From assembly GCA_021790935.1 (NCBI GenBank), contig JAJYFL010000002.1, positions 204,215 through 268,214 on the forward strand: a DNA stretch of 64,000 nucleotides. The letters are read 5' to 3'. The notes below the pieces were generated by a model. The model was not told where the DNA came from. It worked only from the letters and a program-made list of their open reading frames with translations, and ran no database searches. Positions 1 to 64,000 of the stretch are shown here, in pieces (position 1 is the stretch's first letter; each line of letters starts with the position of its first letter). Origin of the DNA: a bacterium. Its GTDB lineage: Bacteria; Vulcanimicrobiota; Vulcanimicrobiia; Vulcanimicrobiales; Vulcanimicrobiaceae. A program made the translations under genes and the position numbers.

Positions 1-289
1 TTAGCGCCTGGCGCCCCCAACGGTAGACCGGCCCGGCGTCCCCGGTCCAAAAGAACGGCGTGCCCGTTTCGTCGGTGACGGCGTAGGCCACCATTTGGGC
101 GCGGCGAGCCGTAAGCATATGGCGATAGCGGCGCCGGAAGAGCGCCGCCGCCGTGGCCCCGGAGAATCGGAGTTCGCCGACGGCGCCCGCCATCTCCAGG
201 GCGACGCGATGCCGGCCGCGGCGCCGCAGCAGCCGTAACTCGAGCGGAGGCAGCGCGATCGCTTCTAAGCTGCCGGCGTCGACGCGCAT
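1..289 (-). CDS. Partial protein of unknown function downstream of HprK-like kinase (3' end cut by window edge)
   Basis: An open minus-strand frame starts at ATG 289-287 and runs without a stop to the left edge, so about 96 residues are visible. It begins MRVDAGSLEAIALPPLEL and later reads AQMVAYAVTDETGTPFFW. The start lies 23 nt inside the 3' end of the HprK-like gene, which suggests translational coupling in one operon with the two small peptides upstream. The visible part has no catalytic motif that I can name. The pattern of a short beta-rich segment followed by 'TPFFW...GPVYRWG' resembles the N-terminal part of HprK-related proteins in RiPP and polysaccharide loci, but this is inference. 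The rest of the gene lies outside the window. Confidence 0.6.
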   Translation of the reverse strand, partial: MRVDAGSLEAIALPPLELRLLRRRGRHRVALEMAGAVGELRFSGATAAALFRRRYRHMLTARRAQMVAYAVTDETGTPFFWTGDAGPVYRWGRQAL

Positions 290-1173
290 CTGCAACTCTC
301 TACGGCCTCCAGGAGCGTGGCCGCGGCCTCTCCCGGATCGCCGATCTCCAGCCGGTAACATGTGGTGCGCGCGTACCGCTCGAGCAACCCCCAGATATCG
401 GCAGGCTGCAGGCGCGCGAAGAACGTCCGCGGCAGCACCTCGAGCATGCACTCGGCTGCCGAAATCTGGGTTAGGCGGGCAGCGCGGCCCGCGCTGCGGG
501 TCAAGAGCACGATGTGGCGCAGCGGTAGAGGCTCGGCCAAGACGCGTTCTCCGAAGGCATCGTGCGCGGCGATCAGGCGCCAGGCGTTCTTGTCGGCCGT
601 GGTCGCATGCAGCGCGGAGCGATCGAGCAGCGCTTGGAGCGCCGCGTCGCCGATCAGGCCGCGCGCTTCTTCGCGGACCATCAAGGTACGAGAAAAACCG
701 TGGACGCGTGCGGTCGAGCGTTCGACGAAGACGAACTCGTCGGCGTAGATTCGCGCACCGCGGCGCAGGCACTCGAGTGCGAGCGTGGTCTTGCCGGTTC
801 CGCTGGGAGCGCTCAAGAGGATCGCGCCGTCGCCGATGGCGAGGCCGGCTCCATAAAAAGTGTCGTGTGCCGGCAGGTGCCGGAAAGACGCTGCGAAGAG
901 CTCCGCCGCACCGTAAAACGCCGCCGCCAGCGGGTCGTCGTTTCCGTGAAGTGCGGGAATCGTTATCCGCCGGCCGTTGAAGAGCACGTGCGTCTCCGAG
1001 CCGGCGGAACAAACGATCTCGCCGTAATCGAGGTGGCCTCGCACCGGCGCGCTCGTGCGGAGATCCGCGTAGGCGTGCTCGAGATACGCGCCGACCTCGG
1101 AACGATCGTATCGCACGCACAGCGAGCGGTTGAGGAAGGTAAAGATCAGCGCCGCAGGTTTGCGCTTGCGCAT
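265..1173 (-). CDS. HprK-like P-loop kinase of a RiPP-type locus
   Basis: This 302-residue protein contains a Walker A motif, SAPSGTGKTTLA, at about residues 121-132, followed by an ARIYADE segment typical of HPr-kinase-like proteins. HprK homologues in RiPP loci are tailoring enzymes; the one of the paeninodin lasso-peptide cluster phosphorylates the precursor's C-terminal serine. I chose ATG 1173 because the longer frame to 1290 would run into precursor peptide B. A TTG at 1224 is an alternative, and neither has a strong Shine-Dalgarno site. The gene lies 55 nt downstream of precursor B and overlaps the next gene by 25 nt. The kinase-like fold is likely, but the substrate is not shown by sequence; peptide B ends in SRH and peptide A in an HG repeat. 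Confidence 0.72.
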   Translation of the reverse strand: MRKRKPAALIFTFLNRSLCVRYDRSEVGAYLEHAYADLRTSAPVRGHLDYGEIVCSAGSETHVLFNGRRITIPALHGNDDPLAAAFYGAAELFAASFRHLPAHDTFYGAGLAIGDGAILLSAPSGTGKTTLALECLRRGARIYADEFVFVERSTARVHGFSRTLMVREEARGLIGDAALQALLDRSALHATTADKNAWRLIAAHDAFGERVLAEPLPLRHIVLLTRSAGRAARLTQISAAECMLEVLPRTFFARLQPADIWGLLERYARTTCYRLEIGDPGEAAATLLEAVESCRCASTPAA

Positions 1174-1228
1174 ATGGTGATGCGAGCGGTCGGCGCACCG
1201 CCGAAGCGGTGCGCCTTCGCTCAACCTG

Positions 1229-1342
1229 TTAATGGCGGCTGTTGCCCGGCGAACCGGCAGTAACGCAGCTACCCGAGCCGACCGCTTCACCGAGCAGCTC
1301 CGCAGCTTCGAAGGTTGCGATGACCGCGGGTGGTTGGTACAT
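1229..1342 (-). CDS. RiPP precursor-like peptide B (37 aa, Cys/Ser/Gly tail)
   Basis: The 37-codon frame begins MYQPPAVIATFEAAELL and ends in a tail reading SCVTAGSPGNSRH. A strong Shine-Dalgarno sequence (AGGAGG, 5 nt before ATG) supports translation. Its first 25 residues align without gaps to peptide A just upstream (shared Y2, P5, AVI, TF, LL, EAVGSGS), while the tails differ completely. That is the usual pattern of a conserved leader and variable core. The Y-x-x-P motif followed by an aromatic-acidic pair (F11-E12) matches what is known of leaders bound by PqqD-like RRE domains in lasso-type pathways. If the core starts after the shared block, it has no Asp/Glu at positions 7-9, so a canonical lasso ring is not possible. 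The product class is unknown. Confidence 0.72.
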   Translation of the reverse strand: MYQPPAVIATFEAAELLGEAVGSGSCVTAGSPGNSRH

Positions 1343-1368
1343 AGGATCCTCCTGTCCGGCAGGTGCGT

Positions 1369-1473
1369 TCAATGGCCGTGGCCGTGGCCGTGGTGCGTGC
1401 TGCCCGATCCAACCGCCTCGGCTAGCAAGGCGCCTGCATCGAACGTCACGATGACGGCCGGTCTCTCGTACAT
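1369..1473 (-). CDS. RiPP precursor-like peptide A (34 aa, His-Gly tail)
   Basis: The frame reads MYERPAVIVTFDAG, continues ALLAEAVGSGS, and ends THHGHGHGH. It is preceded by TGGAGGA; two ATG codons are adjacent (1476-1474 and 1473-1471) and the second has the better spacing. The leader is a near copy of that in peptide B 26 nt downstream, with Y-x-x-P at residues 2-5 and F-D at 11-12. The tail alternates His and Gly and comes from a GGC-CAC codon repeat, a composition expected to bind metal ions. No Asp/Glu lies in the tail, so a lasso macrolactam is excluded if the core begins after the shared block. The downstream operon includes an HprK-like kinase. RRE and protease genes are found 10 kb away at 11.5-15.2 kb. 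Confidence 0.72.
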   Translation of the reverse strand: MYERPAVIVTFDAGALLAEAVGSGSTHHGHGHGH

Positions 1474-1705
1474 CATTCCTCCAGACGTCGTCCGATGATC
1501 CGAGGACGCTGCCCCGGGCCGGCGTTCCGGCTACTAACGATTTTATGGATTACGAGGGTGGGACCGGTAGTGGCGAACGACCCAATCCGCCCGAACATTG
1601 GTCCGTTATGTATGAAGTCTGTAAACTCACCGCTCCTTTCGTGCGGAGCGGGTACGATGCAGCCGAAACGTATCAGTGGGTACCGCGAATAGGGAGGGTA
1701 AATCG

Positions 1706-1897
1706 GTGTACTCCTCGATAGAGTGGATCGGCCGTTGCCACGGATGCGGCCGTTCCGCGAGCGTAAACGACGGCGAGATGCTTGCGCGCTCGCGGGTCGC
1801 GACGGCGCGTGCCACGCACTGCGAGCGCTGCGGCGCCCACATCGAACTGAACGTCAGCATCGCGCGGCTTCAGCGAGCGGGATTCTCCCGGAATTAG
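1706..1897 (+). CDS. Small zinc-ribbon-like protein
   Basis: A 63-residue frame starts at GTG 1706, preceded by AGGGAGG 6 nt upstream. It has two C-x-x-C pairs, CHGC and CERC, about 35 residues apart, which suggests a single zinc-binding ribbon. An upstream in-frame GTG at 1676 would add ten residues, but its ribosome site is weaker. The gene lies between the divergent RiPP peptides and the polysaccharide locus, in a stretch with no better candidate. Similar small zinc-ribbon proteins are common and mostly uncharacterised. It may be a real small gene or a chance frame in GC-rich DNA. Confidence 0.45.
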   Translation: MYSSIEWIGRCHGCGRSASVNDGEMLARSRVATARATHCERCGAHIELNVSIARLQRAGFSRN

Positions 1898-2036
1898 GTC
1901 CAGAAGGTCCGGCGCCTTGGGCCGTTAGACCCAATGCACCGGCCTCGTTCCCCTAAGGCCGAGCGTACCGAGCACCAAGGTCCCAACGTTCGGGGGGTAA
2001 CGGACTCTGCCGTGCGGCGCGCGTCGGAAATACAAT
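1894..2036 (+). promoter_or_regulatory. Probable promoter/leader region of the polysaccharide locus
   Basis: This gap before the initiating sugar transferase holds TTAGGTCC (1894-1901), TTAGACCC (1925-1932) and a candidate -10 hexamer TACAAT (2031-2036). I see no good -35 at the usual spacing. Related TTAG motifs recur upstream of the PqqD gene and the NarL-type regulator. Assignment as the locus promoter is inference. Confidence 0.25.
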
Positions 2037-2072
2037 CGAGGAACCATCGTAAGCGTTGCCCGCGAGGTTTCC

Positions 2073-3527
2073 TTGAGTCTCACTTCCGCAGCCCTCGAAC
2101 TCGTTGCCGACCGCCGCGCGACCGGCGCGGGATCGCGCGGCGCACCGACGGAGTTTTCGCGCGTGTGGGTCGCGGCTCTCGTCTTCGGCGATCTCTGCAT
2201 GTTCGCCGTTTCGGCGGTTCTCGCTACCGCGATCGTCTTCCACCGTTGGGACGCGCTCTTCGCCGCGCGCGGCGAGCTGCTCTCGGCCAGCGTCTTCGTC
2301 GCATTATGGGTGGCGATCTTTGCCCGGCTCGGATTGTACGAGCGCGAATTTGCGCTCTCGGCAAAAGACGAACTCTATTTTACCGTGGCCGCACTTTCGC
2401 TTGGGATCGTTCCGCAGGCCGTGCTCTTCACCATCGTTCCTTCGATTTCGACGTCACGTGCAGTGCTGCTCTTCTCGGCGGCGATATCGGTCGTGACGGT
2501 CGGCGGTCTCCGCGCGCTGCAGCACGCGCTGCGAGGTGAGTTCGCGAGGCGCCGTCCGCTGCGGATTGCGCTCGTGGGGCGCTCCGACCGGATCGCCGGC
2601 GCAGGAGCGCGTATCGGCAAGCGTCATCATGGCGCGGAGATCATGTACGTGGCTGTCGACGACTTGGACGCGAGCATGGACGGACATCTCTTGAATATCT
2701 TCGGCGAGGCGAGCGGCATCGAATGGCTCGACCGAGCGCTGCAGTGGCGATGCGACGAGCTGATCCTCACGGAGATTCCACCCCCGCAGATCATCCCGTC
2801 GCTTTTGGCGCGGACCGAGGACCATGGCGTCCGCGTCGCTTTTGCTCCGCCTCGGATCCTCGCTCATGCCTACTCGCTGAAGCTGCAGCAGAACGGGCAG
2901 CAGGCGCTCATCGTCCCGTCGCAGTTGAGCGCGGCTCGTCCCTCCGCGCGGCTCCTCAAACGGCTCTTCGATTTCGGCCTCGCTCTGGTGGCCTCGATCG
3001 TCGTCTCCCCGGTGCTGCTGATCGCAGCGCTGGCCGTATGGATCGACTCCGGCCGGCCGATATTTTACGGTCAAGAACGCATCGGCCGGTACGGGCAGCC
3101 TTTCACGATCTTCAAGTTTCGGTCGATGCGGCTCGATGCGGAGGCCCAGAGCGGAGCCGTCTGGGCGCGCACCGACGACGCCCGCGTGACGCGCGTGGGA
3201 CGATGGCTGCGCCGCTTGAGCATCGACGAACTGCCGCAGTTGCTCAACGTTCTGCGCGGCGAGATGTCCATCGTCGGGCCGCGCCCCGAACGCCCGGCAT
3301 TCGTCGGCGCGTTTCGGGCCAAGGTCCCGCGCTACGACGAACGTCACCTGGTGCGTCCCGGCATTACGGGTTGGTCGCATGTGAACATGGAACGCATTCT
3401 GGACGCGTCCCAGATAGCCGATCGCCTGAGCTACGATCTGGCCTATGTAGAGAACTGGAGCCTCTTCCTCGACGTTTCGATCGTCCTCAAGACCGGCTTC
3501 GAGTTTCTGTTCCACCGCGCGGCCTAG
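2073..3527 (+). CDS. Polyprenyl-phosphate sugar-1-phosphate transferase (WcaJ/ExoY type)
   Basis: This 484-residue integral membrane enzyme should start polymer synthesis by moving a sugar-1-phosphate from a UDP-sugar to undecaprenyl phosphate. The N-terminal part has four to five hydrophobic segments and a CoA-binding-like nucleotide-fold region (about 160-280), as in long WcaJ-type enzymes. The catalytic bacterial sugar transferase domain starts near residue 296 (KRLFDFG) and contains GQERIG, FKFRSM, SIDELPQLLNVLRGEMS and VGPRPERP, all hallmarks of the family. TTG 2073 is the start, preceded by GAGG. It is the first gene of the plus-strand run that continues to 19.7 kb. The sugar specificity cannot be read from sequence. 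Confidence 0.9.
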   Translation: MSLTSAALELVADRRATGAGSRGAPTEFSRVWVAALVFGDLCMFAVSAVLATAIVFHRWDALFAARGELLSASVFVALWVAIFARLGLYEREFALSAKDELYFTVAALSLGIVPQAVLFTIVPSISTSRAVLLFSAAISVVTVGGLRALQHALRGEFARRRPLRIALVGRSDRIAGAGARIGKRHHGAEIMYVAVDDLDASMDGHLLNIFGEASGIEWLDRALQWRCDELILTEIPPPQIIPSLLARTEDHGVRVAFAPPRILAHAYSLKLQQNGQQALIVPSQLSAARPSARLLKRLFDFGLALVASIVVSPVLLIAALAVWIDSGRPIFYGQERIGRYGQPFTIFKFRSMRLDAEAQSGAVWARTDDARVTRVGRWLRRLSIDELPQLLNVLRGEMSIVGPRPERPAFVGAFRAKVPRYDERHLVRPGITGWSHVNMERILDASQIADRLSYDLAYVENWSLFLDVSIVLKTGFEFLFHRAA

Positions 3528-3537
3528 ATAGAAGGAT

Positions 3538-4761
3538 ATGAACGTCGCGCTCGTCTGCGTCTGCTTCCCGTACGGCGATAAGGAGCCGTATCTGGAGAGC
3601 GAGCTGGCCGGCCTGCGCCCGCATTTTGGGCGCATGGTGGTGATGCCCGTCGCTCCAGCCGCCCGGGCGCGCGGTTATCGAACCGCCGGCGCCGACGTGG
3701 TCGCACGGCCGCTCTTCTCGCTAGGCGTGCTGATCGCAGCGTTGCGGGAAGTGCGCCGCAACCCGGTCGCCGTAGCGCGCACGACCCTAACGCTCCTCGG
3801 CGCGCGCGGGCGGCCGGTCACCAAACTCAAGAATCTGGCGGTGCTGCCGAAGGCGCTGGCGCTCTGCCGAGAGGTCCGCGACCGCGGCGTCGATCACATC
3901 CACGCCTATTGGCTCTCGACGCCGGCCACGGTTGCCTACGTCATCTCGCGTTTGACCGGCATTCCCTGGAGTGCCAGCGCCCATCGCTGGGACATCTACG
4001 AGGAGAACGCCCTCGACGTCAAAGTGGCCAGCGCTCGTTTCGTGCGCGCGATCTCGCTGCGAGGACGCGACGATCTGCGCTCGCGCGTGCCGGCGGCCGT
4101 CGCCGATCGGATCGCGTGCGTTCCTCTGGGGATCCAGATACCCGTCGCCGGCGTGCGCCCGCATCCGAAACGCGGTTTCCTTTCGCTGCTGTGCGCGGCG
4201 GCGCTCGTCCCCGTCAAGGGACACGCTACGCTCATCGGGGCGCTCGCGACCGCACGCGAATCCGGAGTCGACGTGCGCTGCACCTTCGCGGGCGACGGTC
4301 TGCTGAGGACGGCCCTGCAGCGTGCCGTCGACGCGGCGGCGCTGGGCGGCGCCATACGATTCGACGGTCACGTTCCGCGCGCGCAGTTGCACCGGCGCAT
4401 GCTCGACGGCGAGTTCGACGCCGTCGTTCTCGCGAGCACGGAGCGGCCGGGCGGACTCATGGAAGGCATTCCCGCGGCTCTAATCGAGGCTATGGCGTTT
4501 GGGATCCCGGTGATCGCGACCGATTCCGGGAGCGTGCCCGAGTTGGTCGACGCGAGCACGGGGTGGCTGGTCAAGGCCGGCGATTCGCGCGCGCTGGCGG
4601 CGGCGATCGTCGCATTGGCGCGAGACGGAGGACTCGCGGCTTCTCGTTCGGCAGCCGCTCGCCGGCGTGTCGAGTGCCGGCACGACGTCCGCGCGGCGGC
4701 ACGCTCCATCGCCGCTCGCATCGACGAGGCGCAATTCGCTCACGAGAGGGTCCCCGCATGA
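3538..4761 (+). CDS. Glycosyltransferase family 4
   Basis: This 407-residue cytoplasmic GT-B enzyme has a C-terminal GT4 domain with the donor-binding pattern ERPGG-LMEGIPAALIEAMAFGIPVIATDSGSVPELV around residues 300-340, including the E-x7-E type acidic pair. The N-terminal half carries an HAYWLSTPATVAY acceptor-side segment typical of this group. ATG 3538 follows GAAGGA and lies 10 nt after the sugar transferase stop. The stop overlaps the next gene by 4 nt. It probably adds a sugar to the lipid-linked intermediate; donor and acceptor are unknown. Confidence 0.85.
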   Translation: MNVALVCVCFPYGDKEPYLESELAGLRPHFGRMVVMPVAPAARARGYRTAGADVVARPLFSLGVLIAALREVRRNPVAVARTTLTLLGARGRPVTKLKNLAVLPKALALCREVRDRGVDHIHAYWLSTPATVAYVISRLTGIPWSASAHRWDIYEENALDVKVASARFVRAISLRGRDDLRSRVPAAVADRIACVPLGIQIPVAGVRPHPKRGFLSLLCAAALVPVKGHATLIGALATARESGVDVRCTFAGDGLLRTALQRAVDAAALGGAIRFDGHVPRAQLHRRMLDGEFDAVVLASTERPGGLMEGIPAALIEAMAFGIPVIATDSGSVPELVDASTGWLVKAGDSRALAAAIVALARDGGLAASRSAAARRRVECRHDVRAAARSIAARIDEAQFAHERVPA

Positions 4762-6041
4762 AGATCTCCGTCGTTGGCTTGGGGTACATCGGTTTACCTA
4801 CGGGCGCGATGCTTGCTGAGGCCGGCCACGAGGTGTGCGGCTTCGACGTCAACGCGCAACTGCGGTCCAGGCTGTGCGCGGGTGATATCCCGGGTACGGA
4901 GCAGCCGGTCCGCGAGCTCGCGGCCAAGGCCATTGCGGAAGGGCGGATGCGCGTAAGCGAGCGGATCGAAAGCGCCGATGCCTACGTTATTTGCACGCCG
5001 ACCCCGACGATCGACAATCGGCCCGACCTACGCTTCGTCGAGGCTGCGGCCGCGGCCGTGGCGGCAGTGGCACGTCCCGGCGACTTGGTCGTCCTCGAAT
5101 CAACCGTTCCGCCAGGTACGACGGAGCGTATCGTCGGCAACGCGTTGCGGCGCGCCGGCAAGAAGCCCGACGAGTTTCGCATCGCGCACTGCCCCGAGCG
5201 CGTGATCCCCGGAAACATCGTCTACGAACTTCGTCATAACGCGCGCGTGATCGGCGGCCGGACCGCCGACGATGCGCGCTACGCGCGCGACCTCTACGCC
5301 TCCTTCGTCGACGGCGAGTTGATGCTCACCGACTGCACGACGGCCGAGCTCGTGAAGGTGGTCGAAAACACGTATCGCGACGTCAACATCGCGTTTGCCA
5401 ACGAGTTGGCGCTCCTGGCCGAAGAGCTCGGTGTCGACGTGTGGGAGACGATCGAACTCGCCAACAAGCATCCGCGCGTTAACATCCTGCGCCCGGGCCC
5501 CGGCGTCGGCGGCCACTGCATCCCTGTCGACCCGCATTTTCTTTCGAACGCCAACCCGTTCTCGACCGAGCTCATCCAGACCGCTCGCCGCGTGAACGAG
5601 CGCATGCCGCATCGCGTCGTGCGCCGGGTCGTGGAGTACGTTCCCGGCGAGCCGGCCGAAAAGAAGATCGTGCTGCTGGGGGCCGCCTATAAGGCCGATG
5701 TCGACGATGCGCGCGAGAGCCCGACCCAACGCGTCGAGGAGTTGTTACGCGAGCGCGGCTATCGAACGTGCGTCTACGATCCGCTCGTAACGTCGTTCAG
5801 CCGTCCGCTCTGCGCTAGCCTCGAGGAGGCGGTCGCAGGAGCCGATGCGCTGGTTCTGATGACCGACCATGCCGCCTTCCGGGCCGTCGAACCGGGGATG
5901 GCCGGCGGACTCATGCGCGGGCGCGTGCTGATCGACGCGCGCCGCTTCTTCGATGCCGAATCCTGGCGCGCGGCCGGCTTCACGACCTACGTGCTCGGCG
6001 CTCGCGCGAGCAGTTCGCTCGCAGACCTGGCGATGGCCTGA
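4758..6041 (+). CDS. wecC: UDP-N-acetyl-D-mannosamine dehydrogenase-type nucleotide-sugar dehydrogenase
   Basis: The 427-residue protein has the NAD-binding start VVGLGYIGLPTG, the middle-domain catalytic segment GPGVGGHCIPVDPHF (active-site Cys within GHC), and a C-terminal UDP-binding domain. WecC-type enzymes oxidise UDP-ManNAc to UDP-ManNAcA with two NAD+. The GHCIPVDP context and the VESTVPPGTT-type segment fit the ManNAc/GlcNAc branch better than UDP-glucose dehydrogenase. ATG 4758 overlaps the preceding stop (ATGA). It provides the uronic acid that the downstream C5-epimerase domain and uronate-dehydrogenase-like SDR may act on. The exact substrate is inferred. Confidence 0.85.
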   Translation: MKISVVGLGYIGLPTGAMLAEAGHEVCGFDVNAQLRSRLCAGDIPGTEQPVRELAAKAIAEGRMRVSERIESADAYVICTPTPTIDNRPDLRFVEAAAAAVAAVARPGDLVVLESTVPPGTTERIVGNALRRAGKKPDEFRIAHCPERVIPGNIVYELRHNARVIGGRTADDARYARDLYASFVDGELMLTDCTTAELVKVVENTYRDVNIAFANELALLAEELGVDVWETIELANKHPRVNILRPGPGVGGHCIPVDPHFLSNANPFSTELIQTARRVNERMPHRVVRRVVEYVPGEPAEKKIVLLGAAYKADVDDARESPTQRVEELLRERGYRTCVYDPLVTSFSRPLCASLEEAVAGADALVLMTDHAAFRAVEPGMAGGLMRGRVLIDARRFFDAESWRAAGFTTYVLGARASSSLADLAMA

Positions 6042-6046
6042 AGGTC

Positions 6047-8620
6047 ATGCTGCGCATCCTTGCCATCGTCGATTCCGGCGTGGTTCGCTCGCTCCACGCA
6101 CACCTCATCGAGGTTTTGCGCGGCTGCGAGAACGTCTCCGTTACGACGGTCGCGCCGAGCGTACCGCCGTACGAACGCACCTGGGTCGAGCGGCTTGCAT
6201 GCGCCGTCTTCGCAAAGGGCGCCCTTAAACGCGTCGCACTCGGAGGAGTCCGGACCGTGACCGACGTCGTTCCGGACGAATTGCCCGAGGCGGATCTCAT
6301 CGTCGACTTGCGCGAGGTGGCGAGCATGCAGCGGCCGCTGACCGCCAAATATGGAACGTGGTATCTATACAAAGGTCCGCTCCGCGAGCTGCCGTTCTTC
6401 GAGGAGATTCGCTCCGGCGGGCGTACCGTCGAGCTCGAGCTTCGTTCGCGCGATTGCGATGGGCGCGTCCTAACCCTGCGGAGCGGTCGCTTCCCCCTCT
6501 CCTATTCGTATTGCCGGACGCTGCACTCGGCGTGCGCGACGGCCGCAGCGTGGCTACGGGCCGACGTCGCCGCGCTCGTCGAACGGCCCGGCGCTCGGCC
6601 GCGCGGGCGAGTTGTGCGAAGCGTCGCGGAGCTCCGTCCCGTCGCGCTGCACGAGCTTCCGCTCTTCGCGTGGCGCCTGGCGGGCGCGTTTGCGCGCTTT
6701 GCATGGGAGTATTTTTTCACCGAGACGTCGTGGAACGTCGGCATCGCGCGGGGCGGTCCGAGCGATGCGGTCGATGCCGGTTACACCCCGGCGATTCGCT
6801 GGCTGCGCACCGATCGGCGCAGGGCGTTCTACGCCGATCCGTTCTACCTGCGCGAGGGCGAGCGCGAGTACGTGCTGTGCGAGACGCTTGCGAAGGGGTC
6901 GCGCGAAGGGATGATCGAGAGGCTCGAATTCGCGCGGGACGGGCGCATCCTCTCGCGCCGCACGCTGATCGCAGCGGGTTCGCACCTCTCGTATCCGTTC
7001 GTCCTGGAGCGCGGCGGTCGGCGCTACTGCATCCCCGAAAGCAACGCGGCGCGGCGCATCGTAGCGTACGCCGAGGGAGCCGACGGCAGTTGGGCGCCCG
7101 CAAAGACGCTGCTGGAAGAGATCGACGCCTGTGACAGCACGATCTTCGAGCACGAAGGCCGGTGGTGGCTTCTCTGCACCCGCCGGTCGACCGGTTCGAA
7201 TCTCAACCTGTATGCCTACTTTGCCGGCGATCCCTTGGGCCCGTGGACGCCTCACAAGGCCAATCCCATCAAGAGCGATATTGCGTCGGCACGTCCGGCG
7301 GGCGCCGTCTTCGCGCACGGCGGCTCGCTCTATCGTCCCGCGCAAAATTGCGCGCACGGTTACGGCGGCTCGGTCGTCCTCCACCGCATCGTCCGCCTCG
7401 ACGAGTTCGAGTTCGAGGAAGAGGCCGTGCGCACGTTCTCTCCGGATGCGATCTATCCGCACGGCTTGCACACGCTGAACTTCGGTGCGGACGATCTCGT
7501 GCTGGTTGACGGGAAGCGCACCTGGTTCTCGCTGGCGCTCGCCTTTCGGCAGGCCGCGCATCTCGTTCGGCGCCTCCGGGAGCGCCGGCGCAGGGCGAGC
7601 GTCCGGGATGCCGTTCCACCCAATCGCTGGCGCCAGCTTCACCTAGCCTTTCCGGCGAACTGGGACGAAAAGCGCGCGTATGTCCTGCCAGCGAGCGGAC
7701 CACCGGGGAGACTCGGCCCGTACTATATTCGCTGGTCCGCGTCTACCGGCGTGATGGGTGAGGACTGGGACGTCTGCCCCTTCGACCGCAGCGGCGTGCT
7801 CATGACGCTGCGCGGCGGTTTCTACCACCCGATCGATATCGCGCAGTTTGCGCTCCACCAGCACGCGCTCTACGCCGAGACCGGATCGACGCAGGCTCTG
7901 CAGCGCTTCTTGGCGCAGGCGCGCTGGCTGCGCGACAACCAGCGCGAGCGCGGCGCGATCGCGGGGTGCTACACGTTCGCGTTCCCATGGGAGAGATACG
8001 GGGCGCCGGTGGGATGGATCTCGGCGATGGCGCAGGGCGAAGCGATCTCCGTCTTGCTGCGAGCCGAGGAGATTGCGCCCGGCGAGGGCTATGGCTCGGC
8101 GGCGCGCCGCGCCGCCGAGCCGTTTCGTCACGAGATCCGCGAAGGCGGGGTGGTTTGGCGCAACGCGGCCGGCGATACGTTCTTCGAAGAGTGTTCGGTC
8201 GAGCCCGCCGCACATATCTTGAACGGCCATATCTTTGCGCTTTGGGGCATCTGGGAGCTGTCGCGGTACGATTCGGACGCGTGGCTCCACGAACTCGTCG
8301 GCGCGGGCACGGCGACCGTTCGCCGGCGGCTTCCACTCTACGATACCGGGTATTGGAGCAGATACAGCCTCCTGGAGACGCCGCGCGGCGGCCAGCATCT
8401 TGCGACGCTGAAATACCACGCGTTTCACATCTCGCAGCTGCGTGTGCTCGCAGGCATGACCGGAGATGCGTCCTTCGAGGTTACGGCCGACCGCTGGCAG
8501 GCGTACGCCGGGCGAAACGGTCACCGTACGCGCGTCATGCTGGCGACGGCGGTAAGTCTCGTCGATCGCTTCGTAACGCATGGCGATACGGTCCCCGGCG
8601 GAGCGCGGAGCATCGTGTGA
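6047..8620 (+). CDS. Large fusion: GINT1-N-like beta-propeller domain plus D-glucuronyl C5-epimerase domain
   Basis: This 857-residue protein has two recognisable parts. Residues about 225-500 (from ETSWNVGIARGG, through YADPFYLREG and the ESNAARRIVAY region) resemble the five-bladed GH43-like domain found at the N-terminus of plant GINT1 and in bacterial polysaccharide proteins. Residues about 560-850 match D-glucuronyl C5-epimerase: GGFYHPIDIAQFALHQH, FPWERYGAPVGWISAMAQGEA, YDTGYWSRYSL and YHAFHISQL. Such epimerases invert C5 of glucuronate in the polymer, as in heparosan. The first 220 residues look like a formyl-transfer-fold or GT-like segment I cannot name. The gene follows a uronic-acid-forming dehydrogenase, which supports epimerisation of a uronate residue. 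No signal peptide is visible. Confidence 0.78.
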   Translation: MLRILAIVDSGVVRSLHAHLIEVLRGCENVSVTTVAPSVPPYERTWVERLACAVFAKGALKRVALGGVRTVTDVVPDELPEADLIVDLREVASMQRPLTAKYGTWYLYKGPLRELPFFEEIRSGGRTVELELRSRDCDGRVLTLRSGRFPLSYSYCRTLHSACATAAAWLRADVAALVERPGARPRGRVVRSVAELRPVALHELPLFAWRLAGAFARFAWEYFFTETSWNVGIARGGPSDAVDAGYTPAIRWLRTDRRRAFYADPFYLREGEREYVLCETLAKGSREGMIERLEFARDGRILSRRTLIAAGSHLSYPFVLERGGRRYCIPESNAARRIVAYAEGADGSWAPAKTLLEEIDACDSTIFEHEGRWWLLCTRRSTGSNLNLYAYFAGDPLGPWTPHKANPIKSDIASARPAGAVFAHGGSLYRPAQNCAHGYGGSVVLHRIVRLDEFEFEEEAVRTFSPDAIYPHGLHTLNFGADDLVLVDGKRTWFSLALAFRQAAHLVRRLRERRRRASVRDAVPPNRWRQLHLAFPANWDEKRAYVLPASGPPGRLGPYYIRWSASTGVMGEDWDVCPFDRSGVLMTLRGGFYHPIDIAQFALHQHALYAETGSTQALQRFLAQARWLRDNQRERGAIAGCYTFAFPWERYGAPVGWISAMAQGEAISVLLRAEEIAPGEGYGSAARRAAEPFRHEIREGGVVWRNAAGDTFFEECSVEPAAHILNGHIFALWGIWELSRYDSDAWLHELVGAGTATVRRRLPLYDTGYWSRYSLLETPRGGQHLATLKYHAFHISQLRVLAGMTGDASFEVTADRWQAYAGRNGHRTRVMLATAVSLVDRFVTHGDTVPGGARSIV

Positions 8621-10026
8621 TGGGTTTCGCGAACGCCGCGGCGCGCCGTTCGCCGCTGGACGCGTTCTGGCTGGTAGCCGGCGTTCTCCTGAGCGTGGCC
8701 ATCGAACTGGTAGCCTGGAAACATGCGGCGTCGGGGACCGGCCGCGTGTCGTACGCGACGTACGCGCTCGCGCTCGCGCCGATCGGCGCGATCCTCGCCT
8801 ACCGCTGGCCGGTCCTCTTCCCATACGCGCTCTACGTCGTGCTCGTTCCGTTCAACACGCTGCTCTCGGTGAGCCAGCACGACACGATCACGAAGGTACT
8901 CGGGATGGCGTCTGCGGCCGCGTTGCTGTTTTGGGCCGTTCGCAACCGGACGCTCGTCATGCCGCCGCGAGCGCTGCTGCCGTGCGTCGCACTGGTCGCT
9001 TGGATGCTTGCGTCTTTGGCTTGGGCCCTCGACTACAAAGCGGGCTACGAAGAGTTGAAGACGATGTTTCAACTCGTCGTGCTGTTCGCGATCGTCGGCA
9101 GCTTTCCGAGCGGCCGGCGCGAATTTTCCATCGCCCTCTGGGCAACGGTCGCCGGGGGGCTCATCGCTGCGCTCTACGGCATCTGGGTCTTCCATCATCC
9201 GAACGCCCTCGAGCAGCAAGCGCAGCTCACCGACAACCGCCTGATGTTTCAAGTCGGCCGGTACAATCTCGACATCAACCTGTATGCCGACTCGTTGTTC
9301 TTGCCGCTGGGGATCCTAGCCATGACGTGGCTGCGCCTGCCCTTTGGGTGGCGCAAGGCCTTGACGCTGGCCGGCATCGGGACGCTCGTCGTCGCGATAT
9401 ACTTCGCCGCCTCGCGCGAAGCGTTGATCGGCGTCGTGGCGATGCTGCTGTATTTCGCCTGGAAGTCCCCGCACCGCAAGCAGCTCTTCATACCGCTGGG
9501 CCTGATCGTCGGCGGCTTCATGGCGATTCCCAACATGATGGAGCGTTTGAGCCAATCGGCGCAGACGGGAGGTGCGGGCCGCCTTTCCATTTGGCACGTC
9601 GGGCTCATCTCGTTTCTGCAGCACCCGCTCTTCGGAACCGGTGTAGGGAGCTTCGCTACCGCCTACGACGACAATTTCCTGAAGGTATTCCAGCGGTACT
9701 ATGCGGGTTGGAATCGCGCTCCGCATAATCTCTTCGTACACTACGGCGTCGAGAACGGCATCGTCGGCATTGCGATCGTGCTCGCGGTGTGGTACGCGAT
9801 GTTCCGCATGGTCCGCGTCGTCGGCAAGGAGCATCCGATGTACGAGATGCAGATCATGTTCTCCGGCATCTTCGTAGCGCTGTTCATCGGATCGATGTTC
9901 GTGGACCTATTCTCGCAGAAAGAGCTCTGGCTGGCGTTCTGTCTGGCCGCGCAGTACCGCGCCATGATGATGGTGGAGTCGCCGCGCCTCCGTTGGGAGC
10001 CGCCCGCGACGCGTGGCGTAACGTGA
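8620..10026 (+). CDS. O-antigen ligase/polymerase family membrane protein
   Basis: This 468-residue protein has about ten to twelve hydrophobic segments. The O-antigen ligase/Wzy-type large loop contains RLSIWHVGLISFLQHPLFG and the following GVGSF, with APHNLFVHYGVENG downstream; these are characteristic of the Wzy_C (RfaL-like) family. It should act at the periplasmic face, polymerising lipid-linked repeat units or ligating the polymer. ATG 8620 overlaps the preceding TGA by 1 nt, and the stop overlaps the next start. Polymerase and ligase roles cannot be separated by sequence; given the Wzx/Wzc context, polymerase is the better guess. Confidence 0.82.
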   Translation: MGFANAAARRSPLDAFWLVAGVLLSVAIELVAWKHAASGTGRVSYATYALALAPIGAILAYRWPVLFPYALYVVLVPFNTLLSVSQHDTITKVLGMASAAALLFWAVRNRTLVMPPRALLPCVALVAWMLASLAWALDYKAGYEELKTMFQLVVLFAIVGSFPSGRREFSIALWATVAGGLIAALYGIWVFHHPNALEQQAQLTDNRLMFQVGRYNLDINLYADSLFLPLGILAMTWLRLPFGWRKALTLAGIGTLVVAIYFAASREALIGVVAMLLYFAWKSPHRKQLFIPLGLIVGGFMAIPNMMERLSQSAQTGGAGRLSIWHVGLISFLQHPLFGTGVGSFATAYDDNFLKVFQRYYAGWNRAPHNLFVHYGVENGIVGIAIVLAVWYAMFRMVRVVGKEHPMYEMQIMFSGIFVALFIGSMFVDLFSQKELWLAFCLAAQYRAMMMVESPRLRWEPPATRGVT

Positions 10027-11339
10027 TGCGCTCTGCGGTGCTCGCGATCGCGGTTACGGCGGTCGTAGCCTTCGGCGGCTGCGCCGGCGTCCGCGCGGCC
10101 GCGCAGCCGCCCGCTCCCGCAGGGCCCATACCGGCGCACGTGATGACGTATCTGTACTACAGCGCGGCCAACCAGAACGAGGGCGTGCCGGCCGCCTATA
10201 TGGCGGCGCATGCCGATTTCATCGAGACGGATGCGACACACCCGGGGCTCGTGAGGGCGTTCAAAGCGGCCGGCGGGCGCTTCGCGGTAGCGTACACCGA
10301 CCCGACCTACGTGCCGTACTGCACGCCGCCGTTTGCGCCGCCGGCCGGACGCTGTGCCGGGCCGATCGGCAATCAGGTGCTGGCCGAATCGGCATGGCTG
10401 CACGGCTCCGATGGCCTGCGGCTGCGGCGCGGCGATGCCTACACGCATCAGTACCAAGAGATCCTGAATCCCGCTTCGGTCTACGCCCAAGCGGCCTACC
10501 ATAACTACACGCTGGGCCTGGCCGAGAGTTCGCCGATCGATTTCTTCTTTGCGGATGACTCCGGCAGCCCGCTCGACGGCCCCGACGGCACGCCGCACAG
10601 CGGTCTGTTCTACCGCTTTAACGGCGCTGCGACCGAGATCGCCGGTGCGCGCGCCTGGATCGATGGCGAAGATGCGCTCTTGAACGCTGCGGCGCGCCCG
10701 GTCATCATCAACGGCGGCGGTCCGGAAGGCGCGCCGGCCTACGGCGGCGCCTTCCTTCGCGATCCGAACGTGATCGGCCAGAACCATGAAGATTGTTTCA
10801 GCCAAGAGGGGAGTGCGGGCCTGATGTCCGCCCGCGACCGCGTGTGGCAGAAGATGGAGAACGGGCTGCTTGCCATCACCCGAATGCACGTCTACGCCAT
10901 CTGCATGATGAAGGGCCCGCCGACGCCGGCGAACCGGATCTACGCGCTGGCATCGTGGTGGTTGACATACGATCCGCACTGGTCGGTCGCCGCAACGGTC
11001 GTGCCCGCGCCCGACGGCCACTCCATCTTTCCGGAGTACGCCATCGTGCCGCGAGAGCCGGTGCAGACGATCGGCACGAATATCTCCACGCTACGGCAGG
11101 GGGGAGTCTACGTTCGGGAGTTCGCGGCCTGCTACCAGGACCGAGTTCCGATCGGGCGCTGCGCGGCGGTCGTCAATCCCAGCCCCGACGCGCCGTCCGC
11201 GATGCCGAGGCTGACGGTCGCTTACGGCCTGCACCTCGTTCTCGGAAGGCGCAGTGCCTTTGCGGGCGGTCGGGCCGCCTGGCAGGCCGGCGTTCCGGGG
11301 GTGCTTGCGCCGCTCAGCGCGCTCATCCTGCGGGAGTGA
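10026..11339 (+). CDS. Secreted protein, possibly a TIM-barrel glycoside hydrolase
   Basis: The 437-residue product has an N-terminal signal sequence (MRSAVLAIAVTAVVAFGG, then CAGVRAAA; a lipobox is possible around Cys 19-20). The mature part begins with HVMTYLYYSAANQNEG and contains acidic pairs such as DFFFADDSG and VIGQNHEDCF that could be catalytic. Overall it resembles putative glycosyl-hydrolase barrels of polysaccharide loci, but I do not recognise a named family. Its start overlaps the preceding gene stop, so it is in the same operon and may trim or modify the exported polymer. A gap of 141 nt separates it from the PqqD gene. Confidence 0.6.
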   Translation: MRSAVLAIAVTAVVAFGGCAGVRAAAQPPAPAGPIPAHVMTYLYYSAANQNEGVPAAYMAAHADFIETDATHPGLVRAFKAAGGRFAVAYTDPTYVPYCTPPFAPPAGRCAGPIGNQVLAESAWLHGSDGLRLRRGDAYTHQYQEILNPASVYAQAAYHNYTLGLAESSPIDFFFADDSGSPLDGPDGTPHSGLFYRFNGAATEIAGARAWIDGEDALLNAAARPVIINGGGPEGAPAYGGAFLRDPNVIGQNHEDCFSQEGSAGLMSARDRVWQKMENGLLAITRMHVYAICMMKGPPTPANRIYALASWWLTYDPHWSVAATVVPAPDGHSIFPEYAIVPREPVQTIGTNISTLRQGGVYVREFAACYQDRVPIGRCAAVVNPSPDAPSAMPRLTVAYGLHLVLGRRSAFAGGRAAWQAGVPGVLAPLSALILRE

Positions 11340-11414
11340 GCCGCGTTGCCTATTAGGTCCTTTGGGCCCGCAGCGCGTGTGCGAAAGCCACTCGGCCGTG
11401 CCGAGCGCCGCCGA

Positions 11415-11420
11415 TATAAT
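11415..11420 (+). promoter_or_regulatory. Candidate -10 box before the PqqD gene
   Basis: A perfect TATAAT lies 61 nt before the PqqD start in the 141 nt gap, with TTAGGTCC at 11353-11360 further upstream. No convincing -35 is seen at 16-18 bp. It suggests that the PqqD-HprK set may be transcribed separately from the upstream polysaccharide genes. Confidence 0.35.
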
Positions 11421-11480
11421 GAATCTACATTACGGAGCGCGCCGGACGCGCCCCACAGCGAAGGTCAAGGAGAGGCTTCT

Positions 11481-11888
11481 ATGCTCGCAGAGCGCGTGTT
11501 CGAAACGAGTTTCTCGCTCCAGCCCCACGTCGTGGCCACGGTCGTAGAGGATGGCGCGGTCCTGCTCGATCTGGAAACCAAGTATTTTTTTCAGTTGAAC
11601 GAGCCGGCTTGGGCCATCGTGCAGCTGTTCGAAGCCGGGGGCGCGAGCCAAGAGGCGATCGAGGAGACCTGCCGGTCCTGGGGCGCAACCGACGCCGATG
11701 TGCCTGGCGTTCGAGCACTGCTCAGCCGCCTGCACGAAGAACATCTCGTCGGCTCTGCGGAGTCGGAGGATCTCGTGCCGGCTCCGTTTCGCGGCCCCTG
11801 GAGTACGCCCACCATCGAGCGTCAAGCCGAACCGTTGCATACGCTCGTGACGAGCGCCTTCGACCCGAGCATTCCGCTCGCGGAATAG
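11481..11888 (+). CDS. PqqD-like RRE protein (RiPP recognition element)
   Basis: This 135-residue protein has the PqqD winged-helix fold signature: VVEDGAVLLDLETKYFFQLNEPAWAIVQLFE (two segments of a strand-turn-strand-helix) and a helical C-terminal half. PqqD-like RRE domains bind leader peptides of RiPP precursors and hand them to processing enzymes. AAGGAGAGG precedes ATG 11481. The tail after residue 105 contains WSTPTIERQ and ends FDPSIPLAE. The latter resembles the FDAGALLAE stretch of precursor peptide A at 1.4 kb. An HprK-like kinase follows 10 nt later, and B2 protease and NTP_transf_5 genes lie 3 kb downstream. No precursor gene is visible next to it, so the peptides at 1.2-1.5 kb are candidate partners. 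Confidence 0.85.
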   Translation: MLAERVFETSFSLQPHVVATVVEDGAVLLDLETKYFFQLNEPAWAIVQLFEAGGASQEAIEETCRSWGATDADVPGVRALLSRLHEEHLVGSAESEDLVPAPFRGPWSTPTIERQAEPLHTLVTSAFDPSIPLAE

Positions 11889-11898
11889 GAGCTGGTTT

Positions 11899-12894
11899 AT
11901 GCAAACCGCATCGCTCGAGTGTTCCGGCGATGTCCTGGATCTGACCGCAGGGCCGCTGCAAGTCGAACTATCTGCGAGCGACGCGGAGCTTCGCGACGCG
12001 GCACTCCAGTCGCTGGAACTCTTCGGCGTCCATTGGGCGCCGCCGTACCGGCGGGTGCGCATTCGCCTCGATCGCCGTGCGGTCGACAAACGAGCCGGTG
12101 GTTCGTTCCTCACCTGTGCCCGTATGAACGTCGACGCCTCCGAGGCGCTGGTCTTTGCGTCGACGATGTCGGGGATCTGTACGATCGGATTTTCGTTGCG
12201 GCATCTCGACACCTGGCAGATTTCGGCGCCGTGGACTGCGTTCACCGAACCCGTCGTCGGCGACATCGAAGATCTGCTTGGCTTGGCGCTGACCTTCGGC
12301 TGGCGACGTGAGGGATGGGTGCCGGTCCATGCGGCGGCGGTGGAGAAGGATGGCCGCTGCTTGATTCTATGCGCACCGTCCGGCGGCGGCAAGAGCACGA
12401 TGACGACCGCACTGATGCGCAACGGATGGCGCACGCTGGGCGACGACAAACTGCTGCTGCGGTGCGACGGCGGTACGCCCGTGCTGCATGCGCTACTCGC
12501 AACGTTCAACCTGCATCCGCAGACTACGCGCTGGTTTTCGGAGATCGGGGATCTCGAAGATCTCCAGCGGTATTCGGCCTGGACCGATAAACGGCGCGTT
12601 AGCGTCGACCGCATCGCGCCGGGCGCGAGCGCGGTGCGCGCTCGGCCGACGCACCTCGTGCGCCTGTCGCGCAATCCGGGTGGAAGCGGCGTCGCCGTTA
12701 GCCCCCTGCGCAAAGACGAGCTGCTGGCGACTTTGCTACGCCAGATCGTCGTACCGCGCCGTCCGGAGGTCGCGCGGCAAATCGTGGCGACCGCCGCCGC
12801 GACGGCAGCCGTAATGACGGGGCTCGACATCGCGGTCGGTGACGACGCCTACGAGGATTCGGCATGGCTGCGAAAGATCGAAGGGGCGCTGTGA
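11899..12894 (+). CDS. HprK-like P-loop kinase (second copy)
   Basis: The 331-residue protein has Walker A CAPSGGGKSTMTTAL at about residues 158-172 and the HprK-type GWRTLGDDKLLL segment just after. HprK relatives of this size occur next to PqqD-like proteins in many RiPP and polysaccharide loci. The ATG follows the PqqD stop by 10 nt with GGAG upstream, so the two are coupled. N-terminal 110 residues have no family that I can name. Substrate may be a precursor peptide or a carrier. It is only distantly like the kinase at 265-1173, so the two are not a recent duplication. Confidence 0.75.
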   Translation: MQTASLECSGDVLDLTAGPLQVELSASDAELRDAALQSLELFGVHWAPPYRRVRIRLDRRAVDKRAGGSFLTCARMNVDASEALVFASTMSGICTIGFSLRHLDTWQISAPWTAFTEPVVGDIEDLLGLALTFGWRREGWVPVHAAAVEKDGRCLILCAPSGGGKSTMTTALMRNGWRTLGDDKLLLRCDGGTPVLHALLATFNLHPQTTRWFSEIGDLEDLQRYSAWTDKRRVSVDRIAPGASAVRARPTHLVRLSRNPGGSGVAVSPLRKDELLATLLRQIVVPRRPEVARQIVATAAATAAVMTGLDIAVGDDAYEDSAWLRKIEGAL

Positions 12895-12896
12895 GC

Positions 12897-13799
12897 ATGG
12901 ACGCGATGCCGCTCGTGAGCGTGGTCGTGCCCGCATACAACGCGGCCGGGTCGATCGGCGAAACGCTCAACGCGCTGCGCGGCCAAGCCTACCGGCAGCC
13001 GTTTGAGATCATCGTCGTGGACAATGCCTCGACCGACGATACGGCTGCCGTAGCCGCATCGTACGGGGCGACCGTTCTGCGGGAACGCAAGCGCGGTCCC
13101 TCGGCCGCCCGAAATTGCGGGCTGCGTGCCGCGCGTGGCGAGATCGTCGCGCACCTGGACGCCGATACGCTTCCATCGCGTCGTTGGCTCCGGGATATCA
13201 CGGAGCCGTTCTCCGATCCCGACGTCCGGCTGGTCGCAGGCAACACGCTCTGCTACCCGCCGAAGACCGCGGCCGAGCGCTACGTGCAGGCCTCCAAACT
13301 GTACGATACCGAGCGCGCCATCAAACGCGAAGAGTTCCCGTTCGCCCCCTCGCTGAACTTGGCCGTTCGCAGATCCGCCGCGCTTGCAGTCGGCGGATGG
13401 GACGAAGATATGCCAACCGGCGAAGACGTCGATTTCTCGCATCGCATCTTGACGCGGTTCGCTACGAACATCGCGTACGCGCCTGGCGCCGTGCTCTACC
13501 ACCACACGCGGGCTGACGCTGGCGCGCTCTGCAAACAGGCGTGGACCTACGGCGAAGGTGCCGGGCAACTCTATCTGCGCTACCCCGACGAACTGCGCTG
13601 GGATGTCCGCAAGAGCGCGGTTCTGGCGATCCGCTTGCTGGACCGGTGCTCGCGCCCGCCGCTCTGCGCCCTCGGGCGCGCACTCGGCATCGTACCGGGC
13701 GAGCAACTCGAGTTCGTGCGATACCAAAGCCTTTGGGATCGTCATTTTTGGGCCGGCTTCTTCCATATGTATCTCCTGCGCCGGCGGCGGTTCACATGA
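12897..13799 (+). CDS. Glycosyltransferase family 2
   Basis: This 300-residue GT-A enzyme begins with the classic SVVVPAYNAAGSI and has DNASTDDT, AARNCGLRAARGE, the metal-binding-type HLDADT (D-x-D-like) near residue 95 and a GGWDEDMPTGEDVDF acceptor/catalytic segment around residue 165-180. ATG 12897 lies 2 nt after the HprK-like stop; an upstream ATG at 12864 would overlap that gene. The stop overlaps the next GT2 gene by 4 nt. It sits between RiPP-type genes, so its sugar acceptor could be either a lipid-linked glycan or a peptide; the first is more likely. Confidence 0.85.
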   Translation: MDAMPLVSVVVPAYNAAGSIGETLNALRGQAYRQPFEIIVVDNASTDDTAAVAASYGATVLRERKRGPSAARNCGLRAARGEIVAHLDADTLPSRRWLRDITEPFSDPDVRLVAGNTLCYPPKTAAERYVQASKLYDTERAIKREEFPFAPSLNLAVRRSAALAVGGWDEDMPTGEDVDFSHRILTRFATNIAYAPGAVLYHHTRADAGALCKQAWTYGEGAGQLYLRYPDELRWDVRKSAVLAIRLLDRCSRPPLCALGRALGIVPGEQLEFVRYQSLWDRHFWAGFFHMYLLRRRRFT

Positions 13800-14680
13800 A
13801 GGTCTCCGTGATCGTACCCGTCTACAACGGATCGGCGACGATCGAGGCGTGCGTGCGTGCCCTGCTCGAACAGTCCCTTTCCAAGGAATGCTACGAGATC
13901 GTCGTCGTCGACGATGGTTCGACCGATGCGACCGCCGAGATCGTGCAGCGTTACCCGGTGCGGCTGCTGCGCCGTCCCAACGGCGGCGCGCCTGCGGCGC
14001 GGAATACGGGCGTCGCGGCCGCAACCGGAACGTGGGTGGCTTTTACCGATGCCGACTGCGTTCCGTCACGTACGTGGCTCGCGCGTCTGCTCGACGCGGT
14101 CGAGCGGACGCCGAGCGACGTGCCGGCGCTGGGCGCTGCGGGCCGGATGATCGGTTTCGATTCGACGACGGACGCAGCGCGGTTCGTCGATATCAGCGGC
14201 GGCCTCGACGCGGAGCGCTACCTCGCGCATCCGACCTTTCCGTTCGCGCCATCGGGAAACCTGATGTATCGCCGCGACGCGCTCGTCGCCTCCGGCGGCT
14301 ACGACGAACGGTACGCAACCTACGACGCCTGCGATCTGCACACGCGCCTGCGCGCCATCGACCGCGGAGGCTTTCACTTCGCGAAGGCGGCCGTCGTGCT
14401 GCACCGGCAGCGCGCGACCTGGCGCCAGTACTGGAAGCAGCAGTTTTACTACGGCGTCGGTTACGCACAGTTCATGCTGCGCTGGCGCGACCGCGTGCGT
14501 TGGAACCCGCTGCGCGAGATCGCGGCGTTCGCCGGGGTCGTGCGCGATGGGATAGCGGCGTTGCTACCCGCGAAAGGTGACGAGGCGTTGCGCAGGCGGG
14601 GCGCATTCGTTCGCGCCGCGGCGCAGCACGCCGGGCGAATCGTAACGTATTACGATCCCGCGGAGCGCCGCCGGTGGTGA
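13796..14680 (+). CDS. Glycosyltransferase family 2 (second copy)
   Basis: The 294-residue product starts KVSVIVPVYNGSATI and has VVVDDGSTDATAEI, GAPAARNTGVAAATG, FTDADC and GGYDERYATYDACDL, all in GT2 order. It is clearly related to the preceding GT2 and probably arose from an old duplication. The C-terminal 60 residues are amphipathic and basic. The start overlaps the preceding stop (ATGA), and the stop overlaps the start of the B2-type gene by 7 nt. Role in the polymer is likely, with specificity unknown. Confidence 0.85.
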   Translation: MKVSVIVPVYNGSATIEACVRALLEQSLSKECYEIVVVDDGSTDATAEIVQRYPVRLLRRPNGGAPAARNTGVAAATGTWVAFTDADCVPSRTWLARLLDAVERTPSDVPALGAAGRMIGFDSTTDAARFVDISGGLDAERYLAHPTFPFAPSGNLMYRRDALVASGGYDERYATYDACDLHTRLRAIDRGGFHFAKAAVVLHRQRATWRQYWKQQFYYGVGYAQFMLRWRDRVRWNPLREIAAFAGVVRDGIAALLPAKGDEALRRRGAFVRAAAQHAGRIVTYYDPAERRRW

Positions 14681-15165
14681 GCGGCGCGCTCGCTCCCAAA
14701 TGGACGCTTCCGGGCATCGCGCAGCGATTCTCCCGGCTCATCGACGAGCCCGCCGACGCGTGGCTCGCCTGGCGCGTGGGATGGTTCGTCTATCGGGCAC
14801 CCGGACTCGTGAAGGGGTGCCCGCTGCCGGAGCTGATCGCGAGGCTGCGTGCCGATCGCGCCGGGGAATCGAAGCGGTACCGGGCCACGCTCGACAAGAT
14901 CGACCGCATTCGCGGGGCCTGGCTGCGGCGCCCCGGACTGCGCGATCGCGATACGTGCTACGTTCGGGCGCTGACGCTCTACCGCTTTCTCGAGGTCGAG
15001 GACCACCGCATCGGCTTGCACATCGGCATCGAACACCGCGACGATACGCGCGAGCGCCTGCGCGGGCACGCGTGGGTAACGCTGGACGGGGCGCTGCTCG
15101 AGGGGCCGGATGCGGTTCGCGACGGGCGCGTGCGGGAACTTCCGCTCGGAGCGCGCGCTCGATGA
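14674..15165 (+). CDS. Lasso-peptide-type B2 protease (transglutaminase-like superfamily)
   Basis: This 163-residue protein has the pattern of lasso B2 leader peptidases. A Cys (C95) lies in DRDTCYVRALTLYRFL, a His (H132) in RLRGHAWVTLDG, and an Asp (D138) six residues later, matching the Cys-His-Asp triad of the PF13471 family. In lasso pathways this enzyme cuts the leader from the precursor with help of the RRE protein. Two GTG codons are adjacent at 14674 and 14677. The stop overlaps the next start by 4 nt. A matching asparagine-synthetase-like cyclase is not in the window, so the pathway seen here lacks the ring-forming enzyme or uses another chemistry. Confidence 0.82.
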   Translation: MVSGALAPKWTLPGIAQRFSRLIDEPADAWLAWRVGWFVYRAPGLVKGCPLPELIARLRADRAGESKRYRATLDKIDRIRGAWLRRPGLRDRDTCYVRALTLYRFLEVEDHRIGLHIGIEHRDDTRERLRGHAWVTLDGALLEGPDAVRDGRVRELPLGARAR

Positions 15166-16283
15166 GCTCCGCCGTTGCTGGGTTTCCTTCGCTGGTGCGC
15201 GCGATGGGTGCGATCGTGCGCGGGGACGGCGAGGCGTTGCGAAAGGCGCTAATCGCTGCCGAACCTGGCGCCGTGCTGCATCAGGCGGTGCGCCACAAGT
15301 GTACGGGTCCTCTGCTGGCGGGCATCAGCTCGCTGGGTGCGCGCGATCCGCAGCTCCGCGCGTTGCTGACGGACCTGCGTGCGCACGGCCGCGTGGCGAT
15401 GCTGCAGAACTTTGCGGTCGAGCGGCAACTCGCCGCGATCGTCGCCGCGCTGGACGGCGCCGGGGCTGAACCCGTCTTGCTCAAGGGTGCGGCGCGCCTG
15501 CACCAAGGCGCTCGAAACGCGCAGTGGAACGCCCTCTGCGACCTCGACCTCCTGATTCGCAAGGAAGATGCCGAGGCCGCCGTAGCGGCGCTCGTGCAGC
15601 TGGGCTATACCCAGCCCTGCGACGCGGCAGAGGCAGGGCGCTATCGCCGGCTGCACCATCATCTCGCGCCGCTGATCCATAGCGGCGAATGGAAGCCGGT
15701 CGAGCTGCATCTCGCGCTCGCACCGCCGCAGTCACTCTCGTTGCGCACGGATTGGGAAGCCCTCGCTCCCTATCTCCAAGTCGTGGAGGGCATGGCCGGG
15801 CGCGCGCGCTGCTTGAACGAGCTGGGAACGGCGCTGCACCTGGCGATCCATGGGATCGGCCTCGACCGCTTGTACGACGTCGTTCAATTGGCTCTGCTCT
15901 TCGGCGAGCGGCCCGAACTTTATGGCGAGGTCGGGCGGCTCCTGGCAGCCGAGCGCATACAGCCGATCGCGCTACGTGCGGGCGTTCGGCTCGCGGCGCG
16001 GTACGCGCGGCTCCAAGTTCCCGAGGAAGCCGAAGTCCAGGGGTATCTCAATTGGGCCATGCGCCGCGAAGATCTCCCAGATTCGCTGCGATCTCGCGCT
16101 CAGTTCGTCGATGCGTGGTACGGAAACGGCCGGCGGATCTTCGGTCCGGCAACGCGTCTTGCTCTCCCGCACTTCGGGCCGGGCTGGCCGCTCGCCGACG
16201 CGGTGCTCGCTCCCGTACGAACGATCGGCCGCGTCGCGTCGAGCCTCTCGGCGGCAGCCTGCGCCACGCGCATGATGCTATGA
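15162..16283 (+). CDS. NTP_transf_5-type nucleotidyltransferase-like protein
   Basis: The 373-residue protein contains AEPVLLKGAARLHQG followed by NALCDLDLLIRKED (G-x-A and D-x-D metal-binding pattern around residues 106-130) and RLHHHLAPLIHSGEWKPVELHLAL. These are features of the PF14907 nucleotidyltransferase-like family common in lasso and PqqD/HprK loci. The biochemical role of that family is not well established; transfer of a nucleotide to a peptide or glycan is possible. Starts at ATG 15162 overlapping the B2 stop, and its own stop overlaps the flippase start, so it is firmly in the operon. Confidence 0.8.
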   Translation: MSSAVAGFPSLVRAMGAIVRGDGEALRKALIAAEPGAVLHQAVRHKCTGPLLAGISSLGARDPQLRALLTDLRAHGRVAMLQNFAVERQLAAIVAALDGAGAEPVLLKGAARLHQGARNAQWNALCDLDLLIRKEDAEAAVAALVQLGYTQPCDAAEAGRYRRLHHHLAPLIHSGEWKPVELHLALAPPQSLSLRTDWEALAPYLQVVEGMAGRARCLNELGTALHLAIHGIGLDRLYDVVQLALLFGERPELYGEVGRLLAAERIQPIALRAGVRLAARYARLQVPEEAEVQGYLNWAMRREDLPDSLRSRAQFVDAWYGNGRRIFGPATRLALPHFGPGWPLADAVLAPVRTIGRVASSLSAAACATRMML

Positions 16284-18421
16284 GCGAGGCGGCCAGCACT
16301 CGGATCGGCCGAAACGCGGTCGAGAGCCTTCTGGCGCGTGTCGGGGCAATGGGGGTCTCCGTCCTCACCGGTATCTTGATCGCGAAGGCGCTGGGTCCGG
16401 ACGGCAAAGGAACGTACAGCGCCGTTCAACTCTCGGTGGCATCGATCGTCTCGTTCACCGGCGGCGCGGGGACCGCGGTGACGTATCTCTTGACCAAGTG
16501 CCGCAAGACGATAGACGACGTGCTGCCCGTGATGGGGCTGATACTGGCGGCCGTCACGTTGGTCGCGTGGGCGCTCCTCGCGGCGTGGGGCATCCGGCAC
16601 GGGGCGCCGGCGGTCGCGCTGGTAGGCGCGCTGGTCCTGCCCGCGTCGATCGCGCTTTCATGGCAGCAGGCGTACTACACCGCTTCGGGCGTTTTGCGCA
16701 GCTACAACCTGCAGCAGATCGCGATGAACTTCGCCGTGCTGACCGCGATCTCGGTCGCGCTCTTCGCATTCCATGCGAACGTCTTCGTCTTGTTGATCGC
16801 CTGGGGTGCCTGCATGTATGCGGCCGCGGCATACTTCACGATCGACATGTTACGTTCGCGAACGCGGCGGCGCACCGCGACGATACGCACCAACCTCACG
16901 GAGTTCGTACGCTTCGGCGCGCAGTCGGGGATCAACGTCTTCCTCGGGCTCCTCAACTACCGCGTGGACTCGCTGATCCTGGTGGCGTTAGCGGGAACGG
17001 CCTCGCTCGGCATATACTCGGTGGCCGTCAGTATCGGCGAACTCTTGTTCCTGCTCTCGCGTTCGATGACGATGGCGATCACGCGCGACATCGGCACGCG
17101 CGACCTTAAGGACGCTGCCCGGATGACGGCCACCAGCATACGCATCTCGACGGCGATGACGGTCGCCGCGGCGTTCGTCGTTGGGGTCGCGGGCCCGCCG
17201 CTGATCGCGCTGGTCTACGGGCCGGCGTTCGCGAGCAGCGCGACGCCGCTACGCATCCTCCTGCCGGGGATCGTCCTGTTCGCTTCCTCCGGAACCTTCG
17301 TTTCGTTCTTTCTCTTCCAACTCGGGAGGCCGTCGATCGTAACCTGGTGGAACGCCGCGATGATCGCCGTTCAGGCGAGCGCGTGCGTGCTGTTGGTGCC
17401 GCGCCTGGGGATGAGCGGCGCGGCCGCCGCGTCGTCGGTCACCTACCTCGTCGGGGCAGGTTTCAACACGTGGTACTTCTCCCGCATCTCGGGCGTCGCT
17501 CCTGCGGACCTCTGGTTCTTGAGACGCGGCGATCTCGGTGATATCCGCCGTGCCATCGAGCGGATGCTGCGACGCGGTTCGAGCACGCAGGGCGGCGCCG
17601 CTGCGGCTCCGCGGCGCGAGCGCGCGCGGCCGGAGACGGTCGTACTCACCGGTGCCGCGGGTCAAGTCGCGACGCTCGTGCGGCCGCTGCTCGGCACCGG
17701 TTACCGCCTGCGGCTCTCCGACGTGCGGCCGGTCCGCGATCTGCAGGGAAATGAAACCTTCGTGCGTGCGGATCTGCGCAGTCTGCGCGCCTTGCGCCGG
17801 CTCGTGCGGGGCTCGGACGCCGTCGTGCATCTTGGCGGCGTCTCTCGCGAGTCAACGTTCGATGCGGCGATCGACACCAACGTCCGCGGAATGCACAACC
17901 TGCTCGAGGCGGCGCGCCTTGAAGGCGTCAAGCGAATCGTTTTGGCCAGCACCGCTCACGTCATGGGGTTCTATCGCCGCGAGCAGGTCGTCGGCGCCGA
18001 CAACCGTACGCGTCCCGACACGTTTTACGCGGTCGGTAAGATCTGCGGCGAGGCACTGGCCAGCCTGTATGCGGACAAGTTCGGTATGGAGGTGCTATCG
18101 ATCCGCATCGGATGGGTTACCGAACGGCCGCAGCGCCAGGATGCCGTCGCGAACTGGGTCAGCCCGCGCGATTTGGCACAGCTGATTCGCATCGGGATCG
18201 AGCACCCCGCAGTTCGCAACGACATCGTCTACGGCGTCTCGGGAAACGCCGCCGCGCCCTACGACTGCCCGCGATCGCGAGCGCTCGGCTACATTCCGCA
18301 GGATCGCGCGGAAGAGCATATCCTTCCGGCGGCGGAGAGACGCTCGGATCCGATTGAGGCACGCTATCAGGGCGCCGACTTTGCCGCGCGTGATTTCCAC
18401 GGAGACCCGGTGGCCTTATGA
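16280..18421 (+). CDS. Fusion: Wzx-type polysaccharide flippase plus uronate-dehydrogenase-like SDR
   Basis: A single uninterrupted frame of 713 codons encodes two domains. Residues 1 to about 425 have twelve or so hydrophobic segments and the MATE-like polysaccharide flippase pattern (GRNAVESLLARVGAMGVSV near the start, GKGTYSAVQLS soon after). Residues about 454-713 form an NAD-binding SDR: VVLTGAAGQVATLVRPLL, VVHLGGVSRESTFD, ASTAHVMGFY and the catalytic-type FYAVGKICGE (Y-x-x-x-K). The order HLGG-S, NVRG, SSTAH-x-x-GYY and VRIGW resembles uronate dehydrogenase, which oxidises uronic acids to aldaric lactones. The linker (GSSTQGGAAAAPRRERARPET) has no start codon with a ribosome site, so a true fusion is likely. 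Confidence 0.82.
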   Translation: MSEAASTRIGRNAVESLLARVGAMGVSVLTGILIAKALGPDGKGTYSAVQLSVASIVSFTGGAGTAVTYLLTKCRKTIDDVLPVMGLILAAVTLVAWALLAAWGIRHGAPAVALVGALVLPASIALSWQQAYYTASGVLRSYNLQQIAMNFAVLTAISVALFAFHANVFVLLIAWGACMYAAAAYFTIDMLRSRTRRRTATIRTNLTEFVRFGAQSGINVFLGLLNYRVDSLILVALAGTASLGIYSVAVSIGELLFLLSRSMTMAITRDIGTRDLKDAARMTATSIRISTAMTVAAAFVVGVAGPPLIALVYGPAFASSATPLRILLPGIVLFASSGTFVSFFLFQLGRPSIVTWWNAAMIAVQASACVLLVPRLGMSGAAAASSVTYLVGAGFNTWYFSRISGVAPADLWFLRRGDLGDIRRAIERMLRRGSSTQGGAAAAPRRERARPETVVLTGAAGQVATLVRPLLGTGYRLRLSDVRPVRDLQGNETFVRADLRSLRALRRLVRGSDAVVHLGGVSRESTFDAAIDTNVRGMHNLLEAARLEGVKRIVLASTAHVMGFYRREQVVGADNRTRPDTFYAVGKICGEALASLYADKFGMEVLSIRIGWVTERPQRQDAVANWVSPRDLAQLIRIGIEHPAVRNDIVYGVSGNAAAPYDCPRSRALGYIPQDRAEEHILPAAERRSDPIEARYQGADFAARDFHGDPVAL

Positions 18422-19671
18422 AGCGCGTCGCCATCCTCACGCAGTTCTTTCCGCCGGAACCGTGCGCGGCCGCCAACCGGATGGCTGCGCTGGCGGCGGC
18501 GCTGCGCGATGCGGGCCACGAGGTCACCGTCGTAACAGGCTTCGCAAACTTTCCCGCCTACGAACTCGCACCCGGCGATGCCGGCGTCATGCATCGCAGC
18601 GAGCGCTTCGACGGGTTCGACGTCGAACGATTGTACACGATGGTTCCCAAGCGCACGCGCGGGGGGCGCGCGCTGGTCTGGCTTTCGCTCGCCGTGGGAG
18701 CGATCTGCTATCTGCTCTTCACCAAGCGCCGCTTCGACGTCATCGTGGTAACCTCGCCGCCGATTACCCTCGCGCTACCGGCGATCCTCGGAAAACTGCG
18801 CCATGGTGCGGCGCTCGTAACGGATATTCGCGACGTGCATCCGGATCTCGGCGTGAAGATCGGCGTTTGGACGGAGCGCAGCCTCGCGGCGCGCACCGTG
18901 CAGGCGGTGGCCGACGCGCTCTATCATGCTTCGAACCTCGTCGTAGGAGTCACGCGCACCGCGATGCAGCGCATCGCGCTACGCGGCATACCGTCCGAAC
19001 GCCTCTATCTTGCCCCGAACGGCTTCGACGCAATCCGCGCCGTGCCGTCCGAGCGTCCTCCCGGCGGACGCTTTGAGGTTGCCTTTGCCGGCAACTATGG
19101 CATCGCTACGGGGCTGGACGTCGTGGTCGAGGCGGCGCTCCTGCTCGCGGAGGATTCGAGCATACACTTCACGATCGTCGGCGGCGGCGTCGATCTGCCG
19201 CGCATCCAGCGCCGCCTAGCCGAAAGCGGCGCGCCCAACGTAACGCTGGCCGGCGTGCTGCCGCGCGAGCGCGCGCTGGGCGTCATCGCCGCTGCCGACG
19301 CCGCGGTCGTTCCTTTGCGCCGGGAGATCGTCGACAGCCTCCCCACCAAACTCTTCGATGCATTTTTCGTCGGAACGCCGGTCGTGCTGAGCGCCTCCGG
19401 TGAGGCGGCAGAGCTGGTCGAGGCCTCCGGCGGCGGCTTGTGCGCGCGCGCAGAGGACCCGCAGGCGCTGGTAGACGCGCTCCGCCGGTTGCAGAGCGAC
19501 CCGGAGGCGGCACGAAACATGGGTGCAAAAGGCAAGCAGTTTGTAGAGAGGCATTTCGACCGGGCGCGGATCATGCGCGGCTTCGTCGCACGGATCGAAG
19601 CGCTGGGCGCATCGCGCACCCGAATGTCTGCGGCCGATGCCGCGGTTCCAGCCGCGCCGCTGGAACGCTAG
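18418..19671 (+). CDS. Glycosyltransferase family 4 (WbuB-like)
   Basis: The 417-residue GT-B protein begins RVAILTQFFPPEPCAAANRM, typical of WbuB/WcaI-type transferases. It has a hydrophobic segment near residues 80-100, IRDVHPDLGVKIG, and the donor-binding half with FAGNYGIATGLD and SLPTKLFDAFFVGTPVVL. ATG 18418 overlaps the flippase stop (ATGA). It is the last gene of the plus-strand polysaccharide run. Its TAG stop forms part of the left arm of the inverted repeat at 19668-19796. Confidence 0.85.
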   Translation: MKRVAILTQFFPPEPCAAANRMAALAAALRDAGHEVTVVTGFANFPAYELAPGDAGVMHRSERFDGFDVERLYTMVPKRTRGGRALVWLSLAVGAICYLLFTKRRFDVIVVTSPPITLALPAILGKLRHGAALVTDIRDVHPDLGVKIGVWTERSLAARTVQAVADALYHASNLVVGVTRTAMQRIALRGIPSERLYLAPNGFDAIRAVPSERPPGGRFEVAFAGNYGIATGLDVVVEAALLLAEDSSIHFTIVGGGVDLPRIQRRLAESGAPNVTLAGVLPRERALGVIAAADAAVVPLRREIVDSLPTKLFDAFFVGTPVVLSASGEAAELVEASGGGLCARAEDPQALVDALRRLQSDPEAARNMGAKGKQFVERHFDRARIMRGFVARIEALGASRTRMSAADAAVPAAPLER

Positions 19672-19796
19672 ATGTTTGTCTGACTTGAGCGCGTTTTCGT
19701 CTCCGGGTCGCTTTTTGCGCTCCTTCTTCGCGCCTCGTCTTCGAACAAAAAATCGCCTCCGGATCCAAAAACGGCCCAAGCCAGACAAACATCTAG
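19668..19796. repeat. 129 bp inverted-repeat element between convergent genes
   Basis: Exact 15 bp arms, CTAGATGTTTGTCTG (19668-19682) and its complement (19782-19796), enclose a 99 nt interior. The arms can be extended by seven to eight further bases with two mismatches. Both flanking genes, the plus-strand GT4 and the minus-strand GT4, end with a TAG that lies inside an arm. The structure could be a bidirectional terminator with a long loop or a small MITE-like insertion. No transposase is inside. Confidence 0.65.
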
Positions 19797-20914
19797 CCGC
19801 CGGCGAGCATCTCGCGGTACAGCGCGGCATAGCGGTCCGCGGTCCGCTCGATATCGTAGCGATCGAGTGCGGTTGCGCGAGCCGCGAAGGTTCGAGCTTC
19901 GGCGGCTGGGGCGTCGCATAGCGCGCGTTCGAGGGCCTCGGCGACGTCGGGCGGCTCCCAGCCGCGGGCGATGCAGCCCAGGCGCCCGTCTTCCAACATC
20001 TCGGCGGCACCCTCCCACGGCGTGGTGGCCACCGGAACGCCGGCGAACATGGCCTCGATCACCGTCATCGGCATCGCTTCGTTCGTCGACGTGAGAACCA
20101 GGGCGTCGGCACCCGGCAAGAGGGCCAGCACGTCGTCGCGGAATCCTAGAAACGTAACGCGCTCGTCGAGGCGCAGCTCACGCACCAGCGCCCGTAGCGA
20201 GGCCTCTTCGTCGCCGCCGCCGACGATGAAGAGCCGCGCGAGCGGCATGCGCGCGCCGAGAACGGCGAAGCTGCGAAGGCTCAGCCTGTGATTCTTGACG
20301 TCGTAGAGACGCCCAACGTGCAGCACGGCGTGGGCCGCGGCGCCGGCAATGCCGAGCGCCGCGCGCGCGCGTTCGCGTGCGCCGGGCGGCGCCGGAAGCA
20401 CGGGGATGCCGTTGGGCACGATCGCGATCTTATGCGCCGGGATGCGTTCGGCCGATGCCAGCCGCCCCGCATGCACGCGCGAGAAGGCGACGAAGCGCTG
20501 CGTGGCCGGATGCAGCAGCCGGTTGGCGAGGACGGTCGGCGGAGAAGAAGCGAATGCGCTGTTATGCTCGGTATGAACGATATGCCGGGCTCCCGCGGCA
20601 ATGGCGGCCAGGCGTCCCCAGTATTTTCCGTTGTGCATGTGCGTATTGACGACGTCGGGACGAAAGCGCCGTATGGCGCCGACCATCCGGAAGAAGAAGC
20701 CGGCGTCCGCCGAACCGCCGCGGCGGATGGCGATCGTTTCGTATGCGGGCTCGCGCGTTTGCGGAAAGGGGCTTTCGTACATCGTCATCACCGCAATGCG
20801 TTCGCCGCGCGTTGCCAGCGTGCGGCAGAGCTCGTCGACGAGGTGCTCGCCGCCGTAATAGGGGATACGCGAGACGACGTGCAGGACGCGCGGGCGCGCG
20901 GCGGAGTCAGGCAT
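19793..20914 (-). CDS. Glycosyltransferase family 4
   Basis: This 373-residue GT-B protein has an N-terminal VLHVVSRIPYYGGEHLVDEL and the C-terminal donor site with HVGRLYDVKNHRLSL, FIVGGGDEEASL and ADALVLTSTNEAMPMTVIEAMFAGVPVAT, matching the GT4 E-x7-E pattern. The start overlaps the stop of the upstream GT4 by 8 nt, so the two minus-strand genes form an operon. They run toward the main locus and likely contribute to the same glycan. Donor sugar is unknown. Confidence 0.85.
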   Translation of the reverse strand: MPDSAARPRVLHVVSRIPYYGGEHLVDELCRTLATRGERIAVMTMYESPFPQTREPAYETIAIRRGGSADAGFFFRMVGAIRRFRPDVVNTHMHNGKYWGRLAAIAAGARHIVHTEHNSAFASSPPTVLANRLLHPATQRFVAFSRVHAGRLASAERIPAHKIAIVPNGIPVLPAPPGARERARAALGIAGAAAHAVLHVGRLYDVKNHRLSLRSFAVLGARMPLARLFIVGGGDEEASLRALVRELRLDERVTFLGFRDDVLALLPGADALVLTSTNEAMPMTVIEAMFAGVPVATTPWEGAAEMLEDGRLGCIARGWEPPDVAEALERALCDAPAAEARTFAARATALDRYDIERTADRYAALYREMLAGG

Positions 20915-21959
20915 CGTAGATCTCGTAGATCTGCTCGACCCAGCGGTCGAGCGAGAGGATCCGCCGGTCTGCAGCGGCGAGCGCGCAGTTTGCGAACGTC
21001 TCCGGCGATCTCAGGACCTCGGCCAGAGCCCGAGGGTCTTCCCGGGAGAAGAAGTGGACCATCGGGAGGCTCCCGCCGAGCGCCGCGAGCGCCGGCAAGT
21101 CGGAGGCCACGACGGGTACGCCGCAGCAGAGTGCCTCGAGCATCGCGAGCGGTGCGCCCTCGAGCCGGCTCGGCATCGCGAGCGCGTCGGCCGCCCAGTA
21201 CAACGGCACCGCGTCGAGCGCGATGGCGACCGTCACGACGCGTGCCGACTCGGCCAGTCGCGCGAGGTTAGCGGCCGGGGTCCCGATAGCCAGGACCGTG
21301 AAGCCGGGGGCCAGCCGGAGTGCGGCCTCCAGCACATCGCCGCCCTTGACGAAGGGGTCGCGCCCAAAAAAGAGGAGGACCCGCTCGTGCGGCTCTATCC
21401 CGAGGCTGCGGCGGGCCTCTGCCCGTTCCGACTCGCTCGGGGCATGAAAACGCTCGGTGTCGACGCCGTTGGCGACGACGCGGATCTTCGAAGCGGGGGT
21501 ACCCCAGCATTCCATCTCTCTGCCGAGCTCCGCCGAGACCGCGATCGCCGCTTCGGGCGAAGATCCGAGCCAGCGGTACTTGCACCGCCTGAGCACGCGG
21601 CGGACGGGTCCGGCAGCATCAGACATGGCCGAATGCAGGTGCCAGAAGAGCCGGGATCGCGCGCCGATGGCCGCGAGGGTCGCGGGGACGAGGTACCCGT
21701 TGAAGTGAACGTGGACGATATCCGGCTTGAGGCTTTGAATAGCCCCGAAGAGGGCGGCGGGCGATCGCACCGTCCGCAAAGCGGCCCGGGCCGCCGTTAT
21801 GCGCCAGGGCCATTCGGCCTCATCCGAAATGGCTGGCACGACGAATGTAAAGGCGTCGCCCCGCCGGCCGGCTTCTTGGGCGAGGGCCGCGATCGCCGGG
21901 ATGAAGCTCCCCGCATACGGCGTGGTGTAGTCCGTCACGTGCACGACGTTGCGACCCAT
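20907..21959 (-). CDS. Glycosyltransferase family 4
   Basis: The 350-residue product begins MGRNVVHVTDYTTPYAGSF, includes VHVHFNGYLVPATLA and the donor segment FFGRDPFVKGGDVLEAAL with LAMPSRLEGAPLAMLEALCCGVPVVASD. I chose ATG 21959 over an upstream start at 21992, because GGGAG lies 6 nt before it. It is the first gene of a two-gene minus-strand operon transcribed away from the NarL-type regulator. Acceptors are unknown. The downstream gene overlaps it by 8 nt. Confidence 0.83.
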   Translation of the reverse strand: MGRNVVHVTDYTTPYAGSFIPAIAALAQEAGRRGDAFTFVVPAISDEAEWPWRITAARAALRTVRSPAALFGAIQSLKPDIVHVHFNGYLVPATLAAIGARSRLFWHLHSAMSDAAGPVRRVLRRCKYRWLGSSPEAAIAVSAELGREMECWGTPASKIRVVANGVDTERFHAPSESERAEARRSLGIEPHERVLLFFGRDPFVKGGDVLEAALRLAPGFTVLAIGTPAANLARLAESARVVTVAIALDAVPLYWAADALAMPSRLEGAPLAMLEALCCGVPVVASDLPALAALGGSLPMVHFFSREDPRALAEVLRSPETFANCALAAADRRILSLDRWVEQIYEIYDA

Positions 21960-22303
21960 GCAGTACTCCCTATGCCTACCAGCATCGCACATTGCCGGTT
22001 CCGCGTATACCGCCCTAGCGTCCCGCTTACAGGGGGCTTTCGAGGTACCGGGCCATGAGTCTCACGTGATTTTGGGGAGGGCGCTTCGAAATGGATTAGT
22101 GCAAATGTCCTGGGTCTTCTCCCCGGCGATCGGTGGCAGGAAAGAGTGTGTCGATCCTCCGAGAGTCTTTTTATCGGGCATACGGGCCTGCTTCGTTAGG
22201 CCTAAAAGGGTAAATCCCGCCAGTCTTTCGGGAAAGAGATTGCAAAATAGCCCATTTGGGGGGTGTGATTCCCCTTAGGTCTGATACGATTAGCGCGGAC
22301 TCG

Positions 22304-22330
22304 GTAACGTTTGGGTAACAGCACGGTAAC
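22304..22330 (+). promoter_or_regulatory. Three GTAAC direct repeats with 11 bp period
   Basis: GTAAC occurs at 22304-22308, 22315-22319 and 22326-22330, exactly 11 bp apart, so all face the same side of the helix. The last copy ends 25 bp before a TTGACA box. Tandem 11 bp direct repeats are the usual site form for OmpR/PhoB-type response regulators. The same triple repeat occurs upstream of padR at 31642-31668. Confidence 0.65.
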
Positions 22331-22355
22331 GCCAAACGCTAGCGGTCCGCAACGG

Positions 22356-22383
22356 TTGACAAAAGTCGCATGATCTTATCATG
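22356..22383 (+). promoter_or_regulatory. Candidate sigma-70-type promoter with overlapping palindrome
   Basis: TTGACA (22356-22361) is followed after 15 bp by TATCAT (22377-22382). The spacing is short but may suit activation from the GTAAC repeats just upstream. The perfect palindrome CATGATCTTATCATG (22369-22383) covers the -10 and could be an operator. The NarL-type gene starts 36 nt downstream. Confidence 0.5.
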
Positions 22384-22418
22384 TCGAGCGCACGCATTTC
22401 GAAGGGGCTATTCGCACG

Positions 22419-23057
22419 ATGATTTCCACGGGCACGCTACGACTATACGTTATCGAGGGGCAGGTTCTCTTCGGTAAGGCGCTCTGTCAGGTCTTTTCCA
22501 TGGACCCCGAGCTACAGATCGTGGGCGATGCCGAACGCATCGCGGAGGGGCCGATCGCGCGGGCTAAACCCGACATCATTCTTCTCGATCTCGACGGAAC
22601 GCAGTGCGATCTCGCAGAGGCTATCGCGCAGTGCCGTGCCGCCGCCCCCGAAGCCCGTATCTGCGTGCTTTCGATGCGCGCTCAGCCGGAGATCATGCAG
22701 CGTTGTCTCTCGGCGCATGCCGAGGGTTTCATCATGAAGGACGTGACGCCGGCCGAACTGATAACGGCGGTAAAGATGGTCGCAAGCGGCGTGCCGTACG
22801 TCGATCCGCGCGTTGCCGGCAAGTTGCTTCGCCAGCGCAGCCTTTCGAACGGGCGCCCGGATCTCAACGAACTCTCGATGCGCGAGACCGACATCGTGCG
22901 GCTGGTCGCGGAAGGACTTTCGAACAAGGAGATCAGCGCGCGCCTCTCGCTCTCGGAGAAGACGGTCAAGAACCATATGGGCCGTATCTTCTCGAAGCTC
23001 AATATCACCGCGCGCACGCAGGCCGCCGTCTACGCGATCAAAAACGGGCTGGTCTAA
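22419..23057 (+). CDS. NarL/FixJ-type response regulator
   Basis: This 212-residue protein has an N-terminal receiver domain and a C-terminal LuxR-type HTH (LSMRETDIVRLVAEGLSNKEISARL, given here in two overlapping parts: LSMRETDIVRLVAEG and LSNKEISARLSLSEKTVKNH). The likely phosphoacceptor is D57 in LLDLD, and the conserved Lys is in GFIMKDV. The usual acidic pair near residue 10 is reduced to one Glu (YVIEGQVLF), so metal binding may be weak or phosphorylation-independent. GAAGGGG precedes the ATG by 11 nt. It lies upstream of a diguanylate-cyclase-type gene and between two polysaccharide blocks, which suggests control of polymer production. Confidence 0.88.
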   Translation: MISTGTLRLYVIEGQVLFGKALCQVFSMDPELQIVGDAERIAEGPIARAKPDIILLDLDGTQCDLAEAIAQCRAAAPEARICVLSMRAQPEIMQRCLSAHAEGFIMKDVTPAELITAVKMVASGVPYVDPRVAGKLLRQRSLSNGRPDLNELSMRETDIVRLVAEGLSNKEISARLSLSEKTVKNHMGRIFSKLNITARTQAAVYAIKNGLV

Positions 23058-23099
23058 TGTCGCCCGTCGCCCATACGCCTCCGTCTCGGAGTTGCCAGC

Positions 23100-24728
23100 A
23101 TGTTCAAGGGTAACCTTTCGTCGTTCTTCGCCACGCGGCGCCGGGAACCGCAGGAGTTCGTGCCTGCGTTCTTCGGTACCGATCGCCCGTCGCAGGCCGA
23201 GAAGGTCGCCTCGATGCGGGCGCTCGATGCAGAGGACGTGAGTGCCCACGTTTCGGTCGTGGACCACTCGCGCCGCGTCGCGCGAATCGCGATGTCCACG
23301 TTTCCGGACCCTGACGCCGCGACTGCTGCGGCCGGCCAAAAGGCGCCGCGACCGGTAAGCGAGCCGCCCGCGTCACCTGCGGTTGCTCCGCCGCGTGTAG
23401 GCCAAGCGCCGCGCACTACCCAGCAGGACGAGCGGGTCATGCATCTGGCCTATCACGACGCGCTCACCGATCTGCCGAACCGCCGTGCGGTCGAAGACCG
23501 GCTCGAAGAATCGCTCGCGATCGCGAAGCGCAGCGGAACCAGCGTCGGCGTCATATTCTTGGATATCGACGGGTTCAAACAGATCAACGATACATTCGGC
23601 CATCAGGTCGGGGACCGCGTGCTGGTCGACTTGGCGGCGCGCGTACGACAGACGGTTCGCATGGGCGAGACGGTCGGCCGCTTCGGCGGCGACGAGTTTG
23701 CGGCGGTCTACCCGGCGGTGCAGAGCAATGAAGAATTGGCGGATGCCGCCGGCCGCCTGCTGCGCGTCTTTTCGCACCCTCTCTCGGTCGAGGGGCGCGA
23801 GTTCCAGCTCAGTGCGAGCTTGGGCGTGGCGACTTATCCCGGCGACGGAGGTGACGTTACCGAACTTCTCCAGCATGCCGATGCCGCGATGTACCGGGCG
23901 AAGACCAAGGGCAAGGGCACGATATGCTGGTACAGCGTCGAACTCGGCGAAGAGCTCCGGACGCGGCGGGAACTGATCGACGATCTGCGTGGAGAGAGCG
24001 TCAAGCGCGAGTTCTTCCTGTGCTACCAGCCGATCGTCGATGTCGTCGAGCACGACGTCGTTGCTGTCGAAGCGTTGTTGCGGTGGCTGCACCCGTCGCG
24101 CGGGCTGCTCGCCCCATCGCGATTGGCCGAGACGACGCGCGCGATTCCACCCGAGGTGGATTCGTGGGTGATCGCGGAGGTGCTCGAACACATCCGGACT
24201 TGGCAGAAATACGGCTTGAACGTCCGCGTCAACGTCAACGTTTCGAATATCGATCGTGCGGCCTTCGCAAAAGTCGATACCGCCCTGGCGGACCAGCACG
24301 GCGATCCCTCCTTGATATGTTTTGAGATCGCTGAAAAATCGGTCTTGCTGGATGCCTCTGCGGCGATCGAGTTTGCCGGGCTCTGCCGCGCTCGCGGCAT
24401 CGGCGTAGCGCTGGATTCGTTTAGCGGTGCGGTCAACCTTACCGAACTGCGGCGCCTCCCGATCGATTACCTCAAGCTCAGTCCCCAGATCGTCAGCGAT
24501 CTCTCGGATGGCGGCACCGGCAAAACGATCGCAGATGCCGCTATCAACGTGGCGCGCTCCTTCGGCTGGGCGGTTATCGCTGCGGGCGTCGAAACGCGCG
24601 AGCAGCAAGATTGGCTCTTCGAGGCGGGGGTCCGGTTGATGCAGGGGTACGGGAAGGGGCTCCCGATGACGTATGTCGACTTCTCGAACTGGCTCTCGGT
24701 CAGTTCGCCTCGCGTCGCGACGGATTAG
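23100..24728 (+). CDS. GGDEF-EAL protein, probable diguanylate cyclase with degenerate EAL domain
   Basis: The 542-residue protein has a Pro/Ala-rich N-terminal 110 residues, then a GGDEF domain (DALTDLPNRRAVEDRL; intact RFGGDEF near residues 194-200) and an EAL domain from about residue 300. The GGDEF site is intact, so c-di-GMP synthesis is expected. In the EAL domain, the EALLRW Glu and the FEIAEKS Glu are present, but the DDFG motif reads DSFSG and the later K-I-D reads KLS. Both losses affect metal-binding positions, so phosphodiesterase activity is unlikely. It follows the response regulator by 42 nt and may be cotranscribed. c-di-GMP often controls polysaccharide export, and the Wza/Wzc genes lie just downstream. 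Confidence 0.88.
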   Translation: MFKGNLSSFFATRRREPQEFVPAFFGTDRPSQAEKVASMRALDAEDVSAHVSVVDHSRRVARIAMSTFPDPDAATAAAGQKAPRPVSEPPASPAVAPPRVGQAPRTTQQDERVMHLAYHDALTDLPNRRAVEDRLEESLAIAKRSGTSVGVIFLDIDGFKQINDTFGHQVGDRVLVDLAARVRQTVRMGETVGRFGGDEFAAVYPAVQSNEELADAAGRLLRVFSHPLSVEGREFQLSASLGVATYPGDGGDVTELLQHADAAMYRAKTKGKGTICWYSVELGEELRTRRELIDDLRGESVKREFFLCYQPIVDVVEHDVVAVEALLRWLHPSRGLLAPSRLAETTRAIPPEVDSWVIAEVLEHIRTWQKYGLNVRVNVNVSNIDRAAFAKVDTALADQHGDPSLICFEIAEKSVLLDASAAIEFAGLCRARGIGVALDSFSGAVNLTELRRLPIDYLKLSPQIVSDLSDGGTGKTIADAAINVARSFGWAVIAAGVETREQQDWLFEAGVRLMQGYGKGLPMTYVDFSNWLSVSSPRVATD

Positions 24729-25290
24729 CGCGCAGGACGTGCGGCGCCAGAACGCGCACGATCATCTCGATTCGGCTGTGTGACTGGCTCTTCGACATCG
24801 CCGATTTCACGTGCAGCACGACCGTCGATACGGCGATCTTAAGCTCGCGAGCGATCTCGTGCGTGCGCCATCCGGCGGCGAGCAGCGTCACCACCTGACC
24901 CTCGCGCTTGCTGAGCCCGTACTTGGCCATAGCCGACGTGAGGTGATCGCGCGTCTTGAAGGGCGAGACGAAGACGGCTGTATACGATCCCAGGTCGCCG
25001 ACCATCGCGGAGAGGTGAACGACGTGCGAGATCTTCGGATCGACGAAGACTTGATCCGGGGAATCGTGTCTTCTTCGTTTGAGCAATTCGACGACGATCG
25101 GCGCGATGGCATCGGGTAGTCCTTCGTGTCGGGTGCCCCGGATCGAACCGTCGCGCACCCCTCCGATCCGCGCGATTTGCACGCGTCCGAGTTTGTCGAC
25201 GACGTAGACGTCCGGCAAGGCGCGTTCGTGGACGACTTCGATGCTGTCCAGTTTGCTGTTGTCGCGATCGTCGAGAGTGGCCATTACCAT
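24700..25290 (-). CDS. LuxR-family HTH regulator with divergent N-terminal domain
   Basis: The 196-residue protein ends in a LuxR-type HTH (GLSKREGQVVTLLAAGWRTH, then EIARELKIAVSTVVLHVKSAM). The first 120 residues look like a PAS-like sensor (DVYVVDKLGRVQIAR, VFVDPKISHVVHLSAMVGD), with no phosphoacceptor Asp in receiver context. Its 3' end overlaps that of the GGDEF-EAL gene by 29 nt in convergent orientation. It is transcribed away from the secreted Pro-rich protein at 25.5 kb. A role in local control of the export genes is inferred from position only. Confidence 0.75.
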   Translation of the reverse strand: MVMATLDDRDNSKLDSIEVVHERALPDVYVVDKLGRVQIARIGGVRDGSIRGTRHEGLPDAIAPIVVELLKRRRHDSPDQVFVDPKISHVVHLSAMVGDLGSYTAVFVSPFKTRDHLTSAMAKYGLSKREGQVVTLLAAGWRTHEIARELKIAVSTVVLHVKSAMSKSQSHSRIEMIVRVLAPHVLRANPSRREAN

Positions 25291-25500
25291 GCTCCGTCCG
25301 CATTACCGAACGTCTACCTTGTGGCGGCGTATCATGCGGCAGGCACGACACCCTAATCACGCCCTTTTTGGCATGAAAAAGTGCAAAACCCTCCGGTGCC
25401 CGATACCACTCTATTTAGAGTAGGTCTTTCGACGCGTCCTGGGTCGAAAAGCCCTCGTGGATACCCCATTGTCAACTCGGGGAACGCGGCCTAGACCCGC

Positions 25501-25506
25501 TATAAT
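25501..25506 (+). promoter_or_regulatory. -10 box TATAAT of the Pro-rich secreted protein gene
   Basis: A perfect TATAAT lies 26 nt before the chosen ATG at 25532. No clear -35 sits at 16-18 bp, and TTGTCA at 25469 is 26 bp away. The box supports the start at 25532, because a longer frame from 25457 would include it. Confidence 0.5.
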
Positions 25507-25531
25507 AAAGCCCGTGCATTGGAGTAGACGC

Positions 25532-26239
25532 ATGCAGAGATTCCTCTCCCTAGCGCTGGCCGGAACATTCGCCCTGGCGGCGGTTTCGTTTCACCCGGCG
25601 GCAGCCCGAGCGGCTGTCGTGATCCGGACTCTGGGCCACGCGCCGCTCCTGGGCGGCCTGCACTCCACGGCCGATCTGCAGAAGGCCGTGCGGACGCACG
25701 AGGCGCTGTTTGCCGAGGCCGCGAGCCAACTCGGTTTAACGCAAGAGCAGTACGCACGGCTTAGCTATGCGATCCAATCAAAACACGTGCGATGGGTGAC
25801 GATTCCCCGCCGGTTGCAGATGATGACCTGGTCGGACGGAACCTATGTATACCTCATTCACGACGTGATCATCCCAGCCCATTCCGACGGCTGGGAGGTG
25901 GACCTGCGCAGCGGCGACGAGAGGCTCGCCCTCTACATCCCCATGGCATGCGGCAATCTCTCGATCAACCGAAGCAAGATTCCGCCGAAACCGGAGCCGA
26001 AGCCCGAGCCGATCCCGACGCCGCTGCCGACCCCGGTTCCGACCCCGAAGCCGCAGCCGATTCCAACCATGCCGCCCGTGATCCCACCCCCGCCGGCCAC
26101 CGTCGTCAGGTCGTATCATACGGTGAGTATCATCCCCATCATCCTGTGGGGCCTCTTCGGGCGCGGCAGCACGACGACCAATAACTACTACTACAACACG
26201 ATCACGCAGCCGCTGCCGCCGCCGGCCTTCTGTCCCTGA
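25532..26239 (+). CDS. Secreted Pro-rich protein of unknown function
   Basis: This 235-residue protein has a Sec signal peptide (MQRFLSLALAGTFALAAVSF, cleavage near ARA). A 110-residue folded part follows, with TADLQKAVRTHEALFAEAAS and a conserved-looking VRWVTIPRRLQMMTWSDG, then a proline repeat of PKPEP/PTPLP units (residues about 150-190) that looks like a rigid spacer. It ends with a hydrophobic segment SIIPIILWGLFG and a polar tail with NNYYYN. GGAG precedes the ATG. It lies just before the Wza-like gene, so a role near the cell surface is plausible; no family is recognised. Confidence 0.68.
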   Translation: MQRFLSLALAGTFALAAVSFHPAAARAAVVIRTLGHAPLLGGLHSTADLQKAVRTHEALFAEAASQLGLTQEQYARLSYAIQSKHVRWVTIPRRLQMMTWSDGTYVYLIHDVIIPAHSDGWEVDLRSGDERLALYIPMACGNLSINRSKIPPKPEPKPEPIPTPLPTPVPTPKPQPIPTMPPVIPPPPATVVRSYHTVSIIPIILWGLFGRGSTTTNNYYYNTITQPLPPPAFCP

Positions 26240-26301
26240 GTCCTTATGCTCAACCGAACGGTCACGTTCCGCTCTGCCGCCCTACGGCGTGGATCCGTAC
26301 A

Positions 26302-27228
26302 ATGAGAATTGTGAATGGATGGCTAGGCCGGCTAGCGGCCGCACTCTTTGCTCTCGCCGTCGCGCTGCCCGCGACGGCTCCGGCACAGACCTCCTCGCAG
26401 CCGGTCGCAGCGGCCCCGATGTACACGATCCACCCAGGCGACCAGCTCGGCGTACACGTCTTCGGCGACCCGACGCTGACGCAGGACGTGATGGTCCTCG
26501 ACGACGGTACGGTAGTCTACCCGCTGCTTGGGAGCGTGCACGTCGCAGGCGAGACGGCAGATCAGGCCGCGACCACCTTCAAAGAACGTTTGCTGACCTA
26601 CGAGCGCGACCCGGTCGTGACGGTGAGCATTCTGAAGCTCGGTCAGCCGACGGTGATGGTGCTCGGCAACGTCAAGAACCCCGGCAAGTACCAGCTTCCC
26701 TCCAACGCCCATCTCACCGACGCGATTGCGGCGGCCGGCGGCTTGGGGCCGGTCAACGGCCTCTATCCGGACGCCCGCGTCTCCGGCCCGAACGGCAACG
26801 TCACGAACGTTTCGCTCGAGCGTCTCCTCCGCGACGGCGACGTGTCGCTCGACCGAGCGCTCTCGGACGGCTCGGTCGTATATGTGCCGAGCCCGATCAC
26901 CTTCAACGTCGACGTGCTTGGAGCGGTCGACCACCCCGGCAAGGTTCAACTGGAGCGCGGCGACACGCTCTCGGTTGCGATCGCAAAAGCGGGCAACAGC
27001 GCGGCGGCGCGGGCGGATCTCAATCGGATATTTCTGACCCGCCTCAACCCGGACGGGAAGAAGGTTACCTATCGCATCGACCTCTACCGCGCGCTGCAGA
27101 GCGGCGATAGCCGTTACGACGTGCAGATGCAAAAAGGCGACGTCGTATTCGTGCCACAGGAGACCCAGCGGCAGGGCGGCTTCCTATACCCATTGCTCTA
27201 CGTTCTGCGGAAGGTGTTCCTTCCGTAG
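26302..27228 (+). CDS. Polysaccharide export outer-membrane protein (Wza-like, SLBB domains)
   Basis: The 308-residue product has a signal peptide ending near APAQT, the Poly_export start YTIHPGDQLGVHVFGDPTLT (residues about 41-60) and two SLBB-type repeats (VMVLGNVKNPGKYQL and NVDVLGAVDHPGKVQL). It should form the periplasmic/outer-membrane channel for the polymer. No lipobox Cys is seen near the signal cleavage site, unlike classical Wza. The C-terminus ends in a hydrophobic GFLYPLLYVLRKVF. The Wzc-like gene starts 10 nt downstream. Confidence 0.9.
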   Translation: MRIVNGWLGRLAAALFALAVALPATAPAQTSSQPVAAAPMYTIHPGDQLGVHVFGDPTLTQDVMVLDDGTVVYPLLGSVHVAGETADQAATTFKERLLTYERDPVVTVSILKLGQPTVMVLGNVKNPGKYQLPSNAHLTDAIAAAGGLGPVNGLYPDARVSGPNGNVTNVSLERLLRDGDVSLDRALSDGSVVYVPSPITFNVDVLGAVDHPGKVQLERGDTLSVAIAKAGNSAAARADLNRIFLTRLNPDGKKVTYRIDLYRALQSGDSRYDVQMQKGDVVFVPQETQRQGGFLYPLLYVLRKVFLP

Positions 27229-27237
27229 GGGGCAGCG

Positions 27238-29397
27238 ATGTACGTATTAGCATCACCCGCAGCGCCCGGCGGCGGCGCGAGCACCGAGCACGATCTCGTC
27301 TCGTTTCTGCGAATCTTTACGCGCCGCAAGGGTGCCATGGCCGTGACCTTTGCAGCATTCTTCCTGCTCGTCGTCGCGCTGACGCTGCTGGCGCCGAAGA
27401 CCTACACGACCCAAGTGCAGTTGATTGCGGGGAATCCCGGGAATCCCACGCAGACCGGCGGCGCCGCTGCAAGTAACCTCCCGATCCTCAACGCGCTAAT
27501 CCTTGCGAGCGGCGAGCAGAGCGCCGAGACGTACGCGGCCCTCTTTCAAGAGGTGCCTGTTGCCCAGGCCGTCATCCAGAATCTGCATTTGAACGTGCCG
27601 CCGGGCGCGTTGCTCGAACACGTCAAAGTTCAGCCGGTTACGAACACCGCACTCCTGACGCTTACGGTAGACTGGTCGAACCCGCAGATGTCTGCGGCTA
27701 TCGCCAACGGATTCGGAAACGCGATCGTCGACCGTCAGCGCGAACTCGTCGCAAGCCAGGCCGAGACGGCGCTTACGTTTCTTTCGGGGCAGTTGCCGCC
27801 GGCAGAAGATGCCATGCGCGCTGCCAACGATGCATTGGCCCGCTACGAAGCGCGGCATCGCATCGCCGACATCAATGCCCAGACGCAGTCGCTCGTCACC
27901 AGCATCGCCAATCTCGATACGCAGATCGATCAGAGCAAAGTCGACCGGCGTCAAGCGCAAGCGGAGATGCAGAGCGTACAGGGCCAACTCGCAGGCACGT
28001 CCGCGACCATCAACGGCGGAACGCAGGTCGCGGCAAATCCCGTTCTAGCGCAATTACAGCAGCAGTTCGCCCAGGTCAATCTGCAACTCGCCACGGCGCT
28101 ACAGAAATTCACGAGCCGTCATCCGGTCGTGATCGGGCTCAAGCAGCAGCGCCAGCAGTTGCAGCAGGAGATCGCAAAGCAGCAACCGACCGTCGTTGCC
28201 GCCACGACCGTCGTCCCCAACCCGGTGTACCAGCAGCTCCAGCAGGAAGCCGCGCAGTATGCCTCCGCGCAAGATGCCGCATCGGCGCGATACAAGGAAC
28301 TCGAAATTCAGCGCAAGGCGCTCGACCCGAAGTTAAAGCACCTTCCGCTTGAAACGGCGCGATTTGCCGATATTGCGCGCCGGGCCAAATCCGCGCAAGA
28401 CGTTTACGCGGCGCTGTTGCAGAAATATAACGATGCGACCATTGCGAAGACGACGGCTCTGAGCGACGTCACCATAACGCAACCGGCCACCGCGCAGATG
28501 GCGGTCAAGTCTCCGAACGTCAAGCGGAATCTTGCCATTGGCGCGATCCTCGGCCTGCTGCTTGCCGTTGCGGTCGCGTTCATTCTGGATATGTTCGACA
28601 GAAGCGTTCGGGACGAGATGCATGCGGAGCGCGAGATCGGCGTGCCGATGCTCTCGACTATTCCACTCGTCAAATTGCGCGACGGTAAGCCCGAGGAGTC
28701 GTGGGTTCGCAATCTCACGGTCGAATCGTTCCTACAGCTCGCGTCGTCGATAAAATATGCCGCTGCGTCGCCGGTGCGGACGATCTCCGTGACCAGCCCG
28801 ATGCGTGGCGAAGGTAAATCGACGGTTGCTTTGAACGTCGCACTCGCCATGGCGGAGATCGACCCGCGCGTCTTGCTGGTCGACGCAACGTTCAAGAGCG
28901 CGGCCGGCGAGGCCGCAAGCGATCCCGGCCTGGCGGAGGTCCTCCTCGAAAAGATGCGGCTGCGGGACGCTGTTCAGAGCACTCCATACGGAACGCTCGA
29001 TTTCCTGTCGAGCGGAAGCTGCGCGGGAAACCCGATGCGCCTGCTCCAGCAGCAGCGCTTCGAGATCATGCTTGCCGAGGCGCTGGAGACGTATACGAAC
29101 GTCGTCGTTGATTCAGCCGCGATCAATGGCAACGTTTTTTCGTCGGCGATCAGCCGGCTCGTCGACGGCACCGTATTGGTGGTCTCGCAGGGGCAGAGCG
29201 ACGTGCGCTTGGCGCGCAAGGCGCTCCGGCGCCTCAATCAATCGGGCGCGGACAACCTCCTAGGGTTCGTGCTCAACCGGGTCATCCCGAGGAAAGACGA
29301 GTACGCGCCACTCTATGTGGATGCCGTGGCGGGCGGTGCGTCGAACGGAGCCGGCGGCAGTCGTACCCCCGAAGAGCGCGTCATGATATCGGCTTAA
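27238..29397 (+). CDS. Wzc-like polysaccharide copolymerase with tyrosine-autokinase-like domain
   Basis: This 719-residue inner-membrane protein has an N-terminal Wzz domain with a TM near residues 35-55, a long periplasmic coiled region (residues 150-380, Gln-rich) and a second TM near 430-450. The cytoplasmic domain has Walker A SPMRGEGKSTVALN (about residue 520), Walker A' VLLVDATF and a Walker B-like VVVDSAAI. BY-kinases of this type control chain length through autophosphorylation of a C-terminal Tyr cluster. Here the tail has only two Tyr (DEYAPLY) far from the end, so autophosphorylation may be reduced or absent. It pairs with the Wza-like protein upstream. Confidence 0.88.
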   Translation: MYVLASPAAPGGGASTEHDLVSFLRIFTRRKGAMAVTFAAFFLLVVALTLLAPKTYTTQVQLIAGNPGNPTQTGGAAASNLPILNALILASGEQSAETYAALFQEVPVAQAVIQNLHLNVPPGALLEHVKVQPVTNTALLTLTVDWSNPQMSAAIANGFGNAIVDRQRELVASQAETALTFLSGQLPPAEDAMRAANDALARYEARHRIADINAQTQSLVTSIANLDTQIDQSKVDRRQAQAEMQSVQGQLAGTSATINGGTQVAANPVLAQLQQQFAQVNLQLATALQKFTSRHPVVIGLKQQRQQLQQEIAKQQPTVVAATTVVPNPVYQQLQQEAAQYASAQDAASARYKELEIQRKALDPKLKHLPLETARFADIARRAKSAQDVYAALLQKYNDATIAKTTALSDVTITQPATAQMAVKSPNVKRNLAIGAILGLLLAVAVAFILDMFDRSVRDEMHAEREIGVPMLSTIPLVKLRDGKPEESWVRNLTVESFLQLASSIKYAAASPVRTISVTSPMRGEGKSTVALNVALAMAEIDPRVLLVDATFKSAAGEAASDPGLAEVLLEKMRLRDAVQSTPYGTLDFLSSGSCAGNPMRLLQQQRFEIMLAEALETYTNVVVDSAAINGNVFSSAISRLVDGTVLVVSQGQSDVRLARKALRRLNQSGADNLLGFVLNRVIPRKDEYAPLYVDAVAGGASNGAGGSRTPEERVMISA

Positions 29398-29443
29398 CGG
29401 TGTATTCGGTGAATCGATCAGTTCTGCAGCGATGGGATGATGT

Positions 29444-29842
29444 ATGCGTTCGTATGTTATAGAAACGCAGAAATTGTTCGTGCCGGCACTTGTGGCGTTC
29501 CTCGAGAAGGCCGGCTTGAAAGTGGAGAAAACCGCGTCTCAGGTCGATCTCCGAGACCTGCTCACCGAGCAGCCGCAGTTGGTTTTCATCGATCTCGATT
29601 TTCTCGATGGAGAGCCGCTCGAAACGATCAGCATCGTCCGGATGCTCCTGCCGACGGCGGTCATTTGTGCGTACACGACGGTGAAGGGCGGCGTCACGTG
29701 GCCCAAAGCGTGTCACTATGCCGGAGCAAACGCCGTCTTCTCGAAGTCGGCGCAGGAAGACGAAGTGGTCGCGGGTCTTCGCACGGCGATCGAAACGGGG
29801 TCGTTCACCGACTCGCGCCTGCTCGAGCGCGGCGATCGCTAG
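29444..29842 (+). CDS. Stand-alone receiver-domain protein
   Basis: The 132-residue protein has only a CheY-like receiver domain. The phosphoacceptor is probably D50 in VFIDLDFLDGEP, and the conserved Lys is in AVFSKSAQED. The N-terminal acidic pair is reduced to one Glu in SYVIETQKLF. This is the same unusual pattern as YVIEGQVLF in the NarL-type regulator at 22.4 kb, which suggests common ancestry. It follows the Wzc-like gene by 46 nt. Output probably runs through protein contact, perhaps with the export machinery or the GGDEF protein. Confidence 0.78.
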   Translation: MRSYVIETQKLFVPALVAFLEKAGLKVEKTASQVDLRDLLTEQPQLVFIDLDFLDGEPLETISIVRMLLPTAVICAYTTVKGGVTWPKACHYAGANAVFSKSAQEDEVVAGLRTAIETGSFTDSRLLERGDR

Positions 29843-29853
29843 GGGATGGCCTC

Positions 29854-31233
29854 CTAGAGCAGTTCTTCGTCGAAATAGTCCATGGTGTCGCCGTAGATCC
29901 CGGCGTCGAAGGATTTGCCGTCGACCGCGACTGCTAGCCCGATCCAGTGACTGGCCGAGAGCAGGTTGATCACGTGACCGGTGTCTTCACGATACGGGCA
30001 GATCTGCCAGTTGCCCGCCGGGCAGTTGCGAATCTCGGCATTGATGCCGGATTCGATCGCCTGCCATGTGGTTGGCGGCTGGCGCGCCGCGATGTTCTGG
30101 CCGGAGAGCAGCATGCCGCCGGCGATCTCGTATTGGCGCGCCGTTTGGCAGCCGGCCAATGCGGTGGGGCAGTGGTGCTGATAGATGCCGCGCGATGCCA
30201 TGTAGTTCGCCCAGTGCTGTGCCGCCACGATCAGCCCAGAGTCGAAGTGGAGTGGCGATTTGGCGAAGCGTGCGCGCAGCCCGTTGACGCCGGCCAGCCA
30301 CCGGTAGTCGCCCGCGGATGGCGCGACCAGCGCGATGCGCTTCATCGAACTCTCGGTGCCGGGCGCGACGTCGACGATACCGTGGAAGCCGACGTAGCCG
30401 CTGCCGCGCGGCGGATAGACGGCGACGAACTCCGGGTCGGCGTAACGCGCGCCGCCGAACGAGAGCGGGCCGAAGGAGCGCGCGAGATTGGTGACCGCAA
30501 AGGATCCGTCGGCGCCGGTGACCGTGGTCTGCGCGCCGCTCCCGTCGACCGGGCTCATATCGGCGCTACGCTGGGGCGAGATCACCACGACGGCGCCGGC
30601 GATCGGCCGATGCGTGCGATAATCGACGACCACGCCCACGACCGCACCGCTGCCTACCTCTAACCCCCGCAGTAAGCCGAGGGGCGAGTTCGGATCGCTT
30701 GCCGCGGCGAAGCTCGCGGTTGGCGAGGCGGGCGCGGCAATGGCTGCGGGAAGCGGAAGGGGCTGCAGTTTGGGCGTGGCACGAGCGGGCGCCGACCTGT
30801 CGGCGACCTCGCGCGCGTATTGCGACGAGGCGTAGCGGCGGAGCAGCCAGCGGATGTCGTGCCGCGCCTGCACGGCGGCATCGGGGGTGTCGATCGCTGA
30901 ATAGACGGTGTAGAGCCCGTAGACGCTTCGGGGAAGCCACGGATCGCCCGGGTACTTGCTCTCCCAATCGACGATGGCGTTCTCGACCAAGGCCGTCGAG
31001 TGCATCAAACTGCGCGCGTCGTTCTGGGTTCGGGCCGCAGCGCGCAGATCCGCGAGCTCGTTCCGGATCCCCAGGACGCTTATTCGAAGCCGGCCGAAGT
31101 ACTCGTCGGCCGGGGCAGAGGCTCTCGCCGATGCCGTCGCGAGGGTCGTATGTGCGAGGGCGGGGCGCAGGCCGAGTTGGAGGCCGAGAAGCAGGCTCGC
31201 TGCGGCCGCCAGCCTCGCGATGGTCTTGTGCAT
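29854..31233 (-). CDS. Secreted CAP-domain protein with carboxypeptidase-regulatory-like domain
   Basis: The 459-residue protein has a signal peptide (MHKTIARLAAAASLLLGLQL, cleavage near ALA). A helical segment follows, then a CarboxypepD_reg-like beta-sandwich (VVGVVVDYRTHRPIAGAVVV) around residues 205-290. The C-terminal CAP/SCP domain includes RARFAKSPLHFDSGLIVAAQ, WANYMASRGIYQHHC and HVINLLSASHWIGLAV. CAP proteins are secreted and of varied function. I chose ATG 31233 because GGAGAG precedes it and a signal peptide follows directly; a longer frame to 31335 lacks this. It is convergent with the receiver gene, with 11 nt between stops. Confidence 0.8.
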   Translation of the reverse strand: MHKTIARLAAAASLLLGLQLGLRPALAHTTLATASARASAPADEYFGRLRISVLGIRNELADLRAAARTQNDARSLMHSTALVENAIVDWESKYPGDPWLPRSVYGLYTVYSAIDTPDAAVQARHDIRWLLRRYASSQYAREVADRSAPARATPKLQPLPLPAAIAAPASPTASFAAASDPNSPLGLLRGLEVGSGAVVGVVVDYRTHRPIAGAVVVISPQRSADMSPVDGSGAQTTVTGADGSFAVTNLARSFGPLSFGGARYADPEFVAVYPPRGSGYVGFHGIVDVAPGTESSMKRIALVAPSAGDYRWLAGVNGLRARFAKSPLHFDSGLIVAAQHWANYMASRGIYQHHCPTALAGCQTARQYEIAGGMLLSGQNIAARQPPTTWQAIESGINAEIRNCPAGNWQICPYREDTGHVINLLSASHWIGLAVAVDGKSFDAGIYGDTMDYFDEELL

Positions 31234-31422
31234 GAGGGTTCTCTCCGAAGTGGTTGCGCGACGCCGGCGCGTCGGGCAACCGGATGTAGGCCCCCAGCCT
31301 CGGCGCATCCGCGGCGATGCGTCGCTCCCATGCACTACGAAACGATATTCTGTTTATTCTTGTCGGCGCGCACGCGCGATACATTAGCGCCGAGAACGTT
31401 GCAATTGTAAAACATTGTATAA

Positions 31423-31454
31423 GCGGAAACCCCTGTAAAATAAGGGGTTTCCGC
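31423..31454. repeat. Perfect 12 bp stem hairpin
   Basis: GCGGAAACCCCT (31423-31434) and its exact complement (31443-31454) form a 12 bp stem with an 8 nt loop. On the minus strand it is followed by a U-rich stretch (TTATACAATGTTTTAC), which is terminator-like, but no minus-strand gene ends just upstream. It could be an attenuator for the CAP gene or part of a small RNA. Confidence 0.6.
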
Positions 31455-31485
31455 GCGGGTACGCTGATTGTGTAAATGCACTTCC

Positions 31486-31554
31486 GATAGATCGCCGCAC
31501 CGCCGATTCGCGTGATGCTCGGTTAGGAGCACATCGGCGGTCCGGCGATCTATC
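31486..31554. repeat. 22 bp imperfect inverted repeat, strong hairpin
   Basis: The arms 31486-31507 and 31533-31554 are complementary at 21 of 22 positions, with a 25 nt loop. Each arm starts with GATAGATCGCCG when read inward. A run of T follows on the plus strand (ACTATTTTCC). It may be a terminator, a small RNA or a structured insertion site. No adjacent gene ends here in the plus direction. Confidence 0.6.
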
Positions 31555-31641
31555 AGACTATTTTCCTTCGTTGGCGAACAGGCTCGCCGCGGCTGGGGTG
31601 CTGGAACGACGCGTCTGTTAGGGGCAGCGTAGCGTGCGCCA

Positions 31642-31668
31642 GTAACCCGGGGGTAACGTGCCGGTAAC
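31642..31668 (+). promoter_or_regulatory. Three GTAAC direct repeats with 11 bp period (second site)
   Basis: GTAAC lies at 31642-31646, 31653-31657 and 31664-31668, exactly 11 bp apart. This repeats the arrangement found at 22304-22330 upstream of the NarL-type gene, although the spacer sequences differ. The array is 62 bp before the padR start. It suggests one tandem-binding response regulator acting on both promoters. Confidence 0.65.
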
Positions 31669-31699
31669 GGCTGGGGCCGGGGCAGGCAGGATTCGAGCG

Positions 31700-31714
31700 G
31701 ATATTAAAAATATC
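31700..31714 (+). promoter_or_regulatory. Palindromic operator candidate of padR
   Basis: GATATTAAAAATATC is a perfect inverted repeat with a 3 nt centre, located 16 nt before the padR start. PadR repressors are dimers that bind AT-rich palindromes and usually control their own gene, so autoregulation here is plausible. Confidence 0.5.
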
Positions 31715-31729
31715 AATGTCATATCTATC

Positions 31730-32155
31730 ATGCCAGCCCCGGCCAAGACTTCGGCTGCGGAGGTCCTCCGCGGCCCGATCAAAAGCAAAACCCTCTTCCC
31801 GGTGCTCATCCTGCACCTGCTCGAGGGGCGCCCAGACCATGGATCGGGGTTGATGCAGCGGATGGCAGGCGTCTGCTCCGACCTGCTGGCCGTCAACACC
31901 AACACGATCTACCCGCTGCTGCGGCGCTTGGAGGAGCGTGGCTTCATTGCCGGGGAGTGGGAGCATCCCACCAAGCGCTCGCGGCGCTACTACCGGATCA
32001 CCGCCGAGGGGCGCCGTCGCCTCGCGCGCATCAAGGAGCACATGCTCCCTTACCTCGACGTGCTGGCGGAGTCGGTCGAGCGCTTGCGGCGCGAGCTCTA
32101 CGACGACGGCGCCGGCGGGGAACTTTCAAAGAACACCATCTCGATTGCCACGTAA
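31730..32155 (+). CDS. PadR-family transcriptional regulator
   Basis: The 141-residue protein has the PadR winged helix: LFPVLILHLLEGRPDHGSGL, followed by VNTNTIYPLLRRLEERGFI and a RRYYRITAEGRRRLARIKEH wing. The last 35 residues form the dimerisation helix. ATG 31730 is used; an upstream frame start at 31658 would include the GTAAC repeats. The acyl-CoA dehydrogenase gene starts 18 nt downstream, so PadR probably governs the beta-oxidation operon, perhaps in response to an aromatic or acyl-CoA ligand. The ligand is not predictable. Confidence 0.85.
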   Translation: MPAPAKTSAAEVLRGPIKSKTLFPVLILHLLEGRPDHGSGLMQRMAGVCSDLLAVNTNTIYPLLRRLEERGFIAGEWEHPTKRSRRYYRITAEGRRRLARIKEHMLPYLDVLAESVERLRRELYDDGAGGELSKNTISIAT

Positions 32156-32173
32156 GCGGAAAGAGTTGACACG

Positions 32174-33997
32174 ATGAGCACCTATCAAGCCCCATTGCGC
32201 GATATGCAATTCGTCCTGCGCGAGCTCGCAGGCGTGGACGAGATCGCGAAGCTGCCCGGATTCGAGGAGACGATCGACGTTCTCGATTCGATTTTGGAGG
32301 AGGCCGGCTCGTTTGCGACCGGCGTGCTGGACCCGCTGAACCGCACGGCCGACAGAGCCGGCTGCGTCTGGAATGCCGGTGAGGTGACCACGCCCAAAGG
32401 ATTCAAAGAAGCCTACAAGCAGTTTGCCGGCGCCGGCTGGATCGGTCTGCCGGTCCCCGCGGAGTATGGCGGCCAAGGCCTGCCGCAGCTCCTGCTCGGG
32501 CCGACGCTCGAGATGTGGAACGGTGCGAACATCGGCTTCGCCAACGGGCCGCTGCTCAACCAAGGAGCGATCGAGGCGATCGAAATGTACGGAACGCACG
32601 AGCAAAAGCATCGCTACATCCCGAACCTCGTCTCGGGCAAATGGACCGGAACGATGTGTCTCACGGAGCCTCAGGCCGGTTCGGATCTTGCCGCGGTTCG
32701 CGCTAAAGCGGTGCCCGAGGGCGACCGTTACCGAATCACGGGCCAGAAGATCTTCATCACGTTCGGCGAGCACGATCTCGCGGAGAACATCATTCACCTG
32801 GTGCTCGCGCGTCTGCCCGACGCGCCCGAAGGCACCAAGGGGATCTCGTTGTTCATCGTTCCGAAGGTGCTCGTGAACGAAGACGGGACGCTTGGCGAAC
32901 GCAACGACGTCGTCTGCAGCGGCATCGAGCATAAGCTCGGGATCAACGGCAATCCGACGTGCACGATGGTCTATGGGGAGAAGGGAGAGGGTGCCGTCGG
33001 GCATCTCGTCGGCGAGCCGAACCGTGGGCTCGAATACATGTTCGTCATGATGAATGCGGCGCGCTTTAGCGTCGGCGTCCAGGGCTACGCGGTTGCCGAC
33101 CGTGCCTACCAGCACGCGCTCGAGTATGCCAAGGAACGCGTGCAGAGCCGCGATGCGGCTTCGCGGAATCCCGCAGCGGTCCGTATTATCGAGCATCCCG
33201 ACGTGCGCCGCATGCTCGTGACGATGAAGGCGCAGATCGAGGCGATGCGCGCGCTGTCGTACGTTACGGCGGCCTCACTCGACTACGCGCACAAACACCC
33301 CGACGAAAAAGTGCGCAAGGAGCATAAGGCATTCGTCGAGCTCATGATTCCGGTCGTCAAGGGTTGGTGTACCGAGACGGCGGTCGATGTCTGCTCGACC
33401 GCGCTGCAGGTCTTCGGCGGTATGGGTTACATCGAGGAGACCGGCATCGCGCAACAGTACCGCGACGTGCGGATTACGACGATCTACGAAGGAACGACGG
33501 GGATTCAAGCGCTCGATCTCGTGGGCCGCAAGCTCATCCGCGACATGGGGGCGACCGCAACCGTCGTCATCGCCAAGATGCAGAGGTGCGCCAAGGAGCT
33601 GAGCGAGAGCGAAGACGCCGGCGTCAAGTCGGTCGGCGAGGCGTTCGGCAAGGGGGTTGCATCGCTAGCGGAAGCCTCCCAGTGGATCGGGATGAACGCC
33701 ATGGGCGACTTGCACAAGGCCTTCGCCTGCAGCGTTCCATACCTCAAGCTCTGGGGCGTGGTGGCCGGTGGCTGGCAGATGGCGCGCGCCGCGCAGATCG
33801 CGGCGGCGAAAATCGCCGCAGGCGATCCCGAGCAAGCTTTCTATAAGGCGAAGCTCGCGACGTGCAAGGTCTATGCCTCGCACATCCTCTCGCAGGGCGC
33901 GTGGCTGAAGCGACAGATAATCGACGGCTCGGGCGACGTGATGACGCTTTCGGAAGAGGCGCTCGAACTCGATCGGAAAGCCGCGGTGGTAGCGTAA
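32174..33997 (+). CDS. Acyl-CoA dehydrogenase (long, C-terminally extended form)
   Basis: This 607-residue flavoenzyme removes two hydrogens from acyl-CoA in the first step of beta-oxidation. It contains TMCLTEPQAGSDLAAVR, the FAD-binding KIFITFGEHD region, and YRDVRITTIYEGTTGIQALDL with the catalytic-type Glu in IYEGT. The extra 150 C-terminal residues match the acyl-CoA dehydrogenase C-terminal domain of the 600-residue FadE-like group. It starts at ATG 32174 and is followed after 1 nt by the FadJ-type gene. Chain-length preference is unknown. Confidence 0.9.
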   Translation: MSTYQAPLRDMQFVLRELAGVDEIAKLPGFEETIDVLDSILEEAGSFATGVLDPLNRTADRAGCVWNAGEVTTPKGFKEAYKQFAGAGWIGLPVPAEYGGQGLPQLLLGPTLEMWNGANIGFANGPLLNQGAIEAIEMYGTHEQKHRYIPNLVSGKWTGTMCLTEPQAGSDLAAVRAKAVPEGDRYRITGQKIFITFGEHDLAENIIHLVLARLPDAPEGTKGISLFIVPKVLVNEDGTLGERNDVVCSGIEHKLGINGNPTCTMVYGEKGEGAVGHLVGEPNRGLEYMFVMMNAARFSVGVQGYAVADRAYQHALEYAKERVQSRDAASRNPAAVRIIEHPDVRRMLVTMKAQIEAMRALSYVTAASLDYAHKHPDEKVRKEHKAFVELMIPVVKGWCTETAVDVCSTALQVFGGMGYIEETGIAQQYRDVRITTIYEGTTGIQALDLVGRKLIRDMGATATVVIAKMQRCAKELSESEDAGVKSVGEAFGKGVASLAEASQWIGMNAMGDLHKAFACSVPYLKLWGVVAGGWQMARAAQIAAAKIAAGDPEQAFYKAKLATCKVYASHILSQGAWLKRQIIDGSGDVMTLSEEALELDRKAAVVA

Positions 33998-33998
33998 G

Positions 33999-36128
33999 AT
34001 GGCGACGCTGCACGCCGATAGAGCCGACCTGGCTCGGGGTGACGGGGCGATCCGCATCCTCACCCTCGATAACCCGCCGGTCAACGCGCTCTCCTTTGGC
34101 TTTTCCGCGCAGCTGTTGGCAGCCGTCGAAGAGGCCGAGGCCGACGCGGCGGTGCGCGCGGTCGTCTTCACGGGGGCGAACGGCATCTTCTCCGGTGGAG
34201 CGGACATAAACGACTTCTCGACCGAGCCGACGCCCGAGACCAAGACGGTGCGTGACGTCATCGCCGCGATCGAGCGCGGAAGCAAGACCTACGTAGCGGC
34301 GATCGACGGCAATGCGATGGGCGGCGGCCTCGAACTCTCGCTGGCTTGCGATTATCGGGTGGCGACCGCGCGCTCGAAAGTCGGGTTGCCCGAGATCAAA
34401 CTCGGCTTGTTGCCGGGCGCCGGCGGGACGCAGCGCTTACCGCGCCTCATCGGTGCGCAAGACGCGCTGCAGATGATGCTCAAAGGCGAGACGATCGGTG
34501 CGGAGGATGCGAAAAAGAAGGGCATTCTCGACGAAGTGGTTGCGGGCGACGTGGCCGGCGCCGCGGCGGCGCTGGTGGCGCGCGTGGTTGCAAGCAAGCC
34601 CAAGCGCCGCGTCTCGCATCTTGCGGTTTCGCTCGGCAATCTTCCGCCGATGGCCGCGCCGTTTGTCGTCGCGCAGGCGCACAAGATGGTACCGCCGGAA
34701 GAGAACGGCGGCTACGCAGCGCACAAACTGATCGATGCCGTTCAGGCCTCCTTCGAACTGGACTTCCCACGTGGGCTCGCGCGTGAAGCGCGCTTGTTCG
34801 AGGAGCTCGTGCGCTCGGCGCCGTCGGCGGCATTGCGCCACATCTTCTTCGCGGAGCGAGAGCTCGGCAAGGTACCGGGCCTTGCGGGCGCGCAAGCGCT
34901 TGAGATAAAGAAGGCCGGAGTCGTCGGTGCGGGGACTATGGGTACCGGCATCGCCATCACCTTCGCGAATGCGGGGATCCCGGTGACGGTCGTCGAGCCG
35001 GCCGACGAACAGATCGAGAAGGCCAAGCAGATGGTCTTCGGCATGTACATGTATCAAGTGCAAAAAGGCAAGCTCACGCAAGAGGAAGCCTGGAAACGCG
35101 GGCAGTCGATCGTCTTCACCGACGATTACAACGAACTCGCGGACGCGGATCTCATCGTCGAAGCGGTCTTTGAAAACATGGACGTGAAGAAGGCGGTTTT
35201 CAGGAAACTCGCCGCGATCGTCAAGCCCGAGGGCATTCTCGCCTCCAACACGTCGACGCTCGACATCGACGAGATGGCCTCGGTCACCGGACGCGCCGAT
35301 AGATTCGTCGGCTTACACTTCTTCGCGCCGGCCAACATCATGAAGCTGCTCGAGATCGTGCGCGGAAAAGATACGTCGCCGCAGACGCTCGCAACGGCGT
35401 TCAAACTCGGCAAGACGCTGCGCAAAATCTCGGTACTCTCCGCGAACGCCTTTGGCTTCATCGGCAACCGCATGCTCTTCGACTATGCGCGCGAAGCGGT
35501 CTCGCTCGCCGAAGAAGGCGTAGCGCCGCATCGCGTAGATGCCGCGATGAAGAACTTTGGCTTTGCCATGGGCCCGTTCGCCATGTTCGATCTTTCGGGC
35601 GTCGACGTATTCTGGCACATCCAGCAGGCGCGCCCCGAGATGGGCGCGGGACGCTCGAAGATCGTCGACCGCATGTATGCGGAAAAACGCCTGGGCCAAA
35701 AGACGGGCAAGGGTTTCTACAGATACGACAAAGCGGTTGGTAAGGGACGCGAGCCGATTCCCGATCCGGAGGTAGAAGCGCTCTTCGCGCAGGTCGCGGC
35801 AGATGCCGGCATCGCGCCGCGCGATACGAGCGATGCGGAGATCGTCAAGCGCTTGACGTTCGCGCTAGCCAACGCGGGCGCGAACCTGCTGGCCGACGGC
35901 ATCGCACTGCGCCCCGGAGACATCGACATCGTGTATATCTACGGGTACGGCTTTCCACCGCATCACGGCGGACCGATGTGGTACGCGGACGAGGTCGGCG
36001 TGGCGGCCGTCTACGCGGATATCGAACGCTTTAGGGAGACGTACGGCCCGCAGTGGCAAGCGTCGCCGTTGCTCGGCGAGATCGCCCGCAGCGGCCGTAC
36101 CTTTAAGGAGGTGGCAGTTCATGCGTGA
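33999..36128 (+). CDS. fadJ: Bifunctional enoyl-CoA hydratase / 3-hydroxyacyl-CoA dehydrogenase (FadJ/FadB type)
   Basis: The 709-residue protein has an N-terminal crotonase domain with [20 protein letters not shown] and [20 protein letters not shown], which includes both catalytic Glu positions. The NAD-binding domain starts near residue 305 ([19 protein letters not shown]), followed by the catalytic-type [17 protein letters not shown]. Two C-terminal 3HCDH domains end with [16 protein letters not shown]. The order matches FadJ/FadB alpha subunits. Its stop overlaps the thiolase start by 8 nt. Confidence 0.92.
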
Positions 36129-37302
36129 AGCGGCAATCGTTTCGGCCGCGCGGACCCCGATCGGCAGAGCCTTTCGCGGTGCGTTCAATCAGACTCCGGG
36201 CGCTACGATGGCGGGTCACGCGATCCGGCATGCGATCGAGCGCGCCAAACTCGACCCGGCGGAGATCGAGGACGCGATCGTCGGCGTCGGCCTGCCCGAG
36301 GGTGCGACCGGAAACAATCTCGGGCGTACCGCCGCGTTGCGTGCCGGCTTGCCGGTGAGCGTAGCCGGTCAAACCGTGAGCCGTTTCTGCGCGTCGGGCT
36401 TGCAGGCGATCTCCGCCGCGGCGCAGCGCGTGATCGTCGACGGTTCTCCCGCCGTGGTGGCGGGCGGATGCGAGTCGATCAGTATGGTGCAAAACGACTT
36501 CAATACCAAGGGCCTCACCGAGGAGTGGCTGCTGCGCCATCAACCGGACCTCTACATGCCGATGCTGCAGACTGCCGACCTCGTCGCCAGAAAATACAAA
36601 GTTAGCCGCGAGCGCCAGGACGAGTACGCCTTCCAGAGCCAGCAGCGCACGGCCGCCGCTCAAGCAGCCGGCAAGTTCGACGACGAGATCGTTGCGCTGC
36701 CGGCGTGGAAATTCGTCGAGAACAAGGAGACCGGCGAGGTTCGTGAAGAGTATGTGACGCTCGCAAAAGACGAAGGGAATCGCCCGGAGACGACGCTTGA
36801 GGGACTCGCGGCCCTCAAGGGCGTGCTCGACCCGAAATCGACCGTCACGGCCGGGAACTCGTCGCAACTCTCCGACGGCGCCGCGGCAGTCGTCGTGATG
36901 GAGGCGAAGCTCGCGCAGCGGCGCGGCTTGCAGCCCTTAGGCTTCTATCGCGGTATGGTGCTAGCCGGCGTAGAGCCCGGCGAGATGGGCATCGGGCCCG
37001 TCTACGCGGTGCCGGAGCTGCTCAAGCGCAACGGTTTGAAGATCGACGACATCGGCTTGTGGGAGTTGAACGAAGCGTTCGCCGTTCAAACGGTCTATTG
37101 CCGCGATACGCTCGGCATCGCGAACGACCGTTTCAACGTCGACGGCGGCGCGATCTCGATCGGTCACCCCTACGGAATGAGCGGTGCTCGCATGGTGATG
37201 CACGCGCTCATCGAAGGCAAGCGCCGCGGCGTGAAGTACGTCGTCGCAACGATGTGCATCGGCGGCGGCATGGGCGCCGCCGGCCTCTTCGAGGTCGCGT
37301 AG
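36121..37302 (+). CDS. fadA: Acetyl-CoA C-acyltransferase (thiolase)
   Basis: The 393-residue protein carries out thiolytic cleavage of 3-ketoacyl-CoA. The nucleophilic Cys is C90 in [11 protein letters not shown], the His is in [17 protein letters not shown], and the second Cys is in [14 protein letters not shown]. Length and motif order match FadA. GGAGG lies 6 nt before ATG 36121, inside the fadJ 3' end. It completes a padR-acd-fadJ-fadA operon. Confidence 0.93.
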
Positions 37303-37368
37303 CTCCAAACCACAGGGCTCGCTCAGCATGACACGCGGTGACGGTGAGCGTGGATTACAAGACGATCC

Positions 37369-37520
37369 CGCGTGGAGGGCGAGCAGGGCGTTGCACGAGC
37401 GGCTGTGACCGACGAGCGAAGCCAGGATGGCGAGAGCGAGGAGGCACAGCAGTAGGAGCGCAGCCCGGAGGGCGGAGCGACGAACGGCGCTCGTGCGACG
37501 CCCTGCTCGCCCTCCACGCG
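37369..37520. repeat. 32 bp inverted repeat element between convergent genes
   Basis: Arms 37369-37400 and 37489-37520 match at 31 of 32 positions and begin CGCGTGGAGGGCGAGC. The 88 nt interior is GC-rich and has no gene. The whole gap (37303-37602) between the convergent fadA and hydratase genes holds no supported coding region. This looks like a MITE- or REPIN-like element, or a very strong bidirectional terminator. Confidence 0.65.
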
Positions 37521-37550
37521 CGCACCAAACAACGCTCAGCCCTTCGTCCT

Positions 37551-37595
37551 TCGTCCTTCGACAAGCTCAGGATGACACGGGGGCGGGATGACACG
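37551..37595. repeat. Extragenic repeat of the CTTCGACAAGCTCAGGATGACA type
   Basis: CTTCGTCCTTCG, then ACAAGCTCAGGATGACA and a second GGATGACACGGGG copy lie next to the inverted repeat. Sequences of this type recur between genes in many environmental bacteria and yield spurious peptides. Identification is from memory and not from a search. Confidence 0.45.
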
Positions 37596-37602
37596 GGGCG
37601 GG

Positions 37603-38607
37603 TCAGTTGCGTAGGGGCGTGCCGGTGGAGAGAATGTGCCGCATGCGGTCCTGCGTCTTCGGGTTCCAGACGAGCGTCTCGAAGTACTCCGTCTCGAGGT
37701 CGAGCAGTTCGTCATGCGAAACGGTGCGCGCGTGCCCCGGACCGCCGGTCATCACGCGCGCAATCGCGCGGCCGATCTGCGCGTCGTACTCCGATGCCGC
37801 GCCCGACGCCCGAGCGGCATCGATCGCGCGGTCGACGGCGGCGTAGCCCACGTCGCCGAGCACGGGGATTGCCGTGCGATGCGGTGGCGCGATGTAATTT
37901 TCCGCGAGTTCGAGGACGCGCATCTTCGCGTCGCTTATGAGCAACGGGAGATCGTTCGTGATCCGATCGTGCGCGGCCAGAAAATTGAGCGCGCGCGCCT
38001 CGCCGGCGTCTTTGCTTCGCTTCGCGTATGCGATCGTCTCGAAGGCCTGGCGAAGCCCTTGCGCCGGGTCGCCCGTCGCCTCGACGCAACGGGCGTAGAG
38101 TTCGCTCGTGCCGCCGAGATCCGGTAGGATGCCAACGGCAGCCTCGGGCAGCGATGCCTGTAGGCCGGCGTGCGCCTGCACGCGATCGGCATACAGGCTG
38201 AGTTCGAGCCCGCCGCCGATGGTAAGGTTGAACGGCGCGGCGACCGTCGGAAACGGCACGGTCCGCATGCCCGTCGTCAGGCGCTGAACGCGCTTGCCGC
38301 CCTCGCGGAAGAGCGCGCGATCGTCCTTGAGAGCGTCGAGCAGCGAGAGCAGCCACTGCAGGTTTGCTCCGAACGAGAAATGCTTGCCCTGGTTGCCGAC
38401 GACCAAACCCTTGTAGGCTCCGGGGATACTGCGATTGGCGTGCTCCCAGACCTCCAAGATGTCGCCGTCAAGCGTGTTGGACTTCGAATGAAACTCGAGG
38501 CAGAGAACGCCGTCGCCCAGGTCGAGCAGGGAGGCGGCGGCGTTGGCGGCCAGTACCCGGTCTGGGTCTCTGCGGATGTCGTCGAGAACGATCGGCTTTT
38601 GTAGCAT
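37603..38607 (-). CDS. Enoyl-CoA hydratase-like protein matching only the hydratase half of FadN
   Basis: The 334-residue protein begins MLQKPIVLDDIRRDPDRVL and continues LDLGDGVLCLEFHSKSNTL, YKGLVVGNQGKHFSFGANL and [20 protein letters not shown]. These segments follow the C-terminal crotonase half of FadN-type (YusL-like) 3-hydroxyacyl-CoA dehydrogenases, which are about 790 residues. The N-terminal dehydrogenase half is absent, and no remnant of it is upstream. I chose ATG 38607 because the longer frame has no family-like sequence. It may work with a separate dehydrogenase such as FadJ. It lies downstream of the broken permease on the same strand. Confidence 0.75.
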   Translation of the reverse strand: MLQKPIVLDDIRRDPDRVLAANAAASLLDLGDGVLCLEFHSKSNTLDGDILEVWEHANRSIPGAYKGLVVGNQGKHFSFGANLQWLLSLLDALKDDRALFREGGKRVQRLTTGMRTVPFPTVAAPFNLTIGGGLELSLYADRVQAHAGLQASLPEAAVGILPDLGGTSELYARCVEATGDPAQGLRQAFETIAYAKRSKDAGEARALNFLAAHDRITNDLPLLISDAKMRVLELAENYIAPPHRTAIPVLGDVGYAAVDRAIDAARASGAASEYDAQIGRAIARVMTGGPGHARTVSHDELLDLETEYFETLVWNPKTQDRMRHILSTGTPLRN

Positions 38608-38678
38608 TGCCTGCGCCACTTGCACGTCGTTCGCGTGCGCTCCCGCCGCCGAGCGGGAGCGCGCCGCAGAGCCGGCAG

Positions 38679-38873
38679 TTAGCCGTGAAACGCGACGATA
38701 GCGACAAGGCCGGCCGCGACGCCTGCCACGGCGACGCCCGCCGCGGCCATCGAGAGCACGCGTTTCGAGAAGACCTTGCGGACGATGAAGAGCGAAGGCA
38801 GGCTGATCGCCGGGAGGGTCACGAGGAGTGCGGCAGCCGGACCTACCAAGAGGCGGCGCAGTGCTCCAGCCAT
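38679..38873 (-). pseudogene. 3' fragment of a DUF318/ArsP-like permease
   Basis: This 64-codon fragment begins MAGALRRLLVGPAAALLVTL and continues PAISLPSLFIVRKVF, then a final transmembrane segment. It resembles the last two membrane segments of COG0701-type permeases. The matching 5' fragment lies at 40261-40662 on the same strand, on the other side of the TnpB element. Together they cover about 200 residues of an expected 330-360, so about 130-150 residues are missing. This suggests that insertion came with a deletion. Confidence 0.6.
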
Positions 38874-38959
38874 AATTCGTTTCCCGCATTTGGCTGGTGG
38901 TGAAACGCCGCAGCGCCCCGGAGGGCGCTCACACGGCCACCCATGTGGCACAGCGTATC

Positions 38960-40189
38960 ATGTATACTTGGAACGTGGATTCCGCCGTCTCGCGCAAGCT
39001 CGTCTATCGCTTGTATCCGTCACGCTGCCAAGAGGCGGCGCTGCGCGATATGCTCGGGTTACACCAGCGCCTCTATAACGCCGCGCTCGAGCAGCGTATC
39101 GCGGCTTGGCGGCTGCAACGTAAGAGCCTCTCGGCGTACGACCAAAGCCGCGATCTCACCGCTCTGCGCACCGACGACGAGCGTTACGCTGCGCTCAACG
39201 CGCAGTCGGCTCAGGTGACGCTGCAACGGCTCCACTTGGCCTTTGCGGCGTTCTTCCGGCGTTGCAAGAAGGGCGAGACGCCCGGATTCCCGCGTTTCCG
39301 GTCGTTCGACCGCTTCTCGGGCTGGGGATACAAGACGCACGGCGACGGCTTCCGGTTCACGCCGGGCGACGGCAATCGGCACGGCAAGCTGCGTCTCTCA
39401 GGCATCGGCACGGTCTCCGTACGCGGTCGCGCCCGCACACCGGGCGAGGCGAAGACCTGCGAAATCCAGCATAAAGCCGGGCGCTGGTACGCTTCGATCA
39501 CGGTTTCGTGCCGGCCGCAGCGAACGGGCGGAACGCAGGCGATCGGTCTTGATTGGGGCGTTGAGACGTTCGCCACCATCGCGCACGAAGACGACGGCTT
39601 CTCGGCTATTGAGAATCCCCGCTTCATGTGGCAAGCGAAAGCCGCGCTAGAGTCCGCGCAGCAGAACCTCGCGCGCAAGGCCAAACGCTCGAAGAACCGT
39701 ACAAAGGCTCGCCGCCTAGTCGCTGCGATCCATCGCAAGACCACCGCCAAGCGGTTGGGCTTCTTGCACCAACAATCGGCAAAGATCGTCGCCGACTCGG
39801 GTCTGATCGCCACCGAGTCCCTCACGGTGAAAAACATGACCCGGTCGGCGAAAGGAACCGTTGAATCTCCTGGGCGCAACGTCGCCCAGAAAGCGGGCTT
39901 GAATCGAGAGATTTTCGCCACCGCTCCACGCGCATTTCTCGATATGATTCGATACAAAGCGGCAGAGGCTGGTATTGCGTTCATCGAGGTTCCATCGCGC
40001 AAAGTCAAGCCGTCACAGACCTGTTCGGCGTGTTGGAAACAACGCAAGAAGGCGCTCTCCGAACGACAGCACGTCTGCTCCTGCGGCTTGGTTCTCTCAC
40101 GCGATCAGAACGCTGCGCGCGTGAACCTCTTATGGGCGCTTGCCCAAACCGGCCGGGAACCGACCGGGTGCCTCGCGCAATCCGCGTGA
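38960..40189 (+). CDS. tnpB: TnpB, RNA-guided nuclease of an IS605-family element
   Basis: The 409-residue protein has an N-terminal HTH/wedge region (RKLVYRLYPSRCQEAALRDM), the RuvC core with D198 in GLDWGVE, E286 in ATESLTVKNM and D382 in LSRDQNAARVNL, and a zinc finger (TCSACWKQ, VCSCGL). All three catalytic acidic residues are present, so the nuclease appears intact. TnpB cuts DNA guided by a right-end RNA (omega RNA) next to a target-adjacent motif. ATG 38960 is used. An upstream start at 38897 would cover the left-end hairpin. Confidence 0.9.
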   Translation: MYTWNVDSAVSRKLVYRLYPSRCQEAALRDMLGLHQRLYNAALEQRIAAWRLQRKSLSAYDQSRDLTALRTDDERYAALNAQSAQVTLQRLHLAFAAFFRRCKKGETPGFPRFRSFDRFSGWGYKTHGDGFRFTPGDGNRHGKLRLSGIGTVSVRGRARTPGEAKTCEIQHKAGRWYASITVSCRPQRTGGTQAIGLDWGVETFATIAHEDDGFSAIENPRFMWQAKAALESAQQNLARKAKRSKNRTKARRLVAAIHRKTTAKRLGFLHQQSAKIVADSGLIATESLTVKNMTRSAKGTVESPGRNVAQKAGLNREIFATAPRAFLDMIRYKAAEAGIAFIEVPSRKVKPSQTCSACWKQRKKALSERQHVCSCGLVLSRDQNAARVNLLWALAQTGREPTGCLAQSA

Positions 40190-40240
40190 GCAACACGAAA
40201 CTCCACCCTGTGCGCATCGCGTCAGGTGGAGTAGTTCATC
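40130..40240 (+). ncRNA. Putative omega RNA (right-end RNA) region of the TnpB element
   Basis: In related elements the guide RNA scaffold overlaps the tnpB 3' end and runs to the right end. Here the region includes GACCGGGTGCC folds within tnpB and the final hairpin 40201-40231. The guide would begin just after about 40240 (AGTGGACCGGTGCAGC). Boundaries are inferred, with no RNA evidence. Confidence 0.35.
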
Positions 40241-40260
40241 AGTGGACCGGTGCAGCACGT

Positions 40261-40662
40261 TCACATCATGCCGGTGAGCGAGAAGGCACCGGCGATCGCG
40301 GTCGAGCGAACGTTCGTGCCGCCGATCAGCCGCCGCAGCCAGCGCCTCGGGACGAATACTTGAACGGTCGCGCCGAGCAACAGCGCGAGCACCACCGCCT
40401 CCCAGACCGCCGTGAAATAGGCGACCGCGTATTGCCACGCGGCCTGCAACCCAACCGCCGGAGCCGCGGTCGCGCTTCCACTGACGATCGACGCACCTAT
40501 CGAATGAGCCGCTGCGGCGAGGTGGGCCTCCTGCCAGTACGGCATCCACTTGACGATTGCCAGCCCGACGATCGCCGCCACGAGGAACGACGTCGTGCCA
40601 ACGAGGAGCCGCGTGCCCGATGCGGCGCGGCCGGGCGGCAGCGTTTCCTGCGAAAGTGACAC
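40261..40662 (-). pseudogene. 5' fragment of a DUF318/ArsP-like permease, ends at TGA
   Basis: The frame gives 133 residues with three hydrophobic segments, AWQYAVAYFTAVWEAVVLAL and ending AGAFSLTGMM. GTG 40662 is the start, preceded by AAAGGAG, and lies 10 nt after the senA stop. The frame ends at TGA 40263-40261. If read through, it continues TCCTGPL until the TnpB element. From memory, this permease family has a GMMCTCC motif here, so TGA stands where a Cys is expected. The 3' fragment lies beyond the element at 38679-38873. It was probably cotranscribed with senA before the disruption. Confidence 0.62.
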
Positions 40663-40672
40663 GGGGGCTCCT

Positions 40673-41944
40673 TTATCGAGGCGCGCAGGTGCGGAAACCT
40701 GCGACGACGTCCCGGCGGTGCGGACGGTAAAAATTGCGCCACCGCGTGGTGACGAGGCGGGCTCGCGTCGACCACGCGCCGCCGCGCAGGACGAAGTGAT
40801 CGCCGAACCATGGTTCGGAGTACTCTTTGTACGGATCCGGCGCGAAACCGGGGTAGGGTTCGAACGGGGTGGAGGTCCACTCCCAAACGTTACCGATCAT
40901 CTGGCGGCAGCCGAACGGGCTCTCACCGCCGGCAAAGGCGCCGACGTCGCAGACGTCGCCATACCAGCTGTCGAGATTCGCGCGCTCCGGCGTGGCGGTC
41001 TCTTCCCCCCAGGCATAGCGCCGGCGGTTCGATCCTGCGGCCGCGATCTCCCATTCGGGCTCCGTCGGCAGCCGCCGCCCCGCCCACCTGCAATAGGCGT
41101 CTGCCTCGAAGAGGTTTACATGGCAGACCGGTTCGTGCGGGCGCAGCTCGACGATACGGTCGAAGTGCCGCCGCAGCGGGCGGCGGCCGTCACCTTGCCA
41201 GTAGACCGGCCGATGCGCGTCGGCGGCCGTGCGCCACGCCCACCCATCGAGCGACCAATGCGTCTGGTTCTCGTACCCGCCGTCTTCGACAAAGGCCAGG
41301 TACTCGGCGTTGGTCACCGGCGCGCGTGCGATCGAAAACGGGCGCACCTCCACCTCGTGAAACCATTTTTCGTTGTCGAAGACGAAGCCGTCGTCCGGCC
41401 GCGCGCCGATGCCATAGTGGCCGCCGGGGATAGCGGCGTCGCCCACGAGCGCGCCGGGCTCCATGCGGTCGTAGAGGGCTATCTCTGGCTGGCCGTAGCT
41501 CAGCGTCTGGCGAGTGTAGATGAGGGCTTCGCCGTGCATATCCTCGTGATGAAGCGCGAGGCGGTAGAAGTAATCGGCCTCTTTCGGTTGAGAGGGTGCC
41601 GCAAAACGCTCCAACGAGGCCGCGAGTTGTCGCTCTAGAAACGCATACGTCTCCTCGCGGCTAGGCAACGGAAGGGACCACCGGAGATCGTGCGGTATGC
41701 GAGCCGAATCATAGAGCGCGTCGCCTGCGGTGACGATGGGCGCGTGGCCGTAGAGCCGGCGCAACGTCCAATACTCTGCGAAGTACGCGACGTGCCCGAT
41801 CTCCCATAACGGAGGGTTGATGATCTCGAGAAGCGGCACCGACCATTGATCGTCCCGCAGATCGCTTACGAGGGAAAGCGTTCGCCGGCGCGCGTCGGCC
41901 AGCGCCGCGGCGATCCAAGGGCGCTGATTGGGTTCGGCGGTCAT
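40673..41944 (-). CDS. senA: Selenoneine synthase SenA (EgtB-like sulfoxide-synthase fold)
   Basis: This 423-residue protein has an N-terminal DinB-like helical domain with IGHVAYFAEYW and HHEDMHGEALIYTRQ, which contribute iron-binding His, and a C-terminal formylglycine-enzyme-like domain (RLPTEPEWEIAAAG, NVWEWTSTPFEPYPGF, HFVLRGGAWSTR, RNFYRPHRRDVVAGFRTC). This matches the EgtB-related SenA group, which joins a selenosugar to hercynine to make selenoneine. The head-to-head senB gene supports SenA over EgtB. ATG 41944 is chosen; an alternative ATG at 41971 has GAGGAG immediately before it. The permease 5' fragment follows by 10 nt. The hercynine-forming EgtD is not in the window. Confidence 0.82.
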   Translation of the reverse strand: MTAEPNQRPWIAAALADARRRTLSLVSDLRDDQWSVPLLEIINPPLWEIGHVAYFAEYWTLRRLYGHAPIVTAGDALYDSARIPHDLRWSLPLPSREETYAFLERQLAASLERFAAPSQPKEADYFYRLALHHEDMHGEALIYTRQTLSYGQPEIALYDRMEPGALVGDAAIPGGHYGIGARPDDGFVFDNEKWFHEVEVRPFSIARAPVTNAEYLAFVEDGGYENQTHWSLDGWAWRTAADAHRPVYWQGDGRRPLRRHFDRIVELRPHEPVCHVNLFEADAYCRWAGRRLPTEPEWEIAAAGSNRRRYAWGEETATPERANLDSWYGDVCDVGAFAGGESPFGCRQMIGNVWEWTSTPFEPYPGFAPDPYKEYSEPWFGDHFVLRGGAWSTRARLVTTRWRNFYRPHRRDVVAGFRTCAPR

Positions 41945-41991
41945 GCTCCGCTGCTGCCGTTCACCGTGCATCTCCTCTCGGGTGCCGCGTC

Positions 41992-42945
41992 TTGCGGATT
42001 CTGATACTTTCCCCGGCTCCGGCGCACTCAACGCTCGGCAATGCCGTTACGGCCGAGCGGTACGCGCGCATCTTACGGTCGCTCGGCCACCGGGTTCGTA
42101 TAGCGCGGACCTACACTGGCGTAGAACCCGCCGACTGCCTGATAGCGTTGCATGCCAGGCGCAGCGGGAGCGATGCGCTGCGGTTCCGCCGTGCCAACGC
42201 GCGGGGGGCGCTGATGGTGGTCCTCACGGGAACCGACGTCTACCGCGATATTCGCACGAGCCGCACGGCGCAGCGCGCGCTCGATGCGGCCGACGCCATC
42301 GTGACGCTCCAACCGCGCGCGATCGACGAATTGCCCGAGCGACTGCGCGCAAAGGCGCGCGCGATACTGCAATCGGCGCCGGCCCGGCCGCGCCCAAAGG
42401 GGCGGACCGGCGGCCGCTTCGAGTTCTACGTGCTGGGGCATCTGCGCCATGAGAAGGACCCGATGCGAGCGGCCTACGCGGTTCGCCGGTTACCGCTCCT
42501 GCCGCCCGTGCGCGTCACGCAGGCCGGCGGCGTTCTCGACGCACGTTATCTCGAGATGGCGCGGCGTGAAGCGGAGCGCAATCCGCGCTATCGTTACCTC
42601 GGGGAGCTCGCGCGCGGTGCGGCGCGCCGCTTACTCGTGCGTTCCGACGCGCTGGTGCTCTCGTCACGCATGGAGGGCGGCGCTAACGTGCTCGGCGAGG
42701 CGATCGCCGCCGGCACGCCGGTGCTCGCTTCGCGCATCCCGGGCAACGTCGGAATTCTCGGAAGCGGGTATCCCGGGCTCTACGCGCTCGGCGATACCGG
42801 CGATCTCGCGCGGCTGATGCGCGCGGCTTCGACGGACCGTGCCTTCTACGATTCTTTGCGGCGCGCGTGCGCCGCGCTCGCACCGCTGATGCGGGAGAGC
42901 GCGGAACGCGCGGCGTGGAAACGCCTGCTGCGTGACGTGACGTGA
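41992..42945 (+). CDS. senB: Selenosugar synthase SenB
   Basis: The 317-residue GT4-fold protein matches the TIGR04348 family: RILILSPAPAHSTLGNAVTA, LIALHARRSGSDALRFR, VVLTGTDVYRDIRTS, YVLGHLRHEKDPMRAAYAV and SSRMEGGANVLGEAIAAG. SenB makes a selenosugar from selenophosphate and a UDP-sugar. It starts at TTG 41992, divergent from senA with about 47 bp between starts, so both promoters must share or overlap coding sequence. The selenophosphate synthase gene (senC/selD) is not in the window. The stop overlaps the next start (GTGA). Confidence 0.88.
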   Translation: MRILILSPAPAHSTLGNAVTAERYARILRSLGHRVRIARTYTGVEPADCLIALHARRSGSDALRFRRANARGALMVVLTGTDVYRDIRTSRTAQRALDAADAIVTLQPRAIDELPERLRAKARAILQSAPARPRPKGRTGGRFEFYVLGHLRHEKDPMRAAYAVRRLPLLPPVRVTQAGGVLDARYLEMARREAERNPRYRYLGELARGAARRLLVRSDALVLSSRMEGGANVLGEAIAAGTPVLASRIPGNVGILGSGYPGLYALGDTGDLARLMRAASTDRAFYDSLRRACAALAPLMRESAERAAWKRLLRDVT

Positions 42946-44162
42946 CGCGATTGCTGCTGGCGCTTGCCGGTACCGCGGCGCTATGGCCGATGTTCCAGTT
43001 TCGGCCCGACCACAATGCGGTGCTCCCCGGTCCGGCCCGCGCATACTCCTGGCAGCGTAGGCTGGGCGGCCAGATCAACGGCGGGCTGGCCGTCGCCGGC
43101 GGCGTGCTATACCTTGAAAGTTTCGACCGGCGCGTAAGCGCGCTTGACGCACGCACCGGGCGAGTGTTGTGGTCGACCAAACTGCCGGACGTCGCTATGA
43201 CGACGCCGGTCGTCGCAAACGGCGTCGTCGTCGTGGGAACCGGCAAGGACGCAGTGCTGGAAGAGTCGCCGCAGCGCAGCGTCTGGGGACGCCGCGGCGG
43301 AGATGCCGTCATAGGCTTGGATGCCGGGACGGGGCGCGTGCTGTGGACGCACCATACGATCGGCGAAGATATGCCGAGCCCCGCGCTCGTGCGAGCGAAC
43401 GGCGTCGACGAGCTCGTCTACGCAAACGGTCACGATCGCATTCGCGCGCTCGCCCTTGCCGACGGCCGCACGCTCTGGACGATTCGCACGCATGGGATTG
43501 CGACGATGAGTTCGGCCGCCGCCGCCGGTCGCCGCGTCTACGTCGTGGTGGGCACGAGCCCGAACTCTGGGCGCCACGACCACATTGAAGCGATCGACGC
43601 GCGATCGGGTTCGATCCGCTGGCGCGCGCCGTACGGTAATGCAGACTGTTCGCCAACCGTTGCCGACGGGCTCGTTTTCGTCGAGGGTTCGAGCTCCTCG
43701 AACGACCGTCCGGCCGGGCGCAATGCCTTCAACGAGGTCGATGCAGTGAGCGAGCGCACGGGCCTCCTGCGGTGGCGCTGGTTTTCGCGATACGGGCGTT
43801 TCACGCCGACGGGCTCGAACGAGGAGGGAGTTGCGGGGCTCGCCGATGCGGCGACGTTCTATCAGGCGATTCCCGCAACCCGGGATTTCGTCGCGTTCGA
43901 CGCGCGGACCGGGCGCGTCCGGTGGCGCTTGCGTACGGCCGCGCGCGTCAAGATGAGTGCCGTCGAGTATCGCAAACGTCTGTATTTCGGGGATACGGCT
44001 GGCACGTTCTACGTCGTCGACGCGCGCAGCGGGCGCGTCCTCGTGCGGCGTACCTTCCCCGCGTATTTTACGGTCTCGTCGCCGGTTATCGTTGGGGAGA
44101 CGCTTTACGTCGCGGATCGCGCAAGCGTCTACGCGATACCGCTCGCGTCGCTGCGCGCTTAG
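42942..44162 (+). CDS. Secreted PQQ-type beta-propeller protein
   Basis: This 406-residue protein has a short N-terminal hydrophobic segment (LLLALAGTAALW) and repeated blades of the type ALDARTGRVLWSTKLP, GLDAGTGRVLWTHHT and AIDARSGSIRWRAPYG, characteristic of PQQ-dehydrogenase-like eight-bladed propellers. It lacks the catalytic Asp/Cys-Cys context of true alcohol dehydrogenases, so it may be an outer-membrane or periplasmic binding protein. GTG 42942 overlaps the senB stop, so cotranscription with senB is likely. A link to selenium metabolism is inferred from position only. Confidence 0.75.
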   Translation: MTRLLLALAGTAALWPMFQFRPDHNAVLPGPARAYSWQRRLGGQINGGLAVAGGVLYLESFDRRVSALDARTGRVLWSTKLPDVAMTTPVVANGVVVVGTGKDAVLEESPQRSVWGRRGGDAVIGLDAGTGRVLWTHHTIGEDMPSPALVRANGVDELVYANGHDRIRALALADGRTLWTIRTHGIATMSSAAAAGRRVYVVVGTSPNSGRHDHIEAIDARSGSIRWRAPYGNADCSPTVADGLVFVEGSSSSNDRPAGRNAFNEVDAVSERTGLLRWRWFSRYGRFTPTGSNEEGVAGLADAATFYQAIPATRDFVAFDARTGRVRWRLRTAARVKMSAVEYRKRLYFGDTAGTFYVVDARSGRVLVRRTFPAYFTVSSPVIVGETLYVADRASVYAIPLASLRA

Positions 44163-44248
44163 CCTAAGTTCCGATTCTCTTTGGCACCGCGAGGCGATGA
44201 GCGGCCGTTTCACGAAGATTGCAGCGTTAGGCGAAAGGACGGCTTGGA

Positions 44249-46072
44249 TTGGCAACGGGAGAGAAAATCGTCAACGATCTGACGATTCGTGCGGCGACGG
44301 TAAACGGCTCGGGGAGCCAATCGTCGAATCTGGTGCTGACGCATGCGCTCTTTCGGCTCGGCATTCCGGTCGCACCCAAGAACGTTTTCCCCTCCAATAT
44401 CGAGGGCTTGCCCACGTGGTATGACGTTCGTTTGAGCCCGCAAGGCTACAAATGTCGCAGCGGCGCTATCGATATCGTCGTAGCGCTCAACGCCGCAACC
44501 TGGCACGACGACGTTGCGTCGGTCCGCCCCGGAGGCGCGATCGTCCACGAAGCAGTCTATCCGGTGAGCGGTGCGACCCTTCGAACCGACATCACCTATT
44601 ACGCCGTTCCATTCGGCGAGTTGGCGAAGAAGCACGTGGCGCAGGGTTCCTTGCGCAAGTATCTCGTCAACATGATCTACGTCGGCGTCCTAGTTGAGTT
44701 GCTCGGCATCCCGAGCGAGGCCGTCGAGGCGGCGGTACGGGAGCAGTTTCGGCGCAAGCCGAGCGCGGTCGAGACAAACCTGGCTGCGGTGCGGGTGGGA
44801 GTCGAGTACGCGCAGACGCACCTCGAGAAGCGCGATCCTTATTACGTGGAACCGATGACGGGGCACACCGAGGGAAGCATTCTGCTGGACGGTAACCGCG
44901 CCGCGGCGCTGGGTTGCGTCATGGCCGGCTGCACGGTCCTGGCATGGTACCCGATCACCCCGTCGACGTCGCTGTGCGAATCGTTCATATCGTATTGCGA
45001 CCGCTTTCGGGCAGATCCCGCGACGGGCGAGCGCAAGGCGGCCATCGTACAAGCGGAGGACGAGCTGGCGGCGATCGGGATGGTGCTCGGCGCCGGGTGG
45101 GCCGGAGCGCGCGCGATGACCGCAACGTCGGGCCCTGGGCTCTCGCTCATGGCAGAGTATGCCGGCTTCGGCTACTACGCCGAACTCCCCGGCGTCATCT
45201 TCGACGTACAGCGGGCAGGACCGTCGACCGGTCTGCCGACCCGCACGCTGCAGGGTGACGTGGCGTTTGCATATACGCTCTCGCACGGCGATACCAAACA
45301 CATCGTGCTGCTGCCCGCTACGGTCGAAGAGGCGTACGAACTCGGTATGGACGCCTTCGATCTGGCCGAGCGCTTTCAAACGCCGGTCTTCGTGCTCAGC
45401 GATCTCGATCTCGGCATGAATGTTTGGATGGCGCAGCCGTTAGCGTACCCGGACCGCCCCTTCGACCGCGGCAAGGTTCTCACGGCCGCGGACCTCGAGC
45501 GCGTTGAATCGTGGGGCCGTTACGCCGATCCCGACGGCGACGGTATTCCGTATAGAACGCTTCCGGGGACGCCGTCGGCGAAGGCCGGCTACTTCACGCG
45601 CGGCAGCGGCCACGACGAGTTTGCGCGCTATTCGGAGTCGGCGGAGGTCTTCGCACGTAATCTCGATCGTCTTGCGCGCAAGCACGAGACCGCGCGCTTG
45701 GCAGTCCCGCAGCCCAGCATCGAGGAGAGCGGGCACGCGACTGCGATTCTCGCCTACGGGACGACGCACCACGCGGTCGTCGAGGCGCGCGACCGAATGC
45801 GCGCCGCCGGACTCGAGGTCGACTACCTGCGCGTCCGCGCTCTGCCGTTCTCGCCGGAGGTCGCGGCCTTCGTGGCGCGGCACGAGCGGGTCTACGTTGT
45901 CGAGCAGAACCGCGACGGGCAGCTCTATGGCCTGCTCCGCACCGATCTCCCCGCCGCCGATGTCGCGCGCCTGCAGTCGATCCGCCACTACAATGGCGTC
46001 CCGATCGACGCGGCCGTCATCGCCGAGCCGCTGCTCGAAGCCGAACGCTCTCTCGCCACCAGCTTAGCTTAG
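44249..46072 (+). CDS. korA: 2-oxoacid:ferredoxin oxidoreductase, fused gamma-alpha subunit
   Basis: The 607-residue protein has an N-terminal gamma domain (residues 1-190, AATVNGSGSQSSNLVLTHAL) and an alpha domain from about 215 with GNRAAALGCVMAGCTVLAWY, ITPSTSL and SGPGLSLMAEYAGFGYYAEL. This is the arrangement of KorA-type enzymes. With the beta subunit it oxidises a 2-oxoacid plus CoA and reduces ferredoxin; the 2-oxoglutarate specificity is inferred. TTG 44249 follows AAAGGAC. The beta subunit gene starts 14 nt after the stop. No ferredoxin gene is visible nearby. Confidence 0.88.
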   Translation: MATGEKIVNDLTIRAATVNGSGSQSSNLVLTHALFRLGIPVAPKNVFPSNIEGLPTWYDVRLSPQGYKCRSGAIDIVVALNAATWHDDVASVRPGGAIVHEAVYPVSGATLRTDITYYAVPFGELAKKHVAQGSLRKYLVNMIYVGVLVELLGIPSEAVEAAVREQFRRKPSAVETNLAAVRVGVEYAQTHLEKRDPYYVEPMTGHTEGSILLDGNRAAALGCVMAGCTVLAWYPITPSTSLCESFISYCDRFRADPATGERKAAIVQAEDELAAIGMVLGAGWAGARAMTATSGPGLSLMAEYAGFGYYAELPGVIFDVQRAGPSTGLPTRTLQGDVAFAYTLSHGDTKHIVLLPATVEEAYELGMDAFDLAERFQTPVFVLSDLDLGMNVWMAQPLAYPDRPFDRGKVLTAADLERVESWGRYADPDGDGIPYRTLPGTPSAKAGYFTRGSGHDEFARYSESAEVFARNLDRLARKHETARLAVPQPSIEESGHATAILAYGTTHHAVVEARDRMRAAGLEVDYLRVRALPFSPEVAAFVARHERVYVVEQNRDGQLYGLLRTDLPAADVARLQSIRHYNGVPIDAAVIAEPLLEAERSLATSLA

Positions 46073-46086
46073 AGGTATATCCAATC

Positions 46087-47124
46087 ATGTCGACCGGCGT
46101 ATCCAAGATAAACCTGAACGTGACGGGCCTGACCCGCGAAGTCTACAAGGGTTCGGCCACGACGCTCTGCGCGGGATGCGGTCATAATTCGATCACGAAC
46201 CATCTGATCAAAGCGCTCTACGAGTACGGCGTTGAGCCGCACCGGCTCGCCAAGATGAGCGGCATCGGCTGCTCCTCGAAGACGCCGGCGTACTTCGTCG
46301 ATCAAGCGCACGGTTTCAATGGGGTGCACGGCCGGATGCCGTCGGCCGCGACCGGCGCGAAACTGGCCAACCGCGATCTGCTGGTGCTGGGCATAAGCGG
46401 CGACGGGGATACCGCGAGCATCGGGCTCGGGCAGTACTGCCATCTCATCCGGCGCAACCTCGATATGACGTACATCGTCGAAGACAACGGCTGTTACGGG
46501 CTGACCAAAGGGCAGTTCTCGGCGACGGCCGATCTCGGATCGGTGCTGAAGAACGGCAAGGTGAACGAGTTCGAAACCATCGACGTCTGCGGCCTCGCGA
46601 TCGAACTCGGCGCGACCTTCGTGGCCCGTTCGTTTTCGGGCGACGGCAAACAGCTCGTGCCGCTCCTGCAGGCGGCCTTTGCGCATCGCGGTACCGCCGT
46701 GCTGGACGTGATCAGCCCGTGCGTCACGTTCAACGACCACGAAGGCTCGACCAAGAGTTATGCCTACATAAAGGAGCACGACTACGTGCTCCACTCCGCC
46801 GATTTCATTCTCGGTCGCGGCGAGATCGAAGTCGAATACGAACCAGGCAACGTGCAGGACATCGAGCTCGCCGACGGTTCGCACGTGATGTTGCGTAAAC
46901 TGGATCGAGCGTACGATGCGACCGACCGTATCGGAGCGTTGCGCGTGGTGCACGAAGCGCGCGGCCGCGGAGAGCTGGTCACCGGCTTGCTCTACGTCAA
47001 TCCGGCGAGCGAGGACCTCTGCGAACGCGAGCGCGTCCCCCGTCAACCGCTCAAGGACCTCGGCGAGGCGGATCTGCGTATCGGTCGTGCAGAGTGGGCG
47101 AAACTGATGGAGTCGTTCGCCTAG
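46087..47124 (+). CDS. korB: 2-oxoacid:ferredoxin oxidoreductase beta subunit
   Basis: This 345-residue thiamine-diphosphate subunit contains TLCAGCGHNSITNHLIKAL, IGCSSKTPAYF and the TPP/Mg site GISGDGDTASIGLGQ through VEDNGCYGLTKGQFS. These are standard KorB features, including the Cys residues for a [4Fe-4S] cluster. Its stop overlaps the 3' end of the convergent xdhC-like gene by 4 nt. In anaerobic aromatic degraders, KorAB supplies reduced ferredoxin; the nearby HcrABC-like genes make that pairing attractive. Confidence 0.9.
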   Translation: MSTGVSKINLNVTGLTREVYKGSATTLCAGCGHNSITNHLIKALYEYGVEPHRLAKMSGIGCSSKTPAYFVDQAHGFNGVHGRMPSAATGAKLANRDLLVLGISGDGDTASIGLGQYCHLIRRNLDMTYIVEDNGCYGLTKGQFSATADLGSVLKNGKVNEFETIDVCGLAIELGATFVARSFSGDGKQLVPLLQAAFAHRGTAVLDVISPCVTFNDHEGSTKSYAYIKEHDYVLHSADFILGRGEIEVEYEPGNVQDIELADGSHVMLRKLDRAYDATDRIGALRVVHEARGRGELVTGLLYVNPASEDLCERERVPRQPLKDLGEADLRIGRAEWAKLMESFA

Positions 47125-48209
47125 GAGCCGCGACCGCGCAACGGGCCCTCTCCACCCGTCAGCGGACCGCCGGGCCGGGCATTGCGTTGCGCGACGATCT
47201 CGGCCGCGATCGCTATTGCCGTCTCCGCCGGGGTGCGTGCACCGATATCCAACCCGATCGGCGCGCGCAGGCGTGCGAGCTCCGCATCTGCGGTGCCGGC
47301 TTCGCGCAACAGACGTATGCGACGCGCGTGCGTACGGCGGCTGCCGATCGCGCCGACGTACCGCGCGGGCCCGTACAGCGCCGCGCGCAGCAGCGGAATA
47401 TCAAACTTCTCATCGTGCGTGAGCACGACGATTGCCGTACGCTCGTCCACAGGTGCTGCAGCGAGAAATTCGTCCGGCCAAGCGACGACCACCTCGTCCG
47501 CCTCGCCGAACCGCTCGCGCGTGGCGAACGCGGCGCGCGCGTCGCAGAGGGTAACGCGGTACCCCAAAAACTTACCCACGCGCACGACGGCCTGCGCGAA
47601 ATCGCTCGCGCCGAAGACGTACATCTCCGGCGATGGGGCGTAACGCCGCACGAAGATCTCGACTTCGCCGGCCGGCTCGCCGCGTTCTCCGAACCACCGC
47701 AGATCGCCGGCACCGCGGGCGAAGGAGGCACGCGCATCGGCTGCCAGGGCGGCATCGAGAGCGGGGTCGCCCAGCGTTCCGAGGACGCCGTCTCCGAAGA
47801 TGCACAGGTGGGCGCCTGCGCGCTCGCCGCTCAGACGCCACGCCATCGCGCGTAACGGCGAAGTCGCCAGGCGCTTCTCGAGTTCGGCGCAGAGGGCGGC
47901 GTCGAGGGGAGCGACGAGGACTCGTATGGTGCCGCCGCAGAGCAAACCGGCGGAGATCGCGTCGGCCTCGGCGATGCCGTAGCTCACCAGCCTCGCGCGG
48001 CCCGTCGCGAGTACCGCTGCGGCCTCTTGCGCCAGCGCCGCTTCGACGCACCCGCCGCTGACCGAACCGGCGATCTCGGCCGCGTCGCTCACGATCATCT
48101 CGGCGCCGGGATCTCGCGGAGCCGAACCCTCGGCATCGACCAGTGCGGCTATGGCCACGGAGCGTCCCGCTGCCTGCCAGCGACGGACCTGCTCGAGATG
48201 TTCGATCAA
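47121..48209 (-). CDS. xdhC: XdhC-family molybdenum cofactor insertion/maturation protein
   Basis: This 362-residue protein has both XdhC domains. The N-terminal one is VAIAALVDAEGSAPRDPGAE with SGGCVEAALAQEAA and LLCGGTIRVLVAPL, and the C-terminal Rossmann-like one is MYVFGASDFAQAVVRVGKFL with RYVGAIGSRRTHARR. XdhC proteins bind and sulfurate the Mo cofactor before insertion into xanthine-oxidase-family enzymes. I chose TTG 48209, with GGGAGG 9 nt upstream, because longer frames would cover the divergent hcrC-like gene. It is divergent from the Mo-hydroxylase operon by 111 nt, consistent with serving that enzyme. Confidence 0.85.
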   Translation of the reverse strand: MIEHLEQVRRWQAAGRSVAIAALVDAEGSAPRDPGAEMIVSDAAEIAGSVSGGCVEAALAQEAAAVLATGRARLVSYGIAEADAISAGLLCGGTIRVLVAPLDAALCAELEKRLATSPLRAMAWRLSGERAGAHLCIFGDGVLGTLGDPALDAALAADARASFARGAGDLRWFGERGEPAGEVEIFVRRYAPSPEMYVFGASDFAQAVVRVGKFLGYRVTLCDARAAFATRERFGEADEVVVAWPDEFLAAAPVDERTAIVVLTHDEKFDIPLLRAALYGPARYVGAIGSRRTHARRIRLLREAGTADAELARLRAPIGLDIGARTPAETAIAIAAEIVAQRNARPGGPLTGGEGPLRGRGS

Positions 48210-48320
48210 CTCCGACAGCCTCCCAAGAACGGACGAGCGACGGCCTTCGACGCTGGGCGCGGCGATTCCATCGAAAGCGCGCCCGCAGGCGTGTAGACGG
48301 CGCGCAGCTAAGCAGCCACC

Positions 48321-48818
48321 ATGTCCGTAGCTCCGCCGAAGATGCTTGCGACCCTCCGCGTGAACGGAGCCGAGATCGCGTGTGCGTTCAATCCCAATCG
48401 CACGCTGCTCGAAGTCTTGCGTGAAGATCTGGCCCTGACCGGAACCAAACACGGGTGCGAGATGGGTCATTGCGGCGCCTGCACGGTCCTCGTCGACGGC
48501 GAAACGGTGCTCTCGTGCTTGACGCTGGCCGTCGAATGCGTCGATCGCGAGATCGTTACGGTGGAAGGAATGGCCGGTGCCGGCGAACTGCACCCGTTGC
48601 AGCGCGCGTTCGTCGAATGTGGGGCGGCGCAATGCGGCTACTGCACGCCTGGCATGCTGCTCAGTGCCGCCGCCCTGCTCGAGAGCAACGGCGCGCCGCG
48701 CAAGAGCGAGATCGAGGCCGCGCTCGCGGGGAACCTCTGCCGCTGCACGGGCTACGTGAAGATCGTCGAAGCGGTGGCGTTGGCCGCCGAACGCATGCGC
48801 GAGGCGGCGCATGCCTGA
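48321..48818 (+). CDS. hcrC: Two-[2Fe-2S] subunit of a 4-hydroxybenzoyl-CoA-reductase-type enzyme
   Basis: The 165-residue protein has a plant-type ferredoxin cluster site (CEMGHCGACTVLVDGETVLSC, split as CEMGHCGAC and a later Cys in VLSC) and the second [2Fe-2S] helical domain with CGYCTPGM and NLCRCTGY. This is the standard small subunit of xanthine-oxidase-family Mo enzymes. ATG 48321 starts the operon. Its stop overlaps the large-subunit start by 8 nt. Assignment to the Hcr group rests on the medium subunit. Confidence 0.87.
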   Translation: MSVAPPKMLATLRVNGAEIACAFNPNRTLLEVLREDLALTGTKHGCEMGHCGACTVLVDGETVLSCLTLAVECVDREIVTVEGMAGAGELHPLQRAFVECGAAQCGYCTPGMLLSAAALLESNGAPRKSEIEAALAGNLCRCTGYVKIVEAVALAAERMREAAHA

Positions 48819-51258
48819 GATACGCAGGGTGTCGACCGCCACCAATCCCGACACCGGCGCCGCGGGCACGACGGCCGCTGCGGCCGTTTCGTCCGTCGCT
48901 CGGCCGGCTGCTCCGGTTCACGCGCGCAAGCCCGAGGGCTTCTCCGTCGCGGGAAAGGCTCTACCGCGCGCCGACTCGTACGCCAAGGTCACCGGCGCGG
49001 CGATATATGCCGACGACATCGCGCTGCCGCGCATGCTCTTCGGCAAACTTCTGCGCAGCACGCAGGCGCACGCGCGCATCCTGCGCGTCGACTGCAGCCG
49101 CGCGCAAGCGCTGCCGGGCGTCGTCGCGGTGGCGACGGGCGAAGAACTGCCGGTGCGGTACGGCATCCTCCCTTCGAGTCCCGACGAGACGGTGTTTGCC
49201 ATCGAAAAAGTGCGCTACGTCGGCGAGCCGATCGCCGCGGTGGTCGCGGACGACGAGTTGACTGCGGAGGAAGCGCTGAACCTCATCGAGGTCGTCTACG
49301 AGCCGCTGCCGGCCGTCATGACGATCGACGAAGCGCTGCGCGACGCCTCTCCGAAGATTCACGAGGAGTCGCGGCGATCGGACAACGTGCATAAAGAGGT
49401 GCACCTAGAGTTCGGCGACGTGGAGGCCGGCTTTGCCCAGGCCGATGCGGTTTTCGAAGACGAGTTTTTCTACGAAGGCAATACGCACGCGGCGATCGAG
49501 CAGCATGCCGTCGTCGCCGATTGCAGCGCCGACGGGAAGATCACGATATGGTCGTCGAGCCAGACGCCGCACTACCTGCACCGCATCGCCTCCGCGGTGT
49601 TGCAGGTACCGGCGAGCCGCTTGCGGGTCGTGGCGCCGCCGATCGGCGGCGGTTTCGGCGGCAAGACGGAGCCGTTCCCGCACGAGCTTGCGGCCGCGCA
49701 CCTCGCGCGCAAGACCGGGCGGCCCGTGAAGTTTGCGCTGACGCGCCAGGAAGTGTTTTACACGCACCGCGGACGCCACCCGGTGAAGATGAAGATCAAG
49801 ACCGGCGTGAAACGGGACGGGAGCATCCTCGCCTGCCGCCTGCAAACCTGGCTGGACGGTGGTGCGTACGGTTCCTACGGCGTCGCGACGACCTACTATA
49901 CCGGCGCGCTCGCTCCGGTCACCTACAAGATGGGCGCGTACGCTTTCGACGGCTGCCGCGTCTACACGAATAAGCCGCCCTGCGGCCCCAAGCGCGGTCA
50001 CGGTACCACGCAGCCGCGCTACGCCCTCGAATGCCAGCTCGACAAGATCGCCGGCGCGCTCGGCTTGGATGCAGCTGCGTACCGCAAACGCATCGCGATC
50101 GATCCCTACTCGGAGACGATCAATCACCTGCGCGTCACGAGCTGCGGCCTGCGCGAGTGCATCGACGAGGTGGAGCGGCGTACCGGTTACTCCGGCAGAC
50201 ATGGCGCGTTGCCTCGCGGCAAGGGCATCGGCTTGGCCGTCAGCGCTTATTTGTGCGGCGCGGGACTGCCCATCTATTGGAACCCGATGCCGCACTCCGG
50301 CGCGATCGTCAAGGTAGATAGAGGGGGCGGCGTCACGGTGTACTGCGGCACGAGTGAATGCGGGCAAGGCTCGGAGCATATGCTTGCCGTCGTCGTTGCG
50401 GAGACGCTGGGCGTCGACGTCATGGACGTGCGCGTCTGTGCGGGCGATACGGATCTCACGCCGGTAGATTTAGGATCGTACTCCAGCCGCGTGACGTTCA
50501 TGGCGGGCAATGCGGCGCACGAAGCGGCTGAATCCGTGCGGCTCCGGCTCGCGCAGGCGGCGGGCGCGCTGCTGGGCATCGCGCCGGAACGGTGCGGTTT
50601 CGCAGCGCGCCGCGTCTTCGACGTCGGCGACCCCGATCGCGCGGTGACGTTTCTCGAAGCGGCCCAAGCCGCCGAGGCACGCTTTGGTACGCTGGTCGGA
50701 TCGGGCTCGTACACGCCGCCCGCAAATCTGCACGGCGATTTCAAGGGCTCGGGCGTCGGCCCGTCGCCGGCGTACTCGTATACCGCATGCGTGGCGGAGG
50801 TCGGCGTCGACCTGGAGACCGGTGAGGTGCGCGTCGAACGGCTCACGCTGGCCCACGACTGCGGGCGCGCGCTCAACCCCGACATCGTCGAAGGCCAGAT
50901 CGAGGGCAGTGCGTACATGGGCTTGGGTGAGGCGCTATTGGAAGAGTCGGCCTTCCGCCGCGACGAGCACAAAATTCCGAACTTGTTGGATTACAAGACG
51001 CCGACGATCCTCGATACGCCCCATATCGACGCCATCATCGTCGAGACCGACGATAGAGAGGGTCCGTTCGGCGCGAAAGAGGCAGGAGAAGGGCCGTTGA
51101 ACCCGGTGATTCCGGCTATCGCGAACGCCGTGGCCGATGCGATCGGCGTGCGCGTCTACGCGACGCCGATCCTTCCCGAGAGCGTGCTTCGCGCGCTCGA
51201 TGCGAGCCCGTCCGGCCGGCTGCGACTCAAGAGCGCGCCTTCGCCGGTGCCGGTGTAG
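48811..51258 (+). CDS. hcrA: Molybdopterin-binding large subunit, 4-hydroxybenzoyl-CoA-reductase type
   Basis: This 815-residue subunit binds the Mo-molybdopterin cofactor. It has the MPT segment PPIGGGFGGKTEPFPHELAA, TSECGQGSEHMLAVVVAETL, DLGSYSSRVTFMAGNAAHEA and the catalytic-type Glu in GAKEAGEGPLNPV. The SYSSR-TFM-GNA segment resembles HcrA. The first 40 residues are Ala/Thr-rich and poorly conserved. The start overlaps hcrC and the hcrB-like gene follows after 14 nt. Aldehyde or purine/pyrimidine substrates are also possible in this superfamily. Confidence 0.85.
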   Translation: MPEIRRVSTATNPDTGAAGTTAAAAVSSVARPAAPVHARKPEGFSVAGKALPRADSYAKVTGAAIYADDIALPRMLFGKLLRSTQAHARILRVDCSRAQALPGVVAVATGEELPVRYGILPSSPDETVFAIEKVRYVGEPIAAVVADDELTAEEALNLIEVVYEPLPAVMTIDEALRDASPKIHEESRRSDNVHKEVHLEFGDVEAGFAQADAVFEDEFFYEGNTHAAIEQHAVVADCSADGKITIWSSSQTPHYLHRIASAVLQVPASRLRVVAPPIGGGFGGKTEPFPHELAAAHLARKTGRPVKFALTRQEVFYTHRGRHPVKMKIKTGVKRDGSILACRLQTWLDGGAYGSYGVATTYYTGALAPVTYKMGAYAFDGCRVYTNKPPCGPKRGHGTTQPRYALECQLDKIAGALGLDAAAYRKRIAIDPYSETINHLRVTSCGLRECIDEVERRTGYSGRHGALPRGKGIGLAVSAYLCGAGLPIYWNPMPHSGAIVKVDRGGGVTVYCGTSECGQGSEHMLAVVVAETLGVDVMDVRVCAGDTDLTPVDLGSYSSRVTFMAGNAAHEAAESVRLRLAQAAGALLGIAPERCGFAARRVFDVGDPDRAVTFLEAAQAAEARFGTLVGSGSYTPPANLHGDFKGSGVGPSPAYSYTACVAEVGVDLETGEVRVERLTLAHDCGRALNPDIVEGQIEGSAYMGLGEALLEESAFRRDEHKIPNLLDYKTPTILDTPHIDAIIVETDDREGPFGAKEAGEGPLNPVIPAIANAVADAIGVRVYATPILPESVLRALDASPSGRLRLKSAPSPVPV

Positions 51259-51272
51259 GAGGAGTTCACCGC

Positions 51273-52274
51273 ATGCAGCGCCTGCCGCCTTTCTCGTACG
51301 AGCCCGCGCGGAGCGTAGCGGAAGCCGTCGCGTTGCTTTCAAAATACGGCGCCGACGCAATGCCGGTCTCCGGCGGAACCGACCTCTACGCGAACATGAA
51401 GCAGCGCCTGTTCGCGCCGAAGGTGCTCGTCGGGCTGCGACCGATTCGCGCGCTGCGCTTCATCGCGTACGACGACGCGCGCGGGCTCGAGATCGGCGCG
51501 CTCGCAACGGTGCGCGACCTCGCCGAAAGCGAGATCGTCGTCGCGCGCTACCCGGCGCTCGCTCGCGCCGCGTCCTCGATTTCGACCCCGCAGCTGCGCG
51601 CCATGGGAACGGTCGGCGGGAATCTCTGCCTGGATACGCGCTGCAACTATTACAACCAGAACCTCGACTGGCGTGCGGCGCTGGGTTTCTGCTTGAAGAA
51701 CGGCGCCGACATCTGCCGGGTAGCTACCGGAAGCCGCACGTGCTTGGCCGTCAACGCGTCCGACCTCGCTCCGGTCCTCCAGGCGTTCGGTGCCACCGTC
51801 CATCTCGCCGGCGCCGGCGGCGAACGCACTCTGGATATCGCGCAGTTCTTTACGGACGACGGGCGGAACGCGCTCGCCCGCGATGCGCGCGAGATCCTCG
51901 TCAAGATCGCGTTGCCGCCTGCGCAACCGGGTACGCGCAGCGCCTATCGCAAGCTGAGGCAGCGCGCCTCGTTCGATTTTCCGTTGCTCGGCGTCGCTTC
52001 CGTCGTTCGGCTCGACGCCGGTGGCGTCTGCCGCGACGCGCGAGTGGTTCTGAACGCCCTGGGCCCGCGCCCCGTCGAGGCTCTGGAAGCAGCGCAATGC
52101 TTGATCGGCACGCGTTTGGAGCCCGAAGCGCTGGCAGTAGCCGCGGACGCCGCATATAAGGTGGGCAAACCGATGGAGAACGCCGGCACCACGCTCGCGT
52201 ATCGCAAGCGCATGCTGCGCGTCTTCACGCGCCGTACGCTGGAAGACGTCGCAGGCGCCGGCGCTCCGGCGTGA
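51273..52274 (+). CDS. hcrB: FAD subunit with extra [4Fe-4S] loop, 4-hydroxybenzoyl-CoA-reductase type
   Basis: The 333-residue FAD subunit has PVSGGTDLYANMKQ and TPQLRAMGTVGGNLCLDTRC. A distinctive insertion carries four Cys: C124, C140, C148 and C157. Their spacing of 16, 8 and 9 equals the spacing of the [4Fe-4S] ligands I recall for Thauera 4-hydroxybenzoyl-CoA reductase (Cys122/138/146/155). In that enzyme the cluster lets electrons flow from ferredoxin to the Mo site for reductive dehydroxylation. GGAGG precedes the ATG. Its stop overlaps the psuK start by 4 nt. Confidence 0.86.
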   Translation: MQRLPPFSYEPARSVAEAVALLSKYGADAMPVSGGTDLYANMKQRLFAPKVLVGLRPIRALRFIAYDDARGLEIGALATVRDLAESEIVVARYPALARAASSISTPQLRAMGTVGGNLCLDTRCNYYNQNLDWRAALGFCLKNGADICRVATGSRTCLAVNASDLAPVLQAFGATVHLAGAGGERTLDIAQFFTDDGRNALARDAREILVKIALPPAQPGTRSAYRKLRQRASFDFPLLGVASVVRLDAGGVCRDARVVLNALGPRPVEALEAAQCLIGTRLEPEALAVAADAAYKVGKPMENAGTTLAYRKRMLRVFTRRTLEDVAGAGAPA

Positions 52275-53176
52275 TACTCTGTCTCGGCGGCGCCTGCATC
52301 GATCGCAAGTACCGCGCGCGGAGCGACGTCGTCTACGGTACTTCCAATAGCGTGCACGCGGGGCGCAGCTTCGGCGGCGTCGCCCGCAACGTGGCCGAAA
52401 ACTTAGCGCGTTTGGGAGTCGATGCGAGGTTGTTCTCCGCGGTCGGCAACGACGACGACGGGCGCGCGCTTCTGCATCACCTGCACGAGAGCGGGGTCGA
52501 TACCAGTTTGGTTGCGATCGACGCAGCGTACCCGACGGCAGAATACGCGGCCGTTCTGGGGAGCGACGGCGACCTGTTGCTCGGCGTCTCCGATATGCGG
52601 GCGATCGAGTCGATCGCGCCGCGCGATCTCGATGCGCGTTGGGAACGCTGCGCGGCCGCTAGTTGGATGTTCGTCGATTGCAACGCAACGGCCGAGCTCC
52701 TCTCTGCGTGCATCGCGCGGGCCCGATCCGCCAACGTTCGCGTGGCGCTCGATCCCGTGAGCGAGCCCAAGACGAGCCGCCTTCCGATCGACCTTTCGGG
52801 CGTCGACCTGCTCTTTATGAACGAGCGCGAAGCCACGGTGTACCTGGGATGGAAGCATGGCGCCCCGGCGGCCGAATTAGCGTGGGCGCTGCGCGAGCGC
52901 GGAGCGGCATCGGTGGTTCTCACGCTCGGAGCGAGCGGTGCGCTCGCAGCGAGCGATCGGTGCGTGCAGGTACCGCCGTTCGGCGCGGAGCGCGTGGATG
53001 CGACCGGTGCGGGCGATGCGCTGATCGCGGGAGTGCTCTACGCCACGCTGCGCGGCGATCCGCTCGAAGCGGCGGCCCGCGTGGGGACCCTGGCGGCGGC
53101 GCTGACGATCGGAAGCGTATCGAGCGTTCGTCCGGATATCTCTGCGGCAGTGCTCGAGGCGGCGCGTGCAACGTAG
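52271..53176 (+). CDS. psuK: PfkB-family kinase, probable pseudouridine kinase
   Basis: The 301-residue protein has the ribokinase-family start GGACIDRKYRARSDVVYGTS, SFGGVARNVAENLARLG and the catalytic DATGAGDALIAGVLYATL near residue 240. PsuK phosphorylates pseudouridine. Neighbouring psuG fixes this assignment among PfkB kinases. GTG 52271 overlaps the hcrB stop by 4 nt, and the psuG start lies inside its 3' end. The gene is thus transcribed with the Mo-enzyme operon. Confidence 0.87.
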   Translation: MILCLGGACIDRKYRARSDVVYGTSNSVHAGRSFGGVARNVAENLARLGVDARLFSAVGNDDDGRALLHHLHESGVDTSLVAIDAAYPTAEYAAVLGSDGDLLLGVSDMRAIESIAPRDLDARWERCAAASWMFVDCNATAELLSACIARARSANVRVALDPVSEPKTSRLPIDLSGVDLLFMNEREATVYLGWKHGAPAAELAWALRERGAASVVLTLGASGALAASDRCVQVPPFGAERVDATGAGDALIAGVLYATLRGDPLEAAARVGTLAAALTIGSVSSVRPDISAAVLEAARAT

Positions 53177-54125
53177 CGCGCTTCCCGGCGCCTTCGAATT
53201 GGCGGCGGAGGTGCGCGAGGCGCTGGCCGCCGGCGCGCCGGTCGTAGCGCTCGAGACGACGATCCTCTCGCACGGCATGCCGTACCCGCAGAACGTTGCT
53301 ACGGCCCGCTCGCTCGAGCGCATCGTGCGCGAAGCTGGCGCGGTTCCCGCGACGATTGCCGTTATCGGCGGACGCGTTCGCATCGGCGTGGAGGATGCGG
53401 AGTTGGAGCGGCTCGGCAGCGCACCGGATATCCTGAAGTTGAGCCTAGCCGACCTCGCCTACGCGGTCTCCACGGGGCGCTCCGGCGCGACGACGGTCGC
53501 GGCGACGATGTTCTGTGCCGCGCGCGCGGGCATCGAGGTCTTCGCCACCGGAGGTATCGGCGGCGTCCACCGCGGCGCCGAGCGCACGATGGACGTCTCG
53601 GCGGACCTAGAGGCGTTTGCGCAGACGCCGGTTGGGGTGGTCTGCGCCGGGGCGAAGGCGATCCTCGATCTGCCGAAGACCTTGGAGGTGCTGGAGACGC
53701 ATGGGGTGGCGGTCGTGGGATACGGCACCGACGATTTTCCGGCATTTTGGAGCCGGAGAAGCGGGCTTCATGCCCCGTTGCGGCTCGATTCGCCCGCCGA
53801 GGTGGCGCATCTTCTGCGCGTGCGGCGGGAGATGGGGCTACGGAGCGGGACCCTGATCGCCAATCCCATTCCGGCCGAAAGCGAGATCCCGGCGGGGGAG
53901 ATGGCGGCGTTCGTCGAGGTTGCCGCCGACGAGGCCGAGCGCGCCGGGGTCGCCGGCAAGGCTCTTACGCCCTGGCTGCTCGGCCGGCTGCTGGCGCTGA
54001 CCTCCGGGCGCAGTCTCATCGCCAACATCGCGCTCGTGCAGGAGAACGCCCGGCTGGCAGGCGAGATAGCGTGCGCGCTGCCGGCCTCCGCATCGGGGAG
54101 CGGTCGCGGCGTGATAGTATCGTGA
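53166..54125 (+). CDS. psuG: Pseudouridine-5'-phosphate glycosidase
   Basis: The 319-residue enzyme splits pseudouridine 5'-phosphate into uracil and ribose 5-phosphate. It contains VVALETTILSHGMPYPQN with E30 in the active-site position, ATGGIGGVHRGAERTMDVSA and VCAGAKAILDLPKTLEVLE with the catalytic Lys. GTG 53166 overlaps psuK by 11 nt. The 3' end contains a 10 bp direct repeat (GTGATAGTAT) that runs into the promoter-like region of the next gene. With PsuK it forms a complete pseudouridine catabolic pair. Confidence 0.92.
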   Translation: MQRSALPGAFELAAEVREALAAGAPVVALETTILSHGMPYPQNVATARSLERIVREAGAVPATIAVIGGRVRIGVEDAELERLGSAPDILKLSLADLAYAVSTGRSGATTVAATMFCAARAGIEVFATGGIGGVHRGAERTMDVSADLEAFAQTPVGVVCAGAKAILDLPKTLEVLETHGVAVVGYGTDDFPAFWSRRSGLHAPLRLDSPAEVAHLLRVRREMGLRSGTLIANPIPAESEIPAGEMAAFVEVAADEAERAGVAGKALTPWLLGRLLALTSGRSLIANIALVQENARLAGEIACALPASASGSGRGVIVS

Positions 54126-54134
54126 TAGTATACT
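54111..54134 (+). promoter_or_regulatory. Direct repeat and candidate -10 before the IF-1 gene
   Basis: GTGATAGTAT is repeated at 54111-54120 and 54122-54131. The second copy runs into TATACT (54129-54134), a good -10 hexamer. The first copy lies within the psuG 3' end. No -35 is clear. The repeat could be a regulator site for the downstream IF-1 gene. Confidence 0.35.
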
Positions 54135-54179
54135 GAGGGTAGTCCTTCCAAGTTCGAACGTCGTTCCAAGAGAGAGGTC

Positions 54180-54473
54180 ATTATCGGTACGCGGAATACC
54201 AAAACCCAGCCCCGGCCCCGGCAGGCCGCCGAGCCCTCGAAAGAGGCTCCGCTCGAAGTCTTCGGCACCATAAAACAGATATTCCCCAGCACGACGTTCT
54301 CCGTCGAGCTCGAGAACGGTCACACGATCTTGGCGCACATCGCCGGCCGCTTGCGCCGTCACCGCATCAAGATTCTGCCCGGAGACCGCGTCGACATCGA
54401 GATGTCGCCCTACGATCTTACCAAGGGCCGCATCACCTACCGGTATCGCGCCGGAGAAGCCCGCCGCTCGTAA
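54180..54473 (+). CDS. infA: Translation initiation factor IF-1 with a non-canonical start codon
   Basis: The frame encodes an IF-1 OB fold: [40 protein letters not shown] and [20 protein letters not shown], ending [13 protein letters not shown]-1 sits in the ribosomal A site during initiation. Between the previous in-frame stop (54126-54128) and the conserved domain there is no ATG, GTG, TTG or CTG. AGAGAGG (54171-54177) lies 2 nt before ATT 54180 and 5 nt before ATC 54183, so AUU or AUC is the likely start. The product would be 96-97 residues, with an N-terminal extension of about 24 basic/Pro-rich residues. It stands alone, away from ribosomal protein genes. A sequencing error is the alternative. 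Confidence 0.8.
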
Positions 54474-54528
54474 AAACCGATCGATCGAGCGCGGGCGATT
54501 GCGTTGTTGCGCGTGCACCTTCGTGTGT

Positions 54529-54544
54529 GTCACGTTTCCGTCAC
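54529..54544 (+). promoter_or_regulatory. GTCAC pair with 11 bp period before the metalloprotease gene
   Basis: GTCAC occurs at 54529-54533 and 54540-54544, again 11 bp apart. It resembles the GTAAC arrays at 22.3 and 31.6 kb, but with one base changed and only two copies. The metalloprotease starts 70 nt downstream. Weak evidence. Confidence 0.25.
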
Positions 54545-54613
54545 TGTGATCGCGCAACCGGATTCGTGCAGATCATCGGCGAAATGCGCCTCGACACACG
54601 CAGTGGAGGCACG

Positions 54614-57121
54614 ATGCACGCACGTCTTTCATACGGCATGGCCGTTCTCGCAGCTACGGGATCTCTGGCACTCTGCGCGCTAAGCGCGCAGCCGGCATCC
54701 GCAGCTGCGAAGTCACCAGTGGCTTACGACACGTTCGTCAAGGGAGCGACGGTGGAACCCGGATTGATCCCGGTCATCGTCAAGAACGGGAGCGTCTATT
54801 TCGCGCTCTCGAAGGCAAACGCCGCAGCGGAATTCATCGAGACGTCGGTACCATCGACGGGCCTGGGCGGCTTCGGCCCTTCCGCCGGTGAGCCGTACGT
54901 CGCACCGGCCCGCATCTTCCAGTTCCAGCGCATCGGCGATCGCGTAGTCATGCGCTGGCCGAACAGCGACGCGCAGGTGCGCGCGTCGACGCCGGAGTCG
55001 GCCGGAATCCGCCAGTCGCTGCCGAGTTCGATCGTCGGCGTCGTTCCGGTCGTTGCAAAGGACGCGGCGACGGGAACGGTCGTCATCTCCGCCTCGCCGT
55101 TTCTCGGAGACGTCGCCGATTACGGCGCGATCTTCGATCGAGAGATCAAGAGCCCGCTGCACGGCTACCACTTGGACCCGTCGCGGACGTTCTTCGGCGC
55201 GGCCAAGGCGTTCGCGGAGAACGACGTGCTGCACGTGACCCAAACGTGGGCCAGCGCCGACCCCGACCTCGTCGACAACGCTCCCGACGCGCGCAGTTTA
55301 GAAGTAGGTATGACCTACAATATCATAGCGCTGCCCCACGATGGTTACATGCCGCGCATCGCCGATCCGCGCATAGGTTTTTTCGAACAGCCGTTGCTGG
55401 ATTTTGCAAGCGACGATCACGTGACGCGTAAGGTGGATTATATCTGCCGCTGGAACTTCGAACCCGCAGTTCCCGGTAAGGCGTCGAAAGCTAAGAATCC
55501 GCTGGTCTTCTATCTGAGCAACGACATTCCGCTACGCTACCGCACGACGGTTCGCGACGCGTTGCTAACGTGGAACGATGCGTTCGAAAAGATCGGCATC
55601 CTCGATGCGGTCCGGGTCGAGCAGCAACCGGCCGCACCGTCCTGGGATCCGGAAGATATACGGCACAACATGGTGCGCTGGGTCGATACCACCAAGCCGC
55701 AATACGGTGCGGAAGCGTTGATCGTGACCGATCCGCGCACCGGCGAAGAACTCAATGTCGGCGTGAACGTTGACGCCATCGAAGGCTTGTCGCAGCGCAT
55801 CTTCCGTTACGTCGTCGCCCCCGAGCGCGGGCTTGCAGAGACGGCTGCCAACGAGGACGCGTTCGAGCAGCAGTATCTTCGCAGCGTCGTACTCCACGAA
55901 TCCGGTCACGATCTCGGGTTGCAGCACAATTTCATCGGATCGATGGCCTATACCGCAAAGGACCTGCAAAGCAAGGCGTTTACGAACAAGTACGGCGTGG
56001 CATCGTCCGTGATGGAATACGCGCCGATCAATCTCTGGCCGAAAGGCACGCCGCAGGGCGACTACGTGCAGCTCGTTCTCGGGCCGTACGACTACTACGC
56101 CATTCATTACGGATACGGTTACGTGCCGGACGCCACGACGGCACGGCAGGAGTTGCCGACGCTACGTCGCTGGGCCTCTCGTTGGACCGATCCTACGTAT
56201 CGTTTCGCCTCCGACGAAGATACGATGTTCGCAAACGGGCACGCCATCGACCCCCGCGTGCAGATGTTCGATCTGACCAACCATCCGCTTGCGTGGTGTG
56301 GCGTGCAGATGCGGATGATGCACGGGCTGATGAATGCCGTCGACCAGCGGTTCCCGCGTCCCGGGCAACCGTACGACGACGCCCGGCGCGCCTTCATGAT
56401 GCCGCTCTACTACTACGAGCGGTGCGCCGAGATGCCCGCGCACACGATCGGCGGCGAGTATCTTTCGCGGGCCGAAAAGGGCGACCCCGGAGCCGGCCCT
56501 CCGCTGCAGGCCGTATCGCGCGGCCAGGATCTGCGGGCGTGGCATATGCTCGCGACCGGGCTATTCTCGGGTGCGGCCTGGCGGGTAAACCCAAGCGTGC
56601 TGCGCGATCTCACCTACTCCGAAGTGAGCTCGCTTTCGGTCGGCGGAAGCTGGGCATACGCTCCGACGCCGCGGCACGACGTGCCGATCGTCGAGATCGC
56701 CGGTGCGGCGCAAAACGCCGTCTTGAACGAGATCTTCGCGCCGCTAACGCTGCAGCGGATCGACGATCTCGGGACGAAATACCCGCGCGGCTCGACGATG
56801 AGCCTCTCGGATCTTTTCGACTGGTCGCGTGGCACGATCTTTGGCAATATCGCTGCCGCCGACGAGGTCGACCGCAACTTGCAGACCGCGTTCGCTCGGC
56901 GAATGGCCCGTATGTGGGTAGCCCCGGCAGCCGGAACTCCGAGCGACGCGCGCGCGCTCGCGCGGTTAGAGCTGGTCGACCTCGAAGGCGCGGCGCATGC
57001 GGCGAGCGCGCCCGGCCGGCTAGACGAGCAGGCGCAAGCGCACGTACAGGCGCTGGCGTCGATCGCGCGGCAGGCTCTGAGGGCGCGCGCGTCGGTCGTG
57101 GAGGCACCTCCGGCGCACTGA
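54614..57121 (+). CDS. Secreted zinc metalloprotease (metzincin type, DUF4953/DUF5117-like)
   Basis: This 835-residue protein has a signal peptide (MHARLSYGMAVLAATGSLAL, cleavage near ASAA). The zinc site HESGHDLGLQH at about residues 428-438 fits HExxHxxGxxH, and a Met-turn-like SSVMEYAPINLW follows. Flanking domains resemble the large DUF5117/DUF4953 proteases of diderm bacteria. ATG 54614 has GGAGG just upstream; the longer frame from 54527 lacks a signal peptide. It probably acts in the periplasm or outside the cell. Substrate is unknown. Confidence 0.85.
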   Translation: MHARLSYGMAVLAATGSLALCALSAQPASAAAKSPVAYDTFVKGATVEPGLIPVIVKNGSVYFALSKANAAAEFIETSVPSTGLGGFGPSAGEPYVAPARIFQFQRIGDRVVMRWPNSDAQVRASTPESAGIRQSLPSSIVGVVPVVAKDAATGTVVISASPFLGDVADYGAIFDREIKSPLHGYHLDPSRTFFGAAKAFAENDVLHVTQTWASADPDLVDNAPDARSLEVGMTYNIIALPHDGYMPRIADPRIGFFEQPLLDFASDDHVTRKVDYICRWNFEPAVPGKASKAKNPLVFYLSNDIPLRYRTTVRDALLTWNDAFEKIGILDAVRVEQQPAAPSWDPEDIRHNMVRWVDTTKPQYGAEALIVTDPRTGEELNVGVNVDAIEGLSQRIFRYVVAPERGLAETAANEDAFEQQYLRSVVLHESGHDLGLQHNFIGSMAYTAKDLQSKAFTNKYGVASSVMEYAPINLWPKGTPQGDYVQLVLGPYDYYAIHYGYGYVPDATTARQELPTLRRWASRWTDPTYRFASDEDTMFANGHAIDPRVQMFDLTNHPLAWCGVQMRMMHGLMNAVDQRFPRPGQPYDDARRAFMMPLYYYERCAEMPAHTIGGEYLSRAEKGDPGAGPPLQAVSRGQDLRAWHMLATGLFSGAAWRVNPSVLRDLTYSEVSSLSVGGSWAYAPTPRHDVPIVEIAGAAQNAVLNEIFAPLTLQRIDDLGTKYPRGSTMSLSDLFDWSRGTIFGNIAAADEVDRNLQTAFARRMARMWVAPAAGTPSDARALARLELVDLEGAAHAASAPGRLDEQAQAHVQALASIARQALRARASVVEAPPAH

Positions 57122-57191
57122 CGCAAGCGCGATCGCGCGGCGTGCGCTTGCTTGTGAAGGATTGGCGGCGTACGGCGCCTACTCAACGAAG

Positions 57192-57959
57192 ATGGAATTA
57201 ACCGGAGCAACTGCGCTCGTCACCGGCGGCGACACCGGCATCGGCGCCGCCATCGTTCGAGCGCTATCCGCGCGAGGCGCGAACGTCGCCATCGATTATT
57301 TTGGCGACGCGTCGCCCGCCCGCGCGCTCGTTAGCGAGCTCGTTACGGCGGGAAGGAAGGCGGTTGCCTTTGCCGGCAACGTTGCCGACGCAAGCGACGT
57401 TGCCGGCCTCGTCGCGCAGACGGTGAGCGCGTTCGGCAGCCTCGATATTTTGGTAAACAACGCCGGCATCGAAGCACGCTACCCGTTCGTCGATACGCCC
57501 GACGACGTGTGGCAACGCGAAATTGCGGTGAACCTCACCGGCCCGTTCCTGTGTAGCCGGGCGGCGGCCAAGCAGATGATCGCGCAAGGCCGAGGTGGGC
57601 GGATCGTGAACGTCTCGTCGATTCACGAGGACGTCACGGCACCGACGAACGCACCGTACTGCGCCGCCAAAGGCGGCGTTCGCATGCTCATGCGTACGAT
57701 CGCCGTCGAATTGGCACCGTACGCAATCACCGTGAACAACGTCGCTCCGGGCGCAATCGACACGCCGATGGATGCCGCGACCAAAGCTAACCGGAAGCTC
57801 GACACGGAGCTCCTCGACGAGATCCCGCTGCGCCGCTGGGGCAAACCCGAAGAGGTCGCAGGGCTGATCGCCTGGTTGTGCGGCGATGAGGCCGCCTACG
57901 TTACCGGCGCCACGCTCGTCATCGACGGAGGCATGATGCGCCAGGCGGGTTCGCTGTAA
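57192..57959 (+). CDS. Short-chain dehydrogenase/reductase (glucose 1-dehydrogenase-like)
   Basis: The 255-residue classical SDR has ALVTGGDTGIGAAIVRALSA, the NNAGI element in DILVNNAGIEARY, the catalytic Ser in NVSSIHED and Tyr/Lys in YCAAKGGVRML, and ends with the usual VIDGGMM. The Gly-rich motif ends with Asp-Tyr-Phe after the second strand, which favours NAD over NADP. ATG 57192 is chosen. It overlaps the next gene by 1 nt (TAATG), so it is part of a sugar operon and probably oxidises a sugar. Confidence 0.85.
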   Translation: MELTGATALVTGGDTGIGAAIVRALSARGANVAIDYFGDASPARALVSELVTAGRKAVAFAGNVADASDVAGLVAQTVSAFGSLDILVNNAGIEARYPFVDTPDDVWQREIAVNLTGPFLCSRAAAKQMIAQGRGGRIVNVSSIHEDVTAPTNAPYCAAKGGVRMLMRTIAVELAPYAITVNNVAPGAIDTPMDAATKANRKLDTELLDEIPLRRWGKPEEVAGLIAWLCGDEAAYVTGATLVIDGGMMRQAGSL

Positions 57960-60421
57960 TGGCGCGCTACGATCTCATCGGCGCCGCCGTCGATCCCTCG
58001 CACGGCACTGTCGTCGACCCGCGTTTCGCATACGTTCTGGATGACGACCAGATGGCGCAGGGCAGCACGCTTGGCGCGCCGCGGTGCTGCACCGTCATCA
58101 AACCGACCGGTGCGATTCAAAAAATCTATTGCTCGGATGCGGGGTTCGATTTTTTCGGCGCCATCGTCGTTCACTACTGGGATAGGCAGAGCAAAGTCCG
58201 CCTCTCCAGCCACCACGGCGAGTTTCACATTCACCCCGAGCGCCAAGATCACGTATTCGAACTCGACAACGGCGTGCACGTGCACGAACAGATATTTCCG
58301 TTTAACAGCGAGGCTCCCGACGCCGCGTCGATACCGCCTCCGGCGGTCTACTCTCGCATCCATTTCGAAAACCCGACCGAACGGGCGGTCTCGTTCGACG
58401 CCTACGGCTTCTGTGAATTGCGCGGCAATACGCCGCAAGACGTGCAAGCGGAGTACGACGAAACGCTCGGCGGGATCGTCGCCTGGAACCGCGCGACGCC
58501 CTCGCACGTCCGCCTCTTCGCCACCATCGAACCGGCGCAAGACTGGGAGACGAGCGACGATCGTGGAAGAGTCGTCGCGCGGACGTCGCCCGGGCGGCTC
58601 GCCGGCGCCGCTTTGGGGTTGGGTTCCGATCCCGTCGGCACGCTCCACGTGGCCGTCGATCTCCAGCCGGGAGCGGAGCGCTGGGTCGAATTTCTCTGCG
58701 TCCTCTCTGCAACGTCACGCGAAGATCTCGCGGCCGCCCGTGCGAGATGCCCGGCCGGTCAGGAGGCTCTCGAGCGGACCACGGGTTATTACTGGAAATA
58801 CTTGCGCCGTTCGATCTTGCGCACGCCGGACCACGACGTCAATCAGGGTGTCCTGTGGGCCAAGGCCAACATGCTGCGCGTGCAAACCTACGCTCCAACC
58901 GGATGGTGCTTCACCAACGACCCCACGCGCAGCAACAATAGCGTCGGCCGAGATACGGCGTGGATGTCCTTCGGTGCCGACTACCTCAATCCCGAGTTTG
59001 CGCGGGAATCGCTCCAGGCGTATTTCCGCCTTCAAGAGCCGGACGGGAAAATCGTCGAGTACTACGACGTGCGTGACGACAAGTGGGAAGACTACGGGCT
59101 GAACGTCAACGATAACACGCCGCTCGTCGTGATCGCCCTTTGGCATCACTACACCGTCACGGGGAACGAAGATTTCCTGCGCGAGTGCTATCCGCGAGCC
59201 GTCCGCGCGATGGAGTACATGCTTTCGCAGCGCGACGAACGGGGTCTGGTCTGGTGCAATGCTACCGCCACCTCCGATTGGGGCATCGTCGGCTGGCGCA
59301 ACGTCATCCAGAACTACCGCATCAGCGGTGCGTCGACCGAGGTAAACTCGGAGTGCTTTGCCGCGTTGAAATCGCTGAGCGAGATGGCGCGCTTCCTCGG
59401 TGACGCCGCCGCCGCAACGTCGTACGACCGCGAAGCGGAGGCGCTCCGCGATGCCATCAACACGCATCTGGTCAATCCCGCCAACGATCTCTATTATCTG
59501 ACGATAGACGTCGACGGCTCCCGCCGGGCGGACGTCACCTCCGACCTCGTCTTTCCGGTGCTTTTCGGCGTCGCGCCGCCGGATCGTGCCGCACGGATCA
59601 TCGGTACGCTGAGCGATGCGGCCTTCTGGACCGATGCGGGCATCCGCACCGTCCCGCGCGACGATCTCATCTACGGGCCGACCAACGGCTACGGTCTTCT
59701 CGGCGGCGTGTGGGTTGCGGTGACGTTTTGGTACGCGTTTGCCGCGGCGAAATACAACCCGGGATTCATGGCCAAGGCTCTAGCCGAGAGCTTTCGGCAC
59801 TTCTCGAGCGATCCGCGGCGCAACAACACCGTTCCGGGACAATTCTCGGAATGGCTGCACGGCGAGATTCTCGTGAATCAAGGGATGATGCTCTCTCCAT
59901 GGGATGCGCCGCGTTATCTGTGGGCGGCCATCGAAGGCGCGGGCGGCCTCGACGTACGCGGGGAGACGGCGAAGATCAATCCTTCGCTCGCCGCGGAGTG
60001 GCGCTGGCTCACGGTAGCAAACGTCCCGTTCCGTGGGGAGTCGATTGCCTGGGTAGCCGTTCGAATGCCCGACGGGTTGCATGTCTATACGACATCCGGC
60101 CTGAAGTGCGATGCCAAGGTCACGTCGTACGCACGCGATATAAGCGACGGAGTTCGCGTCGCCGATCCGCTCGCAACGGCGATAGCCTTCACGGACGAGG
60201 CGCGCACGATGGTGTTCATTGGGAATTCGAGCTCGCACGCGGTGACGACGGCCGCATCGCTGACGACGCTGCCAGAGGACGAACACACGGTGAGAGTCTT
60301 CTCGACGGTCTGGAACGATTGGGAGGATCTCGGTACTCTTCGCAAACAGGTCATACTCGACGGGATCGTCGTCGTCATCGATGCCGGTGGTTTCGCGATT
60401 CTCGAAATAACGCGGCCATAG
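57959..60421 (+). CDS. Six-hairpin (alpha/alpha)6-barrel glycosidase-like protein
   Basis: This 820-residue protein has an N-terminal beta-sandwich domain (to about residue 260) and a C-terminal six-hairpin barrel with DVNQGVLWAKANMLRVQTYA, NNSVGRDTAWMSFGADYLNP, NATATSDWGIVG and GPTNGYGLLGGVWVAVTFWY. The two-domain layout resembles amylo-1,6-glucosidase/GH63-like proteins. Acidic residues in RDTAW, SDWG and the QFSEWLHGE segment are catalytic candidates. No signal peptide is seen, so it is cytoplasmic. Exact family and substrate are not fixed. Confidence 0.7.
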   Translation: MARYDLIGAAVDPSHGTVVDPRFAYVLDDDQMAQGSTLGAPRCCTVIKPTGAIQKIYCSDAGFDFFGAIVVHYWDRQSKVRLSSHHGEFHIHPERQDHVFELDNGVHVHEQIFPFNSEAPDAASIPPPAVYSRIHFENPTERAVSFDAYGFCELRGNTPQDVQAEYDETLGGIVAWNRATPSHVRLFATIEPAQDWETSDDRGRVVARTSPGRLAGAALGLGSDPVGTLHVAVDLQPGAERWVEFLCVLSATSREDLAAARARCPAGQEALERTTGYYWKYLRRSILRTPDHDVNQGVLWAKANMLRVQTYAPTGWCFTNDPTRSNNSVGRDTAWMSFGADYLNPEFARESLQAYFRLQEPDGKIVEYYDVRDDKWEDYGLNVNDNTPLVVIALWHHYTVTGNEDFLRECYPRAVRAMEYMLSQRDERGLVWCNATATSDWGIVGWRNVIQNYRISGASTEVNSECFAALKSLSEMARFLGDAAAATSYDREAEALRDAINTHLVNPANDLYYLTIDVDGSRRADVTSDLVFPVLFGVAPPDRAARIIGTLSDAAFWTDAGIRTVPRDDLIYGPTNGYGLLGGVWVAVTFWYAFAAAKYNPGFMAKALAESFRHFSSDPRRNNTVPGQFSEWLHGEILVNQGMMLSPWDAPRYLWAAIEGAGGLDVRGETAKINPSLAAEWRWLTVANVPFRGESIAWVAVRMPDGLHVYTTSGLKCDAKVTSYARDISDGVRVADPLATAIAFTDEARTMVFIGNSSSHAVTTAASLTTLPEDEHTVRVFSTVWNDWEDLGTLRKQVILDGIVVVIDAGGFAILEITRP

Positions 60422-60431
60422 GGGAGGCGCT

Positions 60432-61535
60432 TTGCCGGAACTCTACGGACGCTTCCTCTCACGCGAGGCCCTGCAGGCACGGATCGGCTCCTTGGCGCAA
60501 GTCGGCGGCATCACCGAGTTCGCGTACGGTACCGGTCGCGAGCGCGGCGTTCGCGGCGTGCGCGTCGATACCGGTCGCTTGTGCGTAGATGTCGTCGCGG
60601 ATCGGTCGCTCGACATCGCTCGCGCCGTTTTTGACGGGACGCCCTTCGTGTGGCGCAGCGCCAACGATATCGCCGCGCCGGCCTATTACGAACCCAGCGG
60701 CGACGAATGGCTGCGCAGTTTCTTCGGTGGCTGGCTTACGACGTGTGGGTTGTCGAATTTCGGACCGCCCGGGAAGGATCGATGGGGCACCTTCGGGCAG
60801 CACGGGCGGATCGGCAATATCCCCGCCGGCGATCTTGCAACGCAAACGCGGTGGGAAGGAGATCGCTGCATCTTCGAGGTTAGCGGGACGATGCGCGAGA
60901 CCAAGGCGCTCGGCACGAACCTCGTGCTGCGCCGGCGCTGGTGGACGGAGTTGGGCAGTGCGACGCTGCACCTTGAGGATCGCGTCGTCAACGAGGGGAG
61001 CTCGCGCGCGCCGCACATGATTCTGTACCACTGCAATGCGGGGTTCCCGTTGCTCGGACCGGCGACGCGCGTGCGCGTTTCCCACGACGGGGTCGTAGCG
61101 CGCGATGCCCAAGCGCAGGCAGGCATCGCCCAATGGGATCGCGGCGGAGAGCCGCAGGCAGGGTTCGCCGAGCAGGTCTTCGTGCATCGGCCGCGCGCGT
61201 GCGCCGACGGCAAAGCGCGCGCAGCGGTCGTGGATTCGGAGTATCGCGGCGGTGAGGGCCTCGGTTTCGAAATAGCGTACGATCCGGTTGCGCTGCCGGC
61301 GCTCTTCACGTGGCGCAAGCTCGATTGCGGCGACTACGTGGTGTCGGTCGAACCAGCCAATACGCCGGCCATCGAAGGCCGCGAGTATGCGGGGGCACGT
61401 GGCCTCTTGCCGTTTCTGGAGCCTCGCGAGGAGCGTACCTACGAGCTCGCCTTCACGGCGCTCTCGGGCGATGCCCTACTGGCGAGCGTTGCGACGATCG
61501 CCAACGCCAACGCGACACCCGCCGCCCCGCGATAG
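60432..61535 (+). CDS. DUF4432 aldose-epimerase-like protein
   Basis: The 367-residue protein has the galactose-mutarotase-like fold of DUF4432: TGRLCVDVVADRSLDIARAV, GGWLTTCGLSNFGPP, GQHGRIGNIPAGDL, MILYHCNAGFPLLG and KLDCGDYVVSVEPANTPAIE. Members are linked to sugar catabolism and may interconvert anomers or bind sugars. TTG 60432 is used with GGGGAGG 4 nt upstream. It is the last gene of the SDR-glycosidase operon. Its final 97 nt overlap the convergent MFS gene. Confidence 0.82.
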   Translation: MPELYGRFLSREALQARIGSLAQVGGITEFAYGTGRERGVRGVRVDTGRLCVDVVADRSLDIARAVFDGTPFVWRSANDIAAPAYYEPSGDEWLRSFFGGWLTTCGLSNFGPPGKDRWGTFGQHGRIGNIPAGDLATQTRWEGDRCIFEVSGTMRETKALGTNLVLRRRWWTELGSATLHLEDRVVNEGSSRAPHMILYHCNAGFPLLGPATRVRVSHDGVVARDAQAQAGIAQWDRGGEPQAGFAEQVFVHRPRACADGKARAAVVDSEYRGGEGLGFEIAYDPVALPALFTWRKLDCGDYVVSVEPANTPAIEGREYAGARGLLPFLEPREERTYELAFTALSGDALLASVATIANANATPAAPR

Positions 61536-62638
61536 ATCGACGGCAGCGGAACCCCTGCATTCCCGTGGAGCAGGCCGACGACGAAGGTTCCGCCACCTTC
61601 GCCGGTCATCAGCGCTGCGACGAGTACGCCGGCCACACGATCCCGATCGACGGGGAGCGCCGCAAGCGCTAGCGACATCGCGTAAGGGAAGACGATGCTG
61701 CAGGCGATTCCGCCGAAGACGAATCCCCCGACGAGTGCCGCCGGCGCAGCCCAGAGCGGAAGGAGAAAGAGCGCTAGGGCGATCGCAACGGAAAAGAGGA
61801 CGAACGCCGAGCGCGGGGGCAGCGCGCGGGTAGTAAATGCGGCGATCAAGCGCGTACCCGTTAGCGCGAGCCAAAAACCCGAGAGCGCGGCCTCGCCCGT
61901 AGCCAGCGAAAAACCGCGGTCTATATGGACGAAGGTTGTCGCCCAGCTGGAGAAGACGCCTTCACAGAACGCGTAGAGCAGCGCCGCAACGCCAAAGAGG
62001 ATGAGTGCGCGCGAGAGCGGACGGCGTCTCTCGCCGACGCTTTCGCGCGGCAGGGTTTTCCAGCCGTATGACAGCACGAGCACGCCGGCGAAGGCAACGG
62101 CGAGCGCCGCCGGCCATAGGGGCCAAACCTCGCGCGCGGCCAGGATTCCAACTATCAACGGCGTGAGTGCCGTGCCCATACCAGTCAGAACGTTCGCAAG
62201 GGTTATGCCCAGCGTAGCGTTCTTCGATAGGCCGGCCGCGAGCTCGTTGACCGCCGCAAAATTCAAACCGAAACCGATGCCTAGAGCTGTCGTATCTATC
62301 AGCAGAAGTACGTACGCCTCGTGGCCGCCAACCGCCGGTGAGGAGATGAGTGCGACGAGGCCGCCGATATTCGCGAAGACGCCGAGGCGCAAGACGCCGG
62401 CCATGCCGTGCCACCGAGCGAGGAACGGCGTCGCTGCCGCCGCAGCGATGGCACCGAGCGTGAGCGGCACGAAGAGCGCTCCGAAAGCACGTGCATCGAC
62501 GCCGTAGGGCGTGGCGGAAAAAACCGTTGCAAGCGATGGAACGAGCGTAAATGCAAAGCCCTGAAGCATCGCGGCTCCATAAACGACGCTCGCCGCGCGA
62601 ACCGTGCCTGCACGTGCCATGGCCGTTGTCATTCGCAC
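61439..62638 (-). CDS. MFS transporter
   Basis: The 399-residue membrane protein has about twelve hydrophobic segments and MFS-type organisation, including LNFAAVNELAAGLSKNATLG in the first half and FVFGGIACSIVFPYAMSLAL in the second. A sugar-porter role fits its neighbours. The 3' end overlaps the DUF4432 gene by 97 nt in the opposite direction. The overlap covers the C-terminal tail and end of the last transmembrane segment, so both frames appear coding. The start may be ATG 62632 instead of GTG 62638. Confidence 0.8.
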   Translation of the reverse strand: MRMTTAMARAGTVRAASVVYGAAMLQGFAFTLVPSLATVFSATPYGVDARAFGALFVPLTLGAIAAAAATPFLARWHGMAGVLRLGVFANIGGLVALISSPAVGGHEAYVLLLIDTTALGIGFGLNFAAVNELAAGLSKNATLGITLANVLTGMGTALTPLIVGILAAREVWPLWPAALAVAFAGVLVLSYGWKTLPRESVGERRRPLSRALILFGVAALLYAFCEGVFSSWATTFVHIDRGFSLATGEAALSGFWLALTGTRLIAAFTTRALPPRSAFVLFSVAIALALFLLPLWAAPAALVGGFVFGGIACSIVFPYAMSLALAALPVDRDRVAGVLVAALMTGEGGGTFVVGLLHGNAGVPLPSIYRGAAGVALALAIVATLASRASPESAVKASS

Positions 62639-62783
62639 GTCGGAGCCGAGGTCCCCTGAATGCGAGAAGGCAGCCGTCCGCCTGCCCGCGGGAGTTTGCC
62701 GGATGCGCGCTGCCGGAGAGCGAGCGGCAACGTGTTAAGAGTTCGTCTCGCGGGACGGTAAAGCTGCGAACGCTTTACGTGGA

Positions 62784-62799
62784 GTTACTCGCTCGTTAC
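62784..62799 (-). promoter_or_regulatory. Inverted-orientation GTAAC pair before the lipoprotein gene
   Basis: GTTAC occurs at 62784-62788 and 62795-62799, 11 bp apart, which is GTAAC on the minus strand. It is a two-copy form of the arrays at 22.3 and 31.6 kb. The lipoprotein start is 34 nt downstream. Weak evidence. Confidence 0.3.
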
Positions 62800-62832
62800 C
62801 GCTCGCTCGTACAAGGAGAGCGGAGGTTTCGA

Positions 62833-63294
62833 ATGAAACGGTCGTTGGCACTTTGCTCGGCGCTACTCCTAACCGCGTGTGGCGGCGGTGGGGGAGCGGG
62901 CACGCTGCCCGCCCTGAGCTCCGCGGTCGCGCCGGCCGGCGGCACGGCGCAGTGGACGGCGAGCCTTCGTTACACGCCTACGGTCGTTACGGAATCACTC
63001 GGCGCGCCGCAGCTCGGTTATGCGTACGTCGACGCCGGCTCCGTGAACGGGAAGTATCCCAATGCGGCGTGGTTCCAGCAGCAGTTCGACGGCGCCAACT
63101 CTGCACTCTTAACGGGAAGTTGTGCGTCGATAACGACGATGTCGGAATCGCTTATCACGCCGAACGCGTATTCCGGCCAGCAATACCCTACCGTCGTGAT
63201 CGCCTTTTATCCGAAGGCAGTTGGAACCTGTACGGAAGCCGTCAGCCTAGGGTTATCCGGCGCATCGAGTATCAGCGTGACGGTCGGGCCATAG
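62833..63294 (+). CDS. Small lipoprotein of unknown function
   Basis: This 153-residue protein has a lipoprotein signal MKRSLALCSALLLTACGGGG with lipobox LTAC, so Cys16 would be lipidated. The mature part is rich in Ser, Thr and Ala, contains two more Cys (SCASI and GTCTEA) that could form a disulfide, and ends in an apparent beta-strand SSISVTVGP. GGAGG precedes ATG 62833 by 6 nt. No family is recognised. Confidence 0.75.
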   Translation: MKRSLALCSALLLTACGGGGGAGTLPALSSAVAPAGGTAQWTASLRYTPTVVTESLGAPQLGYAYVDAGSVNGKYPNAAWFQQQFDGANSALLTGSCASITTMSESLITPNAYSGQQYPTVVIAFYPKAVGTCTEAVSLGLSGASSISVTVGP

Positions 63295-63319
63295 ATCGAA
63301 GCTCCGGCGCATTATCGCA

Positions 63320-64000
63320 TCAATGGCGGACGCGTGGGTTTGAGCTCCTAGACGGCGCAACGTACGCCGGTGCCGGACGTGGTGGCGCCGAGTAGTGTGG
63401 TTGCGAGTAGTGTGGCTGCGAGTACTGTGGCTGCGCGTAGTGTGGCTGCGAGTAGTGTGGCTGCGAGTAGTGTGGCTGTGAGTAGCGCGGTTGCGCGTAG
63501 TGTGGCTGCGAGTACTGTGGCTGCGAGTAGTGGGGCTGCGAGTAGTGGGGCTGCGAGTAGTGGGGCTGCGAGTAGTGCGGCTGCGAGTAGTGCGGCTGCG
63601 AGTAGTGCGGCTGCGAGTACTGTGGCTGCGAGTACTTCCGTGGTGCCGCGTAGTGTGGCTGTGAGTAGTGCGGCTGCGAGTAGTGCGGCTGCGAGTACTG
63701 TGGCGCCGCGTAGTGCGGTTGCGAGTGCTGTGGCGCCGCGTAGTCCGATTGCGAGTACTGCCGTGGTGCAGAGGCCGTTCCGAAGCGCTGCCAGACGCTG
63801 CTGGGCGGTTTCGAAGTGGGCCGCATCGTCGCTCCATGCCGTGCGATCACGGGCCGCCGCGCCGACGGTGCGAGGATTGGCCTGCGTACTGCGGTGGTAG
63901 GCGCGTGCGTAGCGTTGTTGAAGCGCTGCCAGATGTTGCTTGGCGCGAGTGGCGCTACGGCCGTGCGGGCGCTTCCGGCAACGATCGGCGGGCTCCCTCC
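63320..64000 (-). CDS. YSQPH-repeat low-complexity protein (5' end beyond window edge)
   Basis: The minus-strand frame is open from the right edge to TGA at 63320, giving 226 residues. The first part has two related segments, SNIWQRFNNAT and SSVWQRFGTAS, which are not repeat-derived and suggest the true frame. Then about 20 YSQP units follow, mostly YSQPH with YAAPQ, YAQPR and YSQPQ variants, coded by a 15 bp tandem repeat. The tail is PRPAPAYVAPSRSSNPRVRH. Tyr/His/Pro repeats occur in adhesive, coat and metal-binding proteins; the function is unknown. No signal peptide can be judged because the start is not present. Confidence 0.65.
   Translation of the reverse strand, partial: GGSPPIVAGSARTAVAPLAPSNIWQRFNNATHAPTTAVRRPILAPSARRPVIARHGATMRPTSKPPSSVWQRFGTASAPRQYSQSDYAAPQHSQPHYAAPQYSQPHYSQPHYSQPHYAAPRKYSQPQYSQPHYSQPHYSQPHYSQPHYSQPHYSQPHYSQPQYSQPHYAQPRYSQPHYSQPHYSQPHYAQPQYSQPHYSQPHYSAPPRPAPAYVAPSRSSNPRVRH
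63395..63760. repeat. 15 bp tandem repeat tract
   Basis: Units of the form GAGTAGTGTGGCTGC repeat with variation (TGTGG/TGCGG/TGGGG, GAGTACT variants) for about 360 bp. The period of 15 keeps three frames open on both strands and gives several long spurious open frames. The only one with non-repeat flanking sequence is the minus-strand YSQPH frame. Confidence 0.85.

Follow-up and report, generated by a model that had tools for sequence, protein, structure and literature searches.

We have analyzed a pair of adjacent small genes in a 64,000-nucleotide stretch of DNA from a member of the Vulcanimicrobiaceae (assembly GCA_021790935.1, contig JAJYFL010000002.1); this whole stretch is called the window below. 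Together with genes for HprK-like kinases, a leader-binding protein, a signal peptidase joined to a nucleotidyltransferase and an exporter, the twins probably make small linear phosphorylated RiPPs that resemble the Linear Polyphosphorylated Peptides (LPP) of Bacillota. This reading follows from the gene content, the co-occurrence of precursor and peptidase across genomes, the conservation of the leader, the retention of catalytic motifs, the presence of serine in every tail counted and the precedent of gene deletions in Bacillota. The preliminary description of this DNA had suggested an undescribed RiPP class; that suggestion has been overtaken, since the same parts list was reported in May 2026 as LPP in Bacillota (PMC13381572).

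The twin genes and their surroundings

The features of the twin genes are as follows.

1369..1473, minus strand: precursor A, 34 residues, MYERPAVIVTFDAGALLAEAVGSGSTHHGHGHGH; leader residues 1-22; predicted core (after residue 22) SGSTHHGHGHGH
1229..1342, minus strand: precursor B, 37 residues, MYQPPAVIATFEAAELLGEAVGSGSCVTAGSPGNSRH; leader residues 1-22; predicted core (after residue 22) SGSCVTAGSPGNSRH
1478..1482, minus strand: GGAGG, Shine-Dalgarno-like site serving precursor A, read from the sequence
1348..1353, minus strand: AGGAGG, Shine-Dalgarno-like site serving precursor B, read from the sequence
1408..1410, minus strand: Gly22 codon of A, predicted to end the leader (A-x-G, position -1), placed by the loss of conservation and the (-3,-1) pattern
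1277..1279, minus strand: Gly22 codon of B, predicted to end the leader (A-x-G), placed on the same basis as in A

Residues 1-25 of A and B align without gaps, and beyond GSGS the tails do not align. The earlier account of twin small genes with a shared 25-residue leader, unrelated tails and good Shine-Dalgarno sites was thus correct, also in its coordinates, with both genes on the minus strand. For precursor A the ATG at 1473 is favoured as the start over an in-frame ATG at 1476, which would give 35 residues, because of its spacing to GGAGG. Used as a query, B matched A in its own genome with an E-value of 5.8e-6. The precursor family has no entry in NCBIfam and gave a single match in Pfam, at chance level. 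Neither a sigma-70 promoter nor a terminator was found in a scan of positions 1-2200 of the window.

Between the leaders of A and B there are 14 synonymous differences on 17.0 sites and 8 nonsynonymous differences on 49.0 (pS 0.82, pN 0.16). The protein sequence of the leader has therefore been kept despite extensive change in its DNA, contrary to what a leader conserved as DNA only would show. The corresponding comparison in G002 gives 15 synonymous differences on 16.8 sites and 9 nonsynonymous on 49.2. Within the genus the B leader shows pS of 0.12-0.29 versus pN of 0.04, both from small numbers, and the A leaders of G000 and G002 differ by two nonsynonymous and no synonymous changes, too few for a judgement. 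In G001, a genome of the same genus, the copy of precursor A (L020:9300-9720) is without its leader and only the tail frame EAVGSGSTHHGHGHH is left. Precursor A looks dispensable, as judged from this loss of its leader in one of three genomes of the genus. The shortness of the ORFs and the degraded copy in G001 might suggest that the ORFs are spurious and that their similarity reflects a local DNA duplication. The pS and pN values of the twins, the Shine-Dalgarno sites and the recurrence of the family in 16 of 149 genomes, mostly beside the same genes, make this explanation extremely improbable.

The genes that accompany the precursors are listed here; some lie on the same contig just beyond the window.

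265..1173, minus strand: HprK2, an HprK-like kinase of 302 residues, assigned by NCBIfam, Pfam and AlphaFold2/Foldseek
1..289, minus strand: HprK1, the other HprK-like kinase (306 residues), of which only the first part is in the window; the gene continues past the left end
L003:7813-9510, minus strand: signal-peptidase/PF14907 nucleotidyltransferase fusion, same contig, just left of the window
L003:7517-7807, plus strand: PqqD1, same contig, outside the window
L003:6713-7513, plus strand: ABC-2 permease, same contig, outside the window
L003:5694-6716, plus strand: ABC ATPase, same contig, outside the window

HprK2 begins 55 nt downstream of precursor B, and its end is overlapped by HprK1 over 25 nt. 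Both kinases fall below the curated HprK cut-offs (42.2 and 32.0 bits versus 200). The match of HprK2 to NCBIfam HprK_rel_A (42.2 bits, cut-off 200) has an E-value of 5.2e-11, and its match to Pfam Hpr_kinase_C, at 23.1 bits, is also under the cut-off of that profile. A profile of both kinases matches HprK/P with an E-value of 2.8e-8, and the P-loop Lys and the Asp-Glu pair are invariant (9/9). The AlphaFold2 model of HprK2 has a pLDDT of 85.8; its best PDB match by Foldseek is a PEPCK (6asn, E 1.1e-7), followed by HprK/P (1kkl, E 3.3e-7). The PEPCK and HprK/P folds are related.

The fusion is the key protein of the operon, and it lies outside the DNA on which the preliminary description was based. 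Its nucleotidyltransferase domain matches PF14907 with an E-value of 6.1e-22. The peptidase domain is of the Sec11/SipW signal peptidase type, and its profile aligns the Ser, His and Gly-Asp motifs of human SEC11A (E 1.3e-4). In an alignment of 46 fusion proteins the catalytic-type Ser is kept in 41 of 42 rows that are not gapped there (the remaining row has Gly), while His65, Asp80 of the Gly-Asp motif and the Asp269-x-Asp271 motif of the nucleotidyltransferase are found in all 46. The AlphaFold2 model of the fusion has a pLDDT of 91.7. A Foldseek search of the PDB with this model gave no match below E 0.001; the best matches above that value were ANT(2'') nucleotidyltransferases, and SipA and LexA-type folds ranked lower. 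PqqD1, the permease and the ATPase are convergent to the fusion gene, and the exporter consists of a separate ABC-2 permease and a DrrA-like ATPase. Among solved structures the PqqD1 profile matches TfuB1 (6jx3) best (1.8e-11), then PqqC/D (9.6e-8) and LppB (9x8z, 0.063). Asn36 of PqqD1 is present in all 17 rows and Asp73 in all 16 type-1 rows.

Two further groups of genes lie on the other side of the twins.

2073..11339, plus strand: exopolysaccharide locus, divergent from the precursor operon and not claimed as part of the biosynthesis
11436-16283, plus strand: second cassette, in the order PqqD2, HprK3, two family-2 glycosyltransferases, B2 transglutaminase-like protein, PF14907 nucleotidyltransferase

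The exopolysaccharide locus has genes for a sugar transferase, a glycosyltransferase, a UDP-sugar dehydrogenase, a C5-epimerase fusion and a Wzy-type protein. An 857-residue protein of this locus (window positions 6047-8620, plus strand) combines a GINT1_N glycosyltransferase-like domain with a D-glucuronyl C5-epimerase domain. A 73-residue ORF with two CxxC pairs (1676-1897, plus strand) lies between this locus and the precursor operon; its match to the zinc-ribbon PF18073 is weak and below the cut-off (E 0.0016).

The second cassette contains no cyclase and no detectable precursor. Its gene order is the same in G050 and G099, partial on a cut contig in G109, and altered in G079 by the displacement of one glycosyltransferase. 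The precursor profiles had no match in G050, G079 and G099. When six second-cassette loci were searched for [YW]xxP ORFs preceded by a Shine-Dalgarno-like site, only one match was obtained, an in-frame internal piece of PqqD2. The preliminary description had counted a B2 gene among the neighbours of the leader. The only B2 match in the genome is 13 kb away, in this cassette, and we place B2 outside the precursor system because the cassette is a separate one and such cassettes recur without a precursor.

Distribution and anatomy of the precursor family

Searches with precursor B gave matches in 3 of 3 genomes of the genus and in 11 of 99 genomes of the family, the own genome included in both counts; the match in G016 (E 0.057) was not confirmed later. 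Profile A1, made of 14 precursors from similarity matches alone, matched 16 of 117 genomes of the class at E<=0.05, with the weak match of G111 among them. A broader profile, A4, was built partly from peptidase-bearing loci and matched 17 of 149 genomes of the phylum at E<=0.01; one of these matches (G114) is weak. The other 16 are below 1e-5. Homologous small genes do occur in relatives, where the shared leader with its variable tails is mostly accompanied by HprK and PqqD genes, as the preliminary description had anticipated.

The distribution of the peptidase domain follows that of the precursors closely. The peptidase profile matched 20 of the 149 genomes at 1e-5, of which 15 are below 1e-20; the weaker matches are G115 (6e-19), G113 (2e-18) and G126, G130 and G128 (between 7e-9 and 1e-5). 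The 16 genomes with an A4 precursor match (E<1e-5) include all 15 with a peptidase match below 1e-20 (Fisher p 1e-19, with thresholds chosen after seeing the matches and genomes treated as independent). A fairer count is given by profile A1 at E<=0.05, which recovers 14 of the 15 strong peptidase genomes and misses G058, first found by position. In the sixteenth precursor genome, G108, the fusion gene is cut at a contig end. Of the three weakest peptidase genomes two were inspected: a search of the G126 stretch for Y-x-x-P ORFs of the expected pattern gave none, and G130 has one of 22 residues on the opposite strand, which was left out of the counts.

The set of genes is found in more than one genus, and the following counts refer to the stretches examined around the 15 strong loci. 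PqqD is found in 14 (it is missing on the 7.5-kb contig of G112), the ABC exporter pair in 13 and both kinase paralogues in 10. Fusion of peptidase and nucleotidyltransferase is seen in 14 of these loci, and in G091 the peptidase stands alone. In 13 of 17 genomes a precursor directly precedes a kinase gene in the same orientation, as the nearest ORF seen on its upstream side. The exceptions are G001, which is split by contig ends, G085, where the precursor is divergent beside PqqD, and G113 and G115, where the ORFs are upstream of PqqD. These last two genomes carry twins of a different type, Y-x-x-P ORFs with lengths of 36 and about 42 residues (G115, L145:6470-6720; G113, L146:9025-9260). They are flanked by an ABC-2 permease and PqqD, and after these come matches of HprK-like and stand-alone signal-peptidase-like type. 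The G113 and G115 loci are a more distant branch.

Some genomes carry several precursors. There are seven matches in G109 and five in G058, several of them on contigs apart from the maturation genes. G006, G058 and G109 have precursors with no maturation genes in the examined stretch; for a further copy in G108 the contig is too short to tell. Since several precursors sit away from the maturation genes, the peptides may be modified in trans.

A scan of named genomes for the peptidase domain, with one narrow pattern, gave 6 loci: three from Candidatus Eremiobacterota, two labelled 'bacterium' and one labelled 'Proteobacteria bacterium'; a single-pattern scan of this kind says little about other phyla. 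Plasmid records gave no match to the peptidase domain. A protein search with the fusion gave at least 49 matches among the best 7,998 candidates. Three of them carry an organism name, all of Vulcanimicrobiota type. Over the protein searches with precursor and fusion, the organism names met were Candidatus Aquilonibacter, Vulcanimicrobiaceae and Candidatus Velthaea, the first of which the taxonomy assigns to Vulcanimicrobiota. Vulcanimicrobiota is the newer name of the Eremiobacterota phylum.

Protein searches for the precursors themselves gave 44 and 43 matches. Counted from Y-x-x-P onward, there are 82 unique precursors, of which genomes supplied 30 and the protein searches 52; the G113 and G115 twins, which were located by position and had no profile match, are excluded. 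The leader consensus is Y-x-x-P-x-[VI]-x-x-[TS]-x-D-A...L..A-x-G. Tyr1 and Pro4 are present in 82 of 82 precursors, but they were used to place the rows and are no independent result. With Tyr as position 1, 77 of 82 have Asp or Glu at position 11, and 73 each have Ala at 19 and Gly at 21; these counts include one row (P0043) out of register. Past position 21 the column entropy rises from 0.73 to above 3 bits. Ala or Val at -3 is combined with Gly, Ala or Ser at -1 in 77 of the 82 precursors, the exceptions being G061 and four precursors that end in A-E-T. Signal peptidases favour small residues at (-3,-1). We infer that the leader is removed after A-x-G, and the cut is predicted to fall after Gly22 in the twins because conservation drops there and the (-3,-1) pattern is so widespread.

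The tails are most often 12 or 13 residues long (range 5 to 20), and the median precursor length is 36 residues. Ser is present in all 82 tails; shared ancestry inflates this and every other residue count over the 82 precursors. After clustering of the tails at 40% identity, Ser is found in 44 of 44, where composition predicts 7.1 tails without it; only 2 of 20,000 residue shuffles left no Ser-free tail. Gly, the next commonest residue counted, is present in 32 of the 44 clustered tails. Ser is at +3 in 26 of the 82 tails and at +1 in 25, so the counts do not single out one universal site; in both twins Ser25 is core position +3. A G-x-G-S string occurs at the boundary or in the tail in 42 of 82.

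The tail of A is rich in His, Cys is present in 49 of 82 tails and 18 of 82 end in His. From these residues one could suppose metal-binding or regulatory peptides that are in the operon by chance, with the kinases acting on something else. We consider this quite improbable, since it is Ser that is universal in the tails, and not His or Cys; in addition, the leader suits RRE binding and ends at a protease-like boundary, and precursor and peptidase co-occur almost perfectly.

The preliminary description had also compared the leader to the RRE-bound leaders of lasso peptides while observing that the tails have no acid to form a ring. Both the Y-x-x-P leader of the PqqD/RRE type and the lack of an Asp or Glu ring acid in the twins stand, and lasso peptides as such are rejected. 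Such peptides, made by a cyclase that was overlooked, would fit the lasso-type Y-x-x-P of the leader and the lasso RRE TfuB1 as the best solved match of the PqqD profile, and paeninodin-type lasso clusters also carry HprK and a nucleotidyltransferase (PMC8498205). However, the own genome (98.78% complete) has no match to the cyclase profile PF00733, versus 11 of 14 control genomes. Of the 82 precursors, 8 have an acid at core positions 7-9, the twins not among them, and none has Thr at -2; the operon is also without B2, the only match to which is in the other cassette. With the cyclase and the ring acid missing and B2 elsewhere, we regard a lasso peptide as highly improbable.

A proposed pathway and its significance

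In the pathway that we propose, the PqqD-type protein would bind the Y-x-x-P of the leader, and one or both HprK-like kinases would phosphorylate a core Ser, in the twins most likely Ser25 at +3. The signal-peptidase domain would then remove the leader after A-x-G, the nucleotidyltransferase domain of the fusion would cap or glycosylate the phosphate, and the ABC-2 pump would export a product of 12 to 15 residues. The nucleotidyltransferase step is modelled on pseudomycoidin, in which such an enzyme adds a hexose to the phosphate (PMC8498205), because deletion of lppN, the NTP transferase gene of LPP, had no visible effect in Bacillota (PMC13381572).

The phosphorylated and capped peptides could also be acceptors or primers that become attached to the exopolysaccharide of the adjacent locus, rather than free products. 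The operon diverges from this locus, homologues of the sugar transferase or UDP-sugar dehydrogenase occur in the examined stretch of 8 of 17 genomes, and LPP clusters are likewise embedded in capsule loci (PMC13381572). On the other hand, the remaining 9 stretches have no such homologue, ABC exporter genes are present in 13 of the 15 strong loci, and unlinked copies of the precursor lie away from the exopolysaccharide locus. We therefore think an acceptor role unlikely and favour exported phosphopeptides.

A broader proposal can be put forward tentatively, as a possibility that we would not bet on. Eremiobacterota may have an independently assembled class of phosphopeptides, in which a protease and nucleotidyltransferase in one polypeptide would cut the leader and cap the (poly)phosphorylated Ser in a single assembly; a few maturation genes would serve up to seven dispersed precursors per genome in trans, and the resulting sugar-phosphate peptides of 12 to 15 residues would decorate or regulate exopolysaccharide. 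If an independent class does exist in Candidatus Eremiobacterota, it would be the first such system outside Bacillota. Linear RiPPs processed by a signal peptidase and modified by a kinase were reported only in 2026 and were called restricted to Bacillota (PMC13381572). The presence of the parts list in a distant phylum, with another leader, a fused protease-nucleotidyltransferase and precursors of ~36 residues, suggests either a wider design or two origins. Its short precursors and small gene set make this a convenient system for the role of the nucleotidyltransferase, and it is also suited to studying the function of phosphopeptides whose genes neighbour polysaccharide loci.

Comparison with known systems

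The HPr-rel-A system (TIGR04352/TIGR04353) likewise combines an HprK-related kinase with a PqqD-family protein, and PqqD1 reaches 34.9 bits against a cut-off of 35; the kinases, in contrast, stay at 42.2 and 32.0 bits against 200. Another point of comparison is found within the phylum, as Candidatus Eudoremicrobiaceae belongs to Eremiobacterota. Phospeptin, from Candidatus Eudoremicrobiaceae, is a linear phosphorylated RiPP, as is proposed here, and the paper that describes it mentions Eremiobacterota (Paoli et al. 2022, PMC9259500). Its maturation is of another type: the sole maturase is lanthipeptide-dehydratase-like, Thr is the site seen by NMR, and the available part of that paper mentions no HprK, RRE or signal peptidase.

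Lasso peptides of the paeninodin and pseudomycoidin type share more components with the present system. They have an HprK-like kinase acting on Ser and a discrete RRE, and in several cases their nucleotidyltransferase is fused to the B2 leader peptidase (PMC8498205). Here too the nucleotidyltransferase is fused to a peptidase, although the partner is a signal-peptidase domain instead of B2. Unlike those clusters, the operon has no cyclase and no B2, and its precursors have neither a ring acid nor Thr at -2.

The closest counterpart is LPP, known from the lpp cluster of Paenibacillus alginolyticus, of the Bacillota (Popov et al. 2026, PMC13381572). This cluster comprises an RRE, an HprK-like kinase, a SipW-like leader peptidase, an NTP transferase and an exporter, with no cyclase, and one to three precursors of 35-200 residues that are conserved at the N-terminus and variable at the C-terminus. 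Gene deletion indicated that the kinase puts phosphates on core Ser+3, and deletion of the peptidase gene stopped leader removal. In the crystal structure of LppB, N33 and D70 hold the leader; equivalents of these residues are shared by many lasso and PQQ RREs (PMC13381572). As for the range of LPP, the discussion of the paper has 'restricted to Bacillota', while in its results most members of the main peptidase cluster come from Bacillota. Neither Eremiobacter nor Vulcanimicrob occurs as a word in its main text, and among the open-access journal articles listed by our literature searches we found no report of this precursor family in Eremiobacterota.

The two systems differ in several respects. 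The host of the present one is not a member of Bacillota. The peptidase is fused to the nucleotidyltransferase (14 of the 15 strong loci) and there are two kinase paralogues (10 of 15); the exporter is of the ABC-2 (DrrA/DrrB-like) type, whereas that of LPP is MsbA-like. The leader lacks the HQ and FET parts of the LPP motif YxxPxVLxHQxIxFETxxS, and it mostly ends in A-x-G where LPP ends in F-E-T, which is why the cut after A-x-G is given as a prediction only. Unlinked extra precursors occur here, and the precursors are short, with a median of 36 residues versus 35-200 in LPP. The RRE profile is also far nearer to the lasso RRE TfuB1 (1.8e-11) than to LppB (9x8z, 0.063), and such scores by themselves give it no place in the LPP clade of the RRE tree.

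The likenesses, however, extend over the whole parts list: a discrete PqqD-type RRE, an HprK-like kinase, a signal peptidase of the archaeal/SipW type, an NTP transferase of the PF14907 type and an ABC exporter, with no macrolactam cyclase (tested in the own genome only). Both systems have a YxxPx[VI] leader, precursors with a conserved N-terminus and a variable C-terminus, and polysaccharide loci as neighbours. N36 and D73 of PqqD1 match N33 and D70 of LppB, with the same gap of 37 residues, and Ser25 of both twins is at core +3, the position that is phosphorylated in LPP. By analogy, the system described here likely works as LPP does, as its relative either by divergent descent or by convergence.
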